Below are positions 1 through 57,106 of a DNA stretch of 57,106 nucleotides, one piece after another; the stretch's first letter is position 1; each line of letters starts with the position of its first letter. The notes under the pieces are model-generated. The model saw nothing but the letters and a program-made list of their open reading frames with translations, did not search any database and was not told where the DNA came from. The position numbers and the translations under genes were made by a program. The stretch comes from Rothia gullae (lineage in GTDB: Bacteria > Actinomycetota > Actinomycetes > Actinomycetales > Micrococcaceae), in assembly GCF_024294905.1 (NCBI RefSeq), contig NZ_JANCOC010000008.1:51769-108874 (forward strand), given 5' to 3'.

Positions 1-216
1 CCACGGTCTTTCACGACCGCCCCCTGCACCCGCCCAAACCCCGGGTTGTCGGGGCCGCGCCCGCCATCGCACCGATGGGGGGCGCACTCATTCCAGCCGC
101 ATACTCGCTACGCGAAACGCCCCTAAACTGTCAGGGGTTGGGTGCATACTCATAACGTCGTCCAAGAACAGCGCACCAACGCACCAGCACAGCACACCGC
201 ATCAGAAGGAGAAGCC

Positions 217-1404
217 ATGTACGAGGGAGCAGTTCAAAACCTCATTGACGAGCTCGGCCGCCTGCCGGGCGTGGGCCCCAAGTCGGCTCAGCGCATCGCT
301 TTTCACATTCTGAATGCGGATGCTGCCGATATGGCGCGCCTAGCCAACGCCATTTCCACGGTGAAGACCAGCGTCAGTTTCTGTGAGGAGTGCGGTAACG
401 TCTCCGAGACGAAGCTGTGCACAATCTGTCGTGATGAGCGCCGCGACCTGTCCGTGCTGTGTGTGGTCGAAGAATCCAAGGATGTGGTGGCAATTGAGCG
501 TACCCGTTCCTTTACCGGCCGATACCATGTGCTTGGCGGCGCTATTAACCCGCTGGCGGGTGTGGGCCCGGAGCAACTGCGTATTCGTGAGTTAGTGTCC
601 CGCCTGGCGGATGAGCGTATCCAGGAGATTATTCTGGCGATGGACCCGAACCTTGAGGGTGAGGCGACCGCAACCTACCTTTCGCGCATGCTCGTGCCGC
701 TGGGTGTGCGTCTGTCGCGTCTGGCGTCGGGTCTTCCGGTCGGCGGCGATCTGGAGTACGCGGACGAGATTACCCTGGGCCGCGCGTTGGAGGGTCGCCG
801 CGTCATTAGCGAGGGCACCGCGGTGGCGCATACTGCCGCCGAGGATTTTGAGCGCGTGAACCTCGAGGAGGAACAGGAGCGTGAGCAGGCGGCTCAGGTT
901 CAGGCTCAGGAGGCGAAGCAGAGTCGTCGCCGCTGGAATTCGAGCATGTTTGATGATCTGGATTCTGAGGATTCTGCCGTTTCCGCCCCGGCGGCGCCCG
1001 CCGCTGAGGGCGTGCAGGGCACGATGGATGAGCAGCTGATCGAGCGGGTTCTGCAGGAGGCTGAGAAGTCAGGGGACAAGGAATCTGGCGAGGAAGAATC
1101 CGGTAACGAGGAATCCTGCCGTGAGGGCTCCCCAGCCGATTCTGGCGCGGGCTCTACGCCCGAATCGGCAGAAGCAGAAGCAACCTCCGACCTGAGCGAA
1201 GACTCCGTTGAGGGCGCTCCGGCGAGTGCCGCCTCCGAACCGGCTGAAGCACCCGTAGCCAAGCAGGCGGAAGATGCGCCGGAGGTGTTCCGCACCCCGG
1301 ACTATGAGGAGAAGATCCGCACTATTCAGAACGCCCCGTTGCGCACTCCGAAGCCGGATGTTCCGCCGCTGCCGGGTGTCACTTATGTAAACCCGTGGAC
1401 CTAA
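217..1404 (+). CDS. recR: Recombination protein RecR with acidic C-terminal extension
   Basis: RecR works with RecF and RecO at single-strand gaps and loads RecA. Residues 1-199 form a complete RecR: helix-hairpin-helix near residues 14-30 ([11 protein letters not shown]), a C4 zinc finger with Cys56, Cys59, Cys68 and Cys71, and a Toprim domain starting near VVEESKD (Glu85) with the DPNLEGEAT motif. The core ends at about [13 protein letters not shown], where ordinary RecR proteins of about 200 residues stop. This protein is 395 residues, and the remaining ~195 are Glu/Ser/Ala-rich and probably disordered, ending in a Pro-rich tail ([13 protein letters not shown]). The ATG at 217 is chosen because AGAAGGAG lies just upstream and the RecR fold starts there. 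A GTG at 142 would add 25 residues unlike RecR. Bases 1-216 contain no gene I can recognise, although dnaX is the usual upstream neighbour in actinobacteria. Confidence 0.93.
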
Positions 1405-1591
1405 AAACTAGTCTCCGCGGGCGTGCTGTACTCGCCTCCACACCCCGCGTCACCACCGCGTAATACTACGTAATATTTCACAGGGCAATACATACGGGTG
1501 CACAGTTCGTCGCTTGCGCTGAACGCCGTCTACTATAAATGAGGAGCCGGCGTCTGCCGGTAGCACACAAGTAACTGACCTGGAGATATCA

Positions 1592-2887
1592 ATGAGCCTG
1601 ATCGTCCAAAAGTTCGGCGGTTCCTCCGTAGCTGATGCGGAGGGCGTAAAGCGCGTTGCCCGCCGCGTCGTGGACACTCAGAAGGCAGGTAACGATGTGG
1701 TCGTCGTGGTGTCCGCTATGGGTGACACCACCGATGAGCTGCTCGACCTTGCCGCAGAGGTCACCAGCAATGTCACTCCTTCCCGTGAGCTGGACATGCT
1801 GCTGACTGCCGGTGAACGCATTTCGACTGCCATCCTGTCGATGGCTATTAACGACCTGGGTGCTAAGGCCCAGTCTTTCACCGGTTCTCAGGCTGGCATG
1901 ATTACCGACGGCGTGCACGGTTCTGCACGTCTGGTGGAGGTCAACCCGGAGCGTATCCGTGAGTCGATTGAAGCTGGCAACATTGCGATTGTTGCTGGTT
2001 TCCAGGGTGTTCACCGTCAGAGCGGTGATATTACGACTCTGGGTCGTGGCGGTTCTGATACGACTGCTGTTGCTCTGGCTGCGGCCCTGAAGGCTGATGT
2101 GTGCGAGATTTACTCGGATGTGGACGGCGTGTTCACTGCCGACCCTCGCATCGTTCCGACCGCGCATAAGCTGGATACCGTCACCAGTGAAGAGATGCTG
2201 GAGATGGCGGCGAACGGTGCGAAGATTCTGCACCTGCGCAGTGTCGAGTATGCTCGTCGTTTTAATTTGAAGCTTCACGTGCGTTCTTCGTTCTCGAACC
2301 TTGAAGGCACCATTGTGATCCCGGAGGACTCCGCGGAACTGACCCCCACCCATCTGAAGGAGATTCCCTTGGAACAGCCCCTGATTTCTGGTGTTGCACA
2401 CGATCGTAGCCAGGCGAAGATTACCGTTGTTGGTGTTCCGGACGTTCCCGGTTCGGCAGCGAATGTGTTCGGTCTGCTCAACGAGGCGAAGGTTAACCTG
2501 GACATGATTGTTCAGAACGTGCCGACTGACCGCCCGAACGTGACCGACATTTCCTTCACGCTGGATCAGGCTCAGGGCGATGCTGCTTTGAAGGCGCTGA
2601 AGGCTGCGCAGGCTGAGTTGGGTTTCCAGGAGGTTATTTACAACGAGTCTGTGGGTAAGCTGTCGCTGGTTGGCGCGGGTATGAAGACTAACCCGGGTGT
2701 TTCGTTCACTTTCTTTGATGCGCTGTCGACTGCTGGCGTGAACATTGACATGATTTCGACGTCTGAGATCCGTATTTCGGTGATTACTGAGCTGAGCAAG
2801 CTGGATGAGGCTGTCCGCGCGGTGCACACTGCGTTCGGTCTGGACGCTGAGGGTGAGGCTACTGTTTACGGTGGTACTGGCCGCTAA
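1592..2887 (+). CDS. lysC: Aspartate kinase (aspartokinase)
   Basis: Phosphorylates L-aspartate to aspartyl-4-phosphate, the entry step for lysine, threonine, methionine and diaminopimelate synthesis. The N-terminus shows the amino-acid kinase signature KFGGSSVAD, followed by [15 protein letters not shown] and the [16 protein letters not shown] substrate/ATP region. The last ~160 residues contain two ACT domains ([15 protein letters not shown] and [17 protein letters not shown]), which normally bind feedback inhibitors such as lysine and threonine. At 431 residues it is close to the usual ~420 of actinobacterial LysC. The start follows TGGAGAT. In many actinobacteria asd (aspartate-semialdehyde dehydrogenase) follows directly. 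Here it does not, so asd must lie elsewhere. An internal start giving a separate regulatory beta subunit is known for related lysC genes but was not demonstrated here. Confidence 0.95.
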
Positions 2888-2970
2888 GGTTTAGCTCGTT
2901 TGTGAGCTGTACGCTTTGGGAGGGGCGGTGCTGGTTTGATCCGGCGCCGTCCCTCCCTTTTGTCTGTGTA

Positions 2971-2997
2971 TTTGTGGGCGTGCGGGTGCTCTACCCT
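2971..2997 (+). promoter_or_regulatory. Candidate promoter for a leaderless transcript
   Basis: A TACCCT -10 hexamer lies at 2992-2997 with a weak TTTGTG -35 at 2971-2976. The ATG at 3004 sits 7 nt after the -10, where transcription would start, and no Shine-Dalgarno is visible. This suggests a leaderless mRNA, a common arrangement in actinobacteria. The start point is inferred, not observed. Confidence 0.45.
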
Positions 2998-3003
2998 AGA
3001 AGC

Positions 3004-3957
3004 ATGAGTAGTGTTGTTTTTTCCCAGGTGATGGATGCCCGTCAATGGCGCGCCGCAGAGGCGGCGCATGAGGCGCGTGCCGGCCGCTACGCCGACCCGT
3101 TTGCGCAACGTCGCGCCCGCCACGAAGTGCACCCCGTGGAAGACTTCCTCTTCACCTACTACACGCTCAAACCCGGCCAGTTCAAGCGCTGGCACCCCGG
3201 CGCCGGCGTCATTCTGCTGGATGCACCCGAGCGCGCCTCCTGGCGTTTCTACAGGCCAGCAACCGAGCAGGAGCTCCTCGAGGCTGGCTGCACCCCGCAG
3301 GTGGCACATGCCCAGGCGGATGCCGCCTCCGCCGTCACGGTGGACGTTACCGATTTTGTGGAGCGCCGCGCTACCGCCCTCGCCTTCACCCACGAGATCC
3401 TGCGTAACACCGCCGCGAAGAAGGGGCAGTTCGGTTGCTTCGGCATGCACGAGTGGGCAATGGCGTACAAGTCGGTGGAGAACAATATCCGCCACGACTA
3501 CCTGGAACTGCGCCTGGGTGCGGAGGGTACGGACCGCGTTGTGGAGGAGCACCGCATCCGCTGCTCGCACTTTGATGCGTTCCGTTTCTTCATGCCGCAG
3601 TCTGCACCGATGAACGAGCTGCAGCCGACCCGCGAATCACAGCGTTTTCTGGAGCAGCCCGCGTGCCTGCACGCGAATATGGACGTGTACAAGTGGGCGT
3701 ATAAGCTGCTGCCGCTGGTTGATTCGACTCTGGTCATGGATTGTTTCGACCTGGCGTGGGATGCACGCGAACTGGATATGCGCGCAGCCCCCTACGATAT
3801 TCGCAGCTGGGGGTACGAACCGATTCCGGTGGAGACGACCGAGGGTAAGGCCGAGTACGTGCGGATTCAGCGTGCGCTGTCGGAGCGTTCGATTGAGCTG
3901 CGTGAGCGCCTGCTGAAGGTGTGCGAGCGCTACCTGCCGCCGCTGAGTAGTGAGTAG
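3004..3957 (+). CDS. Conserved actinobacterial protein, often annotated 3-methyladenine DNA glycosylase
   Basis: A 317-residue protein of a family widespread in Micrococcales. From memory its members carry the label 3-methyladenine DNA glycosylase, but I see no helix-hairpin-helix or AlkA/Tag motif that would prove DNA glycosylase activity. Conserved-looking blocks are HPVEDFLFTYY, LKPGQFKRWHPGAGV, FGCFGMHEWAMAYK, RIRCSHFDAFRFF, QPACLHANMDVYKWAYKL and the C-terminal YEPIPVETTEGKAEYVRIQ. Repeated His, Trp and Cys residues suggest a metal or cofactor site, but that is inference. ATG 3004 is preferred over an in-frame upstream start at 2902 because the extra 34 residues are Cys/Val-rich and unlike the family, and a -10 box ends 7 nt before 3004. 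It stands alone, between lysC and the pur operon. Confidence 0.75.
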   Translation: MSSVVFSQVMDARQWRAAEAAHEARAGRYADPFAQRRARHEVHPVEDFLFTYYTLKPGQFKRWHPGAGVILLDAPERASWRFYRPATEQELLEAGCTPQVAHAQADAASAVTVDVTDFVERRATALAFTHEILRNTAAKKGQFGCFGMHEWAMAYKSVENNIRHDYLELRLGAEGTDRVVEEHRIRCSHFDAFRFFMPQSAPMNELQPTRESQRFLEQPACLHANMDVYKWAYKLLPLVDSTLVMDCFDLAWDARELDMRAAPYDIRSWGYEPIPVETTEGKAEYVRIQRALSERSIELRERLLKVCERYLPPLSSE

Positions 3958-4129
3958 GCTGGACGGTGAGTAGACCGTGCGGTGAGTAGCTGGTTGGTGG
4001 CGCGGGCTAGTTGCGTTTTTGACGCTGTGGCCTGTGGGTTTGGTGCCCAGTGCGTGAGAAAAGGGTGACTCGGGGCTCTCTATTTGGTAATTGATTGGTC
4101 TCGTCACCTCACTTTCCGCTTTACTGGGG

Positions 4130-4135
4130 TAGAAT
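4130..4135 (+). promoter_or_regulatory. -10 box of the purSQL promoter
   Basis: TAGAAT lies about 47 nt upstream of the purS start codon, in a region otherwise free of genes (3958-4181). The -35 region is not convincing. A transcript from here would have a leader of about 40 nt with an AAGGAG Shine-Dalgarno at 4167-4172. Confidence 0.4.
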
Positions 4136-4181
4136 GAGATACGGCTCATACAGAACCCACGCACCCAAGGAGTGCCCACAC

Positions 4182-4433
4182 ATGGCCCGTATTGTTGTTG
4201 ATGTTATGCTCAAGCCCGAAATTCTTGACCCGCAGGGTAAGGCTATTTCTCACGAGCTGCCCCGTATCGGCGTTGATTCCTTCGTTGATGTTCGCCAGGG
4301 TAAGCGCTTCGAGCTGACCGTCGAGGGTGAGGCAACCGAGGAGCACCTCGCGGCTGCCCGCAAGGCTGCTGAAGAGTTGCTCTCGAACCCCGTCATCGAA
4401 GACGTTGTGAACGTTTCGGTTCTGGAGGACTAA
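4182..4433 (+). CDS. purS: Phosphoribosylformylglycinamidine synthase subunit PurS
   Basis: Small (83-residue) structural subunit of the three-part FGAM synthase, which converts FGAR plus glutamine and ATP to FGAM in purine synthesis. It bridges PurQ and PurL. Family features are the ferredoxin-like fold pattern with [17 protein letters not shown] at the start, then a [15 protein letters not shown] strand and a helix rich in Ala/Glu. The start is set by the AAGGAG at 4167-4172 and by family length. A longer in-frame reading from 4095 would put the promoter inside the gene. It is followed after 5 nt by purQ, indicating one operon. Confidence 0.95.
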
Positions 4434-4438
4434 TACCT

Positions 4439-5251
4439 ATGGCAGAGTCCCTCGCACCCGCTGAAGTCCCCCTGGTTGGCGACTTCTCTAGCTACTCCCC
4501 GAACCCCGCTTTCGCTGATGCACGCGTTGGCGTGGTGACTTTCCCCGGCACCCTGGATGACCGTGACGCTGCGCGTGCTGTCCGTCTGGCTGGCGGTACC
4601 GTCGTTGAGCTGTGGCACGACGACGCTGATTTGAAGAACGTTGATGCCGTCATTATTCCTGGCGGTTTCTCCTACGGTGACTACCTGCGTGCTGGCGCTA
4701 TTGCTGCGAAGGCTCCTGTGATGCGTTCGGTGATTGATGCCGCTAACGCTGCTGGTACCTCCGGTTCTGCTCCCCTGCCTGTTCTGGGTATTTGCAATGG
4801 TTTCCAGATTCTGACTGAGTCTCACCTGCTGCCCGGTTCGATGATTAAGAACGATCACCGCAAGTTCATTTGCCGTGACCAGGTTCTGCGCATTGAGAAT
4901 AACTCCACCTCCTGGACGAGCGATTACGCTGCTGGCCAGGAGATTGTTGTCCCTCTGAAGAACCAGGACGGTCAGTATGTTGCTGACCCGAAGACTCTGG
5001 AGGCGCTGGAGGCTGAGGGTCGCGTGGTGTTCCGCTACGTTGGTTTCAACCCGAACGGTTCCCGTAATGACATTGCTGGTATTAGCAATGAGCGCGGTAA
5101 CGTGGTCGGCCTGATGCCGCACCCGGAGCACGCTGTGGAGCCTGGCTTCGGTCCTTCCTCTTCTGGTTTTGGTGAGGTTTCTCTGCGCGGTGGCGCCGAT
5201 GGTCTCGGCGTGTTCACCTCCGTTCTTGCCAACCTGATTAACGCCCGCTAA
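4439..5251 (+). CDS. purQ: Phosphoribosylformylglycinamidine synthase subunit PurQ
   Basis: Class I glutamine amidotransferase subunit of FGAM synthase. It hydrolyses glutamine and passes ammonia to PurL. The nucleophile elbow is [11 protein letters not shown] (catalytic Cys), and the His/Glu of the triad are in MPHPEHAVE near the C-terminus. [13 protein letters not shown] and [13 protein letters not shown] are typical N-terminal blocks. It has 270 residues, slightly longer than the ~225-230 usual for stand-alone PurQ because of an N-terminal lead and a ~20-residue insertion after the nucleophile region. It lies 5 nt after purS and 25 nt before purL. Confidence 0.95.
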
Positions 5252-5276
5252 CGCACGACAAGGATTCTAAGAAGTT

Positions 5277-7595
5277 ATGAGCGAAAAGCAGTTTAACCTC
5301 GACACCGTCGAGCACGCGGCGGCAACCCCGGACACCGAACTCCCCTGGGCTGAACTGGGTCTGAAGGAGAACGAGTTCGAGGATATTAAGGAGATTCTTG
5401 GTCGCCGTCCTACCGCGGCTGAGCTGGCAATGTACTCGGTCATGTGGTCCGAGCACTGCTCCTACAAGTCTTCTAAGGTTCATCTGAAGCAGTTCGGTGC
5501 GAAGGTCACCGATGAGATGAAGAAGGACCTGATGGTCGGTATCGGTGAGAACGCCGGTGTGACCGATATTGGTGACGGCTGGGCTGTTACCTTCAAGATT
5601 GAGTCCCACAACCACCCCTCGTACGTGGAGCCCTATCAGGGTGCTGCGACCGGTGTGGGCGGTATTGTGCGTGACATTATTTCCATGGGTGCCCGCCCGA
5701 TTGCTGTGATGGATCCGCTGCGTTTCGGCGCGATTGATCACCCGGACACCGCCCGCGTTATTGGCGGCGTGGTTGCCGGTATTGGTGGTTACGGTAACTC
5801 CCTGGGCCTGCCGAACATCGGCGGCGAGGTTGAGTTTGATTCCTGCTACCAGGCAAACCCGCTGGTCAACGCACTGGCTGTGGGCATTATGCGCCACGAG
5901 GACATCCGCCTGGCGAACGCGTCGGGTGTGGGCAACAAGGTTGTTCTGTTCGGTGCACGCACCGGTGGCGACGGCATCGGCGGTGCGTCGGTGCTGGCGT
6001 CCGAGTCTTTCGATGACACCAAGCCCTCGAAGCGTCCTGCCGTTCAGGTGGGCGACCCCTTCGCTGAGAAGGTTCTGATTGAGTGCTGCCTGGAGCTGTT
6101 CAAGGGCTCCGTGGTTGAGGGTATTCAGGACCTGGGCGCTGCGGGTATTTCCTGCGCAACCAGCGAGCTGGCTTCTAACGGTGAGGGCGGCATGCACGTC
6201 GACCTGACCAAGGTTCTGCTGCGTGACCCCACCCTGACCCCCGGCGAGATTCTGATGTCTGAGTCTCAGGAACGCATGATGGCTGTTGTCTCCCCCGAGA
6301 ACGTGGAGCGCTTCGAAGCGATTATGAACAAGTGGGGTGTGGAGTACTCCTTCCTCGGTGAGGTCACCAACTCTGGCCGCCTGGTCATCGAGTGGGACGG
6401 CGAGGTCATCGTGGATGTTGACCCCCGCACCGTCGCACACGACGGCCCGACCTACGAGCGTCCTTACGCACGCCCCGAGTGGCAGGATGACGTCCAGGCT
6501 AACCACTTCACCGGTTCGGCTGCCGACGATTCCCGCCCACGCGGTAAGGAGCTGGGCGAGGCAATTAAGGCGTTCATGGCGTCCCCGAACATGTGCTCCA
6601 AGTCCTGGATCACCAACCAGTACGACCGCTACGTTCAGGGCAACACCGCCCTGTCCATGCCGGACGACGGCGGTGTGGTGCGTGTGGACGAGAACACCAA
6701 CCTCGGTGTTGCTCTGGCGACCGACGCCTCCCCGCGTTTCACCTACCTGGATCCGTACGAGGGTGCTCGCGCGTCCTTGGCTGAGGCGTACCGCAACGTT
6801 GCGACCGTTGGTGCACGCCCCGTGGCTGTGTCTGACTGCCTGAACTTCGGTTCTCCCGAGGATCCGGACGTCATGTGGCAGTTCGCTGAGGCTGTTCGCG
6901 GCCTGGCTGATGGCTGCATGGAGCTAGGTGTTCCGGTGACCGGCGGTAACGTGTCCCTGTACAACCAGACCGGTGGTAAGGCTATTAACCCGACCCCCGT
7001 GGTGGCGATGATGGGCGTGATGGATGATGTCACCCGCCGCACCCCTTCGGGTTGGGCTTCTGAGCATGACGGTCAGGCTATCTACCTGCTGGGTACCACT
7101 CGCGACGAGCTGGACGGCTCCGAGTGGGCTCGTTTCAAGGGCCACCTGGGCGGTCAGCCGCCGAAGGTTGATCTGGCTCTGGAGCGTCAGCTGGGTGACA
7201 TGCTGGTGAACATGTCTCGTGACGGCATGATTGATGCCGCGCACGACGTGTCTGCTGGTGGTCTGGCTGCTGCTCTGTCGGAGGCTTGCCTGCGTTTCAA
7301 CACCGGTGCCCGCATTGGTCTGGGTGAGGTTGCTGAGCGTGACGGCGTGGACCTGTTCACCCTGCTGTTCTCGGAGTCCCTGGGTCGCGTTGTGGTTTCG
7401 GTTCCGCGTTCTGAGGAGGTGCGATTCAAGGATATGTGTACCGCTCGCCAGTTCCCCTTCGCACGTATTGGTGTGGTGGATGCTGAGTCGAACGCTCTGG
7501 ACTTCCAGGATGAGGTTTCCATTGACCTGGATGAGCTGCGTGCAGCTCACGAGGGTACTCTCGCTTCTTACTTCGGTGAGGTTGCAAAGGGCTAG
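5277..7595 (+). CDS. purL: Phosphoribosylformylglycinamidine synthase subunit PurL (small form)
   Basis: ATP-dependent synthetase subunit making FGAM from FGAR and the ammonia supplied by PurQ. At 772 residues it is the short form that needs PurS and PurQ, unlike the ~1,300-residue enterobacterial enzyme. AIRS/PurM-type motifs appear twice, reflecting the internal duplication: [14 protein letters not shown] and [24 protein letters not shown] in the first half, [20 protein letters not shown] and [14 protein letters not shown] in the second. It is the last gene of the purSQL operon and ends at a strong stem-loop terminator. Confidence 0.96.
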
Positions 7596-7623
7596 TTTTC
7601 GATTAGTTTGAGACTAATGCCGA

Positions 7624-7660
7624 AAGGGGCGGATGCTTGTGAAAGCATCCGCCCCTTTTG
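7624..7660. terminator. Stem-loop terminator between convergent purL and hmuO
   Basis: A ~15-bp GC-rich stem (AAGGGGCGGATGCTT against AAGCATCCGCCCCTT) with a short loop, followed by T residues on the plus strand. The minus-strand side also ends in Ts, so it could stop both purL and hmuO transcription. Confidence 0.85.
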
Positions 7661-7719
7661 TTATGCCCGCAGGCTTTTGCGTTGAGCGTTTAGGTGTTGT
7701 GCGTTGAGGCGTTTGGTGT

Positions 7720-8382
7720 TTATGCCTCGGCGACCTTGCGGCCCAGCTGCGCGAACAGGGAGGCGTTAATGCGGAAGCCTTCGACGCATTCTTCGATGAG
7801 GGCTTCACACTGTTCGTCGGTCAGGGGTGCGTTGTCGAGCAGTTCTCGGTAGCCGTCCTTGAAGACCTTGGGCTTGGGTAGTTCGGTGAAGCGGTACATG
7901 CTCAGTGCTTCTGCGGGGATGCCGTAGTGGCGGGTGACCAGCGCTGCGACTGCCTGGCCGCCGGAGAGGTCGCCGAGGTAGCGCAGGTAGTGGTGTGCGA
8001 GGTAGCGTTCGGGGGAGTTGATGGTGGCGCGGATGCGCTCTACGTATTCTGCGGTTGCGGGCAGGGGCGCGTCGATGTCTCCGTCCTGGCCGAGGGCCCG
8101 GATGTCTGCGCGGATGTATTCTGCGCGGTCGAGGCCGGGGTGGGTGAAGGGTTCGGTGATGGGGTTGGATTCTGCGCGATAGTGCTCGGAGACTGCTTCG
8201 AGCGCTTCGTAGATGTGCACGTACTGGTTGATGAGGCACAGGTATGCCTCGGTGTTGAGGGAGCCACCCATGAGGTCTTCCATGAAGGTGGAGTGTTCGG
8301 CGTTGTCGTGGACGTGCTTGGTGCTTTCCTTCAGGCGAGCGGAGAAGCGTTCCTGGGTGGTTTCGGGGGCGGTCACGGTCAT
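7720..8382 (-). CDS. hmuO: Haem oxygenase (biliverdin-producing)
   Basis: Cleaves haem to biliverdin, CO and free Fe2+, releasing iron from imported haem in the cytoplasm. The 220 residues match the HmuO/HO-1 family: proximal iron-ligand His25 in TKHVHDNAEHSTFMEDL, and the distal-helix glycine motif GDLSGGQ at 137-143 over the haem. The length equals that of Corynebacterium HmuO. The start has an AGGAA ribosome site 8 nt upstream. It diverges from htaA across a 238-bp region carrying an iron-type box and twin palindromes, so co-regulation with haem uptake is likely. Confidence 0.94.
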   Translation of the reverse strand: MTVTAPETTQERFSARLKESTKHVHDNAEHSTFMEDLMGGSLNTEAYLCLINQYVHIYEALEAVSEHYRAESNPITEPFTHPGLDRAEYIRADIRALGQDGDIDAPLPATAEYVERIRATINSPERYLAHHYLRYLGDLSGGQAVAALVTRHYGIPAEALSMYRFTELPKPKVFKDGYRELLDNAPLTDEQCEALIEECVEGFRINASLFAQLGRKVAEA

Positions 8383-8426
8383 GGTGAGTTCCTAAAATCG
8401 CTTGTGGGTGAACAATAAATGTTTTA

Positions 8427-8441
8427 GTGACATAGTGTCAC
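8427..8441. promoter_or_regulatory. Palindromic operator candidate, copy 1 (hmuO-htaA region)
   Basis: GTGACA-TAG-TGTCAC, a perfect 6+6 inverted repeat with a 3-nt spacer, followed by CAAAA. It lies 45 nt upstream of the hmuO start and overlaps a possible hmuO promoter. A near copy lies 27 bp away. Confidence 0.6.
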
Positions 8442-8453
8442 CAAAACCTGTTA

Positions 8454-8468
8454 ATGACATATTGTCAC
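8454..8468. promoter_or_regulatory. Palindromic operator candidate, copy 2 (hmuO-htaA region)
   Basis: ATGACA-TAT-TGTCAC with 5-bp perfect arms, again followed by CAAAA. Centre-to-centre spacing from copy 1 is 27 bp. The repeated unit suggests a dimeric regulator binding twice, distinct from the DtxR-type box nearby. The regulator is not encoded in this window as far as I can tell. Confidence 0.6.
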
Positions 8469-8509
8469 CAAAAATCGGTTTTGGCAATAGCTCTCACAAA
8501 AAAATTTGC

Positions 8510-8528
8510 TAAGGTAAACCTTATACAT
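8510..8528. promoter_or_regulatory. DtxR/IdeR-like iron box
   Basis: The sequence TAAGGTAAACCTTATACAT fits about 14 of 19 positions of the DtxR/IdeR consensus TWAGGTWAGSCTWACCTWA, with the left half almost perfect. It also contains the symmetric core TAAGGT-AA-ACCTTA. It overlaps a likely -10 (TATACA, 8522-8527) for htaA, as expected for iron repression. Binding is inferred. Confidence 0.6.
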
Positions 8529-8620
8529 AAGTCACCCTAGGCATTAAGTTACACAAACATAGGCTAATAGGGCTAGACTTGATACGAACACCACAATCAC
8601 AAAATTCAAGGAGACACCGA

Positions 8621-10957
8621 ATGTCTACCCCCTCTCTCACCAAGCGCACTTGGGCGTTCTTGGCTTCAGCAACCATCGGCCTCAGCGGCGTCGCTGGTGT
8701 ACCCGTGGCCTTCGCAGCTGGAACCAACTCCCACGTCAGCGCCGGTGAGGTAACCGCAGCTTCAGAGCAGAGCCTGCAGGACGTCACCGTCAACTGGGGT
8801 CTGAAGAAGTCCTTCCGCTCCTACATCAACGGCCGCTTCTCCCAGGGCTCCCAGGAACTGACCGGCGTCACCGCCAACGAAGACGGCTCCTACCACTTCA
8901 CCTCCGCCGAAGGCACCGTAGCCAACGGCGAATACTCGGTCACCTTCACCGGCTCCTCGATTCGTTACACCGCACACCACGGCTTGCTGGAAGTCATCAT
9001 CTCCGACCTCTCCGTCACCATTAAGGACGGCGTGGGCACCGTGCGCGCCAACGTTCAGTCACGCCCCTACAACGGCAACACCACCCCAAACAACCTGGTC
9101 GAAACCAAGAACATGACCATCGGCACTTTCAACGCCTCCGGCCTGAAGGTTGAGGGTAACACCATCACCCTGCCCAGCGTTGACAAGGAAAACGGCACCC
9201 GCGTCAAGCTTTCCGAAGAAGCAACCGGCACCTTCGCGGGCTTCTACAAGGCAGGTCAGGAGCTGGATGCCCTCAGCTTCTCCGCAACCATCGTGACCAA
9301 GGAAGCACCCGCGCCGAGCCCTGAACCCAGCACCAAGCCGACTGCTACGCCGACCGCCAAGCCGACTGCTGCGCCGACCAGCGAGGCGCCCAAGCCCGCC
9401 GAGCCCACTTCTGCGGCACCGAGCGCAGCTCCCACCTCCGCGGCACCCTCCTCCCCCGCCGCAACCACCGAGCCCAAGCGTGAAGAAAAGGTCACCGGCA
9501 ACGTCGTCGAGTCCGGCACCCTCAGCTGGGATATTCGTAAGTCCTTCCTGAAGTACCTGACCAGCTTCGCGCACGGCTCCGTGAACGTTGAGGGCATGGA
9601 GAAGACCGCAGCTGGCGGCTTCAAGTACACTCAGGCATCCGGCGTGTACAACCCCGAGACCAAGACCGGTCAGATTAACTTCGCGGGCACCGCAGAGTTC
9701 ACCGGCCACAACGGTCAGCTCAAGAGCACCATCAAGAACATGCGCCTGGTCGTCGTCAACGGTAAGGGCACCCTGGTCGCTGATGTTGACGCACTGACCC
9801 GCGACGGTAAGTCCGTTTCCAAGACCGGTCTGGTTATCGCTGAGGTGGACCTCTCCGGCGCGAGCGTGAAGGACAGCGTTTTCTCCGCACAGAACGCAGC
9901 AGTCGCGCTCACCGCTGAAGGTTCCGACGTGCTCTTCGCCGGCCAGTACCGCGGTGCCGACAACGCCATGGCGCCGCTGAGCTTCTCTGTAAAGCTCAGC
10001 GAGCAGACCGCGGAGAACACCGTTGAGGTTCCCCGCGTCACTGAGAGCAAGTCCTCCGATAACAAGGGTTCTGAGAACGGCTCCTCTGATAACAGCTCCT
10101 CGAACTCCTCCGGTAACTCCGGCGCTAACGGCTCCGGTTCTGGTGGTTCGGCAGGCACCTCCGGCAGCGTTTCTAACGGCGGTTCCTCCTCGAACGGTTC
10201 TGTCAGCAGCAACCCGGCACAGCCTGTCTGCGTACCAGTTACCCGCACCCGCGAGGTGCAGGATCAGGATGCATCCGACGGCACCATTAAGAGCGCAAAC
10301 CTTGGCTGGGGCGTGCGTGATTCCTTCCGCAACTACGTGCGCGGCGGCATCGCGAACGGTAGCTGGGAGCTAAACGGCACCTCCTACTCTTCGGATGCGT
10401 TCAACTGGTCTAACGGCACCGGCACCTTCAAGGGCGGTAAGGGTTCCATCTCCTTCAGCGGTTCAGTTCGTTTCACCGGTCACCACGGCATTCTGGACAC
10501 CACCATTGCGAACCCGCGCCTTGAGATTAACGGCAATTCCGGCACTCTCTACGCGACCATAAACAGCAATGACCCCTCCGGCAAGGCAACTAACTACGGT
10601 GAGGTGGCACTGCTGAAGGTGGATCTTTCGGGTCTGCAGAGCTCCGCTGACGCTGTGAGCGTCAACGGTGCGGCAACCACCCTGACCGCTGAGGGTGCGA
10701 AGGCTTTCGCTGGCTTCTACGACGCCGGTAAGGACATGGCTCCGCTGAGCTTCTCCGCGGCGATTAACGGCGCGAAGACCACCACCAAGACTGTGTCCGA
10801 GACCGTCTACGAGGGTGAGGGTTGCGACCCGGTCACCGGCAAGCCTCTGGCTTCCACCGGTGCCTCCGGTGTTGAGGGCACCCTGGTTGCAGGCTTCATC
10901 GCTGTTGCAGCCGGCGCGAGTACCGTCGTGTACACTCGCCGCCGCAAGAAGGCATAA
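8621..10957 (+). CDS. htaA: HtaA-type haem-binding surface protein, three HtaA domains, LASTG anchor
   Basis: Extracellular haem receptor that would take haem from haemoglobin and pass it to HmuT. The 778 residues comprise a signal peptide (cleavage near VAFA-AG, residue ~32), HtaA domain 1 (~55-228), a Pro/Thr/Ala linker, domain 2 (~310-470), a Ser/Asn/Gly linker, domain 3 (~570-730) and a C-terminal sorting region: LASTG, hydrophobic helix, then RRRKKA. Each domain keeps the residues that ligate haem in Corynebacterium HtaA: Tyr in SFRSY, SFLKY and SFRNY; His in AHHG, GHNG and GHHG; Tyr in GFYKAG, GQYRGA and GFYDAG. ATG 8621 has AAGGAG 9 nt upstream; the 14 extra residues from 8579 would spoil the signal peptide. 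LASTG departs from LPXTG, so sortase use is inferred. Confidence 0.92.
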   Translation: MSTPSLTKRTWAFLASATIGLSGVAGVPVAFAAGTNSHVSAGEVTAASEQSLQDVTVNWGLKKSFRSYINGRFSQGSQELTGVTANEDGSYHFTSAEGTVANGEYSVTFTGSSIRYTAHHGLLEVIISDLSVTIKDGVGTVRANVQSRPYNGNTTPNNLVETKNMTIGTFNASGLKVEGNTITLPSVDKENGTRVKLSEEATGTFAGFYKAGQELDALSFSATIVTKEAPAPSPEPSTKPTATPTAKPTAAPTSEAPKPAEPTSAAPSAAPTSAAPSSPAATTEPKREEKVTGNVVESGTLSWDIRKSFLKYLTSFAHGSVNVEGMEKTAAGGFKYTQASGVYNPETKTGQINFAGTAEFTGHNGQLKSTIKNMRLVVVNGKGTLVADVDALTRDGKSVSKTGLVIAEVDLSGASVKDSVFSAQNAAVALTAEGSDVLFAGQYRGADNAMAPLSFSVKLSEQTAENTVEVPRVTESKSSDNKGSENGSSDNSSSNSSGNSGANGSGSGGSAGTSGSVSNGGSSSNGSVSSNPAQPVCVPVTRTREVQDQDASDGTIKSANLGWGVRDSFRNYVRGGIANGSWELNGTSYSSDAFNWSNGTGTFKGGKGSISFSGSVRFTGHHGILDTTIANPRLEINGNSGTLYATINSNDPSGKATNYGEVALLKVDLSGLQSSADAVSVNGAATTLTAEGAKAFAGFYDAGKDMAPLSFSAAINGAKTTTKTVSETVYEGEGCDPVTGKPLASTGASGVEGTLVAGFIAVAAGASTVVYTRRRKKA

Positions 10958-11040
10958 CGGCCCCTCACGAGGATGCCCACGCTGCCGGCTCGCCCGTGAG
11001 ACTCAACCATAAGGTTCACCGGTGAGCCGACACGGCCCGT

Positions 11041-11071
11041 GCGGGGGTGCAGATTTTCACTGCACCCCCGC
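11041..11071 (+). promoter_or_regulatory. Perfect 11-bp stem-loop between htaA and hmuT
   Basis: GCGGGGGTGCA and TGCACCCCCGC flank a 9-nt loop. No U-tract follows, so it is not a classical terminator. It may stabilise the upstream htaA message or partly attenuate hmuTUV. This is inference from structure only. Confidence 0.55.
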
Positions 11072-11141
11072 TTCAGGTGCCAGGTTTTGCCCCGGCTCCT
11101 ACCCCAGTTTTTCTAGCTCCCTTTTTCTCTGTGAGACTACG

Positions 11142-12305
11142 ATGTTTTCTTCCCTTTCTTCTTCTAGCCTGAACCGCCGCGATGCAGTGAAGTATGCGGC
11201 GTTCTCCATCACTTCCGCGTTCCTGCTGAGCTCTTGCGGTGTGGGTACTCAGAACCCGGCCGCTTCTTCAAGCACTTCGCAGGCTGTGGTGGATGAGCAG
11301 AGCACCCGCACCGTTTTGGAGAACCTTGCCGATCAGCTGCGTTCTTCTATTGCCCCTAATCAGAAGGCTCTGCGCGGCCCCAATAGCGCCGCAGATACCC
11401 CCGAAATTCAGCCGATGGTCGATACCCCGACTCCGGCTTTCCCCGTGACGTTCAAGGATTTCAACGGCGCCGAGGTGACCGTTAAGTCCGCTGACCGCGT
11501 GCTGGCACTGGACCTGTACGGCACTCTGGCTCAGCAGATGATTGCGCTGGGCCTGGGCGGTCGTCTGGTTGGCCGTGTCACCTCCTCGACGGAGCAGTCG
11601 CTGGCTCATCTGCCGCTGGTGACCCAGAACGGTCACGACCTGAACGCTGAGGCGATTCTGGCGACCTCCCCGGACCTGGTGCTGTGGGATAAGAGCAACG
11701 GCCCGATTGAGATTGTGGATCAGCTGCGCGCAGCGGGCGTGACCGTGGTGGTCTTCGATCATGAGCGTCGTATGGATAAGATCATTCCGCAGCTCAAGGC
11801 TGTTGCACAGGCGCTGGGTGTTCCGGAGGCGGGCGAGCAGGTTGCTGCCCGCGTGCAGAAGGACCTGGATTATGCCCTGCAGGTGCTCAAGGACGTCGCC
11901 CCGAAGGGTGAGCAGCAGGTGTCGTTCGCGTTCCTATACGTGCGCGGTACCGCTGGCGTATTCTTCGTACTCGGCAAGGGTTCGGGTGCTGACGATTTGA
12001 TTCAGGCTATTGGCGGCAAGGATGTGGCGTCTGAGCAGAACGCGACGAATATCATTCCGGCGACCAGTGAGGCGCTAGTGAAGCTGAACCCGGACGTCAT
12101 TCTGACCATGAGCGGCGGCATTAAGTCCACCGGCGGTTTGGATGGTTTCTTGGCTCGCCCGGGTGTGGGTGAGACGAATGCCGGTAAGAATAAGCGCATT
12201 ATCGATATGAGTGACGGTCAGATTCTGTCCTATGGCCCGAATACTCCGGCGGTTTTGCTGTCGCTGGCTAAGGCTGCGTACTCCACTCCTGCGGGGGGCC
12301 AGTAG
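11142..12305 (+). CDS. hmuT: Haem ABC transporter substrate-binding lipoprotein
   Basis: Haem receptor lipoprotein that feeds the HmuUV importer. The 387-residue product has a lipoprotein signal with lipobox LLSSC (Cys about residue 31) after an N-terminal Ser-rich stretch containing NRRDAVKYAAF, a possible twin-arginine pattern. The mature part is a PF01497-type fold (VLALDLYGTLAQQMIALGLGGRLVG, then AILATSPDLVLWDKSN). A His in QSLAHLPLVT and a Tyr in FAFLYVRGTAG are in the right regions to be the His/Tyr haem ligands known from Corynebacterium HmuT. The ATG at 11142 places the signal correctly; the 11022 alternative would add 40 unrelated residues. It ends in TAG overlapping the hmuU GTG by one base. 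Confidence 0.92.
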   Translation: MFSSLSSSSLNRRDAVKYAAFSITSAFLLSSCGVGTQNPAASSSTSQAVVDEQSTRTVLENLADQLRSSIAPNQKALRGPNSAADTPEIQPMVDTPTPAFPVTFKDFNGAEVTVKSADRVLALDLYGTLAQQMIALGLGGRLVGRVTSSTEQSLAHLPLVTQNGHDLNAEAILATSPDLVLWDKSNGPIEIVDQLRAAGVTVVVFDHERRMDKIIPQLKAVAQALGVPEAGEQVAARVQKDLDYALQVLKDVAPKGEQQVSFAFLYVRGTAGVFFVLGKGSGADDLIQAIGGKDVASEQNATNIIPATSEALVKLNPDVILTMSGGIKSTGGLDGFLARPGVGETNAGKNKRIIDMSDGQILSYGPNTPAVLLSLAKAAYSTPAGGQ

Positions 12306-13384
12306 TGGCTGCTGTGAAGAGTGCGGCGGGTGCGCGGGATTATCGTGCTTCGCGTCGGCGCCGTGCCGGTCTGACGTTTACGTTTTTGGCGGTGGCACTG
12401 TGCGTTGTGATGGTGCTCTCTGCGGGTTTGGGTCAGTACAATATCCCGATTGATCAGGTGGTTGCTTCTATGGGCCGCCATCTGGGTCTTGCACCGGAGA
12501 ACCCGACGATGCAGCTGGCGGATAGCACTCTGTGGAATATCCGTTTCCCGCGTGTGCTGTTGGGTGTGCTGGTGGGTGCCGCATTGGGTACTTCCGGCGC
12601 GGTGATGCAGTCGGTGTTTGGTAACCCGTTGGCTGAGCCGGGCGTGATTGGTGTTTCCTCGGGTGCGGCTGTTGGCGCGTGTTTGTCGATTGTGTTGAAC
12701 CTGCAGTTCTTCGGTATTTTCACGACTCCTGCATTCGCGTTTGTGGGTGCGTTGGCAGCTACTGCGCTGGTGTATTTCCTGTCGCGTTCTTCGGGTCGTG
12801 CGAAGGTCCTGTCGATGATTTTGACGGGTATTGCGGTGACCGCGGTGGCGAATGCGATTATTGCGTTCCTCATGTTTATTGCTGATACGACGAGCCGAGA
12901 TCAGATTGTGTTCTGGCAGATGGGTTCGCTGAACGGTTCCACGTGGAAGGCTGTGGCGAGCGTGTGGCCGGTTATTCTGATCGGCTTGGTGGCGTGTTTT
13001 GTGATGGCTTCTTCGCTGGATGTTCTGGCGTTGGGTGAGCGTGCGGCGCAGCATTCGGGCGTGAACGTGGAACGTCTGCGTGCAGTGTCTATTGCGGCGA
13101 CGGCTTTGTTGACGGGTGCTGCGGTGGCGTATGCGGGCATTATTGCGTTTATTGGTCTGATTATTCCTCACCTGTTGCGCATGATTTTGGGTCCGTCGAA
13201 TCGTGTGTTGTTGCCGGCTTCGGCATTGGGTGGTGCCTTGTTGATTGCGCTGTCTGATTTGGGTGCGCGTACGCTGGTGCCTTTTGCTGATTTGCCGATT
13301 GGTATTTTTACGGCTTTGGTGGGCGGCCCGACGTTCTTCGTGTTGTTGCGTCGTTCCCTGGGTCAGGGCGGAGGTGCTTCGTGA
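12305..13384 (+). CDS. hmuU: Haem ABC transporter permease (FecCD family)
   Basis: Integral membrane part of the haem importer, 359 residues with about ten hydrophobic helices. The FecCD hallmark GNPLAEPGVIGVSSGAAVGA-type loop is present near residues 100-120, as are GIIAFIGLIIPHLLR and the C-terminal LPIGIFTALVGGPTFFVLL. It starts with GTG, one base inside the hmuT stop codon, and ends in a 4-bp overlap with hmuV, so the three genes are translationally coupled. Confidence 0.93.
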   Translation: MAAVKSAAGARDYRASRRRRAGLTFTFLAVALCVVMVLSAGLGQYNIPIDQVVASMGRHLGLAPENPTMQLADSTLWNIRFPRVLLGVLVGAALGTSGAVMQSVFGNPLAEPGVIGVSSGAAVGACLSIVLNLQFFGIFTTPAFAFVGALAATALVYFLSRSSGRAKVLSMILTGIAVTAVANAIIAFLMFIADTTSRDQIVFWQMGSLNGSTWKAVASVWPVILIGLVACFVMASSLDVLALGERAAQHSGVNVERLRAVSIAATALLTGAAVAYAGIIAFIGLIIPHLLRMILGPSNRVLLPASALGGALLIALSDLGARTLVPFADLPIGIFTALVGGPTFFVLLRRSLGQGGGAS

Positions 13385-14151
13385 GTGAGTTGTTGAGCCT
13401 GTCCGGTGTGTGTTTTAACGCTGGTGGGCGTCAGATTTTGAATGATGTGTCTCTGTCGGTTGCTGCGGGCGAGGTTGTGTCGCTGATTGGCCCTAATGGT
13501 GCCGGTAAGTCAACTCTGTTGGGTGTGATTGCTGGTGATATTGCGCCCAGTAGTGGTGAGATTCTGTTGGATGGCACCCCTTTGGGTTCGATTCATGCCC
13601 GTCAGATGGCGCGTCAGCGTGCGATGCTACTGCAGAAGTTGAACGTGGCATTTTCGTACACGGTGCATGAGGTAGTTCAGATGGGTCGTACCCCGTGGAA
13701 GGGTACGGAGCGCGCTGAAGAGGATGACGCCGTGGTTGCTTCGATGATGGAGCGTACGTCGGTGACTCATTTGTCGGATCGCGATATTACGACTCTGTCC
13801 GGTGGTGAGAGTGGTCGTGCGCATTTGGCGCGTGTGTTTGCTCAGCAGACTCCGCTGATTCTTTTGGATGAGCCGACTGCGGCGTTGGATATTACCCATC
13901 AGGAGCAGACGTTGCGGGTGAGCCGTGAGTTGGCTGCTGAGGGTGCTGCGGTGTTGACGGTGCTTCATGACTTGGATGTGGCGGCTGCGTATTCTGACCG
14001 TATGGTGTTGTTGCGTGGTGGTGAGGTGGTTGCTTCGGGCACCCCTGAGCAGGTGTGTTCGGCGGAGTTGTTGTCTGAGGTGTATCAGCATCCGATTGAG
14101 GTGTTGAGGCATCCGGTGACGAATCGTTTGTTGATTCTGCCGGAGCGTTGA
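13381..14151 (+). CDS. hmuV: Haem ABC transporter ATP-binding protein
   Basis: ATPase that drives haem import through HmuU. 256 residues with Walker A GPNGAGKST (about 38-46), Q-loop region LLQKLN, signature LSGGE in TTLSGGESGRAHLARVF, Walker B LILLDEPTAALD and the switch His in VLHDLD. It starts at GTG 13381 within the end of hmuU. The signature reads LSGGE rather than LSGGQ, a variant also seen in other haem ATPases. Confidence 0.94.
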   Translation: MSELLSLSGVCFNAGGRQILNDVSLSVAAGEVVSLIGPNGAGKSTLLGVIAGDIAPSSGEILLDGTPLGSIHARQMARQRAMLLQKLNVAFSYTVHEVVQMGRTPWKGTERAEEDDAVVASMMERTSVTHLSDRDITTLSGGESGRAHLARVFAQQTPLILLDEPTAALDITHQEQTLRVSRELAAEGAAVLTVLHDLDVAAAYSDRMVLLRGGEVVASGTPEQVCSAELLSEVYQHPIEVLRHPVTNRLLILPER

Positions 14152-14240
14152 TTCTGCTGATGCGCTGATTTTATGGGGTGTTAGCGAACCATCCCGCAAA
14201 CACTTTCCATATCAAAATATGCCAGTATGAGCATATATTA

Positions 14241-14299
14241 AATCTCCGTTCTGGAATGGCTGTAAATATTAGTTCATTACAGGGCGGAGATTATCTTTA
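14241..14299 (+). terminator. Branched stem-loop, possible terminator of hmuTUV
   Basis: AATCTCCG pairs with CGGAGATT across ~36 nt. An inner stem CTGTAA/TTACAG lies within, and the outer arm is followed by ATCTTTAT. It sits 90 nt after hmuV. The U-rich tail is weak, so the terminator role is tentative. Confidence 0.45.
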
Positions 14300-14337
14300 T
14301 CCCCTCCTGCACGGATACACTGAAAGGTAGTGTCCGC

Positions 14338-14365
14338 AATGCTGAACTCTATTCAGTTCAGCATT
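14338..14365 (+). promoter_or_regulatory. 11-bp perfect inverted repeat at the 5' end of the P-type ATPase transcript
   Basis: AATGCTGAACT and AGTTCAGCATT are separated by 6 nt (CTATTC). A TACACT -10 candidate precedes it by about 20 nt, so the repeat would lie at the very start of the mRNA leader, either as an operator or as a 5' stabilising stem-loop. It ends 27 nt before the ATG at 14393. Confidence 0.55.
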
Positions 14366-14392
14366 CCATCCATTCGAGAAAGAGACCCCCGC

Positions 14393-16951
14393 ATGGATCC
14401 TCAGCAGAAAACGGCAACGCCTGCCGTTGCCGGCTACATTCCCGAATATTCTGAAACACCGCATAGCGGATCTTTCGATATTGCCCAGCACGGTTTGAGC
14501 AGCGATGATGTTGCTCGCCTGACTGCTGAGGGTAGGGTCAATACCCAGAATAATAAATCTTCTCGCACGCTGTGGAGCATTATGCGTGCGCACCTGTTCA
14601 CGGTCTTCAACTTTGTGTTGGGTGCCTGTGGTGCCGTGGTGATCATGTACCAGCGTTGGGCTGATCTGCTCTTTCTGGCGGCTGTTATCGCTAACGTGGT
14701 GATTGGTTTTATGCAGGAGTACAAGGCAAAGCTTGAGCTGGATCGCATCTCCCTGCTGGACCGTTCCCCCGCTACTGCCGTGCGTGACGGTAAGAGCGTT
14801 GAGGTTCCGATGGAGCAGCTGGTTGAGGGTGACGTTGTCATCCTCAAGCGCGGCGATCAGGTTCCGGCGGATGCTGTTGTGCTCACCTCCGATTCTTTGG
14901 AGCTGGACGAGTCCCTGCTAACCGGTGAGAATGACCCAATTGCTAAGCGCCCCGGCGATATGGTGCTGTCGGCGTCGAGTGTGCTGGGTGGTACCGGCCG
15001 AGTCCTGCTCTCTCACGTGGGTGCGAATTCTCGTGCAAGCAAGATTTCTGATGAGGCGCGTCAGTTCTCGCGTATTCAGTCTGAGCTGCGTGATGCGCTG
15101 AACCGTGTGGTCCGCTGGATTACGGTGGGTCTTGCGGTCATTATTCCTGTTGTGTCGTGGGGTCAGATTCAGGCGGCTGGTGGCCTGGAGACCGTGCAGC
15201 AGAACCACCTGTGGGAGCAGGTTTCTATTGCTGTGGTGTCCTCGGTTGCTTCGATGATTCCGCAGGGTCTGGCGCTGATGACTACTCTGGCGTTTGCGGC
15301 GGCGGCTGTGGCGCTGGGTCGTAAGCACAACATCCTGGTGCAGGAGCAGCCTGCGGTTGAGGTTCTGGCTCGTGTGGATGTGGTCTGTTTCGATAAGACC
15401 GGCACCCTGACTGAGGGTGGCGTAATTTTTGATTCGGTGCGCCCGCTGGACACCGTTGCTGAGGCTGAGGGCCCGGATGCTGACTCAGCGGAACACACTT
15501 CTTGGCGTGCGTCTCTGCCTGCCGGCTGGGATGAGGCACTGGCATGGTTTGGTCACGATGAGAACGCGAACCCGACCGCTGCGGCTCTGACCGGTGGCTT
15601 CCCGGATGCTTCGTCGGCGTCGGTGAGCGGTATTGTGCCGTTCTCGTCGGCCCTGCGTTTTAGCGCGATTGAATTCAAGGATTCGGGTGCGTGGCTTCTG
15701 GGCGCTCCGGAGGCGCTTCTCACCAAGGGTAGCGCTGAGCGTGAGCGTGCCGCTGAGCTGGCGGCGCTGGGTCTGCGCACGATGGTTTTGGCGCATGCTT
15801 CTGCGGTGGTTCGCAATGAGAAGGATGAGCCGATCCAGAAGATCCCGTCCGATGCTACCCCGGTTCTGTTCGTGATTTTCCGTGAGAATGTGCGTGCGGA
15901 TGCACCTCAGATTGTGGAGTATTTCCACCGTCAGGGTGTGACTTTGAAGGTCTTCTCGGGTGATAATCCGTTCACTGTGGCTGCGGCTGCGAAGACCGCG
16001 GGCATGGATACGTCTGCGGGCGCGGTTGATGCTTCGACTCTGCCTGAGGACGGTCCGGAGCTTGCGGAGGCTGCGGCTACTCACAATATTTTCGGTCGTG
16101 TCTCGCCCGAGCAGAAGAAGAACATGGTGATTGCCCTGAAGGAGCGCGGCCACGTGGTGGCGATGACCGGTGACGGCATTAATGACGCTCTGGCGCTTAA
16201 GCATGCAAGCTTGGGTATTGCGATGGGTAACGCTGCTCCGGCGACGAAGGCTGTTTCTCGTCTGGTTCTTCTGGACGGTAAGTTCTCGTCTCTACCGGCT
16301 GCGTTGGAGCAGGGCCGTCAGGTCATTACGAACATTGAGATGGTGGCGAACCTGTTCTTGACGAAGACTGGCTTCGCGATTCTTCTGGGTGTTCTGTTCA
16401 GTATTTTTGGTTTGACCTTCCCGTTCTTGCCGCGTCAGTACTCGACTGCGGACTTCTTGATTGTGGGTGCGTCGTCCTTCGCATTGACTCTGTTGCCGAA
16501 TTCGCGCCGTTATGTGCCGGGCTTCTTGCGCCGCGTGCTGAATTACACGGTTCCGAACTCGATTATTGTGGTTGCGATGCTGTTGGCGGTGACGTTCACG
16601 GCTCGCGGCATGGGTGTTGAGGATATCCGTCAGGTTCAGACGGCTTCGTTCATTACCCTGGTGATGATGGGTCTGTGGAACTTGGCTGCGGTTGCTCGTC
16701 CGTTCAACCGTGCTCGTGTTCTGCTGTTTGGTGCGTTGCTTGCGGTGTTCTTCGCGGCGTTGTTCGTGCCGATTCTGGTGGAGTACCACCAGTTCGTTAC
16801 TGTGCTTCCGCATCTGCTGTGGACGGCTCTGGGCGCCGGTGCTCTGGGTGCCGTGCTGATTGAGGTGAATGCGCATCGTAATCGCCGTTGGCAGAAGCGT
16901 AATTACCCTGAGCTGGAGGTTGCTCCGCTGAATTTCTTCCCGGCTAAGTAG
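14393..16951 (+). CDS. Cation-translocating P-type ATPase, CtpE-like
   Basis: Membrane pump of the P-type ATPase superfamily, 852 residues. Motifs: TGES-type actuator loop as LLTGENDPI, phosphorylation site CFDKTGTLT, KGS-like nucleotide-binding segment LLTKGSAE, and hinge MTGDGINDALALKHA. Helix 4 reads SMIPQGLALM, followed by a conserved ILVQEQPAVEVLARVDVVC block that closely resembles mycobacterial CtpE, a calcium-linked transporter. The classic PEGL is PQGL here, and no N-terminal heavy-metal CxxC domain is present, arguing against copper, zinc or cadmium export. Substrate Ca2+ is inference. ATG 14393 is chosen because the earlier GTG 14330 or ATG 14339 would put an 11-bp inverted repeat into the coding region. 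A purine-rich GAGAAAGAGA precedes 14393. Confidence 0.85.
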   Translation: MDPQQKTATPAVAGYIPEYSETPHSGSFDIAQHGLSSDDVARLTAEGRVNTQNNKSSRTLWSIMRAHLFTVFNFVLGACGAVVIMYQRWADLLFLAAVIANVVIGFMQEYKAKLELDRISLLDRSPATAVRDGKSVEVPMEQLVEGDVVILKRGDQVPADAVVLTSDSLELDESLLTGENDPIAKRPGDMVLSASSVLGGTGRVLLSHVGANSRASKISDEARQFSRIQSELRDALNRVVRWITVGLAVIIPVVSWGQIQAAGGLETVQQNHLWEQVSIAVVSSVASMIPQGLALMTTLAFAAAAVALGRKHNILVQEQPAVEVLARVDVVCFDKTGTLTEGGVIFDSVRPLDTVAEAEGPDADSAEHTSWRASLPAGWDEALAWFGHDENANPTAAALTGGFPDASSASVSGIVPFSSALRFSAIEFKDSGAWLLGAPEALLTKGSAERERAAELAALGLRTMVLAHASAVVRNEKDEPIQKIPSDATPVLFVIFRENVRADAPQIVEYFHRQGVTLKVFSGDNPFTVAAAAKTAGMDTSAGAVDASTLPEDGPELAEAAATHNIFGRVSPEQKKNMVIALKERGHVVAMTGDGINDALALKHASLGIAMGNAAPATKAVSRLVLLDGKFSSLPAALEQGRQVITNIEMVANLFLTKTGFAILLGVLFSIFGLTFPFLPRQYSTADFLIVGASSFALTLLPNSRRYVPGFLRRVLNYTVPNSIIVVAMLLAVTFTARGMGVEDIRQVQTASFITLVMMGLWNLAAVARPFNRARVLLFGALLAVFFAALFVPILVEYHQFVTVLPHLLWTALGAGALGAVLIEVNAHRNRRWQKRNYPELEVAPLNFFPAK

Positions 16952-16984
16952 TTAGTTGGAAAGGTAGCTGCTTCGGTAGCGCGT

Positions 16985-17017
16985 GGGCCCCGTATCCTGT
17001 GGATGCGGGGCCCTTTC
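16985..17017 (+). terminator. Stem-loop terminator after the P-type ATPase
   Basis: GGGCCCCGTATCC pairs with GGATGCGGGGCCC across a 3-nt loop, with one G-U pair, and is followed by TTTCGTGTCTT. Confidence 0.85.
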
Positions 17018-17214
17018 GTGTCTTGGCAAGCATCCCCTCCGTAGTGTTCCGGAACCAGCCGGAGTACTCCTACTAACAGCACCGAGGGTGTGTCTTAGCT
17101 ATCACTTGGGTGAAACATTTAACAGCTTCTGATAGCTTTTGCCTCTCACCTTGCTCTTATCCTGGGAAAACCCTTAGAGTTACAGGGAACTATTTGAGAA
17201 GGGAAACCTTCTTC

Positions 17215-17251
17215 AGGGTTGTTACTGGTTTGGCAGGCAAGACCTGAGTTA
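17215..17251 (+). promoter_or_regulatory. RAT: BglG/LicT-type ribonucleic antiterminator site
   Basis: The segment GGGTTGTTACTGG, then TTTGGCAGGCAAGACCTGA, closely follows the RAT consensus of the E. coli bgl leader (GGATTGTTACTGCATTCGCAGGCAAAACCTGA). In that system a dimeric BglG/LicT protein binds the RAT hairpin and prevents an overlapping terminator from forming. The element lies 229 nt upstream of the PTS gene, as expected. I see no BglG-family gene in this window. Confidence 0.85.
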
Positions 17252-17378
17252 CTCAACACCGTATGGGACGGCAGCATATATCTGCCGAGAATCCCCTCTA
17301 TTTGCTGTACCGAAGCTCCATAGCGAGTACGAGTGTAGTGCTTCCGGTGGTCGAGAGACTCGGGTCTTTTGTGTTTCC
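17239..17378 (+). terminator. Terminator overlapping the RAT (attenuator of the PTS gene)
   Basis: The 3' part of the RAT (AAGACCTGAG, 17239-17248) can pair with CTCGGGTCTT (17359-17368), one pair being G-U, and this is followed by TTGTGTTTCC. The roughly 110 nt between contain smaller hairpins, including CGGCAG/CTGCCG at 17269-17287. Mutual exclusion with the RAT hairpin is the standard bgl mechanism. The unusually long loop makes this assignment less certain than the RAT itself. Confidence 0.55.
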
Positions 17379-17479
17379 TGGCCGTGTTTTCCGAGGCTTT
17401 TTCGGCTACCGCAACGTCAGGTAGGCACAGCCTCCGGCAGCAACCGTATAGACATTGACCGCATATCTAAGGAAGTATC

Positions 17480-19552
17480 GTGAATAACCGCGAACTTGGC
17501 GAGAAGATTCTTGACGGCCTGGGTGGCCCCGAGAACATCGAGCACATTACTCACTGTGCGACCCGCCTTCGTGTCACTCCTGTGTCTAACGATGCAGTGC
17601 AGAACAAAAAGATTGAGGGTCTGCCCGGCGTTCTCTCTGTGATTGAGCAGTCCGGCCAGACTCAGGTTGTTCTGGGCGAGCGCGTTGAGGCTGTGTACAA
17701 CGAGATCAACGCTCTGCCGGCTATGGCTGGTCACTCTGAGGGTGGCACCAAGGTTGAGGCTGAGGGCAAGAAGTCCGGCTGGCTTACCAACGTCTTCGAC
17801 GTTCTGTCTGATTCCTTCCGTCCTCTGCTGTGGGCGCTTCTGGGTACCTCGATGATCCTGACCCTGATTGTATTCATGCAGCAGCTGGGCTTCTTCGGCC
17901 AGTACACTGACTTGACCGGTCAGAGCGTGAACATCGACATCATTAACGGTGCTCGTGTGGCTAACCCGGAGGAAGCTAAGGCTCTGAACACCCAGTGGAT
18001 GCAGCAGTTTGCTTTCTGGTACATCCTGAAGGCTGCTTCGCTGTCGGTTCTGAACTTCATGCCCATCATGCTGGGGGCTACCGCTGCTAAGCGTCTGGGC
18101 GCGAACATGTGGGTTGGTGCGGCTATCCCCGCTGCACTGATGACCGGTACCTTCACCGATCTGACTGCTCTTGCTGACCCCGCCACCAAGGTTCTGAACG
18201 TTCCGTTCTTCGGTCTGGATCTGCCGCTGTACGCATTCAGCTACACCGGCCAGGTCTTCCCCCCGCTGCTGGCTGTTGCTCTGCTGGCTCCGCTCGAGCG
18301 CTTCCTGAAGAAGGTTATTCCTTCGATGCTGCAGATGGTGTTCGTGCCGATGATTTCGGTCATCATTCTGGTTCCGGTGACCGCGTTCCTGGTTGGCCCC
18401 ATCGGTATTGGTGTGGCTATGGGTATCTCTGACTTCCTGAAGATGGTTAACGACCAGGCTCCGGCTCTGGTTGGTGCTCTGATTGCTGGCCTGTACCTGT
18501 TCATGGTTCCGCTGGGTCTGCACTGGCCGCTGAACGCTGTCATGATTAACAACCTGCAGACCATGGGTACTGACTTCATTCAGTCCCCGATGGGCGCTTA
18601 CAACTTCGCTGTGTTCGGTCTGGTCACCGGTGTGGCTATTAAGGCTAAGCACGACCGCGAGCTGCGCCAGACCGCTGTTGGTGCGTCGATGTCCGGTCTG
18701 CTTGGTGGTATTTCTGAGCCGTCCCTGTACGGTGTTGTGCTCCGCTACAAGCGTGTGATTCCGATTATTCTGGTGCCCGCTGTTATTGGTGGCGCTACCA
18801 TTTCCTTCCTGGGCGTTAAGTCCTACGCGTTCGCATTCACCTCGCTGCTGTCGATTCCGGCTATGCAGCCTTCCTACCTGTACGTGATTGGTCTGGCTAT
18901 TGCGTTCTTCGGCGCTATGACCGGTGTTCTTATTTTCGGTTACGAGTCGAAGGCTGACGCTGTAAGGCACGCTGCGGAGCGTAAGGCGGAGGATGCTGAG
19001 GACGCTCCCAAGGCTGAGGCTGTTGCTGCGAAGGCGGCTCCGGCTGCTGCCGCTACTGCGACCGCCGTTGCTGCACCCGCTGCTTCCGCTGGTGAGGTCA
19101 TTGAGCTGCACGCTCCCATTGAGGGTACTGCTGTTGCTCTGTCTGATGTTCCGGACCCGATCTTCGCTGCTGGCAAGCTGGGCGAGGGTGTGGCGATTGA
19201 GCCGACCGGTACCACCGTGGTTGCTCCCGCTGCCGGTAAGGTTGCTGCAACCTACCCCTCGGGCCACGCTGTGGGCCTGAAGCTGGAGAACGGTATTGAG
19301 CTGCTGATTCACGTTGGTCTGGATACCGTGAACCTGGACGGTAAGGGCTTCAGCGTGAAGGTTGCTAAGGGCGATGTTGTTGCTGCTGGCGACGTTCTGA
19401 TTGAGTTCGATCCTGAGGTTATCAAGGAGGCGGGTTACCCGCTGATTACCCCGGTTATCGTGACCAACACCCGCAAGTTCGCTGAGGTCAAGGGTCTGCC
19501 GGGCGTTGCTCACCAGAACTTGAGCACTGTCCTGAAGGTGACCACTAAGTAG
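17480..19552 (+). CDS. PTS beta-glucoside-family transporter, EIIBCA
   Basis: Sugar phosphotransferase permease importing and phosphorylating a glucoside. 690 residues in the order EIIB-EIIC-EIIA: EIIB residues 1-90 with phosphocysteine in THCATRLRV and SGQTQVVLGERV; EIIC ~100-490 with ~10 helices, PLGLHWPLNAVMINN and GGISEPSLYGVVLR; an Ala/Glu-rich linker; EIIA ~545-690 with GIELLIHVGLDTVNLDGKGF holding the phosphohistidine. This is the BglF/BglP architecture. The GTG start has AAGGAAG 5 nt upstream. The RAT leader supports sugar-induced antitermination. No phospho-beta-glucosidase is adjacent. A role in importing trehalose for the distant treC cannot be excluded, since the substrate is not fixed by sequence. 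Confidence 0.9.
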   Translation: MNNRELGEKILDGLGGPENIEHITHCATRLRVTPVSNDAVQNKKIEGLPGVLSVIEQSGQTQVVLGERVEAVYNEINALPAMAGHSEGGTKVEAEGKKSGWLTNVFDVLSDSFRPLLWALLGTSMILTLIVFMQQLGFFGQYTDLTGQSVNIDIINGARVANPEEAKALNTQWMQQFAFWYILKAASLSVLNFMPIMLGATAAKRLGANMWVGAAIPAALMTGTFTDLTALADPATKVLNVPFFGLDLPLYAFSYTGQVFPPLLAVALLAPLERFLKKVIPSMLQMVFVPMISVIILVPVTAFLVGPIGIGVAMGISDFLKMVNDQAPALVGALIAGLYLFMVPLGLHWPLNAVMINNLQTMGTDFIQSPMGAYNFAVFGLVTGVAIKAKHDRELRQTAVGASMSGLLGGISEPSLYGVVLRYKRVIPIILVPAVIGGATISFLGVKSYAFAFTSLLSIPAMQPSYLYVIGLAIAFFGAMTGVLIFGYESKADAVRHAAERKAEDAEDAPKAEAVAAKAAPAAAATATAVAAPAASAGEVIELHAPIEGTAVALSDVPDPIFAAGKLGEGVAIEPTGTTVVAPAAGKVAATYPSGHAVGLKLENGIELLIHVGLDTVNLDGKGFSVKVAKGDVVAAGDVLIEFDPEVIKEAGYPLITPVIVTNTRKFAEVKGLPGVAHQNLSTVLKVTTK

Positions 19553-19569
19553 TTCACTTTCTAGGCTCT

Positions 19570-19603
19570 AAGGGGCCCCACCATTGTGGTGGGGCCCCTT
19601 TCC
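19570..19603 (+). terminator. Stem-loop terminator after the PTS gene
   Basis: AAGGGGCCCCACCA pairs perfectly with TGGTGGGGCCCCTT around a 3-nt loop, then TTCCTTAT follows. A very stable intrinsic terminator. Confidence 0.92.
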
Positions 19604-19714
19604 TTATACCCCTTTCCTGATGTGCTAATTCTTTGGGCAGGGTTTGCTGGGGTTTAGGCACTAGCCGGGGTATTTCTGCTAGTGTAAGAATACGCTCAAC
19701 AAGGAAGTTCTCAA

Positions 19715-20758
19715 GTGATATGGAGTACGATGATGTCTTCTGATACTAGGACATGGGATACCGGAGTGTGGGAAGAGCATCAAAAAGAGCTACGCACTCT
19801 TTCTCCTGTTCGGCGGCTGATGCGCCGGCTCAATCTTGAGGTGCTCGTCTACGAGTCTGCGCCGTTCCCGGTTCTGTTGCGTAAGCTCTCTGCGCTAATT
19901 CCAGCGTGCCTTCTGTGGTGGGTTATCTACGAGCCGCACCGGCTTGCTTCCTCCACCAGCCTCCCCGAGGGTACTCACGCTATTACGCTGCTCCCCGGAG
20001 CCTGGGGTGACCCCGCTACGGGGGCTTATGGAGGTCTTCCTGAGCTGCCGGGGGTCCTCGTGCATTGGGTGCTGTGCATCGCGGCGATGGCGGCTGTCGT
20101 TCATCTCTGCGGCGTCAAGGCGAAGGGCCAGAGCTTCACCATTCCTCACGATGCGCGTTCACGGTTGATTGCTCTGATGCAGGCTCTGGGCATTTTCGGT
20201 GCTTTTGCGCTGGTCGTCTGGATCGAGTACATGATGACTCCGCTGACCCTCATGTTTGAAACAGTGTACGCGGGCCCAACCGCAGCCTATAGCGGCGACG
20301 GCATGATTCCCCTGCACCTGTTCCTATCCTCGTCGTTGAGCGCTATTTTCTTGGGCTATTTTTGCGTGAACATTCTTGCCTCGCTGAATATCCCCGGGTA
20401 CCTGGGAATCCCCGCAATTATTTACGTGGGGGCGCTCCCTTGGGCTCAAGCGGAGCGGCACCAGTTCACGTTGGCGCTGGCGTGGGTCATTGCGGTGACG
20501 CTGGTGAGTTGGCTCGTGCGCGGTATGTGGGGCACTCTGCCAGCCTGCGTGGGCTATTCTCTCTGGATTATGCTGGTGGCAACCAGCGGTGATCCTTTTG
20601 ACCTGTCCGCCAATATGAGCCGTGTGCTCGTGATTTTGGGTTTCCCGCTGGCTTTCATCGTTGCTGGAGGCGGCATTTACCGCATCTTCTATCTGCGGCA
20701 GAACCCGAACCTGTTGAGGTATCTGCAGGAGCGTGCCCTGTACATGGGCGAGTGGTAG
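19715..20758 (+). CDS. Polytopic membrane protein of unknown function
   Basis: I do not recognise this 347-residue protein. It has a charged cytosolic N-terminus (SPVRRLMRRLNLE), then about seven or eight hydrophobic segments: around LSALIPACLLWWVIY, VLVHWVLCIAAMAAVVHLC, LIALMQALGIFGAFALVVW, LFLSSSLSAIFLGYFCV, FTLALAWVIAVTLVSWL, ACVGYSLWIMLVA and VLVILGFPLAFIVAGGG. It ends in a basic/aromatic tail (RIFYLRQNPNLLRYLQER). No catalytic motif is evident. The GTG at 19715 has AAGGAA 9 nt upstream. It sits alone between two terminators. Confidence 0.75.
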   Translation: MIWSTMMSSDTRTWDTGVWEEHQKELRTLSPVRRLMRRLNLEVLVYESAPFPVLLRKLSALIPACLLWWVIYEPHRLASSTSLPEGTHAITLLPGAWGDPATGAYGGLPELPGVLVHWVLCIAAMAAVVHLCGVKAKGQSFTIPHDARSRLIALMQALGIFGAFALVVWIEYMMTPLTLMFETVYAGPTAAYSGDGMIPLHLFLSSSLSAIFLGYFCVNILASLNIPGYLGIPAIIYVGALPWAQAERHQFTLALAWVIAVTLVSWLVRGMWGTLPACVGYSLWIMLVATSGDPFDLSANMSRVLVILGFPLAFIVAGGGIYRIFYLRQNPNLLRYLQERALYMGEW

Positions 20759-20845
20759 CAGCCGGTTAGGGCGGCGCTCCCCTCCCCCTCGTTTTTTGTA
20801 ATTACATATCCCGCTCAAGGGCACAGAAACTTAGAGGGCACAGCA

Positions 20846-20882
20846 AAATCCCGGGTACTCTCTCGTGAGAGCACCCGGGATT
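20846..20882. terminator. Bidirectional stem-loop between the membrane protein and the last SBP gene
   Basis: AATCCCGGGT pairs with ACCCGGGATT, with an inner CTCTC/GAGAG stem. The minus-strand side is followed by TTTGCTG, so it most likely ends SBP paralog A, but the plus-strand side also has scattered Ts. Confidence 0.8.
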
Positions 20883-20924
20883 CTGTTGTTCTACAGGACG
20901 GCTAGAGCATTACCGCAAGCGGTA

Positions 20925-22628
20925 CTACTCCTGCCAGCCAACGTTGACCCAGTAGTCAGCGCTGGTGTAGCTCTGCTTGAACAGGGACGGACCGTAGTTC
21001 GCAATCTTAGCCTTAGCAGCGGCGTACATCGGGCCGTTTGCGTAGGGCAGGTACACTGCGACCTTCTCGTAGTAGAGCTTCTCCGCCTCGTTAGCGATCT
21101 TGATGCGCTCGTCTTCCTTCTCGGTGTTCTGCAGCTTCTCGATGAGCTTATCAACTTCAGGGTCACCGACCTCGAACACCTCGGTGGTGAAGAAGTAGGG
21201 CGCCGAGGAAGCCAGGTCGGGCAGAACGCCCCAACCGGTGAAGATTGCTTCGTAGCTCTTCTGACCAAGCACGGAGTTGGAGTTCGACTGCGGCTGGTTG
21301 TCAGCGCTCAAGCGAATACCTGCAGACTTCAGCTGCTGCTCCAGAATCTGGTAGACCGCCTGGTAGACAGCCTCGGAGCCGAAGGAGGTCATAGCGAAAC
21401 CAGCAACCTTGCCGTCCTTAGCGTAGTAGTCGCCGGACTTGGAGTAGCCTGCAGCCTCCAGAATCTTGCCTGCAGCCTGTGCACCGGTGTCACCAGCGTA
21501 GTTGTTCTGGTAGCCCTTCTGGAACGGCATTGCGATGATAGAGCCGGGCAGCGGCTCGGTCCAGCCGAGCTGCGAGAAGTATGCCTTAGCAATCTGCTCG
21601 CGATCCACAGCGGCGAGGATTGCGCGGCGCAGTGCCAGGTCCTCAATGCGCTTGGGGTTCAGCTGAATGATGTTGACGTTGGTGTTCTGGCTCTGTCGAA
21701 TCTCGGTGCCTGCCTGGCCCTTCACAGCGTTGTAGCTGGTTGCACCCACGAAGGTGAAGGCATCCAGTTCGCCGTTCTTGAAGCTTGCACGGATTGCTTC
21801 GGAGTCCATCTGACGCCAGATGATGCGGTCCAGCACAGGCTTCTCGCCCCACCACTTGTCGTTCTTGACCAGGGTGAGAACCTTCTGGGAAGAGTTCCAC
21901 TCGCCAATCTTGAAGGGACCTGCCCAGTACTGGTCGAGGGGCTTGTCAACGAAGCCTTCGTTGAAGAGGTTGACGTCTTCAAGGGCGGGGTGGATTGCGA
22001 AGGCGCACAGACCCTCGGAGGGGTAATACGGAGCCTTCATGGTGACCTTGACGTGGAAGTTGTTGCCGTCCACAGCCTCGATGCTCTCAACCTGCTGCCA
22101 CATGGTGTTGTCGGTGATGTGGTAGGGGTTGTCGGTGGTTGCGCGGTAGACCTTCCACATGGCGCGAACAGCGTTCACGTCCATGGGGGTGCCGTCGTTG
22201 AAGGCTGCCTTGGGGTTGATCTTGAAGGTTGCAGTCTGCACACCGTCGACGGTTTCAGTCTTGTGCTCGGTGCAGAACTCGGGGTTGAGGGTGCCTTCAC
22301 CGTCGGGGCTCATGGTGTAGAAGCCCATGACAGCAGCGATGTTGCAGGGTGCCAGCGCGTCCAGGTTGCTGGAGGTGTAGCCGCTCTGGGTCTGCAGGTT
22401 GAAGTTCGGGCCCAGGGCGGTAGCCGCGAGAGTCAGGGTACCGCCCTTCTTGAGGGAGGAACGGTCCTGCTTGTTAATCTGAAGGTTCTTCAGAATATCT
22501 TCAGCATTGTTAGCGGCGCTACCGCCAACCTTTTCCTTCGAGCCGCCGCAGGCAGCCAGCAGACCAACGGTACCGAGGGCAACGGTGCCGGTCAGGAGGG
22601 TACGGCGAGAGACAGACATGCTCTTCAT
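20925..22628 (-). CDS. ABC oligopeptide-type substrate-binding lipoprotein, paralog A
   Basis: SBP_bac_5-family receptor, 567 residues, presumably serving the OppBCDF transporter encoded upstream. Signal: SRRTLLTGTVALG with lipobox LLAAC, a Tat-type lipoprotein signal (Cys about residue 27). Typical family blocks: LKKGGTLTLAATALGPNFN, FNDGTPMDVNAVRAMWKVYR, KVLTLVKNDKWWGEKP and ALRRAILAAVDREQIAK. It shares subfamily-1 features with B and C (INKQDRSSLK after the lipobox, QxGYTSSNL, YWAGPFKIGEWNSS). Start: ATG 22628 with AGGAG upstream; the 69 residues further upstream are unlike a signal. The ligand is unknown but probably a peptide. It is the promoter-distal copy of six. Confidence 0.9.
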   Translation of the reverse strand: MKSMSVSRRTLLTGTVALGTVGLLAACGGSKEKVGGSAANNAEDILKNLQINKQDRSSLKKGGTLTLAATALGPNFNLQTQSGYTSSNLDALAPCNIAAVMGFYTMSPDGEGTLNPEFCTEHKTETVDGVQTATFKINPKAAFNDGTPMDVNAVRAMWKVYRATTDNPYHITDNTMWQQVESIEAVDGNNFHVKVTMKAPYYPSEGLCAFAIHPALEDVNLFNEGFVDKPLDQYWAGPFKIGEWNSSQKVLTLVKNDKWWGEKPVLDRIIWRQMDSEAIRASFKNGELDAFTFVGATSYNAVKGQAGTEIRQSQNTNVNIIQLNPKRIEDLALRRAILAAVDREQIAKAYFSQLGWTEPLPGSIIAMPFQKGYQNNYAGDTGAQAAGKILEAAGYSKSGDYYAKDGKVAGFAMTSFGSEAVYQAVYQILEQQLKSAGIRLSADNQPQSNSNSVLGQKSYEAIFTGWGVLPDLASSAPYFFTTEVFEVGDPEVDKLIEKLQNTEKEDERIKIANEAEKLYYEKVAVYLPYANGPMYAAAKAKIANYGPSLFKQSYTSADYWVNVGWQE

Positions 22629-22752
22629 GGAATTTCTCCTAGAGTATTCGCAGTGTTGTGGAGTCGGTACGCGAACGGTGCGTAGCCAGCACTCCAACCC
22701 GGCGGGAGGACAGTCTCTGCCGGGGCGGGCAGAATGCCCACATTTGTTTTTA

Positions 22753-22758
22753 AGTATA
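22753..22758 (-). promoter_or_regulatory. Candidate -10 (TATACT) of SBP paralog A
   Basis: On the minus strand TATACT is followed by TAAAAACAAATGTGGGC. Paralogs B, C and D have the same layout, a TATACT or TACACT hexamer followed by an A-rich stretch ending in AATGTG and G-rich bases. The gap to the start codon is about 125 nt. Confidence 0.5.
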
Positions 22759-22780
22759 TCCTTACTGCTCTCTAGGGCAT

Positions 22781-22830
22781 GGAAAAGCGGCGTGCTACAG
22801 AAGGTTTTTAATCCTTTTGTAACACGCCGC
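22781..22830 (-). terminator. Terminator of SBP paralog B
   Basis: An 18-bp stem formed by GCGGCGTGCTACAGAAGG and CCTTTTGTAACACGCCGC (two G-U pairs), with CTTTTCC following on the minus strand. It lies 55 nt beyond the paralog B stop codon, before paralog A. Confidence 0.85.
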
Positions 22831-22884
22831 GGCAACGCTTTTGCCCTTATGGGGCATGTGCGCTGTGCTCAGCGCTTAAGATTT

Positions 22885-24585
22885 TTACTTTTCCCAACCG
22901 ACGTTGATCCATACGTTCGGGTTGTAGTAGGGCAGACCGAAGAGCATGGGGCCGTAGTTCGCCAGACCCTTACGGCACGCCTTGAAGTTCGGGCCGTTGT
23001 GGGTGGGCACATAGATGGCAACCTCTTCCAGGTGGCGCTTCTCCAGCTCGTTCATGATCTTAAGCTGTTCCTTCCGGTCCTCGGTGGACATCATGGTTGC
23101 TGCCAGCGAGTCCAGATCCTTACCGTGACCGTTGTTGGTCTCGGAGATGTAGAAGTAGTTCGCCGCATCCACCGGGGAGGTGGTGATGCCGTAGCCACCG
23201 CTCTTGATGGTGAAGTTCTTCGCGGAGATGATGCTTGCCATTTCGGATGCACCGTGGTTGTCGATGCTCAGCTCAATGCCGATTTCCTTCATCTGCTGGG
23301 TGAGGAACTGTGCGGTGGAGCTTACGACCGGGTCGGTACCGAAGGTAGTCACCGAGTAGGAAGCCTTAACGCCGTCCTTCTCGTAGTAGTCGCCGTTCTT
23401 GGTGTAGCCTGCATCCTCGAGGATCTTGGTGGCGACGTCCTTGCCAAGCTTGGTCGGGTAGTTGTCCTGGTAGCCTTCCTGCATGGGCAGCATGCACATG
23501 GAGCCGGGCAGGTTTTCCTTCCAGCCGAGCTTCTCGTAGCGCAGCTTGAGCAGCTGGTCACGGTTCAGGGCGGCAACGAAGGCACGGCGGACGGGCAGGG
23601 GCATCTTTTCGGGGTTGATTTCGTAGTTGCCCACGGCCAGTGCGCTACCCTTGCGGATGTCGACGTTAGCGACGGTGGAGAGCTCGTTGTAGGAGCTGAG
23701 GGTGCTGGCGTCAGCGTAGTCAATCTCGCCGTTCTTGAATGCTGCCTGCTCTGCCTGGGAGCTCATTTCACGCCAGGTGATGCGCTCGAGCAGAGGCTTG
23801 GTGCCCCACCACTTCTCGTTGCGGACAACGGTGAGGACCTTGCCAGAGGAATCCCACTCGCTGACCTTGAAGGGACCTGCCCAGTACTTGTCCAGAGGCT
23901 TGCCGTTCATGCCGTCGTTGAAGAATGTGACGTCGACAAATGCCGGGTGCAGGAAGGAGGTGAAGCTACCTTCGATGGGGTACCAGGGCTTGGTCATGGT
24001 GACCTTCACGTGGCGGGAGTCGCCGTCGATCTCTTCGATGCTTGCGACCTGTTCCCACATCGGCGAGGGGGTGATCTGGTAGTCCTTACCCTCTGCTGCG
24101 CCGCGGTAGATGGTCAGGTAGCTACGGACAGCAGCGATGTCGATGGGGGTGCCGTCGTTGAAGACTGCCTTCGGGTTGATCTTGAAGGTGACGGTCTGCA
24201 CGCCGTCAACGGTCTGAGCCTTGTACTCGGTGACGTAGTCCTCGTTCATGTGGCCTTCACCGCGGAAATCAGCGTAGTAGCCGCCGGTGAATGAGGAGTT
24301 AATTGCCGCCTGAATGTTCAGGTTACCTGCGGTGTAGCCGTTGGTGTTGAGGATGTTGAAGTTCGGGCCAATGCCGTCTGCGCTCAGTCGCAGCTCGCCG
24401 CTGTCCTTGAGGGTGGAGCGGTCCTTCTCGTTGTAGGAGACTGCCTTGGACAGGTCGTCGCCGGCGGAGAGAGCGTTGCTCGCGTTCTTGGTGGAGTTGC
24501 CGCCACAGGCTGCGAGCAGGCCGACAGTACCCAGGGCAACGGTGCCGGTGAGCAGGGTACGACGGTTGAGGGTGAAAGTGGTCAT
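22885..24585 (-). CDS. ABC oligopeptide-type substrate-binding lipoprotein, paralog B
   Basis: 566-residue SBP_bac_5 lipoprotein. Signal LNRRTLLTGTVALGTVGLL with lipobox LLAAC, again a twin-arginine pattern. The body shows LKDSGELRLSADGIGPNFN, FNDGTPIDIAAVRSYLTIYR, KYWAGPFKVSEWDSS and VRRAFVAALNRDQLLK. It belongs with A and C by its N-terminus, but it has lost the first Gly of the KQGG motif (LKDSGEL) and is the most divergent of that trio. Start ATG 24585 with GAGGA 9 nt upstream. It is bracketed by its own terminator and a TATACT promoter box, so it is probably a separate transcription unit. Confidence 0.9.
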   Translation of the reverse strand: MTTFTLNRRTLLTGTVALGTVGLLAACGGNSTKNASNALSAGDDLSKAVSYNEKDRSTLKDSGELRLSADGIGPNFNILNTNGYTAGNLNIQAAINSSFTGGYYADFRGEGHMNEDYVTEYKAQTVDGVQTVTFKINPKAVFNDGTPIDIAAVRSYLTIYRGAAEGKDYQITPSPMWEQVASIEEIDGDSRHVKVTMTKPWYPIEGSFTSFLHPAFVDVTFFNDGMNGKPLDKYWAGPFKVSEWDSSGKVLTVVRNEKWWGTKPLLERITWREMSSQAEQAAFKNGEIDYADASTLSSYNELSTVANVDIRKGSALAVGNYEINPEKMPLPVRRAFVAALNRDQLLKLRYEKLGWKENLPGSMCMLPMQEGYQDNYPTKLGKDVATKILEDAGYTKNGDYYEKDGVKASYSVTTFGTDPVVSSTAQFLTQQMKEIGIELSIDNHGASEMASIISAKNFTIKSGGYGITTSPVDAANYFYISETNNGHGKDLDSLAATMMSTEDRKEQLKIMNELEKRHLEEVAIYVPTHNGPNFKACRKGLANYGPMLFGLPYYNPNVWINVGWEK

Positions 24586-24681
24586 TAGTTTTCCTCAGTT
24601 AGGTGGGATGCTACTTTGCTGTACGCGGGGGAACACAACCCGCACACCTTTGTGACAGCACACACATTTTGTATTGGCAAT

Positions 24682-24687
24682 AGTATA
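24682..24687 (-). promoter_or_regulatory. Candidate -10 (TATACT) of SBP paralog B
   Basis: Minus-strand TATACT followed by ATTGCCAATACAAAATGTGT and then GTGCTGTCACAAAGGTG. Paralog C has almost the same downstream block, AATGTGTGGGCTCTCACAAA then GGTG. The leader would be about 90 nt. Confidence 0.55.
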
Positions 24688-24787
24688 CACACATTTCCCA
24701 TGCACTATGACCTAGTTCACCGTTTCAGGGAAAATATTTCAGTCAATTCCCGAAACCACCCCACCACAAAACCACCCTTCAAAAACA

Positions 24788-24838
24788 TAGAAAAGTCCCG
24801 CAGCACCCCGCCTCTAGGGCGGAATACCGCGGGACTTT
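24788..24838 (-). terminator. Terminator of SBP paralog C
   Basis: AAAGTCCCGC pairs with GCGGGACTTT, with an inner CCGCC/GGCGG stem, followed on the minus strand by TTTCTATG. It lies 80 nt after the paralog C stop. Confidence 0.8.
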
Positions 24839-24917
24839 ACACTTCTGGAGTCTTATGCTGGCGCCTCTGAAAATTCAGAAACCACCGAATAGGAATCCAG
24901 AAAATTAACCTGTGGCT

Positions 24918-26627
24918 TTAGTTCTGCCAACCCACATTGACCCAGCGCTTGGGGTCGGTGTAACTGGTTGCAAAGAGGGAAGGACCGTAGTTAGCCAGCT
25001 TCTCCTTCACAGCTACGTAGCTGGGGCCGTTAGCGTAGGGGAAGTAAATAGCAACCTTCTCCATGTGCTGCTTCTCAGCCTCAGCAGCCATCTTCAGCTG
25101 CTCCTCGTGGGATTCCTTCTCGTAAATGGACGCGATGTACTTATCCAGCTCAGGATCACCCACGCCCTCGTTGATTTCACTGGTGTAGAAGTACTGAACG
25201 CTGTCTGCGGGGTCAGCACCAATACCCCAACCGGAGAAGGCACAGTCGTACTGCTTGGAGCCCATCACGGAGTTGAACTGGGACTGCGGCTGGTTGTCCT
25301 GCTCTAGCTTAATACCTGCCGCCTTGAGCTGCTGCTCGAGGTTCTGGAACTGAGCCAGGGAGGTTGCGTCCGAACCGAAGTAGGTGATGGAGAAGCCTGC
25401 AGTCTTGCCGTCCTTGGCATAGTAGTCGCCATTCTTGGAGTAGCCTGCTGCCTCCAGGATCTTTGCCGCAGCCTCGGCACCGGGGTTGGACGGCATGTTG
25501 TCCTGGTAGCCCTTCTGGAAGGGCATAGCAATCAGGGAGCCGGTCAGGGGCTCTTCCCAGTTGATCTGGCCGAACTTGACCTTAGCCAGCTGGGAGCGGT
25601 CAACCGCGGCGAAGACTGCACGGCGCAGGGCGGTGTCGGTCACGCGAGTCGGGTTGAACTGCAGGTTGATCACGCCGACGCTCTGACCGGAGCGGATCTG
25701 GACACCGGGCTGACCCTTGACAGCGTTGTAGGTTGCCAGGCCAGCAAAGCTAATGCTGTCCAGCTCGCCATTCTTGAACGCTGCGCGCTCTGCTTCGTCG
25801 CCCATTTCACGCCAGATAATGCGGTCCAGCAGCGGCTTCTCACCCCACCACTTGTCGTTGGACACGAGGGTGAGGGTCTTAGCCGAAGAGTTCCACTCGC
25901 CAATCTTGAAGGGGCCGGACCAATACTGATCCATAGGCTTGTTCACGAAGCCGTTGTTGAAGAGCTCCTTGTCGGTCAGTGCGGGGTGCAGACCGAGCAG
26001 GCCGAGGGTCTCAGCGGGGTACAGGGGCTTGGACATAACAATCTTGACACGGGTCTTGTCGCCATCCACAGGGTCGATGGACGCCACCTGCTGCCAGAAG
26101 GGGGCAGCGATAACGTTGTAGCCGTCATCAGGGTTGCGGTAGACAGTCCACGCGGCGCGGATCGCCTCAATGTCAACGGGGGTGCCGTCGTTGAAGACAG
26201 CCTTAGAGTTGAGCTTGAAGGTGATGGTCTGCACGCCGTCAACGGTCTCTGCCTTGTAGTCGCTGACGTAGTCGTCGTTGAGGCTGTAGTCGCCGGCAGG
26301 ACTCAGGGAGGTGAAGCCAATAGCGGAGGGGATGTTGCAGGCACCACCGAATGCGGTGAGGTTCTCGGTGGTGTAGCCGCTCTGAGTCAGAATGTTGAAG
26401 TTCGGGCCGACTGCGGAGACGCTACCGCGAAACTCGCCACCCTGTTTGAGGGAGGAACGATCCTGCTTGTTGATTTCGAGGTTCTTGACGATTTCCTCGG
26501 TGCTTGATGCAGCCTTACCGCTGATCTTCTTGTCAGAGCCGCCACCGCATGCAGCGAGCAGGCCGACGGTACCCAGGGCAACAGTGCCGGTCAGCAGGGT
26601 ACGGCGATTAATACGTAGATGAGTCAT
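24918..26627 (-). CDS. ABC oligopeptide-type substrate-binding lipoprotein, paralog C
   Basis: 569-residue SBP_bac_5 lipoprotein. Signal INRRTLLTGTVALG with lipobox LLAAC. Subfamily-1 hallmarks: INKQDRSSLKQGGEF, SAVGPNFNILTQSGYTTENL, FNDGTPVDIEAIRAAWTVYR, YWSGPFKIGEWNSSAKTLTL and ALRRAVFAAVDRSQLAK. It is closest to A over the whole length. ATG 26627 follows AGGAG at 9 nt. Its 290-nt upstream stretch contains a TATACT box and, further up, two tight hairpins. The ligand is probably a peptide, by transporter context. Confidence 0.9.
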   Translation of the reverse strand: MTHLRINRRTLLTGTVALGTVGLLAACGGGSDKKISGKAASSTEEIVKNLEINKQDRSSLKQGGEFRGSVSAVGPNFNILTQSGYTTENLTAFGGACNIPSAIGFTSLSPAGDYSLNDDYVSDYKAETVDGVQTITFKLNSKAVFNDGTPVDIEAIRAAWTVYRNPDDGYNVIAAPFWQQVASIDPVDGDKTRVKIVMSKPLYPAETLGLLGLHPALTDKELFNNGFVNKPMDQYWSGPFKIGEWNSSAKTLTLVSNDKWWGEKPLLDRIIWREMGDEAERAAFKNGELDSISFAGLATYNAVKGQPGVQIRSGQSVGVINLQFNPTRVTDTALRRAVFAAVDRSQLAKVKFGQINWEEPLTGSLIAMPFQKGYQDNMPSNPGAEAAAKILEAAGYSKNGDYYAKDGKTAGFSITYFGSDATSLAQFQNLEQQLKAAGIKLEQDNQPQSQFNSVMGSKQYDCAFSGWGIGADPADSVQYFYTSEINEGVGDPELDKYIASIYEKESHEEQLKMAAEAEKQHMEKVAIYFPYANGPSYVAVKEKLANYGPSLFATSYTDPKRWVNVGWQN

Positions 26628-26764
26628 ATATTTATTCTCCTCATGCCGGAGGGCTCAGGTGCTATTTGATACGCGCACCGTGTTGTGCGCCGATTTTTCG
26701 GGAGCGCTGAAGCTCCCGCCCATCACCTTTGTGAGAGCCCACACATTGTTTGTGGTTGAAACAC

Positions 26765-26770
26765 AGTATA
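26765..26770 (-). promoter_or_regulatory. Candidate -10 (TATACT) of SBP paralog C
   Basis: Minus-strand GGTATACTGTG, followed by ACAAACAATGTGTGGGCTC and TCACAAAGGTG. This matches the paralog B leader block almost base for base, indicating a shared promoter and leader. No good -35 is seen. Confidence 0.55.
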
Positions 26771-27003
26771 CCCCCAAAAGAAGCGATGCAGACCACAGTC
26801 CAATCCGTGGAAGAACTATACACCGTCTAAAAATTACGGGTTCAACACCTGAACCCGCATCATCACGCGGAAGCCGCGTGCGAAAACTAAAAAATGAAAT
26901 ATTATATCGAATTGGCGCGCGAGCGCGTCACATCCAATGCTTTGAGAATCGTTACAAGTTACAAGCACAGCAACGGGGTAGCTATATCGCACTAAACCCT
27001 CCA

Positions 27004-27062
27004 CAAGAAAAAGCTCCCCAACCCTATCCGACACTGCGAAAACGTATAGGGGCGGGGAGCTT
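27004..27062 (-). terminator. Terminator of SBP paralog D
   Basis: AAGCTCCCC pairs with GGGGAGCTT and CCCTAT with ATAGGG inside it. On the minus strand the stem is followed by TTTTTTCTTG, a good U-tract, 12 nt after the stop codon. Confidence 0.88.
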
Positions 27063-27073
27063 AAAACTGCGGC

Positions 27074-28775
27074 TTATGCCATCCAGCCGACCGCAGACCA
27101 GTCGGTGGTCTTGAAGAGGAACGCACCGTAGTTAGCGAGCTTCGGGCGGCATGCCTTGAAGTCCGGACCATTGAGGAAGGGGATGAAGAGGCAAACTTCG
27201 CTCATGTGCTTCTTCTCAATTTCGTTGCACTTCTCGGCGCGCTTAGCGTCGTCGAGAATGGTGACCATCTCGTCGACCATAGCGTCAATTTCGGGGGTGC
27301 CGACGCCGTTCCAGTTCTTGGAGTGGTAGAAGTACTCGGCAGCACTGGTCGGTTCGGAGCTCACGCCGAAGCCCGAAATGCTCACGTCGTACTCGCGGTT
27401 ACCAACAACCTTCGAGAATTCGGACTGTGCACGCGAATCGAGCTCGAAGTTAATGCCGATTTCCTTCATGCTCTGGATGAAGGTCTGTGCCTGGCCCTTG
27501 GTGGTGGCGTCATCACCGAAGGTGGTCAGCTTCAGGGTGACGGTCTTGCCGTCCTTCGCGTAGAAGTCGCCAGACTTGGTGTAGCCTGCCTTCTCCAGGA
27601 CCTTGCGTGCTTCCTCCGGGTTACGGGCCGGGTAGTTGTCACGGTAGTGCTGGGAGGAACCCAACAGAAGCATCGAGCCGGGAACTTCTTCTTCGTAGGG
27701 CAGACCCTGGAAGCGAATCTTTGCCAGAGCACCACGGTCGATACCCAGGAAGATTGCCTTACGCACAGCAGTATCGGTGATGTGCTCTGCGTTCAGGTTC
27801 ATACCGCCGGCGAAGAGGCGGTGACCGCGGCGGATTTCAGAGTTCGCAACATCCTTCATCTCGTTGTAGGCGCTGAGGGTACGTGATTCCACGACGTCCA
27901 GTTCGCCGTTCTTGTAGGCGGCGCGAGCTGCAGCGTCTGCCATTTCACGCACGACGATGCGATCCAGCTTGGGCTTGTCACCCCACCACTTGTCGTTGGG
28001 CACAGCAGTGAAGGTCTTCTCGGAGGAGTTCCAGCCGTTGGGTGCCAGGGTGAAGGGACCGCAACCGAGCTCGGGGTGGGGGTTGTCCACGAAGCCTTCG
28101 TTGAAGAGGTTTACGTCGAGCATCGCCGGGTGCAGGATTCCACCAAAGAGCAGACCCTTGACGGGGTTGTGTGCAGTCTTGAAAACAACGCGTGCGTGGT
28201 AGCGGTCGCCATCGATAGCTTCAACGCTTTCAATGTACTCGTAGATACCTGCTGCGGCAATCTTGTATTCACCGTCGGGGTCACGCTGGATCTGCCAGGT
28301 TGCCTTGAGGGCGTCGATGTCGATGGGGGGTGCCATCGTTGAAGACTGCCTTGGGGTTCAGGCGAACCTCTGCGGTGATCTTGCCGTCTACTTCCTTAGC
28401 TTCGAAGCCGAGGCAGTAGTTAGGGTCGAGCTCATCTTCGCCCTTGTAGGTGCTGCGCCAGATACCGGCACCGGCGATAACGCCCATGGTTTCGGCGACG
28501 GAGGTGCTCGAGCCGTTCTGGGAGAAGCGGTTGAAGTCCGGGCCAAGGGAGTAGGTGCTCAGGTTCAGGGTACCGCCCTGCTTGAGCTTCGAGGGGTCCT
28601 GCTCGTTGATTTCATAGAACGGGGTTTCGCTTGCCTTGTACTCGGTCTTGGAGGACGAGGAGCCACAAGCGCTCAGTACGCCGGCAGCAGCGACGGCGGT
28701 TGCGCCACCGAACAGTACGCGGCGGCTCATGATCGGGTTGAATCCGGAGAGGGTGGGGATGGGCTGGGGGCTCAT
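27074..28775 (-). pseudogene. ABC substrate-binding lipoprotein, paralog D, frameshifted at a G6 run
   Basis: The N-terminal part (ATG 28775 with AAGGAG upstream) reads MSRRVLFGGATAV, lipobox VLSAC, then LKQGGTLNLSTYSLGPDFN up to KAVFNDGTP. It then leaves frame and reaches an early stop. The remainder, from IDIDALKATWQIQR to the stop at 27074, is intact in another frame and complete for the family. The break lies at a run of six C on the minus strand (six G, plus strand 28326-28331). Paralogs A, B, C and E have five at the same FNDGTP codons. Removing one base restores a protein of about 566 residues of subfamily 2 (with E and F). It could be a true pseudogene, a phase-variable switch or a sequencing error. 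Confidence 0.85.
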
Positions 28776-29189
28776 GACGGGCTCCTTGTGGGTGTGGACT
28801 ACGCTGATGCAGTGTTTGGCAGTGTAGAGTGGGTGGCTCGCGTGCTCTGGAGGCGGGGTTTCCGTCTGCAGGAGCGCCTGCCATTTGCGGTGATGGGCGG
28901 GCAGGTCAAGCCATACAAAATAATGTGACCTAAAGCTATGTCCTAAGCCACATTTAATATTTTTAGTAGTGTACACCACACACATCACTGCAAGTGTGCA
29001 ACACGATAAATATTTCTTAATTATTACGCCCGGCCCTAAGATACCGAACCTAAATCCATATCGACACAACCCCACCACCCTTCACACAGTGCCCCCTCCC
29101 CCACCTCCAGAAATAGTCAACGGGCACAGCAGAGCGGGCCGAACGCGCATACACACATTCGACCCGCTCGCAAGACAGCCAGTCGTCTT
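28776..29189. other. Intergenic region between SBP paralogs D and E
   Basis: 414 nt without a supported gene. On the minus strand it has the paralog D promoter candidate (TACACT, 28968-28973, followed by an A-rich stretch and AAATGTGGC) and, near the E stop, an imperfect stem AGCGGGCCGAA/TTCGACCCGCT (about 29131-29166), a weak terminator without a U-tract. The ~220 nt up to 28970 would be leader. Confidence 0.55.
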
Positions 29190-30920
29190 TTAGGAGTTCA
29201 TCCAGCCCACAGCAGTCCAGTCCATCGACTTATACAGGCGCGGACCGTAGTTAGCCAGAGTCTTCTTGACCATCACAAAGTCAGGACCGTTCGTAATAGT
29301 ACCCAGGAAGGCGAACTCAGCCATGTGCTTCTTCTCAATCTCGTTGCAGGCAAGGTTACGTTCCTTATCATCCTCAATGAGGGTCATGGCGTCGATGAGG
29401 GCATCGATTTCCTTGCTGCCGATACCTTCGTTGTTCTCGGAGTAGTAGAACTGCTTGGTACCCTCGGTAGCGTCAGCAGAGATCGAGTAGCCGCTGAAGG
29501 AAATATCGTAGTCCCAGTTACCCAAAATAGTGGCGAACTCACTATCAGCGTGCTGATCGATCCGGATCTCAATGCCGACATCCTTCATCTGCTGAGTGAA
29601 GGTCTGAGCCTCACCCTTCGTGGTCGGGTCATCACCGAAGACCACCACTGCGCAGCCAGCCTTCGTGCCATCCTTCTCGTAGTAATCGCCGTTCTTGGTG
29701 TAACCGGCGGCCTCCAGGATCTTCTGCGCCTCCGAAACGCTGTTATTCGGGGTAGGGTAGGAATCCTGATAGTAGGGCGAGAAGGGCATGTGAATCATCG
29801 AACCGGCAATAGTCTCCTCGTAGGGCAGACCCTGGAACTGAATCTTTGCGAGTGCTTCACGGTTGGTGCCGACGAAGATCGCCTTACGCAAGGCAGCATC
29901 CTTGACGCGGCGAGGATTGATATCCAGACCACCGGCGTAGAGGCGGGTACCCTTACGCAGTTCGGTACCCGCAATGTTCTTCACCTCGGCATAGGTGGAG
30001 GAGGTGCTTGCACCGATAGCGTCAATTTCATCGTTCTTGAACGCAGCACGTGCAGCGCTGGACTCCATCTGGGTAAAGACAATCTTGTCCAGCAGGGGCT
30101 TGGCGCCCCACCACTTGTCGTTGGGTACAACACTGAAGGTCTTCGCGGTGGAGTCCCAGCCCTTATCCGCCAGGGTGAAGGGGCCAGCCCAGTACTCGGG
30201 GTGGGGTGCGTCCACGAAGCCGTTGTTGAAGAGCTCGACGTCTTCCAGTGCGGGGTGCAGAATCTCCGAGAAGAGACTCTGAAGCGGGTAGAAGGGCTTG
30301 GAGAAGGTGACGGTTGCACTGTAGTCGTCTTCGCCCTTTTCTACGGATTCAACAAATTCGTAGATGCCGCTGGAGACAATGTTGTAGCCGTTATCCAGGC
30401 TCTTAAAAATATTCCAGGTGGACTGAAGTGCCTTGTAGGTAATGGGGGTGCCATCGTTGAAGACAGCCTTGGGGTTGAGCTTGACGGCAACCTGAATCTT
30501 GTCGTCCTTCTTGCTGTGTTCGAAGGAGACAGCGAAGTCAGTGTTCAGCTTGTAGGTGCCATCAAAGTCGAGGTTCCACATGCCGGCCTGGCTGATGGTG
30601 CTCATAACGTTGACGTTATCGCTGGTGTTACCGCTCTGGGTGTAGAAGTTGAAGTTCGGACCGATGGATCCGGCGGGTAGGCGCAGGATGCCACCCTTCT
30701 TCAGGCTGTTCACGTCCTGGGCGTTGATGTCGTAGAGGTCTTCGATCTTGGCACCGGCGCCGGCAGCCTTGGTCTTTTCAGAGCTTGCACTGCCGTTGCC
30801 GCAGGCGCTGAGCAGACCTACAGCTCCCAGAGCCGCGGTGCCGCCAATGAGGGCGCGGCGGCTGAAGCTGTTCTTGGTCGCTTCGTGGCTACTCGCGGTG
30901 TATGCGGTGTTGGCGGTCAT
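29190..30920 (-). CDS. ABC oligopeptide-type substrate-binding lipoprotein, paralog E
   Basis: 576-residue SBP_bac_5 lipoprotein of subfamily 2. The signal is longer than in the others: ~20 polar residues, then FSRRALIGGTAALG and lipobox LLSAC, a twin-arginine type. Body: YDINAQDVNSLKKGGIL, SIGPNFNFYTQSGN, FNDGTPITYKALQSTWNIFK, NGFVDAPHPEYWAGPF, VPNDKWWGAKP and ALRKAIFVGTNREALAK. ATG 30920 is supported by AGAAGGAAA 9-10 nt upstream; the 17 residues before it do not look like a signal. A perfect 8+8 inverted repeat lies about 65 nt upstream. The C-terminus AVGWMNS parallels D (AVGWMA) and F (KVGWAK). Confidence 0.9.
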   Translation of the reverse strand: MTANTAYTASSHEATKNSFSRRALIGGTAALGAVGLLSACGNGSASSEKTKAAGAGAKIEDLYDINAQDVNSLKKGGILRLPAGSIGPNFNFYTQSGNTSDNVNVMSTISQAGMWNLDFDGTYKLNTDFAVSFEHSKKDDKIQVAVKLNPKAVFNDGTPITYKALQSTWNIFKSLDNGYNIVSSGIYEFVESVEKGEDDYSATVTFSKPFYPLQSLFSEILHPALEDVELFNNGFVDAPHPEYWAGPFTLADKGWDSTAKTFSVVPNDKWWGAKPLLDKIVFTQMESSAARAAFKNDEIDAIGASTSSTYAEVKNIAGTELRKGTRLYAGGLDINPRRVKDAALRKAIFVGTNREALAKIQFQGLPYEETIAGSMIHMPFSPYYQDSYPTPNNSVSEAQKILEAAGYTKNGDYYEKDGTKAGCAVVVFGDDPTTKGEAQTFTQQMKDVGIEIRIDQHADSEFATILGNWDYDISFSGYSISADATEGTKQFYYSENNEGIGSKEIDALIDAMTLIEDDKERNLACNEIEKKHMAEFAFLGTITNGPDFVMVKKTLANYGPRLYKSMDWTAVGWMNS

Positions 30921-30983
30921 GGGAGTGGTTTCCTTCTGTCTTATGCGGGCGGGTGTATCCCGTATCCCCAAAATAATGATTAT

Positions 30984-31003
30984 TTATGCAGGGCACTGCA
31001 TAA
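30984..31003. promoter_or_regulatory. Inverted repeat upstream of SBP paralog E
   Basis: TTATGCAG-GGCA-CTGCATAA, a perfect 8+8 palindrome with a 4-nt spacer, 64 nt before the paralog E start. It lies just downstream of a TACAGT -10 candidate, where a repressor would act. No other SBP paralog has it, so E may be controlled separately. The regulator is unknown. Confidence 0.6.
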
Positions 31004-31202
31004 CTTTGTATGACTCCACTGTAGCGCACCTCGAGAGTGAAAACCAAGAATTTTCACGATATTTCTTAATATTTATCGCACTTTTTGAATATCCATACTA
31101 TGAATACCCTGTTTTTGCGCGAATTTTTCGGATTTTATCGGATAGCTATACCACCGCTCCCCCGCATCGGTACACAAAAACACCCAAAGCCCCCTTTCGA
31201 AA

Positions 31203-31243
31203 ATACAAAAAGTGTCCACCAGGATGATCCGGGTGGACACTTT
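31203..31243 (-). terminator. Terminator of SBP paralog F
   Basis: AAAGTGTCCACC pairs perfectly with GGTGGACACTTT, followed on the minus strand by TTTGTATTT. It lies 45 nt after the stop codon. Confidence 0.9.
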
Positions 31244-31287
31244 CAATAGCTCCAGGCTATTCACCTAGTAGGTGAAGGGAAGAGGAC

Positions 31288-32985
31288 TTACTTAGCCCAA
31301 CCGACCTTCTCCCAGTGAATACCATTGCCCTGGTAGAGGGAAACGCCGTAGTTGCGCAGACCCTTCTTGACGAACTTGTACTCGGGACCATTGAAGAGCG
31401 GAACCAGCACAGCAATCTCAGAGAGGTGCTTCTTCTCAATCTCGTTACATGCCAGGTTGCGTTCCTTGTCGTCAGCAATGAGCTTCATCTTCTCGATCAT
31501 CTCATTGATTTCGTCGGTGCCAGCGTCCTCGGGCTTCTCACGCAGGTAGAACTGCTGGGTAGCCTGGGTAGCATCCGGGTCGCTCAGAGCGTAGCCCGAT
31601 GCAGTTGCGTCGTAGTCCTTAGCCTGCATTGCCTTACCGAATTCGCTTGCAGCGCGGGATTCGAGCTCAACATTAATGCCGACAGCCTTGAGCTGCTGAA
31701 CAACGGTCTGAGCAACAGCCTTGGAGGTGGGGTCCTCGCCGAAGACGGAGTACTTGAAGGCAGCCTGCTTGCCGTCCTTCTCGTAGAACTCGCCGTTCTT
31801 GGTGTAGCCTGCCTCTTCCAGAATCTTCGATGCAGCAGCTGCATCGTTGTTCGGGGTCGGGTAGACATCCTGGTAGTACTCGGAGAAGGGCATGTGAATC
31901 ATCGAACCGGGCTGCTTCTCTTCGTAATCCAGACCCTGGAAACGAACCTTGGCAATTGCCTCACGGTTCATGCCAGCGACCACAGCGCGGCGCAGAGCAA
32001 CGTCCTGCATGCGGGCGGGGTTCATGACCATGCCGCCGGAGAAGAGGCGAACACCGCGACGCATCTCGGTGTTAGCAATTTCCTTCAGCTCCTTGTAGCT
32101 TGCAGCAGCGGTAGCGGGAGCAGCGTCAATTTCATCGTTCTTGAACGCCGCACGCTCAGCAGCGGAATCCATCTGACGGAAGACGATGCGCTCCAGAACG
32201 GGCTTCTCGCCCCACCACTTGTCATTGCGGGTCAGGGTCAGGGTCTTCTCGGAGGAGTTCCAGCCGCCCTCAGCTACGGTGAAGGGACCAGTAGCGTATT
32301 CGGGGTGCGGGTTGTCCACGAAGCCTTCGTTGAAGAGGTTCTTATCCAGCAGAGCCGGGTGCAGAATTTCACCGAAGAGGATGTTCAGGGGGTAGTAGGG
32401 CTTTGCGAAAGTGACCTTGACCTTGAAGTCATCACCGTCGCGCTCAACGGAGCCAACGCTGCTGTAAATACCGCTGGTCTCAATCTTGTAGTCGCCATCG
32501 ACGCTCTTGAGGATGTTCCAGGTAGCCTGCAGCGCCTTGTAGTCGATAGGGGTACCGTCGTTGAACTTAGCCTGGGGGTTCAGCTCAATGGAGACAACGG
32601 GCAGACCGTTTTCCTCAGCGATTTCGAAGCTCTTTGCAAAGTCGGTAGACAGGGTGCGCTTACCCATGGGGTTAGCCTGCCAGAGACCGCTGTAGTACAT
32701 GGGGCTCAGAGCAGCCTGGGTGTAGGAGGTAACACCGGTGCCGAAGAGGTTGAAGTCCGGACCCAGTGCAGTCACAGACAGGCGCAGGGTACCGCCCTGC
32801 TTCAGGTCCGAAACAGCGGTCTCAGCAATGTCGTAAAGTTCCTTGGCATCGGTACCCGCGGTTGCTCCCTGGTTGGTTGCCTTGGAGTCCTTGGACGAAC
32901 CGCACGCAGCCAGTACGCCCGCGGTACCCAGTGCTGCAGCGCCACCGAGAACGGTACGACGGTTCAGGATGAAATTCTTCTCCAT
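31288..32985 (-). CDS. ABC oligopeptide-type substrate-binding lipoprotein, paralog F
   Basis: 565-residue SBP_bac_5 lipoprotein, the copy nearest the opp permease genes. Signal LNRRTVLGGAAALG with lipobox VLAAC (twin-arginine type). Subfamily-2 features: YDIAETAVSDLKQGGTL, ALGPDFNLFGTGVTSY, FNDGTPIDYKALQATWNILK, NEGFVDNPHPEYATGPF and LTRNDKWWGEKP. ATG 32985 follows AGAGGA at about 9 nt. A terminator after oppDF and 429 nt of spacing suggest that it has its own promoter rather than belonging to the oppBCDF message. Confidence 0.9.
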   Translation of the reverse strand: MEKNFILNRRTVLGGAAALGTAGVLAACGSSKDSKATNQGATAGTDAKELYDIAETAVSDLKQGGTLRLSVTALGPDFNLFGTGVTSYTQAALSPMYYSGLWQANPMGKRTLSTDFAKSFEIAEENGLPVVSIELNPQAKFNDGTPIDYKALQATWNILKSVDGDYKIETSGIYSSVGSVERDGDDFKVKVTFAKPYYPLNILFGEILHPALLDKNLFNEGFVDNPHPEYATGPFTVAEGGWNSSEKTLTLTRNDKWWGEKPVLERIVFRQMDSAAERAAFKNDEIDAAPATAAASYKELKEIANTEMRRGVRLFSGGMVMNPARMQDVALRRAVVAGMNREAIAKVRFQGLDYEEKQPGSMIHMPFSEYYQDVYPTPNNDAAAASKILEEAGYTKNGEFYEKDGKQAAFKYSVFGEDPTSKAVAQTVVQQLKAVGINVELESRAASEFGKAMQAKDYDATASGYALSDPDATQATQQFYLREKPEDAGTDEINEMIEKMKLIADDKERNLACNEIEKKHLSEIAVLVPLFNGPEYKFVKKGLRNYGVSLYQGNGIHWEKVGWAK

Positions 32986-33414
32986 GAGAGTGTCCTCTTA
33001 TACGTTTGACCCTCAATAATCCTGCAGGAAAGCGTCAAGGGTTCCCTGCTCATGCGCCGCAATAGGCTGCGGTGAGCGATGAATTAGTGCCGGTCTATGA
33101 ATGTGTTCCTTGAGGTACGCCCCTAGCGGCGCACCCACAGGCTTAATTATGGCTTACCTGCGGTATAGAAGCTCACCTATAAATATTCATATCTTGAATG
33201 GTGAGAAAGGTTACACCTAGTCAGTGCGGTTTTTCCTGTTTTCTTGCTGATTTCAGTGCCTAGCGCCACATTCTGAGGCTCCCGCCGTCTCACCAGGTGA
33301 CAATCTCAAGCTGCACGCGCCTCACCAGTACCGGGCATTAAAAACCCGAGGGGCGAATATTCAACGAATATTCGCCCCTCGGCACACATGCGACTTATTC
33401 AGCCGACTCTAGAG
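32986..33414. other. Intergenic region between SBP paralog F and oppDF
   Basis: 429 nt without a gene. It contains the oppDF terminator and, on the minus strand, a TATACC hexamer near 33160. Around 33172-33206 there is a nested dyad: CTCACC/GGTGAG arms enclosing ATTCA-TATCT-TGAAT, which may be an operator for paralog F. Confidence 0.55.
33340..33382 (-). terminator. Terminator after oppDF
   Basis: CCGAGGGGCGAATATTC pairs perfectly with GAATATTCGCCCCTCGG (3-nt loop), followed on the minus strand by GTTTTTAATG. It separates the oppBCDF transcript from the six SBP genes. Confidence 0.93.
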
Positions 33415-35508
33415 CTACACCATAGCGGCCTCAGCCTCAGGGTAGTAGCAAGCATAACCGTGATCCTGGCCCTCAACGGGGGTCAGTTCCGGCATCTCCT
33501 CCAGGCAACGACGCTTCTTGTCCTCAGGCAGCAGCTTGAAGACCGGGCAACGGCTCGAGAAGCCACAACCCTTAGGTGCGTTCACCGGAGTGGGCAGGTC
33601 GCCCTCAAGCATAATGCGGTGGCGCTTTGCCTCAACCTCGGGATCCGGAACCGGAATCGCCGAGAGCAGTGCACGGGTGTACGGGTGGATTGGGTTGTCG
33701 AACACCTGGTCGACATCACCAATCTCAACAATACGACCCAGGTACATCACTGCAACGCGGTCGGATGCGTGGCGAATCACCGCGAGGTCGTGAGCAACCA
33801 TCAGGTAGCTCAAGCCCAGGTTTGCACGCAGCTCCTCCAACAGGTTAATCACACCAGCCTGGACGGACACGTCCAGTGCGGACACCGGCTCATCCAGAAC
33901 CACGAGCTTGGGGTTCACGGCAAGCGCACGAGCAATACCGATACGCTGACGCTGACCACCAGAGAACTGGTTCGGGAAGCGGTTCACGTGGTCAGGTTGC
34001 AGACCCACAATGTGCATCAGCTCGATAACACGCTTCTTGATGTCCGCCTTGTTCATGCCCTGGTTTTCCAGCGGCTCAGCAAGCACCTCGTAAACGGTGA
34101 AGCGCGGATCCAAAGCACCGGTGGGGTCCTGGAACACCATCTGCTGGTTCTTACGCAGCTCAAGAATCTCACCCGCGGACTTGCCGTCCTTGGTGGAGGT
34201 TCCGTTGATCAGAATCTCACCGTCGGTGTTCTTATTGAACTCCATGATTTCCAGCAGGGTGGTGGTCTTACCACAACCGGACTCACCCACAATGGAGAAG
34301 CACTCGCCCTCACGAATATCGAAGGACAGGCCGTTCACAGCCTTCACAGTGCCCACGCGGCGCTTAATCAGTGCACCCTTCATGAGCGGGAAGTGCTTCT
34401 TGACGTTACGGACCTCCAGGACGGGGGCACGCTCCTCACGCGGAATACCGTCATACTTCGATACCGGGGGCTCCGGAACCGGGTACAGCTCGTCAGCAGT
34501 CTTACCGACCAGCTCCTGAGAGATGGTGCAGGAGGAGTAGTGGCCCTCGCCAACGCCTTCCAGCAGCTGCAGATCGGGCTCGCCGTTGGAGTCCTGGCAG
34601 CACTGGCCACCGCTCTTAGCGATGGGGCAACGCGGGCGGAAGGAGCACGCGGTTACCGGGTTGATCAGGTTCGGAGGGGTACCCTCAATCGGAACCAGGG
34701 AGACCTTCTCGGAACGGTCCACACGCGGGACCGCACCCAGCAGACCGATGGTGTACGGGTGGGAGGGATGCTTGTACAGGTCTTCTGCCTTCGCAATCTC
34801 CACCGGCTTACCAGCGTACATCACCAGAATGTCGTCAGCCATACCAGCCACAACACCAAGGTCGTGGGTAATCATGATGGTCGCTGCGCCGGTCTCATCC
34901 TGAGCCTTCTGCATAACCTCCAGCACCTGCGCCTGAATGGTCACATCCAGTGCGGTGGTGGGCTCATCGGCGATGAGCACGCGGGGGTCATTCGCAATCG
35001 CCATAGCAATCATGATGCGCTGACGCATACCACCGGAGAACTCGTGCGGGAAGGAACGCAGGCGATCAGCCGGCGAGGGAATACCCACCATACGCATCAG
35101 TTCGATGGAACGGTCCTTGATAGCCTGCCTGCTCATGCCCTTGTTGTGGACCTTGAGCACCTCAGCGATCTGATCACCAATGGTGTACACGGGGGTCAGC
35201 GAGGACAGCGGATCCTGGAAGACCATGGAGATCTCCTTGCCGCGGTATGCGCACATTTCCTTATCGCTCAGACCCAGCAGCTCGGTGCCGTTGTACTTAA
35301 TCGAGCCGGTGATGTCAGCGGTAGTCGGGTGCAGACCCATAATCGCCATGGAGGCAACGGACTTACCGGAACCGGACTCACCCACAATACCCAGGGTCTT
35401 ACCGGGATACAGGTCAAAGTTCACACCGCGAACAGCATGCACGATGCCATTCTCAGTGTTGAAGCGGACGTTGAGGTCCTTAACGCTCAGAACGGGAGAG
35501 GTACTCAT
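33415..35508 (-). CDS. oppDF: Oligopeptide ABC transporter, fused double ATPase (OppD-OppF)
   Basis: Cytoplasmic ATPase of the peptide importer; one 697-residue chain carries both domains. Domain 1 (about 1-330, OppD-like): Walker A GESGSGKS, signature FSGGM, Walker B VLIADEPTTALD, then the HPYTIGLLGAVPRVD tail with a Cys-containing CSFRPRCP cluster. Domain 2 (about 365-690, OppF-like): Walker A GESGCGKTTT, signature FSGGQRQRIGIARAL, Walker B LVVLDEPVSALD, tail PIHPYTRALLSAIPVPDPE and Cys-rich CGFSSRCP. Fused ATPases are usual for this transporter type in Micrococcales. Its ATG overlaps the oppC stop codon (TAATG), showing translational coupling. Confidence 0.93.
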   Translation of the reverse strand: MSTSPVLSVKDLNVRFNTENGIVHAVRGVNFDLYPGKTLGIVGESGSGKSVASMAIMGLHPTTADITGSIKYNGTELLGLSDKEMCAYRGKEISMVFQDPLSSLTPVYTIGDQIAEVLKVHNKGMSRQAIKDRSIELMRMVGIPSPADRLRSFPHEFSGGMRQRIMIAMAIANDPRVLIADEPTTALDVTIQAQVLEVMQKAQDETGAATIMITHDLGVVAGMADDILVMYAGKPVEIAKAEDLYKHPSHPYTIGLLGAVPRVDRSEKVSLVPIEGTPPNLINPVTACSFRPRCPIAKSGGQCCQDSNGEPDLQLLEGVGEGHYSSCTISQELVGKTADELYPVPEPPVSKYDGIPREERAPVLEVRNVKKHFPLMKGALIKRRVGTVKAVNGLSFDIREGECFSIVGESGCGKTTTLLEIMEFNKNTDGEILINGTSTKDGKSAGEILELRKNQQMVFQDPTGALDPRFTVYEVLAEPLENQGMNKADIKKRVIELMHIVGLQPDHVNRFPNQFSGGQRQRIGIARALAVNPKLVVLDEPVSALDVSVQAGVINLLEELRANLGLSYLMVAHDLAVIRHASDRVAVMYLGRIVEIGDVDQVFDNPIHPYTRALLSAIPVPDPEVEAKRHRIMLEGDLPTPVNAPKGCGFSSRCPVFKLLPEDKKRRCLEEMPELTPVEGQDHGYACYYPEAEAAMV

Positions 35509-36509
35509 TAGTTCTTCGCCTCCTTTGCAGCGGCAGCAGGTGCCTCTGCCTTCTCGTTCTTCTTGGACTTCTTGATCTTACCGACAGACATGGAGGTCGG
35601 GTCGAATGCGTCACGCAGACCATCGTTCATGAGGGCCAGCGGACCAACCAGCAGGAAGAAGAACAGAACCGGGAACCAGAACATGTGCGGCAGGGTGTTA
35701 ATCTGCTGCGAAGCATCCGAAATCAGCGAACCCAGCGAGTAGTTGGGGTACTTAATACCGATGCCGATGAAGGAGTAGGCAACTTCAGAGAGCACAGCGC
35801 TCATGATGCCGCTGGTGAAGTTCAGAACCAGCAGGGAGCCGATGTTCGGAACCAGGTGGCGCATCACAATCTTGAAGGGGTGCACACCCATGTAGCGTGC
35901 AGCCTTCACGAAGTCGCGGTTGATGAGGGACTGTGCCATTGCACGAATAACACGGGCGCTACCCATCCAGCCGAAGGTAATCAGCACTGCAGAGAGCAGA
36001 ATCCAGGTGGGGACGCTCTTCTGAATCTGCTTACCAACCTGACCGTTGATCAGAATTGCCAGAATCAACAGTGAGGGCACCATAATCAGGGTCTCGAGGA
36101 TGAACAGCATAATCTTGTCGATCCAGCCACCGAAGTACGCCATCACACAGCCGTAGACTGCGGAGATGAACACGGTGACGAAACCAACGAGCACACCAAT
36201 TTCGAGAGAGGTCCAGACGGCCTCGACCATCATGGCGAACACGTCGTTACCCGCGATGGTGGTACCGAACCAGTGGTCAGCCGAGGGGCCTTCACCCAGC
36301 GCCATGTAGTCAATGTCGTTGGGCTTGTACTTGGTCAGGTACTTACCAAACAGGCCGAACAGACCCATGCCGATGAACACGGACAGGCCGAAGACTGCAG
36401 ACTTGTTACGCAGGAAGCGGCGCAGAATAATAACGCTCTTGTTGATGACCTTGAAGTTACCGTTCTCCTGTACCACCGGTACGGAGGAAGTTGCAGTTAC
36501 CTGGCTCAT
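35508..36509 (-). CDS. oppC: Oligopeptide ABC transporter permease OppC
   Basis: Inner-membrane permease, 333 residues, BPD_transp_1 family. It has an N-terminal OppC-type region (RRFLRNKSAVFGLSVF helix), a large external loop, five further helices and the EAA loop in RYMGVHPFKIVMRHLVPN, which docks on the ATPase. The C-terminal tail is Lys/Glu/Ala-rich (KIKKSKKNEKAEAPAAAAKEAKN spans the last ~24 residues), an extension beyond the usual OppC end. It overlaps oppB by 4 bp (ATGA) and oppDF by 1 bp. Confidence 0.92.
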   Translation of the reverse strand: MSQVTATSSVPVVQENGNFKVINKSVIILRRFLRNKSAVFGLSVFIGMGLFGLFGKYLTKYKPNDIDYMALGEGPSADHWFGTTIAGNDVFAMMVEAVWTSLEIGVLVGFVTVFISAVYGCVMAYFGGWIDKIMLFILETLIMVPSLLILAILINGQVGKQIQKSVPTWILLSAVLITFGWMGSARVIRAMAQSLINRDFVKAARYMGVHPFKIVMRHLVPNIGSLLVLNFTSGIMSAVLSEVAYSFIGIGIKYPNYSLGSLISDASQQINTLPHMFWFPVLFFFLLVGPLALMNDGLRDAFDPTSMSVGKIKKSKKNEKAEAPAAAAKEAKN

Positions 36510-37501
36510 GAGATCCTCACTCGGGGGTCGACGATGGTGGTAGCGATATCAGCGATAATCGCACCGACAGCGAACAGAGCAGAACCGTACGCGAGGGTCA
36601 CGGTCGCAGCGTTCACGTCCTGCGAGGAAATGGAGTCAATCGACCACTTACCGATACCGGGCCATGCAAAGACAGTCTCAGCGAAGAATGCACCCGCAAA
36701 AATCAGCGGAATCTGGTACGCGATGGACTGTGCCACGGGGATGAAGGAGACGCGCAGTGCGTGGCGAGTAATCGCCTGGTTGCGGGTCAGACCCTTTGCA
36801 CGAGCGGTACGCACGAAGTCAGCGTTCACGTTATCAAGCAGGTACTGACGCTGTGCAATCTGGTAACCAGCCCAACCGAAGATGGTCATACAGAAAGTCG
36901 GCACGATGTAGTGCGCCGCCATATCGATGGTGATTTCCCAGAATCCGGTCAGACCCGGAGTCGAAATACCGGTCACGAAGAAAATCTTCTCTCCACCATT
37001 AGCAACGGCGATGTTGTTGATAGTGGTCGCGCCCTGCTGCACCACGAAGTAAGCAACGGGAGCGGGGATGATGTAGACCAGGTAGGAGTAACCGGTGATA
37101 ACACGGTCAGAGAACTTATACTGGCGAGCTGCCGAGTACACACCCAGGGCAATACCAATCACAATCGAGAGAATGGTAGCTACCAGCAGCAGGCGGGTAG
37201 AAACCCACACGCGCTGGCCAAATTCCTGGTTAATGTACGCGCCGTTGGGGCTACGGCCCCAATCGAACTTGGTGACCACATTGGTCAACCACTGAACGTA
37301 GCGGTCCCAGGGGTTCATTTCGGGATCGAGACCCAGGGACGCGAAGTTACGGTTCACCTGCTCGGGGCTAGGCTTCGGAACCTTTTCCTGCTCCAAGAGG
37401 GCAGGCTTCAGGGCAGTAACCGCAGCAAAGTAACCCATCGTAGTCGTAATAAAGACCATGACGAGGTACGTCAGCGATCGCTGGAGGATGTACCTAAACA
37501 T
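36506..37501 (-). CDS. oppB: Oligopeptide ABC transporter permease OppB
   Basis: First gene of the opp operon. 331-residue BPD_transp_1 permease with the OppB N-terminus MFRYILQRSLTYLVMVF, a large periplasm-side loop containing NRNFASLGLDPEMNPWDRYVQWL, the EAA loop RTARAKGLTRNQAITRHALR and the C-terminal AYGSALFAVGAIIADI helix with DPRVR. It differs from classic OppB by an enlarged loop after helix 1. Its start overlaps nothing upstream; 570 nt of leader and intergenic sequence precede it. Confidence 0.92.
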   Translation of the reverse strand: MFRYILQRSLTYLVMVFITTTMGYFAAVTALKPALLEQEKVPKPSPEQVNRNFASLGLDPEMNPWDRYVQWLTNVVTKFDWGRSPNGAYINQEFGQRVWVSTRLLLVATILSIVIGIALGVYSAARQYKFSDRVITGYSYLVYIIPAPVAYFVVQQGATTINNIAVANGGEKIFFVTGISTPGLTGFWEITIDMAAHYIVPTFCMTIFGWAGYQIAQRQYLLDNVNADFVRTARAKGLTRNQAITRHALRVSFIPVAQSIAYQIPLIFAGAFFAETVFAWPGIGKWSIDSISSQDVNAATVTLAYGSALFAVGAIIADIATTIVDPRVRIS

Positions 37502-37698
37502 GGGACGGTTCCCCTCCTTGTGTAGATGTCGGTGTTAAGGCATGTGTGTCATGCTGTCCTAGCGCACTGCTTCGTGATGACTGTCACTAGGAGCATATTT
37601 ACTTTATCTTATATAGCCTGTAACACTTCCACCAAACCCACATTGGGCACTTTCACCCCTTAGAACAGCCTGCATGCAAGCTAAAAGGGAGCTGGGTA

Positions 37699-37722
37699 AA
37701 AAAATGCCCCGGAATACCGGGG
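37699..37722 (-). terminator. Terminator-like hairpin in the oppB leader
   Basis: ATCCCCGGTATTCCGGGGCAT on the minus strand folds into CCCCGG/CCGGGG, followed by seven Ts. It has all features of an intrinsic terminator but no gene ends here, so it either stops read-through from the dehydrogenase gene or attenuates opp transcription. Confidence 0.65.
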
Positions 37723-37930
37723 ATAAGGAGTGGATTAACAATTTTTACGAAAATTTTACATCAGAAATAATTCTCTCGACATAGGGACGTAATAACCTTT
37801 TTGATAAGCACTTTAACAGGGTAAAACACCACGCAAACCCACCATTTAAGGGGCTAAACCAACACTTCCAGCCCCTAAACCAAGCACTAAGGCACACCTC
37901 TTAAGCGCGCTATTTAAGGCAACGCAGCCA

Positions 37931-37971
37931 AAAACGGCGCCCCGGCACGAGCACACGACTCGCACCGGGGC
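37931..37971 (-). terminator. Terminator of the D-2-hydroxyacid dehydrogenase gene
   Basis: GCCCCGG pairs with CCGGGGC, with an inner GAGC/GCTC-like stem, and GTTTTTGG follows on the minus strand. It lies about 100 nt after the stop codon. Confidence 0.75.
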
Positions 37972-38070
37972 TCCACTTATATAGGAAGGCAACGCCTCCG
38001 CCCCTCACCCATCCGCAGGCAAAGTAGCTTCAAAGGTAGGGACAACAACGTAGAACAGCCCGGGCACCGC

Positions 38071-39024
38071 CTAGAAGCGGTTACGGTACTCCTCAGCCGG
38101 AGCACCAGCACGCAGGGCAGCAATATTGTGAGCAATCAGCGACTCCGGATCCACCGGACGACCACCAGCCGAATGCGGGGTAATCACCAGGTTCGGGGCA
38201 TCCCACAGAGGGTTCTCAGCGGGCAGCGGCTCGTTGTGAACAACATCCACCGCTGCACCAGCCAGCTTGCCCTCCTTCAGTGCCTTAATCAACGCCGGCT
38301 CATCCACGGTAGTGCCGCGACCAACATTCACCAGGTACGCACGGGAAGGAAGCAGAGCCAGACGGCGCTCATTCATAGCGTGAAAGGTCTCATCAGAAGT
38401 AGGCAACACCATAATCAGCACATCGGTGCTCGGCAGGTACTCCTCAACCGACTCGGTCGCAATCACAGGGAATCCCGCACGCTCACCCGCAGAACGAGCC
38501 ACACCGGTCACCTTTGCGCCGAACGCCTGGAGCAGGCGGGCAATCTCCTGGCCAATCGAACCGAAGCCCCACACCATAACATTCGCATCCAGAAGAGTAG
38601 TCACCTGGTTCTCAGGGTGCAGTTCCTGAGCACCACCCAGCTCCCCTGCCCAGCGGCGCTTACCCTGCTCAACAGCCAGAGTCGGCAGGAAACGCACCAG
38701 GTTCAAAGTCAGCGCCAGGGCATGCTCAGCCACGGTCTTCGAGTGCAGACCCACACCCGCGCAAATAGCAGCCTCGGAACGGAAACCCGCAGCGCGCGCA
38801 GCATCCGGACCAGCCAACAGAGCCTGCACCAGGCCCACGTTCTTCAGACGGGCCGCAGAATCAGCCAGCTGCTCCGTGGTGTTCGCCCACGCAATGAACA
38901 CGTCCGCGTCGGTGTCTTCCTCCGCAATCGAGGTGGCGGGGTCGTAGAGGCGCACGGTATCACCCGGCTCCAGGCCCAGGTGCTCATGGTCGAGGGCAAT
39001 GGAGGTAGGCTGCAGAATCTTCAT
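38071..39024 (-). CDS. D-isomer-specific 2-hydroxyacid dehydrogenase (NAD-binding)
   Basis: 317-residue oxidoreductase of the SerA/LdhA/PdxB superfamily, interconverting a 2-hydroxyacid and a 2-oxoacid with NAD(P). The nucleotide-binding motif reads VWGFGSIGQEIARLLQAFGAKV (GxGxxG, about residues 145-166). Catalytic residues are Arg in NVGRGTTVDEPAL, Glu in HNEPLPAENPLW and His in ITPHSAGG. The substrate is not evident: the N-terminal domain is short and lacks the ACT domain of phosphoglycerate dehydrogenase. ATG 39024 is preferred (AGGAG about 9 nt upstream) to the in-frame ATG at 39048. It is probably monocistronic. Confidence 0.88.
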   Translation of the reverse strand: MKILQPTSIALDHEHLGLEPGDTVRLYDPATSIAEEDTDADVFIAWANTTEQLADSAARLKNVGLVQALLAGPDAARAAGFRSEAAICAGVGLHSKTVAEHALALTLNLVRFLPTLAVEQGKRRWAGELGGAQELHPENQVTTLLDANVMVWGFGSIGQEIARLLQAFGAKVTGVARSAGERAGFPVIATESVEEYLPSTDVLIMVLPTSDETFHAMNERRLALLPSRAYLVNVGRGTTVDEPALIKALKEGKLAGAAVDVVHNEPLPAENPLWDAPNLVITPHSAGGRPVDPESLIAHNIAALRAGAPAEEYRNRF

Positions 39025-39165
39025 GAATGGTTCTCCTCTAATCTTCAACGTGTACCGGTTATAGCCGGTGCACGCATAAGTTACACCGAAGCGGGGTAAC
39101 AGTTCTAATTTTATGACGAAAAACTACGAGCCACTCCAGCACGCACCTTTTCGTTATCCCCCGTT

Positions 39166-40908
39166 CTAGGAACGCGGGAAGCCGCCAGCGTCCGAAGAGC
39201 CCACCTCAGGCGAAGCCTCCGAGCTCAACGACTCAGCAATCATCCTACGGGTAGGACCCCGCATGCTCTTCAGATCCTGCGCGTCCTTAGCAGCCATCTC
39301 CGGAGTAATCACCGGCATCGCGCCGGTCGCCGCTCGAGCAATATCAACAGCCGGCTCGGTCTCCAGGGCCGTTGCCAGCGCATCCTCACGAATAAAGAAC
39401 AGAATCAACGTAGACGCCAGACCCAGCGGCACCAGGTACAGGAACAGCGGAATCAATGCATCGTTATACGCATTCACAATGATGCCGTGTACCGGCTCCG
39501 GCAAAGACGCCACCAGCTCAGGAGTCAGAGACGAAGACGCATGGCTACCCGAAGACTGCAGCGCCTGCTGGGGCATACGCTCAGAAATCAGCGAGGTCAG
39601 ACGTGAGGTAAACAGACCGCCCACCAGCGAGGCACCCACAGTAGCACCCACCTGACGGAAGAAGTTATTCGACGCCGTCGCGGTACCAACCATACTCACC
39701 GGGAACGCATTCTGAACAATCAGAGTCAAGAACTGCATAGACATACCCAGACCGGCACCCATCACCGCAAGGTGCATACAGAACAGCCAGGTCGGAGTCT
39801 CAACAGTCACCGTCGACAGCAGGAACAGGCCCAGCGCCACAATCGCGGTGCCGCTCGTCACATAACGCTTATAGCGACCAGTCTTCGACACCACGCGGCC
39901 CGTCACAATCGACACCACCAGCATGACGCCCATCATCGGAATCATCAGCAGACCAGCCACCGTAGCGCTCACACCCAGCGCCATCTGCAGATAAGTCGGG
40001 ATATACTCCACCGCACCGAACATTGCCACACCCAGCGCCAGCGAAGCACCCAGAGTCAACAGGAAGTTACGGTTCTTGAACAGGTACATGGGCATAATCG
40101 GCTCAGCCGCACGGTTCTCCACCGGGATAAACACCAGTGCAGCAACCACCGAGAAAATCAGCAGACCAATAATCTGCGGCGAAGACCACTCGTACTGATT
40201 ACCGCCCCAAATCGTGGCAAGCACAAGCGCACTCGTACCCACCATCAGAATCAGCGAACCAAGGTAGTCGATGCTGTGCTTTTCACGCTCATGGAACGGG
40301 CGGTGCGGCAGCAAGAAAATCACCGCAAGAATCGACAGAATAGCCAACGGCAGGTTCAGCCAGAACGCCCAACGCCAACCCGGGCCCTCAGTAATCCAGC
40401 CGCCAATCAGCGGACCAGCCACCGACGAGAACGCGAAAACGCCACCGATAATACCCATGTAGCGGCCTCGAGCGCGCGGAGGAATCACGTCAGCAATCAC
40501 CGCCTGAGAAAGAATCATCAGGCCACCGCCGCCCAGACCCTGCAGGGCACGAGCAAAAATCATCCAGTTCATGCTCTGCGCGAGCGCGCCAACAATCGAA
40601 CCCGCTATGAAAGCAACAATCGCAAAAATCAGGAAGGGCTTGCGTCCGAACTGGTCAGAAAGCTTGCCGTAGACCGGCATCGTAATCGTCGAAAGCAGGA
40701 TGAAAATGGTAATCACCCAGCTCATGTGCTCCACGCCGTGAAGCTCACCAACGATTGTGGGCAGCGACGGCGCCAGAATCGTCTGGTTCAGTGAGGACAT
40801 GAGCATCACAATGACCAGGCCCATGAACATGGCGCGGATGCGGTTTTTGCTTTCCTGCTTAGTCTCACCGACTGGCGGCTGAGGTAGCTTCTTTTTCTCT
40901 GTACTCAT
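39166..40908 (-). CDS. MFS drug exporter, DHA2 (EmrB/QacA) family
   Basis: 580-residue proton-driven multidrug efflux protein with about 14 transmembrane helices. Family signs: LNQTILAPSLPTIVGEL in helix 1 (motif D1), GKLSDQFGRKPFL (motif A), RALQGLGGGGLMILSQAVIAD (motif B) and GVFAFSSVAGPLIGGWI (motif C, typical of exporters). The last ~60 residues are a soluble tail of unknown role. A TetR-family gene lies 132 nt upstream on the same strand, the usual arrangement for a drug-responsive exporter. The substrate is unknown. Confidence 0.92.
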   Translation of the reverse strand: MSTEKKKLPQPPVGETKQESKNRIRAMFMGLVIVMLMSSLNQTILAPSLPTIVGELHGVEHMSWVITIFILLSTITMPVYGKLSDQFGRKPFLIFAIVAFIAGSIVGALAQSMNWMIFARALQGLGGGGLMILSQAVIADVIPPRARGRYMGIIGGVFAFSSVAGPLIGGWITEGPGWRWAFWLNLPLAILSILAVIFLLPHRPFHEREKHSIDYLGSLILMVGTSALVLATIWGGNQYEWSSPQIIGLLIFSVVAALVFIPVENRAAEPIMPMYLFKNRNFLLTLGASLALGVAMFGAVEYIPTYLQMALGVSATVAGLLMIPMMGVMLVVSIVTGRVVSKTGRYKRYVTSGTAIVALGLFLLSTVTVETPTWLFCMHLAVMGAGLGMSMQFLTLIVQNAFPVSMVGTATASNNFFRQVGATVGASLVGGLFTSRLTSLISERMPQQALQSSGSHASSSLTPELVASLPEPVHGIIVNAYNDALIPLFLYLVPLGLASTLILFFIREDALATALETEPAVDIARAATGAMPVITPEMAAKDAQDLKSMRGPTRRMIAESLSSEASPEVGSSDAGGFPRS

Positions 40909-41040
40909 CGTTTAATCCTTAGTTACGTTCTATATATGTCTGTTGTGAGTGTCCGCCGGATTCTGGATTCGGTTGCCTCGATTCAGGGCCTCCGAATCGG
41001 TTTCCGGCGGGCTTTTGCCGTTTGTAGTAGTGAACCGCCG

Positions 41041-41712
41041 CTAGATTGCGGGCCGGTTCTGCTCAAAAAGCAGGAACTGGAAGGTCTTCACCGTCTGGCG
41101 GATATGGCGGGCGATATCCTCTTTGTCCTCCAGGTCGCGGGCGAACTCCAGCTGACGAAGCACCGCGGAGGCAAGCTGGACCTTTGCGCGCGATCGCTCC
41201 CGGAAGTGATCGGTCAGTGGATCAGCGGGGGTTCGACGCGGGAAAGGGCCGCGGCGACCGGCCGCATCAAAAGCCACCCAGTCAATAGTGTTCAGGTACT
41301 CGGTGAGCACCTGTTCGCACTTCATGTAGTGCATTTTCATTCGTTTCGCGGACTCGGGGAACTCCTGAAAGGGAGCTCGGGGGTCCTTGCCATTGGCGTA
41401 GTGGAAGCTCTGGAAAATGACCTCCCAGAGTAGGTGGGTCACACGAATGATCGTGTTGTCATCCTCGTGAGCGCGGTCTGTTTCGAGGATTTCCTCGCTG
41501 ACCGCTGGTTCACGCAGACCCAAGACGGCGTCCTCTTTGGAGGGGAAGTAGTTGAAGAAGGTACGCGGGGAGACGCCCGCCTCCTGGGCAATTTCTTCAA
41601 CAGTGGTCCCGCGCATCCCGTGGTCGCGGACGCGTTTTAGGGCTGCTTCGTGGATTGCCGTCCAGGTTTGTTCGCGGCGGCGTTCGCGAAGGCTCTGTTC
41701 CTTTTTCTGCAT
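41041..41712 (-). CDS. TetR/AcrR-family transcriptional regulator
   Basis: 223-residue DNA-binding repressor candidate for the adjacent MFS exporter. The N-terminal helix-turn-helix reads AALKRVRDHGMRGTTVEEIAQEAGVSPRTFFNYFPSKEDAVLG over about residues 20-60. The C-terminal ligand domain is Phe/Arg-rich (ESAKRMKMHYMKCEQV, DHFRERSRAKVQLASAVLRQLEFARDLED). ATG 41712 is chosen from family spacing; no clear Shine-Dalgarno is seen there, and ATG 41763, 17 codons further upstream, is possible. An imperfect long stem lies between this gene and the exporter (about 40962-41028). Confidence 0.87.
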   Translation of the reverse strand: MQKKEQSLRERRREQTWTAIHEAALKRVRDHGMRGTTVEEIAQEAGVSPRTFFNYFPSKEDAVLGLREPAVSEEILETDRAHEDDNTIIRVTHLLWEVIFQSFHYANGKDPRAPFQEFPESAKRMKMHYMKCEQVLTEYLNTIDWVAFDAAGRRGPFPRRTPADPLTDHFRERSRAKVQLASAVLRQLEFARDLEDKEDIARHIRQTVKTFQFLLFEQNRPAI

Positions 41713-41865
41713 AACTGCAATTATTTCACCACTGCACACAATGCTCAAGTGCATTTTTAGCATTAAGGCTCACAGCATAGCCAGCTAAACTCCAGCCCCA
41801 CCACCGGCACACAATACCGGCACATCACATACGAAGCGGCCCCCAAGCCCCACACTAAATACCGG

Positions 41866-41871
41866 CATAAT
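41866..41871 (+). promoter_or_regulatory. -10 box giving a probable leaderless cls mRNA
   Basis: CATAAT ends 6 nt before the GTG start codon at 41878 and no Shine-Dalgarno is present, so transcription probably begins at the start codon itself. Confidence 0.45.
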
Positions 41872-41877
41872 AGAGAA

Positions 41878-43356
41878 GTGAACTTGTTTGCCCCCACCTA
41901 CCTCGACTTCCTGCCCGACTGGCTGCGCCTGGCGCTCGGCATCGCCGATATCCTCATCCGACTCGCAGCCCTCTTCTGGCTCCCCTACAACCGCAAACCC
42001 GTGGTTGCGCTGGGCTGGCTCATGGCAATCTTCTTCATCCCCTTCGTAGGGTTCATCGCATTCCTCGTCTTCGGCTCCTCGCGCCTGCCCGCCTATCGCC
42101 GCGCACGCCAACACGCCATGAACGACATGATTCGCGATGTCAGCGAAAACAAGCCCTTCCTCACCCACACCGATGACCTCTCCGACCCCGCCAAGGTAGC
42201 CAGCCAACTCAACTACACCCTCGGCTCGCTCCCCCTCGTCGGCGGTAACCAATTCGCCCTCCACACCGACAACCACGACGCGATGGTCGCCATGGCGGAA
42301 GAAGTCGACCGCGCCACCAAATACGTGCACTTCGAGTTCTACATCACCGCCTACGACGAGGCGAGCGCAGTCCTCTGGGACGCCCTCTTCGCCGCCCACA
42401 AACGCGGTGTACAGGTGCGCGTACTCATCGACCACGTCGGCTCCCGCAAATACCCGTCCTATAAGGAGCTCGTGAAAATGCTCAACGACTCGGGTATGCA
42501 GTGGCGCCTTATGCTGCCTCTCAAACCGTGGAAGCTCAAGTGGCAGCGCCCCGACCTGCGTAACCACCGCAAGGTCCTCGTCGTGGACGGCCGCGTCGCG
42601 TTCTCCGGTTCGCAGAATGCTATTCACCGCTCCTACGATCTACCCGAAAACGTCAAGAAGGGTCTGGAATGGAAGGACCTGACCTTCTCCTGCACCGGCC
42701 CCATCGTTGAAGAGCTCAACGCCGTTTTCGTCTCCGACTGGTACTCCGAAACGAACCAGCTGATCCTGGCAGAAATTAACACCACCATCCCCTACTACGA
42801 GGATGGGATGCGCGCCCAGGTTGTTCCCTCCGGCCCCGGTTTTGAAACCGAAAATAACCTGCGCCTCATCAACTACTTGATCTACAATGCTGAGCAGCGT
42901 ATCACCATCTGCTCGCCCTACTTCGTGCCGGAAGAGACCCTACTGCAGGCACTCACGAACGCCGCATACTCCGGTATTGAAACCACCGTGATTGTGTGCG
43001 AGAAGGGCGACCAGTTCCTGCCGAACATGGCGCAGCGCTCCTACTACGAGCAGCTATTGCAGGCGGGTGTGCGTATTCTCCAGTACCCCAGCCCGACCGT
43101 GCTGCACTCCAAGTTCATGATGGTCGACGACGAAATCGCGTTCATTGGCTCGTCCAATATGGACCCGCGTTCCTTCTCGCTGAACATGGAAGTGTCAACG
43201 TTCGTCATTGACCGCAAAATGGTGGCGATGCTGGATGAAGTATGCGCCGAATACGAGCAGGTCTGCACCGAGCTGCTGTACACCCAGTGGGCGGAGCGCC
43301 CGCGCCGCATCAAGATGGCGGAGAACCTCTGCCGACTGTGGTCATCGCTCCTCTAA
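41878..43356 (+). CDS. cls: Cardiolipin synthase (phospholipase D family)
   Basis: Condenses two phosphatidylglycerols (or PG with another lipid) to cardiolipin at the membrane. 492 residues: two N-terminal membrane helices (IADILIRLAALFWLPY; VALGWLMAIFFIPFVGFIAFLVF), then two phospholipase D domains with HKD motifs NHRKVLVVDGRVAFSGSQN (about residue 238) and LHSKFMMVDDEIAFIGSSNMD (about 417). The length matches bacterial ClsA. The GTG start is fixed by the N-terminal helix layout and a -10 box just upstream. It diverges from the TetR gene. Confidence 0.93.
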   Translation: MNLFAPTYLDFLPDWLRLALGIADILIRLAALFWLPYNRKPVVALGWLMAIFFIPFVGFIAFLVFGSSRLPAYRRARQHAMNDMIRDVSENKPFLTHTDDLSDPAKVASQLNYTLGSLPLVGGNQFALHTDNHDAMVAMAEEVDRATKYVHFEFYITAYDEASAVLWDALFAAHKRGVQVRVLIDHVGSRKYPSYKELVKMLNDSGMQWRLMLPLKPWKLKWQRPDLRNHRKVLVVDGRVAFSGSQNAIHRSYDLPENVKKGLEWKDLTFSCTGPIVEELNAVFVSDWYSETNQLILAEINTTIPYYEDGMRAQVVPSGPGFETENNLRLINYLIYNAEQRITICSPYFVPEETLLQALTNAAYSGIETTVIVCEKGDQFLPNMAQRSYYEQLLQAGVRILQYPSPTVLHSKFMMVDDEIAFIGSSNMDPRSFSLNMEVSTFVIDRKMVAMLDEVCAEYEQVCTELLYTQWAERPRRIKMAENLCRLWSSLL

Positions 43357-43398
43357 ATAAAACTGCCCGCCCGGATAACCCCGGGTGGGCAGTTTTAT
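43357..43398. terminator. Stem-loop terminator after cls
   Basis: AAAACTGCCCGCCCGG pairs with CCGGGTGGGCAGTTTT (6-8-nt loop), followed by ATTGTATG. It overlaps the cls stop region. Confidence 0.88.
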
Positions 43399-43722
43399 TG
43401 TATGAGGCACTATCGCAGGATGCGCCGGAACGATAACAATGAAGAACGCCAGCACCAGCGGAATATATAGAGGAGGAAGAAACTGCATAAATTGGGTCCC
43501 CAAAAAATAGTGTGCACCCGCTAAAAATAGGGAGAATCGACAAATTCTTCACATAATTCTATCCCCGCCACTATGCATCTATCACTGCAGACCCGCCGCA
43601 CACGAGCGCACACAGAACGAGCGCACACAGAAAAGGGCAAAAAGAAACACGCGACACCTCCGACATCGCATATCTTCGTATGCGGCGAATGCATCGCGCG
43701 TTCATTTCTACCCTGGACTAGT
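43399..43722. other. Intergenic region between cls and the RNase H-fold gene
   Basis: 324 nt with no supported gene. Holds a tandem 15-bp direct repeat (43602-43631) and a small hairpin CGCATA/TATGCG (about 43667-43684) lacking a T-tract. No classical terminator for the minus-strand gene could be found. Confidence 0.5.
43602..43631. repeat. Tandem 15-bp repeat
   Basis: ACGAGCGCACACAGA occurs twice head to tail without a spacer. A related CCGCACACGAGCG segment lies just before it. Confidence 0.9.
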
Positions 43723-44919
43723 TTAGCGCCATAAACGGTTTCCCGTGTGGATTGAAGAAGGTTTAATCTGCAACCACTCCGGCGCAAGCAGGCGAACAGC
43801 CTTCGCACAACCCGACAAAGCAGTAATAATCGACTCGCAACGCTGATTAAACTCGCTCTGATGACGCTTATCCACAATCTGCCCCGGAAAATGGCGATGC
43901 ATCTTCGACACAGAGTCGCTACTCTCCTGCAAACCGTGGCCCGTATGGCCCGGAACATGCTTCACCAGCACACGCTTCTCGCGGATAGCCTCCGTCAAAG
44001 CACACATCTGAGCCACCACACGCTCATCCTGAATACCCTCAGAAACCCACGCCTCAAAAGCCCAACGGCTATGCGCCAAACGCAACACAAACGTCAACGC
44101 GCCCAAAGAATCCGTATGAATAATCAGGCGGCGCGAACCGCTATGAAACACCGTATAAGCCGCCAACATCGCAGACAGCTCACCGGTCATAATATTCACA
44201 CCATCATAATGGGCATGAAAATAGAAGCCGTCCTCACTCACGCCGGCAATGCCCATACGCCCGCCACGCTGATACTTCTTATTGTGAGTCGACCGGAACG
44301 AACAATCCGTGAAAACGCTATAGTCCTGCAGCTGATTCAGCGGACGAGGAGTCAGCGCCTCCTCCACCATCTCATCCACAGCGGTACGTGCCGCACACAC
44401 CTCAGCCTGCATCCGCTCATACGCGGGCGTGCCAGCAAGCTTCACATGCACTTCACCCAAAGAATGGTTATCGTACGGGTCCAGCACCTTCTCAAAGGTG
44501 CGGTACTCCATAATCCCCTTCAACTGGTCGCAATCACGGAAAAGATGCTTCAAATTCTTACGGTCAGCAGCAATCGTCACCAGGTTCTGACGGTACTGCC
44601 CAGGAACCACATCCCACGCAGAAAGCACGGCACGACCCAGCAGACGCGGATGCACCTCATCGCAGCACTCCATGAGGGAATGAACGTGAGTGAAAAGCAT
44701 CGGCTTCTCATTCACCACGGTGCGGGTGCCATCCTGCTTAGAAATAAAAACCACCGTCGACAAGGCTGAATAGCAAAAACCCTGCGCCGTACGATGCTCC
44801 TGAGCCACCGCAATCACAGCAACGCCCTGATCCGTGTACCCGGCAGGGTACGAGGCGCTATAGTCGGGCGCCTCCCAAGTCAGGGTGCATCGTTTGATAT
44901 GCGCCGGTGAAAATCCCAT
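43723..44919 (-). CDS. RNase H-fold protein of unknown function
   Basis: About 398 residues. The C-terminal half resembles ribonuclease HI: acidic residues in order in YSVFTDCSFRST (Asp), GELSAMLAAY (Glu), LIIHTDSLGAL (Asp) and the HVPGHTGHGLQESSDSVSKM segment (His/Asp), as in the DEDD/H arrangement. The N-terminal ~190 residues are not recognised; they include GVAVIAVAQEHRTAQGFCYSALS and AADRKNLKHLFRDCDQL. RNA/DNA-hybrid cleavage is plausible by the catalytic residues but unproven. ATG 44919 has GGGGTGA upstream; an in-frame ATG at 44961 would add 14 residues. Between the two lies GGAAGGAG, which could instead serve a 28-codon overlapping frame. Confidence 0.7.
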   Translation of the reverse strand: MGFSPAHIKRCTLTWEAPDYSASYPAGYTDQGVAVIAVAQEHRTAQGFCYSALSTVVFISKQDGTRTVVNEKPMLFTHVHSLMECCDEVHPRLLGRAVLSAWDVVPGQYRQNLVTIAADRKNLKHLFRDCDQLKGIMEYRTFEKVLDPYDNHSLGEVHVKLAGTPAYERMQAEVCAARTAVDEMVEEALTPRPLNQLQDYSVFTDCSFRSTHNKKYQRGGRMGIAGVSEDGFYFHAHYDGVNIMTGELSAMLAAYTVFHSGSRRLIIHTDSLGALTFVLRLAHSRWAFEAWVSEGIQDERVVAQMCALTEAIREKRVLVKHVPGHTGHGLQESSDSVSKMHRHFPGQIVDKRHQSEFNQRCESIITALSGCAKAVRLLAPEWLQIKPSSIHTGNRLWR

Positions 44920-45199
44920 GAGTGTCACCCCCCATGCGTGCCATACCGCGTCTCCTTCCATTCATGCGGTGTATCGTCCTCATTCTTTTATAGGTCGAAA
45001 AGAAAGGGGCACGCAAATATAAAACACCTTTTTTACAGTTAGCGAATGGAACAACCACAACTCCTCTCGCACCCCGGCACAGCACAAAACACAGCGCGAG
45101 AAACCCCGCGCATACCTCACCGAGGCGCAGGGAAAGGTGTAGGGTAAAAGAGTCATATACAACGCGGCAACCGCCGCACCACCCCTCAAGGAGAGCCCC

Positions 45200-45478
45200 A
45201 TGATTGGTGTATACGCCGGAGTATCCGTCAAGCCCGAGCACGTCGCAGAATTCCTCAAGACCATCGAACCGCTCGTGACCGCAAGCCGCCAGGACGAAGG
45301 CAACGTCAGCTACGACTTCGGTGCCGTCTCCGACACCGACTTCGCATTCATCGAGCGTTGGGAATCCCCGGAACTGCTCGAAAAGCACATGGGCACCAAA
45401 CACTTCCAGATGGCTATCGCCGCATGGGAGCCGCTGCTCTCTTCTGAGCTGGACGTTCGCATCGTCAACTTCCGCTAA
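45200..45478 (+). CDS. Antibiotic biosynthesis monooxygenase (ABM) domain protein
   Basis: 92-residue dimeric alpha+beta barrel protein of the ABM/YgiN family, whose members act on quinones or as haem-degrading IsdG-like enzymes. The fold pattern is visible: MIGVYAGVSVKPEHVAEFLKTI, TASRQDEGNVSYDFG and FAFIERWESPELLEKHMGTKHF. The latter carries the His-rich region after the central helix. The IsdG haem-ligand set (Asn, Trp, His) is not conclusively present, so I call it a general ABM protein. Start has AAGGAGAG 5-8 nt upstream. Monocistronic. Confidence 0.85.
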   Translation: MIGVYAGVSVKPEHVAEFLKTIEPLVTASRQDEGNVSYDFGAVSDTDFAFIERWESPELLEKHMGTKHFQMAIAAWEPLLSSELDVRIVNFR

Positions 45479-45491
45479 ACAACATTAAATA

Positions 45492-45537
45492 CCGAAGGTG
45501 CCCGGCCCCCTAAGTGAGGGGTGCCGGGCACCTTCGC
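45492..45537. terminator. Stem-loop between the ABM gene and the lipoprotein gene
   Basis: CGAAGGTGCCCGGC pairs with GCCGGGCACCTTCG around an inner CCCC/GGGG stem. U-tracts are poor on both sides, but it sits between convergent genes. Confidence 0.7.
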
Positions 45538-45612
45538 ATATCAGTTATGGAGGCGAGCGCGGCTACTCGCAGCGCGCCTCGCCTTCATTCTCGGTTTAGC
45601 GGCGCTCTCTGT

Positions 45613-46647
45613 TTAGCGGCGCTCTATGCCAACCTCCACCGAATCAAGAGTGAAACCATTCGTCGCGCTCACACAATGCACCTTACCGGTACTCACCGAC
45701 TTGCAGGTGTAACCGTACGCAGTCACCACCTGGCCAGTCGGCAGGGCGGTAATACCCTCGGTATTCACCGGCTCCGGGGTGGCGCTCTGACCGACCAGGC
45801 TCGCCTCGGGAGCCTGACCCTTCACCATGTGCACGCGCTGCTGCGCCTTACCGGAGGCGGCATCCCAACCCTCCAGGGTCACACCCACCAACGCCTGGCA
45901 ATCCACACCCGACGGAGTCACCGAGCACGCGACCTTAGAGTCCGGGCTGGTGAAACGCAGCGCCTCAACTGTCTTCGCCGAATCGCCCTGACCGAAAGTA
46001 CCGCCGCCGTAGACTTCAGCGAAAGTCAACGTACCCGAGAGCATGCGGGTCTGCACCGGAATCAGCGCCAAGCGCGGCTTCTCACCGCCACCGCCCTGCG
46101 TGAAGCAGGCGCCCGTAATGTAGTCGCGGCCCTGCACCTTCGTAGCGCACTGGTACCACTCAACACTCGCTGAACCGTCCTGGTTCTTGCGGCTGTTGAA
46201 CAGACGCACCGCCTCCTGAGCCTTCGCGCAATCTGAACCGTCATACACGTAAATACCAACGGAACCACCCAGCAGGCTCGTAACACCGCAGCGGGTGCCC
46301 GCATCAATAGTGTTCGCAGAGCCACTCGCCGTAGCGTAGGCCGCCTCGTACTCGGCATCCGTGCTCGGCTCATTGGTCGGGATTGCTGCAGAATCAAAAG
46401 TTGCCGGCGCGTCCAGGCCGGCAGAGATCTGCACAGTATTCGGCTTCCAGGAGCCATCCGCCGATTTAAACAGGGTCTTCACATCAATGGACGCCGAGGA
46501 AGTCGCGGCCTTCATCGGGGTGGTTTCAGACTCATCAGCCTGCGGCTGAGCGGAGCAAGAGCTCAAAGCGAGCGCACCGATGCAGGCAAGAGCCGTCAGA
46601 GCACGACGAGTAAAAGCATGCTGTGCGCGTGCGGTCAGGGTAACCAT
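45613..46647 (-). CDS. Cysteine-rich secreted lipoprotein, unknown function
   Basis: 344-residue lipoprotein: signal FTRRALTALACIGALAL with lipobox LSSC (Cys about residue 31). The mature region holds eight Cys residues, in TRCGVTS, SDCAKA, YQCATK, GACFT, VACSVT, VDCQAL, YTCKSV and HCVSAT, arranged so that four disulfides are possible. N-terminal mature region is Ser/Thr/Ala-rich (a wall-spanning linker), followed by apparently beta-rich sequence. I do not recognise a family; it may be surface-exposed and related to actinobacterial secreted proteins of unknown role. ATG 46647 has AAGGA 9 nt upstream. Monocistronic. Confidence 0.8.
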   Translation of the reverse strand: MVTLTARAQHAFTRRALTALACIGALALSSCSAQPQADESETTPMKAATSSASIDVKTLFKSADGSWKPNTVQISAGLDAPATFDSAAIPTNEPSTDAEYEAAYATASGSANTIDAGTRCGVTSLLGGSVGIYVYDGSDCAKAQEAVRLFNSRKNQDGSASVEWYQCATKVQGRDYITGACFTQGGGGEKPRLALIPVQTRMLSGTLTFAEVYGGGTFGQGDSAKTVEALRFTSPDSKVACSVTPSGVDCQALVGVTLEGWDAASGKAQQRVHMVKGQAPEASLVGQSATPEPVNTEGITALPTGQVVTAYGYTCKSVSTGKVHCVSATNGFTLDSVEVGIERR

Positions 46648-46810
46648 GAATACGTCCTTGTGAGGGTTGCGAATTGCGTTGTGGTTGAGTGGTTGTATTG
46701 AGTCGGTGAAGCAGGTACCTAAATACCTTCTTAAACCCTACTGCACAGCAACTGACAAGGCAATACGCCGCACCGGGTATCCCAACGACGGTATACAAAG
46801 ACGCGGACAA

Positions 46811-46852
46811 AGAACAGCGCCCCGCCCACAGAAAAACCGCGGAACGGGGCGC
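46811..46852 (-). terminator. Terminator of ilvD
   Basis: GCGCCCCG pairs with CGGGGCGC, with a long A/C-rich loop, followed by TGTTCTTTG on the minus strand, 50 nt after the ilvD stop. Confidence 0.65.
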
Positions 46853-46900
46853 CAGCCCATCAGGGCAAGATATTAAATTCTCACACGATACGTGAGGGGC

Positions 46901-48745
46901 TTATGCGTCCTCAGGCAGGATGCGCACGCCGCCCTTATCAGCCGAAGCAGCCAGCATGCCGTACACCTTCAGGGCGTTCGATACCTGACGCTCACGCGGC
47001 TTGGTCGGACGCCACGGTGCAGCGCCCTTCGCCTCGCGGCGAGCAGCAAGCTCCTCATCCGAAACGTTCACACGCAGGATGCGGTTGTTCACGTCAATCT
47101 CAATCTCGTCACCGGTCTGCACCAGACCAATCGCGCCGCCAGCAGCAGCCTCCGGGGAGACGTGACCGATAGAAATACCGGAAGTACCACCGGAGAAACG
47201 ACCGTCAGTAATCAGCGCACACTTCTTGCCCAGGCCCAGACCCTTCAGGTAGGAGGTCGGGTACAGCATTTCCTGCATGCCGGGGCCACCCTTCGGGCCC
47301 TCGTACTGGATGACGACAATGTCGCCTTCCTTCACGTTCTTCGACAGGATCTCGTGCACAGCCTCATCCTGCGACTCGACCACGAAGGCGCGACCCTTGA
47401 AGTGGAACAGCTCCTCATCAATACCAGCGGACTTGATAATTGCACCGTTCTGGGCGATGTTGCCGTATAGGACCGCAAGACCGCCGTCCTTGGTGTACGC
47501 GTGCTCCACGGAGCGGATGCAGCCGTTCTCGGCGTCAGTCTCGTGGGATTCGTACTTGTTCGCGGTGGAGAACGCCTGAGTAGTGCGCACGCCGCCGGGA
47601 GCCGCGAGGAACAGTTCCTTCGCCTTCTCGCTCGCCTTACCGCTGCGGATATCCCACTCGTCCAGCCACTCGTCCAGCGAGTCAGCATGAACAGAATGAA
47701 CGTTCTTATGCAGCAGGCCGGCACGGTTCAGCTCACCCAGCAGGGCAGGAATACCGCCGGCACGGTGCACGTGCTCAATGTGGTACTTAGTGGAGTTCGG
47801 GGCGACCTTCGCCAAGCAGGGAACCTGACGCGAAATACGGTCAATATCCTTCAGGGTGAAGTCAGCACCCGCCTCGTGAGCAATCGCCAGGGTGTGCAGC
47901 ACAGTGTTGGTCGAACCGCCCATCGCCACATCCAGCGCCATAGCGTTCTCGAACGCCTCCTTAGTCGCAATGGAGCGCGGCAGAATCGACTCATCATCCT
48001 GCTCGTAGTAACGCTTGGACAGCTCAACGATGCGGCGGCCAGCCTCCAGGAACAGCTCCTTACGAGCAACCTGAGTAGCCAAGGTGGTGCCGTTACCGGG
48101 CAGCGCCAGACCAATCGCCTCATTCAGGCAGTTCATGGAGTTAGCGGTGAACATACCCGCGCACGAACCGCAGGTCGGGCACGCATTCTTCTCAATCTGG
48201 GCGAGCGCAGCGTCACTGACGCTGTCATCAACAGCCATCACCATGGCGTCCACCAGGTCGAGGCGGTGCTCAACAATACCCTCAATACCCTCGCCGGACT
48301 CCATAGGGCCGCCAGAGACAAAGATGGTGGGGATGTTCAGACGCATAGCCGCCAGAAGCATGCCGGGGGTGATCTTGTCACAGTTAGAGATGCACACCAG
48401 CGCATCGGCACGGTGCGCGTTGACCATGTACTCAACCGAGTCAGCAATCAGATCGCGGGAAGGCAGCGAGTAGAGCATACCGTCGTGACCCATCGCGATA
48501 CCGTCATCAACAGCGATGGTGTTAAATTCCTTGGCGACGCCGCCAGCCTCACGAATCGCACCGGCGACCAGCTCACCCATATCCTTCAGGTGCACGTGGC
48601 CGGGCACGAACTGGGTGAAGGAGTTCGCGATAGCAATAATGGGCTTGCCGAAGTCGTCATCGCCCATACCGGTGGCACGCCACAGGGCGCGGGCACCAGC
48701 CATGTTACGGCCGTGAGTTGAAGTACGTGAACGCAGTTCTGGCAT
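46901..48745 (-). CDS. ilvD: Dihydroxy-acid dehydratase
   Basis: Dehydrates 2,3-dihydroxy-isovalerate and -methylvalerate to the keto acids for valine, leucine and isoleucine. 614 residues with IlvD/Edd signatures: CDKITPGML (Fe-S Cys), [19 protein letters not shown] (Fe-S Cys), [21 protein letters not shown] near the end, and [17 protein letters not shown] at the N-terminus. The length matches the ~615 of the [4Fe-4S] IlvD class. ATG 48745 is set by [19 protein letters not shown] and by GGAAGG 8 nt upstream; the 17 residues beyond are not family-like. Confidence 0.96.
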
Positions 48746-49160
48746 TGTTTTACCTTCCGTAGTGATGCAAGTACTGATTTTACGCGCGGCGTCCAACGCT
48801 CTTCAGCTCAGGGTCACTTTGGTTTCATGCATCGAAACGCGCACGAGCCTGCAACCGCCTATCGGTGGGAGGGTTGAGGCCACGGGGGTTGTGCCGGATC
48901 TGCGGCAGAATTGCCCCCTTTGGGGTAGATGGGGGACATCACCCCATTATGCCCCCTAATCTGGAATGAGCCCAGGTTGCGGGCGGCGATATTCAGTCGG
49001 CGAACGCACCAGGAGGCGGCGGGCTGCCGTGCCTGCCGCGTACGGGCCTCGCTGCCTATACGTAGCAACATCCGTAGCACCGGCGCGGTTCGTTTCCAAC
49101 GCACTGATCTATACACACTTTTATACACACTGAACCCTGTATACATTTCAGAAGGTTTCC
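48746..49160. other. Intergenic region between ilvD and treC
   Basis: 415 nt with no supported gene. It has a GC-rich part with hairpins (ATGGGG/CCCCAT at about 48929-48947, preceded by CCCC/GGGG), a TGCCCCCTAATCTGG motif also seen in a related form near 55615, and the treC operator region (49110-49147). Confidence 0.55.
49110..49147 (+). promoter_or_regulatory. treC operator candidate (TreR-like repeats)
   Basis: Two direct copies of TATACACAC at 49110-49118 and 49122-49130, then a palindromic TGTATACA at 49139-49146, 14 nt before the start codon. TreR of the GntR family recognises TGTATATACA-type sites in other bacteria. Assignment to TreR is by resemblance only; no treR is adjacent. Confidence 0.5.
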
Positions 49161-50993
49161 ATGACACAGGCACCCATCGCATCGCTCGCCCTCACCCCGG
49201 CAACCAGCCCGGCAGGCGGCAAGGATTTTGCGTCCTCCGTCATCTACCAGGTGTACCCCAAGTCCTTCTACTCCTCGGCGGGTGGCGCCTACGGCGACCT
49301 GCACGGCGTCATCGAGAAGGTGCCCTACATTGCTTCCTTGGGCGTGGACATGGTGTGGTTCAACCCGTTCTTCGCCTCCCCGCAGAACGACAATGGCTAC
49401 GACATCTCCGACTACTACGCCATCAACCCCGACCTTGGCACCATGGAGGACGTCGAAGAGATGATTGCTACCCTCGCCGAGCACGGTGTGGGCGTCATGT
49501 TCGACATGGTGCTCAACCATGTTTCGACCGACCACGAGTGGTTCCAGCGTGCGCTTGCCGGTGAGCGCGAGTACTGGGATTACTTCTACATTCGCCCCGG
49601 CAAATACGCCGAGGATGGTCAGCTGCGCGAACCGACCAACTGGGAGTCGAAGTTCGGCGGCTCCTGCTGGTCTCGCTTTGGCGAGTACACGGATGAGCAC
49701 GGTACTCCCCTGTTCTACATGCACCTGTACGACCGCACCCAGGCTGACGTGAACTGGTACAACCCGACTGTGCGCGACGAACTGTTTAAGGTCGTGAACT
49801 TCTGGTACGAGAAGGGTGTGCGCGGTTTCCGTTTTGACGTGATTAACGTCATCGGTAAGGGCGAAGAGCTACTCGACGCCCCCGAAAGCACCGTGGACAA
49901 GGCACAATACACCGACACCCCGATTGTGCACACCCGCATTCAGCAGCTGAACCGCGCCTCCTTCGGTCAGTATGATGACACCGTGACCGTAGGCGAAATG
50001 TCCTCGACCAGTATCGAAAACTGCGTGGGCTACTCCAACCCGGCACACCACGAGCTGGACATGGTGTTCAGCTTCCACCATCTGAAGGTGGACTACGAGA
50101 ACGGCGAGAAGTGGTCGAAGGTGCCGTTCCGTTTTACCGAGTTGAAGCAGATTCTGAACGATTGGGCACTGGGTATGCAGGCCGGCGGCGGCTGGAACGC
50201 TCTGTTCTGGAATAACCACGACCAGCCGCGCGCGCTGAACCGTTTTGGTGACGTTGAGCGTTACCGGGCCGAGTCGGCGACCATGCTGGCGACCGTGATT
50301 CACCTGCTGCGCGGCACCCCGTACGTGTACCAGGGCGAGGAAATCGGCATGATTGACCCGGTCTACTCCTCGATCGAGCAGTACGTGGATGTGGAGGCGC
50401 ACAACGCCTACGCGATGCTGCGTGAGCGCGGTCTGAGCGAGCAGCAGGCCCTGGAGATTGTGGCGTCGAAGGCTCGCGATAATTCGCGTGTGCCGATGCA
50501 GTGGACCGCGGATCCGGTGAGTGCCGGTTTTGGTTCCACGTCGCCGTGGTTGGCTCCCGCCCCGGTGCGTGATGCGGTGACCGGTGCCGGTATTTCGGTG
50601 GAGGATGAGGAACGCGACGGCGTGATTCTGCCCTACTACCGCAACCTGATTGCCCTGCGCAAGCAGTACCCGGTCATCTCTGTGGGTTCGTACGCGCCCT
50701 ACGCACTGGATCACGAGCGGGTGTTTGCGTACCTGCGTGAGCTGCCCACCGAGGCTAGGGCTGATAACGGTAGCCCGGCGCAGTGTCTGCTGGTGCTGAC
50801 GAACTTCTACGGCGAGCCGACCGAGGTTGAGGTTCCGACTGAGTTTGTTCGTTCCGGTCGCGTGCTGGTGTGTAATTACAAGAATTCTGCGGTCGATTCC
50901 GTTGCGGCAGATTCTGCCGTATCTGATTCGGCTGAGACGGTGACGCTGAGCCTGCGCCCCTACGAGGCTCTGGCGCTGCTGATTGAGGGCTAA
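49161..50993 (+). CDS. treC: Trehalose-6-phosphate hydrolase (GH13, alpha,alpha-phosphotrehalase)
   Basis: Splits trehalose-6-phosphate, formed during PTS uptake, into glucose and glucose-6-phosphate. 610 residues of GH13. Catalytic residues: Asp226 (GFRFDVIN, nucleophile), Glu279 (VGEMSS, acid/base) and Asp354 (NNHDQPR). It fits TreC rather than oligo-1,6-glucosidase by a run of shared blocks: YQVYPKSFY, NPFFASPQNDNGYDI, SKFGGSCW, VGEMSSTSIENC, FHHLKVDYENGEKW, ALFWNNHDQPRALNRFGD and the RDNSRVPMQW region. The C-terminus has a ~45-residue tail (residues ~570 on), Asp/Ser/Ala-rich before a final TLSLRPYEALALL. No TreB is adjacent. Confidence 0.88.
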   Translation: MTQAPIASLALTPATSPAGGKDFASSVIYQVYPKSFYSSAGGAYGDLHGVIEKVPYIASLGVDMVWFNPFFASPQNDNGYDISDYYAINPDLGTMEDVEEMIATLAEHGVGVMFDMVLNHVSTDHEWFQRALAGEREYWDYFYIRPGKYAEDGQLREPTNWESKFGGSCWSRFGEYTDEHGTPLFYMHLYDRTQADVNWYNPTVRDELFKVVNFWYEKGVRGFRFDVINVIGKGEELLDAPESTVDKAQYTDTPIVHTRIQQLNRASFGQYDDTVTVGEMSSTSIENCVGYSNPAHHELDMVFSFHHLKVDYENGEKWSKVPFRFTELKQILNDWALGMQAGGGWNALFWNNHDQPRALNRFGDVERYRAESATMLATVIHLLRGTPYVYQGEEIGMIDPVYSSIEQYVDVEAHNAYAMLRERGLSEQQALEIVASKARDNSRVPMQWTADPVSAGFGSTSPWLAPAPVRDAVTGAGISVEDEERDGVILPYYRNLIALRKQYPVISVGSYAPYALDHERVFAYLRELPTEARADNGSPAQCLLVLTNFYGEPTEVEVPTEFVRSGRVLVCNYKNSAVDSVAADSAVSDSAETVTLSLRPYEALALLIEG

Positions 50994-51038
50994 AAGCTAC
51001 TATATGCCCCTCCACTAACGTGTGGGAGATGGGTAATA

Positions 51039-51089
51039 TAAACCGACCTGGAAATATTCTATTTCTAGAATATTCCCAGGTCGGTTTTG
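51039..51089. terminator. Bidirectional stem-loop between treC and the opu operon
   Basis: AAACCGACCTGG pairs with CCAGGTCGGTTT, with an inner ATATTC/GAATAT stem, and TTGTTTATAG follows on the plus strand. Good candidate to end both treC and the convergent opuCC-like gene. Confidence 0.85.
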
Positions 51090-51138
51090 TTTATAGACAT
51101 TCCTGTAGAGGAATTAATGTGGAATATCAAGCAGACTT

Positions 51139-52113
51139 TTAGAAGCCGTGCTCGTTCAACCAGGTAGCCGCCGCCTGCGCGGGCTCCTGCTTAGAGGTAC
51201 CCGAAACACGGTCATTGAGAGTGCGCAAATCGGCAGTAGTGAGCTTCGCCGAGACGCGATTCAGAACCTCCGCCGCGGAGTCGGGAACTCGCGATGTATT
51301 GATAATGGGCAGCACCTGTTGAGCCAGAATCATATTCTTCGGATCCTCCAGCACCACCAGCTGATTCTGCTCAATTGCGGGGGTGGTCGAGTAAAGGTCA
51401 ACCACCTGCACGGTGTCATCCAGCAGGGCCTTGACGGTCAGCGCGCCGCCGCCATCCGAGAGGGGCACAAACTCAGCGGGGACGCATCCGTACTTCTCTT
51501 TCAGACCCGGGATGCCGTAGGCACGCTCGGCAAACTCCGGGGCGGCGCCGAGCTTCAGATTCGTACAGCGGGAGGCGAGGTCTTCAAGGCTTCGCAGACC
51601 GTATTTCTGGGCGGTCTGCGAGGTAACAACGAGCGAGTCCTTATCCTCTGCCTCGGAGGCGTTCAGGGCGCGGATTTCAGCCCCGGAGCCACCCGTGGTG
51701 AGGGTGCCGAGGGCGGCGGGTAGCGCCTGCAGAATCTCCTGCGCAGTGCTAGCTGTAGCCTTCGGGTCAAGGTAAAGCAGCAGGTTGCCGGAGTAGTCCG
51801 GGATAACGTCCACCGCACCGGAGGCAAGTGCCCCCAGGTACGCCTCGCGGGCACCGATGCTCAGTTGGGTGCGGGCATTGAATCCCACCCGGGCGAGGGC
51901 TCCGGCGTAGATTTCGGCGAGGATTTGGGATTCGGCGAAGGCCGCTGAGCCGACGATGATTCCTTCATGTTCGCCGCTGAAAACTTTGTCGCCGCTGAGC
52001 CCGCAGGCGCTAAGAATACCCACCATACCGAGCGCTCCGGCGGCGGTTAGAGCAGTGCGACGAGATACGGTACGGCGCGTAAAGGTTTGATGCGTCTGAT
52101 TCATCAGGTTCAT
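51139..52113 (-). CDS. Osmoprotectant (glycine betaine/choline) ABC substrate-binding lipoprotein
   Basis: OpuAC/ProX-type receptor, 324 residues. Signal: TRRTVSRRTALTAAGALG and lipobox ILSAC (Cys about residue 37), a Tat-like pattern. Body: GEHEGIIVGSAAFAESQILAEIYAGAL (GxxxFxExxI, ProX-like), VIPDYSGNLLLYL (OpuCC D-Y-S-G binding stretch), LKLGAAPEFAERAYGIPGL and VVDLYSTTPAIEQNQLVVL. Its ATG overlaps the upstream permease stop (ATGA). A second ATG 9 nt further in is also well placed relative to GAAGAAGG, so the true start may be 52104. Longer in-frame readings toward 52398 run into the permease gene and are rejected. Betaine binding is inferred. Confidence 0.86.
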   Translation of the reverse strand: MNLMNQTHQTFTRRTVSRRTALTAAGALGMVGILSACGLSGDKVFSGEHEGIIVGSAAFAESQILAEIYAGALARVGFNARTQLSIGAREAYLGALASGAVDVIPDYSGNLLLYLDPKATASTAQEILQALPAALGTLTTGGSGAEIRALNASEAEDKDSLVVTSQTAQKYGLRSLEDLASRCTNLKLGAAPEFAERAYGIPGLKEKYGCVPAEFVPLSDGGGALTVKALLDDTVQVVDLYSTTPAIEQNQLVVLEDPKNMILAQQVLPIINTSRVPDSAAEVLNRVSAKLTTADLRTLNDRVSGTSKQEPAQAAATWLNEHGF

Positions 52114-52808
52114 GCCTTCTTCCGATTGATGGTGAGCCCCGCGGGGGTGAGCACACGCTGCACGATGCTCATGAGCGCATCCACGGCGAAGGCGAGGACC
52201 GCCACGAGCAGGGTTGCGACGAGCATACGCGGGTAGTCGCGCACGGCGAGCCCGTCGAAGAGGTACCTGCCGAGGGTTCCGCCGCTCAGGTAGGCGACGA
52301 TGGTCGCGGTTGCGATGACCTGCACGAGTGCGGAGCGGAGCCCGCCGAGCATCATGTTGGCGGCGAGCGGGATTTCGAGGCGGGTCAGGATCTGCCATTC
52401 GGTGAGGCCTTGGGCGCGGGCTGCGTCCACGAGGTCTTCCGGTACGGCGGCGAGGCCTTCAAGAACTCCGGCGAGCAGAGGTGCCGCCGCAATAATAATG
52501 AGCACGATGATGGCGGGCAGGGTTGAGACGCCCAGCCAGAGCGCCAGGATGGTGAGCAGACCGAGCGCGGGTAGTGCGCGGGTGGCGGCTACGGCGCTCA
52601 TGAGTAGGTTGCTGCGGTGGCGGTTAGCGCCGTCAGAGGGTCGGTGGTGTCCAGCCCAGAGGCCCAGGGGCACGACGATGAGTGCCGCACAGGCGGTGGC
52701 GAGGGCGGTGACGCTCAGGTGTTCGAGCAGGCGCACGAGGATTCCGCCGTTTCCCTGCCAGTTGGCGCCGTCCAGGAGGTAGGCGAAGGTTCGTTCTATA
52801 ACATTCAC
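52110..52808 (-). CDS. Osmoprotectant ABC transporter permease (second)
   Basis: 232-residue OpuCB/OpuCD-type permease with about five or six transmembrane helices. The EAA-like loop reads DAARAQGLTEWQILTRLEIPLAANMMLGG and the C-terminus LVAVLAFAVDALMSIVQRV. GTG start. It lies 3 nt from the upstream permease and 4 nt into the receptor gene, within one tight operon. Confidence 0.88.
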   Translation of the reverse strand: MNVIERTFAYLLDGANWQGNGGILVRLLEHLSVTALATACAALIVVPLGLWAGHHRPSDGANRHRSNLLMSAVAATRALPALGLLTILALWLGVSTLPAIIVLIIIAAAPLLAGVLEGLAAVPEDLVDAARAQGLTEWQILTRLEIPLAANMMLGGLRSALVQVIATATIVAYLSGGTLGRYLFDGLAVRDYPRMLVATLLVAVLAFAVDALMSIVQRVLTPAGLTINRKKA

Positions 52809-52811
52809 GGG

Positions 52812-53576
52812 TTATGCCTTCCTTTCGGAGCGGCTACGGTTCGTAACCGTAGCCGCCTGCCAGGGCGTAAGTACCCTCGTCAGAAGGATAAGGAGCAGGT
52901 CGAGGGCCAGTGCCAGCAGCAGGCTAAGGATTACGCCAGCCAGGATTTCCGAAGGGATATTGCGCGCGAGTCCGTCGGTAAAGAGCGTGCCGAGCGAGGG
53001 TACACCAATGAGGGCGCCCACGGACACCATCGCAATATTTGCCACGGTTGCCACACGGATTCCCGCCATAATGACGGGCATAGCGAGGGGCAGGTAGAGC
53101 TCCATCAGCGCCTGTCGGGGCGTGTATCCGAGGGCGCGTGCAGATTCGTGTACGCTATCGGGCACGGAGTCGAAGGCATCCACACCGGAGCGCACCATGA
53201 GCGAGAAGGAGTAGATGCTCAGGGCGACGAGTACGTTCAGCGGGGAAATAATGGAGGTTCCCAGAATAAGCGGCATCAGCACGAACAGTGCGATTGAGGG
53301 GATGGTGTACAGCAGTGAGGAGAGGTGCATGAGGGTTCGCGCACCAATTGAGCGTTCGGAACGGCGGTCACGGCGACGGCTCGCGTAGTAGGCGACCGGC
53401 AACGCGACGAGAGCTCCAATCGCGACGGGCACGACGCCTTGGTAGAGGTGGCTGAGGGTCAGCTCGAGGATGCGCTGGCTGTTGGTGGCGACCCATTCCC
53501 AATGCATATTGCTTGCGGCAAGGGGATGCGCGGCGAGGGGTGGTGCCGCGAGCACAAAATTTTCTAGAAGACTCAT
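52812..53576 (-). CDS. Osmoprotectant ABC transporter permease (first)
   Basis: 254-residue integral membrane permease of the OpuC family with six hydrophobic segments. EAA-like loop: ARALGYTPRQALMELYLPLAMPVIMAGIRV, and a TVANIAMVSVGALIGVPSLGTLF motif after it. It precedes the second permease and follows the ATPase with a 4-bp ATGA overlap. An extra ~35-residue N-terminal region before helix 1 contains no recognised motif. Confidence 0.88.
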   Translation of the reverse strand: MSLLENFVLAAPPLAAHPLAASNMHWEWVATNSQRILELTLSHLYQGVVPVAIGALVALPVAYYASRRRDRRSERSIGARTLMHLSSLLYTIPSIALFVLMPLILGTSIISPLNVLVALSIYSFSLMVRSGVDAFDSVPDSVHESARALGYTPRQALMELYLPLAMPVIMAGIRVATVANIAMVSVGALIGVPSLGTLFTDGLARNIPSEILAGVILSLLLALALDLLLILLTRVLTPWQAATVTNRSRSERKA

Positions 53577-54505
53577 GCGCTTTTCTCGCCTTCTACCGCA
53601 CCATTCTGCGCTTCTCGGGAGGCGGCAAGTCGGCGTATACGCGCTTGGCGCACCGTATGCTCATCCAGCAGACCAGCAACGGAACGGCTCACGAAGGAGC
53701 GCACAACATCATCGGCGGGGCTGTAAAGAATCTCTTCGGGAGTACCAAACTGTGCGAGTCGGCCGCCCTCCGCGAAGACGGCGATTGTATCGCCGAGCAG
53801 AAGCGCCTCATCAATGTCATGGGTAACGAACACGATTGTCTTGGCGAGTTTCCCCTGTAGGCGCAGCAGCTCTTTCTGCAGGTCGGTGCGCACCACCGGA
53901 TCCACCGCGGAGAACGGTTCATCCATCAGCAGGACAGGCGCATCGGCGGCGAGAGCACGCGCCACACCAACGCGCTGCACCTGACCACCCGAAAGCTGGG
54001 AGGGGTACCGCTTGGCGTACGAAGGATCCAGACCGACCACGTCAAGCAGTTCGAGGGCGCGAGCTTGCGCCTCCTTGCGGGAGGCACCGAGCAGGCGCGG
54101 CACGGTGGCGATATTCTGCGCAACGGTGCGGTGCGGCATGAGCCCACCCTGCTGCATCACGTAGCCGATGCCGCGGCGCAGCTCGTAGGGGTTCTTCTCG
54201 TACACGTTCACGCCGTCAATGGTGATGGTGCCACTATTGGGCTCCACCATGCGGTTAATCATGCGTAGACTGGTGGTTTTACCGCAGCCGGAGGGGCCGA
54301 CGAACACGGTAATCTGCCCGGCGGGAATATGCAGGTTCAGGTTCTGCAGCACCGTGGTGGGTTCACCGGTTCGGCTCGGGTAGCTCTTGGTGATGTTCTC
54401 GAAGCGGATTCCGCCCACCTGAGCACTATCGACAGCAGTATTTTTTGCCCAGGGAATTTGGGGTGAGATCTCCGGAGGCTGAGCACTGGGATTCTGAGCG
54501 GTCAT
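53573..54505 (-). CDS. Osmoprotectant ABC transporter ATP-binding protein
   Basis: 310-residue OpuCA-type ATPase, first gene of the operon. Walker A GPSGCGKTTSLRM, Q-loop VMQQGGL, signature LSGGQVQRVGVARAL, Walker B VLLMDEPFSAVDP and switch His in FVTHDIDEALLLGD. It lacks the C-terminal CBS pair of OpuCA/OpuAA that senses ionic strength, being ~70 residues shorter. Downstream regulation must therefore differ. The N-terminal ~30 residues are low-complexity (SAQPPEISPQIPWAK). ATG 54505 has AGGATTG-like sequence upstream. Confidence 0.9.
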   Translation of the reverse strand: MTAQNPSAQPPEISPQIPWAKNTAVDSAQVGGIRFENITKSYPSRTGEPTTVLQNLNLHIPAGQITVFVGPSGCGKTTSLRMINRMVEPNSGTITIDGVNVYEKNPYELRRGIGYVMQQGGLMPHRTVAQNIATVPRLLGASRKEAQARALELLDVVGLDPSYAKRYPSQLSGGQVQRVGVARALAADAPVLLMDEPFSAVDPVVRTDLQKELLRLQGKLAKTIVFVTHDIDEALLLGDTIAVFAEGGRLAQFGTPEEILYSPADDVVRSFVSRSVAGLLDEHTVRQARIRRLAASREAQNGAVEGEKSA

Positions 54506-54654
54506 GGGTGCGGCAATCCTTTCTACAGCCTGGTGTTACAGCCTGGTGTTACGGCCCGGTTTTATAACCCGGTGCGTGCGCCGTGCCCGCAGAAATATTT
54601 GGTCAGTTTTCTGCGGGGGCTTTCTAGCGTGGGCGTGGCGTTGTTTCCGTATAC

Positions 54655-54701
54655 AAAAAGGCGGCATCTCAGGGTTTTATTCCCAAGATGCCGCCTTTTT
54701 G
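54655..54701. terminator. Long T-flanked stem-loop downstream of the tRNA genes
   Basis: AAAAAGGCGGCATCT pairs with AGATGCCGCCTTTTT, with an inner AGGG/CCC(T) stem. T runs on both sides give a good terminator in either direction. It closes the minus-strand tRNA transcript 80 nt after tRNA-Phe. Confidence 0.9.
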
Positions 54702-54782
54702 ACGGTTTTGCAGTATCTGTAACCGCAAAGTTTTTTAAAAAACAAAACCCGCCCCACTGTAGAAGCCTGGAGGCGGATTTCG

Positions 54783-54855
54783 TGGCTCCGACCGGCGTCG
54801 ATCCGGTGACCTTACGATTTTCAGTCGTACGCTCTACCAACTGAGCTACAGAGCC
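54783..54855 (-). tRNA. tRNA-Phe (GAA)
   Basis: 73-nt cloverleaf read on the minus strand: GGCTCTG acceptor, CTCAGTTGG D-loop, anticodon loop CTGAAAA (anticodon GAA), GGTTC-like GGATCGACGCC T-arm and discriminator A. CCA is not encoded. Confidence 0.96.
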
Positions 54856-54928
54856 TTGCGTATCTACTTTTAGATACGCAATGACCGCGTCTTCGGATGA
54901 ATAATCATCTGAACTTACGCGGCCAGAG

Positions 54929-55002
54929 CGACCCCGACGGGACTTGAACCCGCGACCTCCGCCGTGACAGGGCGGCGCGCTAACCAACTGCGCTACGGGG
55001 CC
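54929..55002 (-). tRNA. tRNA-Asp (GTC)
   Basis: 74-nt cloverleaf: GGCCCCG acceptor, anticodon loop CTGTCAC (anticodon GTC) in a GCCGCC/GGCGG stem, T-loop GGTTCAAGTCC, discriminator G. Second of three minus-strand tRNAs, likely one transcript. Confidence 0.95.
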
Positions 55003-55070
55003 TTGTTGGAATCAACAGAAGTAAATTCTATATCATCTAACTTGGCTTTGCAAATCGTGAGATTTGCAAG

Positions 55071-55143
55071 TACCCCCAACGGGATTTGAACCCGTGCTAC
55101 CGCCGTGAAAGGGCGGCGTCCTAGGCCGCTAGACGATGGGGGC
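55071..55143 (-). tRNA. tRNA-Glu (TTC)
   Basis: 73-nt cloverleaf: GCCCCCA acceptor paired with TGGGGGT, anticodon loop CTTTCAC (anticodon TTC), T-loop GGTTCAAATCC, discriminator A. It is the first of the cluster in transcription order (Glu, Asp, Phe). Confidence 0.96.
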
Positions 55144-56063
55144 CTAGTCGATCGAACAGGTTCCGTTTTCTTCATCCCGTCGTTCGAACCTCCACTAGTC
55201 TATGACAGGTTTCCGGAGGCACGCAAACTGTTTTGTTCGATTTTGCCCGATTTTGACCCCCATTTTCGACCATTTATAGCCTGGCACATATGTGTTTAAG
55301 CTTGTCAATGAGGATTCAGAAAAACTTCAAAAAATTTTAAAATTTCTTCACAACACCCCATATCAAGGACTTTTGGAGGGGTTTTAGCAACTTTTGGGCA
55401 CCTACAGAGACCTCGAGGAAGTCTTGTTTTCTGCTTCGATTTCTACAGATTTCCTTCAGGATCTTTCAAAATTTTGCTCCGAAGACACTCCTAAGAGAGT
55501 CAAAGACCTTTGAACGGCCCTTCACCAGAGTTCCAAAAATCCGTTTTCCGCTCCCTCACTCACCTCACGGCAGCCCAAAAAGCTCCACAATATCTCTAAA
55601 AAATTTTCAGTACTTGCTGCCCCCCTAATACCTGGCACCTCTATATCTGCCCCCTATATAGGGGGCATAAGTAAAGGTATAAGGGGCGCATGCAAGCACA
55701 ACCCGGGCCACAAAACCGCAAGAGAGTGTGCGGCGAATTCTGCAGTGAATCCTGTGATAGATTCTGCAGTGGATTCGACGGTGCATCTTCAGTGAACCTA
55801 GCGGCGCATCCCTTCAGCAAGACTCATCTCAACCTTCAAGCGACCCATAAAAATCTGCCGCGCAAAGCAACGACCAGTCAGAGTGCACGTAGATGCAAAT
55901 ATTCATTCTCAGGAATACGATAAACCGGCTTGTCAGATGCGTATTTTTCTCTCAGTACAGATATCTACGCAATTATGACAACGTAGAAATATAAAGATTT
56001 GATAAACCTCTAGCGATTGACAAGGAGAGATAAAAGCCAACTGAAAATACCCCCTGAAATGGC
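55144..56063. other. AT-rich, gene-poor stretch with palindrome and short repeats
   Basis: About 920 nt without a credible gene. Base composition is distinctly more AT-rich than the rest of the window, with many TTTTTCAAA-like runs at 55310-55610. It holds the palindrome 55648-55667 and repeats of TTCTGCAGTG(G/A)A around 55739-55790. Only a 77-codon Cys-containing open frame (55690-55923) is present and looks spurious. Confidence 0.6.
55648..55667. repeat. Perfect 20-bp palindrome
   Basis: TGCCCCCTATATAGGGGGCA reads the same on both strands with no spacer. A related half-site, TGCCCCCCTAATACCTGG, lies about 33 bp before it. Confidence 0.8.
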
Positions 56064-56093
56064 TTGAAGCCCCCTCTTTGAGCACCGTACTAT
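56064..56093 (+). promoter_or_regulatory. Promoter candidate for the secreted-protein gene
   Basis: TTGAAG (-35, 56064-56069), an 18-nt spacer and TACTAT (-10, 56088-56093). Its ~110-nt leader folds into two hairpins (AAGGTC/GGACCTT about 56103-56120; GGGGCCCC/GGAGCCCC about 56126-56145). Confidence 0.5.
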
Positions 56094-56208
56094 AGAGGGC
56101 GTAAGGTCACTTCCGGACCTTGCACGGGGCCCCTTCCGGAGCCCCAGACGTAAAGTCACCGCACATTACAACACCGATAAACCGGATAGAGATCCAAAGG
56201 GGAATTCA

Positions 56209-56759
56209 ATGTCCGCAACGATGAATCGCCGCACGGCATTCCGTACACTCGGCGTAGGCACCGCAACCATCGCTCTCGGCTGTGCTGCTGCGCCCATAGC
56301 GCAGGCACAGCAGATGGCGCATCCGCAGAAGGCAATGACACTGCCGACCAGCAGCTCAAGCTGATTCTGCGCCGCCTAGAGCAGGTACCTGCCCGTTTGA
56401 AGTATACGAAGCCTGGATCCTCCAACCGCGTTAATAGTGGCATTGAGAGCGCACTGGGTAACCTGACCACCGTCCAGGGCACTGACGCAAGCCGTCAGAT
56501 TGCAGGCGCTAACGCCGCTATTCGTAAGTCTGATGGACGCGCCCACGCAGCTCTCTCCCCCGTTGGTGTTATTGCCTGCGTTGTCAGTATTGCAAAGGTT
56601 GTCATTCAGCTGGGCATCGCCATTTACAAGCTTGTTAAGGCACTCGTTAACGCCTTCAAGCAGTGGAAGACCTTCAAGAACATCGTGAAGGCCATCATTT
56701 CTGGTGAAGCCCGCAAAAAGCTGGGTACTGAAACTGAAACCGTACTCAAGGCCATTTAG
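56209..56759 (+). pseudogene. Small secreted protein, reading frame apparently broken
   Basis: A signal peptide starts at ATG 56209 (AAAGGGG about 9 nt upstream): NRRTAFRTLGVGTATIALG, then APIAQA cleavage. In this frame translation stops after ~50 residues (LPTSSSS, TGA). Another frame is open right across from the same region and continues as GNDTADQQLKLILRRLEQ, then a 120-residue tail to the stop at 56757. That tail is rich in Val, Ile, Lys and Ala (VVIQLGIAIYKLVKALVNAF), suggesting an amphipathic or membrane-active helix. A single-base shift between about 56300 and 56345 would join the two into one secreted protein of ~180 residues. Function unknown. A true mutation and a sequencing error near the contig end are both possible. 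Confidence 0.6.
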
Positions 56760-56957
56760 GCATTGAAGACGTCCTCAAAAAGTGTGCATAGTCTACATAC
56801 CGTACGGCTATGCGCTTGTTTAGAGAGCTAATCTTGGTGTTTCTTTAGCTTTCTAGACCCCGTTAAAGGGATGCGCCGCACGTGGAATCACTGCATGGGC
56901 TCGCTGCGCATCCGGGTAGCCGGAGGGTATGTCCTCGAGTGTCTTCGGCACCTGCCC

Positions 56958-56999
56958 AACCCACCCCGCATAGCCTCATGGTGCGGGGTGGGTTTCTTT
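56958..56999 (+). terminator. Strong stem-loop terminator in the final intergenic region
   Basis: AACCCACCCCGCA pairs perfectly with TGCGGGGTGGGTT around an 11-nt loop, followed by TCTTTAACC. It lies ~200 nt after the secreted-protein gene. Confidence 0.88.
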
Positions 57000-57048
57000 A
57001 ACCGCTCTTTCGATAACTCTTCCGGGCGAGCATTTTCCAAGAGCTATC

Positions 57049-57106
57049 CCCGGGGGGGGGGGGGGGGGCCCGGGGGGGGCGGCGGGGGGGGGGGGGGGGG
57101 GGGGGG
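57049..57106. other. Poly-G end of the window, probable artefact
   Basis: Nearly uninterrupted G (a few C) over 58 nt at the extreme end, unlike the sequence before it. It looks like a low-quality contig terminus, and no biological role should be read into it. Confidence 0.85.

What the first reader, a model, noticed from the sequence alone, without database searches (positions are those of the whole stretch)
20925..32985. Six tandem paralogous peptide-binding lipoproteins behind one opp transporter
Six ~565-576-residue SBP_bac_5 lipoproteins with twin-arginine signals follow oppBCDF, most with terminator and promoter signals of their own. They split into subfamily 1 (A, B, C; INKQDRSSLK after the lipobox) and subfamily 2 (D, E, F; HPE-GPF pocket and C-terminal VGWxx). 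This resembles a receptor-repertoire system that lets one transporter accept many ligands, perhaps for host-derived peptides.
Basis: partly seen in the sequence, partly recalled or inferred. Interest (0 to 1): 0.75.

Follow-up and report, generated by a model that had tools for sequence, protein, structure and literature searches.

The report
Six nutrient receptors sharing one transporter
A Rothia bacterium of the human-mouth group carries a row of six related surface proteins (one of them broken in this strain) that very probably all feed one transporter, and two of the six come in several distinct versions across the population, so this looks like a small set of interchangeable nutrient receptors.

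Summary
oppB, oppC and one fused oppDF gene are followed by six SBP_bac_5 lipoprotein genes (A-F here, in transcription order). Five are intact; C is split between two frames. They form two subfamilies (ABC, DEF), mostly 39-61% identical.

Four relatives carry all six, intact and in the same order. In each of the four, the Opp-ATPase domain oligo_HPY occurs only in this fused gene, so the six probably share one permease. Strong hairpins, conserved in five genomes, follow oppDF and every receptor. Other Micrococcaceae mostly have one receptor here.

New here: receptors A and E exist as several large allele classes, B as one. A has the highest dN/dS of the window against three of four relatives, E the second highest against two; against the fourth A is ordinary. 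A's variable sites are enriched at positions mapped to the ligand pocket; E's are not.

The closest structure is M. tuberculosis OppA, but 0 of 27 family proteins has the usual docking aspartate, so 'peptide' is inferred. The repertoire reading is partly supported; 'host-derived peptides' is untested. Borrelia and pneumococcus have functionally similar systems.

The parts
36506..37501 (-). oppB, permease
   Evidence: Pfam BPD_transp_1; found beside the receptors in 21 Rothia loci (in pieces in G002) and 14 outgroup loci
35508..36509 (-). oppC, permease
   Evidence: Pfam BPD_transp_1 and OppC_N
33415..35508 (-). oppDF, fused double ATPase; the only gene with oligo_HPY domains in 4 of 4 related genomes
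   Evidence: Pfam ABC_tran x2, oligo_HPY x2
33346..33382 (-). terminator-like hairpin between oppDF and receptor A
   Evidence: z -8.0; conserved in 5 of 5 genomes
33185..33199 (-). palindrome ATTCA-N5-TGAAT upstream of A, possible operator
   Evidence: perfect in 5 of 5 genomes; expected 0.02 in the window; 1-3 exact sites per genome against 1-2 for the backward control
31288..32985 (-). receptor A (type 1), RR motif and lipobox; multi-allelic
   Evidence: PF00496 E 4e-52; allele classes; pocket-enriched variation
31209..31243 (-). terminator-like hairpin between A and B
   Evidence: z -7.3; 5 of 5 genomes
31091..31105 (-). second copy of the palindrome upstream of B, one mismatch here
   Evidence: 0-2 mismatches in 5 genomes
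29190..30920 (-). receptor B (type 1)
   Evidence: PF00496; one cluster of 5002 members
29132..29169 (-). hairpin between B and C, without a T run
   Evidence: z -7.1; 5 of 5 genomes
28281..28775 (-). receptor C (type 1), N-terminal piece, in one frame
27074..28336 (-). receptor C, C-terminal piece, in another frame; open homologues in 4 of 4 relatives
   Evidence: PF00496 E 9e-42
27011..27062 (-). terminator-like hairpin between C and D
   Evidence: z -5.1; 5 of 5 genomes
24918..26627 (-). receptor D (type 2)
   Evidence: PF00496
24792..24838 (-). terminator-like hairpin between D and E
   Evidence: z -7.5; 5 of 5 genomes
22885..24585 (-). receptor E (type 2); multi-allelic
   Evidence: PF00496; four large clusters; dN/dS 0.17-0.28 against four relatives
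22787..22830 (-). hairpin between E and F, short T run
   Evidence: z -7.5; 5 of 5 genomes
20925..22628 (-). receptor F (type 2)
   Evidence: PF00496
20847..20882 (-). terminator-like hairpin after F
   Evidence: z -9.5; aligned in 5 of 5 genomes

Best explanation
This is the Opp-type ABC importer of a Rothia of the R. mucilaginosa group, of the actinobacterial oppB-oppC-fused oppDF-oppA kind, whose receptor gene was multiplied to six, in two types. Each receptor is a surface lipoprotein (RR motif, lipobox) that captures its own range of small ligands, most likely oligopeptides, and hands them to the same OppBC/DF permease. Each is made from its own transcription unit, so the mix of receptors can be tuned. 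Most receptors are kept constant, but A, and in another way E, is exchanged between a few allele classes by recombination; in A the exchanged parts include the ligand pocket, which would change what the one transporter takes up from strain to strain. Shown here: anatomy, single oligo_HPY gene in relatives, conservation, separating hairpins, phylogeny of the types, allele classes, pocket bias in A. Inferred: docking of all six to this permease, peptide ligands, different specificities, separate regulation.
Against: None of 27 family rows has the docking Asp at the OppA position, nor do the six have the two Arg, so classical peptide binding is not shown; the fold is also that of EDTA, nickel and opine receptors. 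C is broken here. The promoter scan is empty. Against G014 the dN of A is ordinary and TetR and an RNase H gene exceed E; against G028 five genes besides A have a higher dN/dS than E. The pocket list is recalled and mapped at about 18% identity. No dN/dS exceeds 1.
Confidence: 0.6

Rival explanations
1. Dosage and redundancy: the copies bind much the same peptides and were kept because a small genome with one Opp importer gains from more receptor protein; the alleles of A and E are tolerated variation.
For: OBPs elsewhere are promiscuous (356 peptides found on AmiA and 393 on AliB; PMC11192437, passages); one copy is broken here; the second receptor of G029 is broken too.
Against: Paralogues are only 39-61% identical yet kept in order and, for B, C, D and F, under strong constraint; A's differences are not spread evenly but enriched at mapped pocket sites.
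Confidence: 0.2
2. The ligands of some or all copies are not peptides but metal chelates, opine-like or other small amphoteric compounds.
Confidence: 0.2
3. The allele diversity of A and E is driven from outside: host antibodies, phage, or peptide antibiotics that enter through the receptor, rather than by nutrition.
For: They are predicted surface lipoproteins; E's variable sites avoid the mapped pocket (2/49 vs 62/472, Fisher p 0.07; 4.6% of circular shifts as low), as expected of outer-surface change.
Against: In A the bias is towards the pocket; B, C, D and F should be equally exposed but vary little.
Confidence: 0.25
4. The allele classes are only the trace of recombination with diverged lineages, with no selection for difference.
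For: dS of A against G001 (0.36-0.37) is above that of the opp genes (0.07-0.13), so the A allele seems to come from elsewhere (B with 0.31 comes near); mosaic alleles exist.
Against: E has ordinary dS (0.23 against G001) but about 4 to 8 times the dN of B, C, D and F; neutral import would raise dN and dS together.
Confidence: 0.25

Closest known systems
Mycobacterium tuberculosis OppABCD (Rv1280c-Rv1283c)
   Different: One receptor, not six; it has the GWxxD aspartate that the Rothia family lacks (alignment)
Borrelia burgdorferi Opp (OppA1-5)
   Same: Several oligopeptide-binding lipoproteins, three of them tandem, with one ATPase pair; each chromosomal gene reported to have its own promoter, and the receptors separate regulation (PMC5736914, abstract and passages)
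   Different: Five receptors, two on plasmids; two permease pairs; docking Asp in four and Glu in the fifth; a spirochaete. Functional likeness; common descent of the arrays was not tested
Streptococcus pneumoniae Ami (AmiA, AliA, AliB, AliC, AliD)
   Same: Five SBP_bac_5 lipoproteins share one permease; strain-dependent set (AliC and AliD only in non-encapsulated strains) (PMC11192437, passages)
   Different: AmiA, AliA and AliB have locus tags far apart; N-terminus of the peptide bound by an aspartate in AliB and AliD
oppB-C-DF-A loci of other Micrococcaceae
   Same: Same set of oppB, oppC, oppDF and receptor in 14 of 14 fetched loci; most show the same GYTVG-type loop without the Asp
   Different: One receptor in 25 and two in 3 of the 28 genomes outside the genus that match

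Membership tests
SBP_bac_5 / cluster C substrate-binding proteins | PF00496 over the gathering cut-off | tested here: met
   A, B, D, E, F and the C-terminal piece of C over cut-off; the N-terminal piece of C has no match
SBP_bac_5 / cluster C substrate-binding proteins | Two-lobed cluster C fold | tested here: met
Actinobacterial OppABCD importer | oppB, oppC and fused ATPase directly beside the receptor | tested here: met
Actinobacterial OppABCD importer | Import of oligopeptides | not testable with these tools
   Needs binding or uptake assays
Classical oligopeptide-binding protein (OppA/DppA type) | Aspartate that docks the peptide's N-terminus | tested here: not met
   0 of 27 family rows have Asp in that column, both E. 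coli rows do; low-identity alignment, and an acidic residue often lies two columns further on
Classical oligopeptide-binding protein (OppA/DppA type) | Arginines (OppA 404, 413) for the peptide's C-terminus | tested here: not met
   M/L/V/M/I/L and A/F/I/F/S/F in A-F (C from G001); contact list recalled
Nickel or staphylopine receptor (NikA, CntA) | NCBIfam equivalog cut-off | tested here: not met
   Best 97.9 bits against cut-offs of 393, 600 and 800
Multi-receptor Opp system (as in Borrelia, Ami) | Several receptors, one transporter in the genome | tested here: met
   oligo_HPY in one gene only in 4 of 4 relatives; the window's own genome is not held
Multi-receptor Opp system (as in Borrelia, Ami) | Receptors separately regulated | tested here: inconclusive
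   Hairpins after oppDF and all receptors but no consensus promoters and no expression data

The most novel reading that the evidence does not exclude
Receptor A is a population-level specificity switch: pocket blocks from the two ends of the protein (residues 83-87 and 446-483) come in two versions each and are re-combined between strains, so that one importer is given different ligand ranges by swapping cassettes of one receptor, while E varies outside the pocket under a different pressure. The family binds its ligands without the usual docking aspartate.
Probability: 0.3. Interest if true: 0.7.

Novelty: new variant of a known kind. Interest (0 to 1): 0.5.

Why it matters
R. mucilaginosa is a common human oral bacterium, and strains of it degrade gluten (PMC3177827, abstract and passages). 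If one importer is served by six receptors, and one of these has swappable pocket versions, then strains sharing a mouth could divide the peptide pool between them, and metagenomes could be typed for it. The system is small (one permease, six receptors), so the question whether receptor paralogues widen a transporter's diet or only raise its dose becomes directly testable.

Tried and rejected
Rejected: chance repeats or recent tandem copies (paralogues are 39-61% identical and each is closer to its counterpart in the relatives). Rejected: a second Opp transporter for some of the six. Rejected: a window full of frame errors as the cause of the broken C: the 26 other window ORFs that could be compared are open and constrained (dN/dS at most 0.29). 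A true lesion and a local sequencing error remain possible.

Tried, inconclusive: hybrid receptors between paralogues in the protein database (A, B, C, E and F in various pairs and both orders). Nearly all are single-member clusters, and one (P0204) joins R. mucilaginosa B to a receptor like that of G007, so assembly chimeras are likely and I draw nothing from them; the same doubt touches the re-combined A alleles (14 of 107 rows; one, P0069, on a 115 kb contig). Regulator of the palindrome: a TetR gene at 41041-41763 stands beside an MFS gene; nothing links it to the palindrome, and genome-wide exact counts (1-3) hardly exceed the backward control (1-2), so only position and conservation speak for it. 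Surface mapping of E's sites was not possible (no coordinates in the Python box). Genomes of the genus: of 35 searched, I fetched the 21 that showed the locus; of the other 14, three (G012, G025, G027) had no receptor of this family at E 1e-90 and 11 were not examined further. Papers: the listings of searches showed no paper on this Rothia locus; the library holds open-licence papers only. One structure was predicted; the second job was not used.
Full report
WHAT IS THERE. On the minus strand the window holds oppB (36506-37501), oppC (35508-36509), a fused double-ATPase oppDF (33415-35508) and then six receptor genes, named A to F here in transcription order. They are SBP_bac_5 by Pfam, with an RR motif and a lipobox cysteine near the start. 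A, B, D, E and F are intact (565, 576, 569, 566, 567 aa). C is split into two overlapping frames (28281-28775 and 27074-28336) and is open in 4 of 4 relatives.

WHOSE IT IS. The window's own assembly is not held. Receptor D is 95-99% identical in the four close relatives.

ONE TRANSPORTER. A search for the oligo_HPY domain of Opp/Dpp ATPases found it only in this fused gene, twice per genome, in 4 of 4 close relatives. G001 has seven SBP_bac_5 genes: these six and one far away, which is only 25% identical to a part of C and has no match to oppB, oppC or oppDF within the 10 kb fetched around it. So the six have no other Opp transporter to serve there.

HOW IT GREW. Of 149 family genomes searched, 34 have a receptor of this kind at E 1e-90: 6 of the genus and 28 outside it, of which 25 have one copy and 3 have two. 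In 14 of 14 fetched outside loci oppB, oppC and oppDF stand beside it. In the genus, 21 of 35 genomes were fetched with the locus: six receptors in 4, four in 2, three in 1 (frames broken), two in 12 (the second broken in G029), one in 2. The tree with outgroups (48 rows, drawn with a midpoint root) puts DEF together with the second receptors of G005, G017 and G024 (97/98), and ABC together with the first two of G007 and the first three of G034 (97/94). This suggests an old split into two types, upstream and downstream, followed by growth of each to three. It is not the whole story: the second receptors of G004 and G033 join the group of their first ones, so they look like a separate duplication, and the first receptors of G005, G017 and G024 do not join ABC in this tree.

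SEPARATE UNITS. After oppDF and after each of the six receptors stands a strong hairpin: z -5.1 to -9.5, 0 of 200 shuffles as stable for each of seven. In the six intergenic stretches the best structure among windows of 36-70 bases near the upstream gene is at or below -27.3 kcal/mol in 30 of 30 stretch-by-genome cases. Those after B and E lack a good T run. A plain promoter scan shows nothing (4 sites, 7.3 expected), but conserved blocks lie upstream of each gene. A and B share a palindrome, ATTCA-N5-TGAAT: perfect in 5 of 5 genomes before A, 0-2 mismatches before B (perfect in 2 of 5). Genome-wide there are 1 to 3 exact sites, the A site always among them and the B site in G015 and G028; the pattern read backwards gives 1 to 2, so the count by itself is not remarkable. 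It may be an operator; no regulator was found.

TWO RECEPTORS VARY. Over 27 window genes compared with four relatives (a 28th, at 38071-39048, had no match in the stretches fetched), dN/dS of A is 0.29, 0.12, 0.29, 0.26 and of E 0.28, 0.21, 0.26, 0.17 (G001, G014, G015, G028). Against G001 and G015 they rank first and second in dN and in dN/dS. Against G028 A ranks first in both and E lower. Against G014 A is ordinary; E is third in dN, behind TetR and an RNase H gene, and level with two others at the top of dN/dS. B, C, D and F stay at 0.04-0.12 in these comparisons; among all pairs of the five genomes F reaches 0.19. In the protein database (best 120 listed per search), B is one 90% cluster of 5002 members plus small ones, A has three large clusters (2195, 643 and 153 members; 81, 90 and 99% identical to the window) and E four (977, 724, 688, 164). 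Many one-member clusters close to 88-90% also exist for A and B and are read as clustering edges.

WHERE THEY VARY. Contact residues of E. coli OppA (list recalled; the numbering fits W416, C417, D419, R404 and R413 of the fetched gene) were mapped on the receptors. In A, 22 of 49 pocket-or-neighbour sites vary among five genomes against 113 of 471 others (odds ratio 2.6, p 0.003); the core list gives 11 of 23 against 124 of 497 (p 0.025). With a second, profile-based alignment it is 24 of 51 against 106 of 454 (p 0.0006) and, for the core, 12 of 25 against 118 of 480 (p 0.016). Circular shifts of the mask that reach the observed count: 1% and 0% for the two wide masks, 2.6% for both core masks (counts there start at residue 61). 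In E it is 2 of 49 against 62 of 472 (p 0.07; 4.6% of shifts as low). B, C, D and F show no bias (p 0.39 to 1). These are 6 genes by 2 masks, without correction, on alignments near 18% identity. Of the 24 variable pocket sites, 4 differ between the window and G014; the main difference is between these two and G001, G015, G028. Among 103 database alleles of A and 4 genomes, 14 of 107 pair the N-terminal version of one class (residue 85) with the C-terminal version of the other (residue 465); assembly chimeras cannot be excluded.

READING. A receptor set on one importer is the best explanation, functionally like Borrelia Opp and pneumococcal Ami, by descent an expanded actinobacterial OppABCD. 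New to me are the six-gene array in this lineage, its being the only Opp system found in the relatives, and two multi-allelic members. Peptide ligands, different specificities and separate regulation are inferred. 'Host-derived' is a guess; Rothia's known gluten cleavage (PMC3177827) makes dietary peptides a candidate as well.

Noticed in passing
window 38071-39048, minus strand: A 2-hydroxyacid dehydrogenase gene just upstream of oppB had no DNA match in the stretches of four relatives fetched around the locus, though much of the 400 bases before oppB is conserved.
   Followed up: no
L013 (G002), 2063-12619: oppB and all three receptors are broken into pieces in this genome, which suggests frame errors in that assembly.
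   Followed up: no
L014 (G034), 10950-17400: Genes that look like a PTS transporter and an MFS transporter lie between the third and the fourth receptor (no domain search run); in the window a PTS gene (17480-19552) lies beyond the last receptor. A rearrangement may have split or joined the array.
   Followed up: partly
L012 (G007), 12663-13769: An ORF for a putative membrane protein on the opposite strand sits inside the receptor array; a similar-looking one follows the third receptor of G034.
   Followed up: no
L042 (G076): The whole oppB-C-DF-A operon is duplicated in tandem in this non-Rothia genome: another way to add a receptor.
   Followed up: no
protein P0204: Hybrid of R. mucilaginosa receptor B and a receptor like that of G007, on a 5.7 kb metagenome contig; probably an assembly chimera.
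   Followed up: partly
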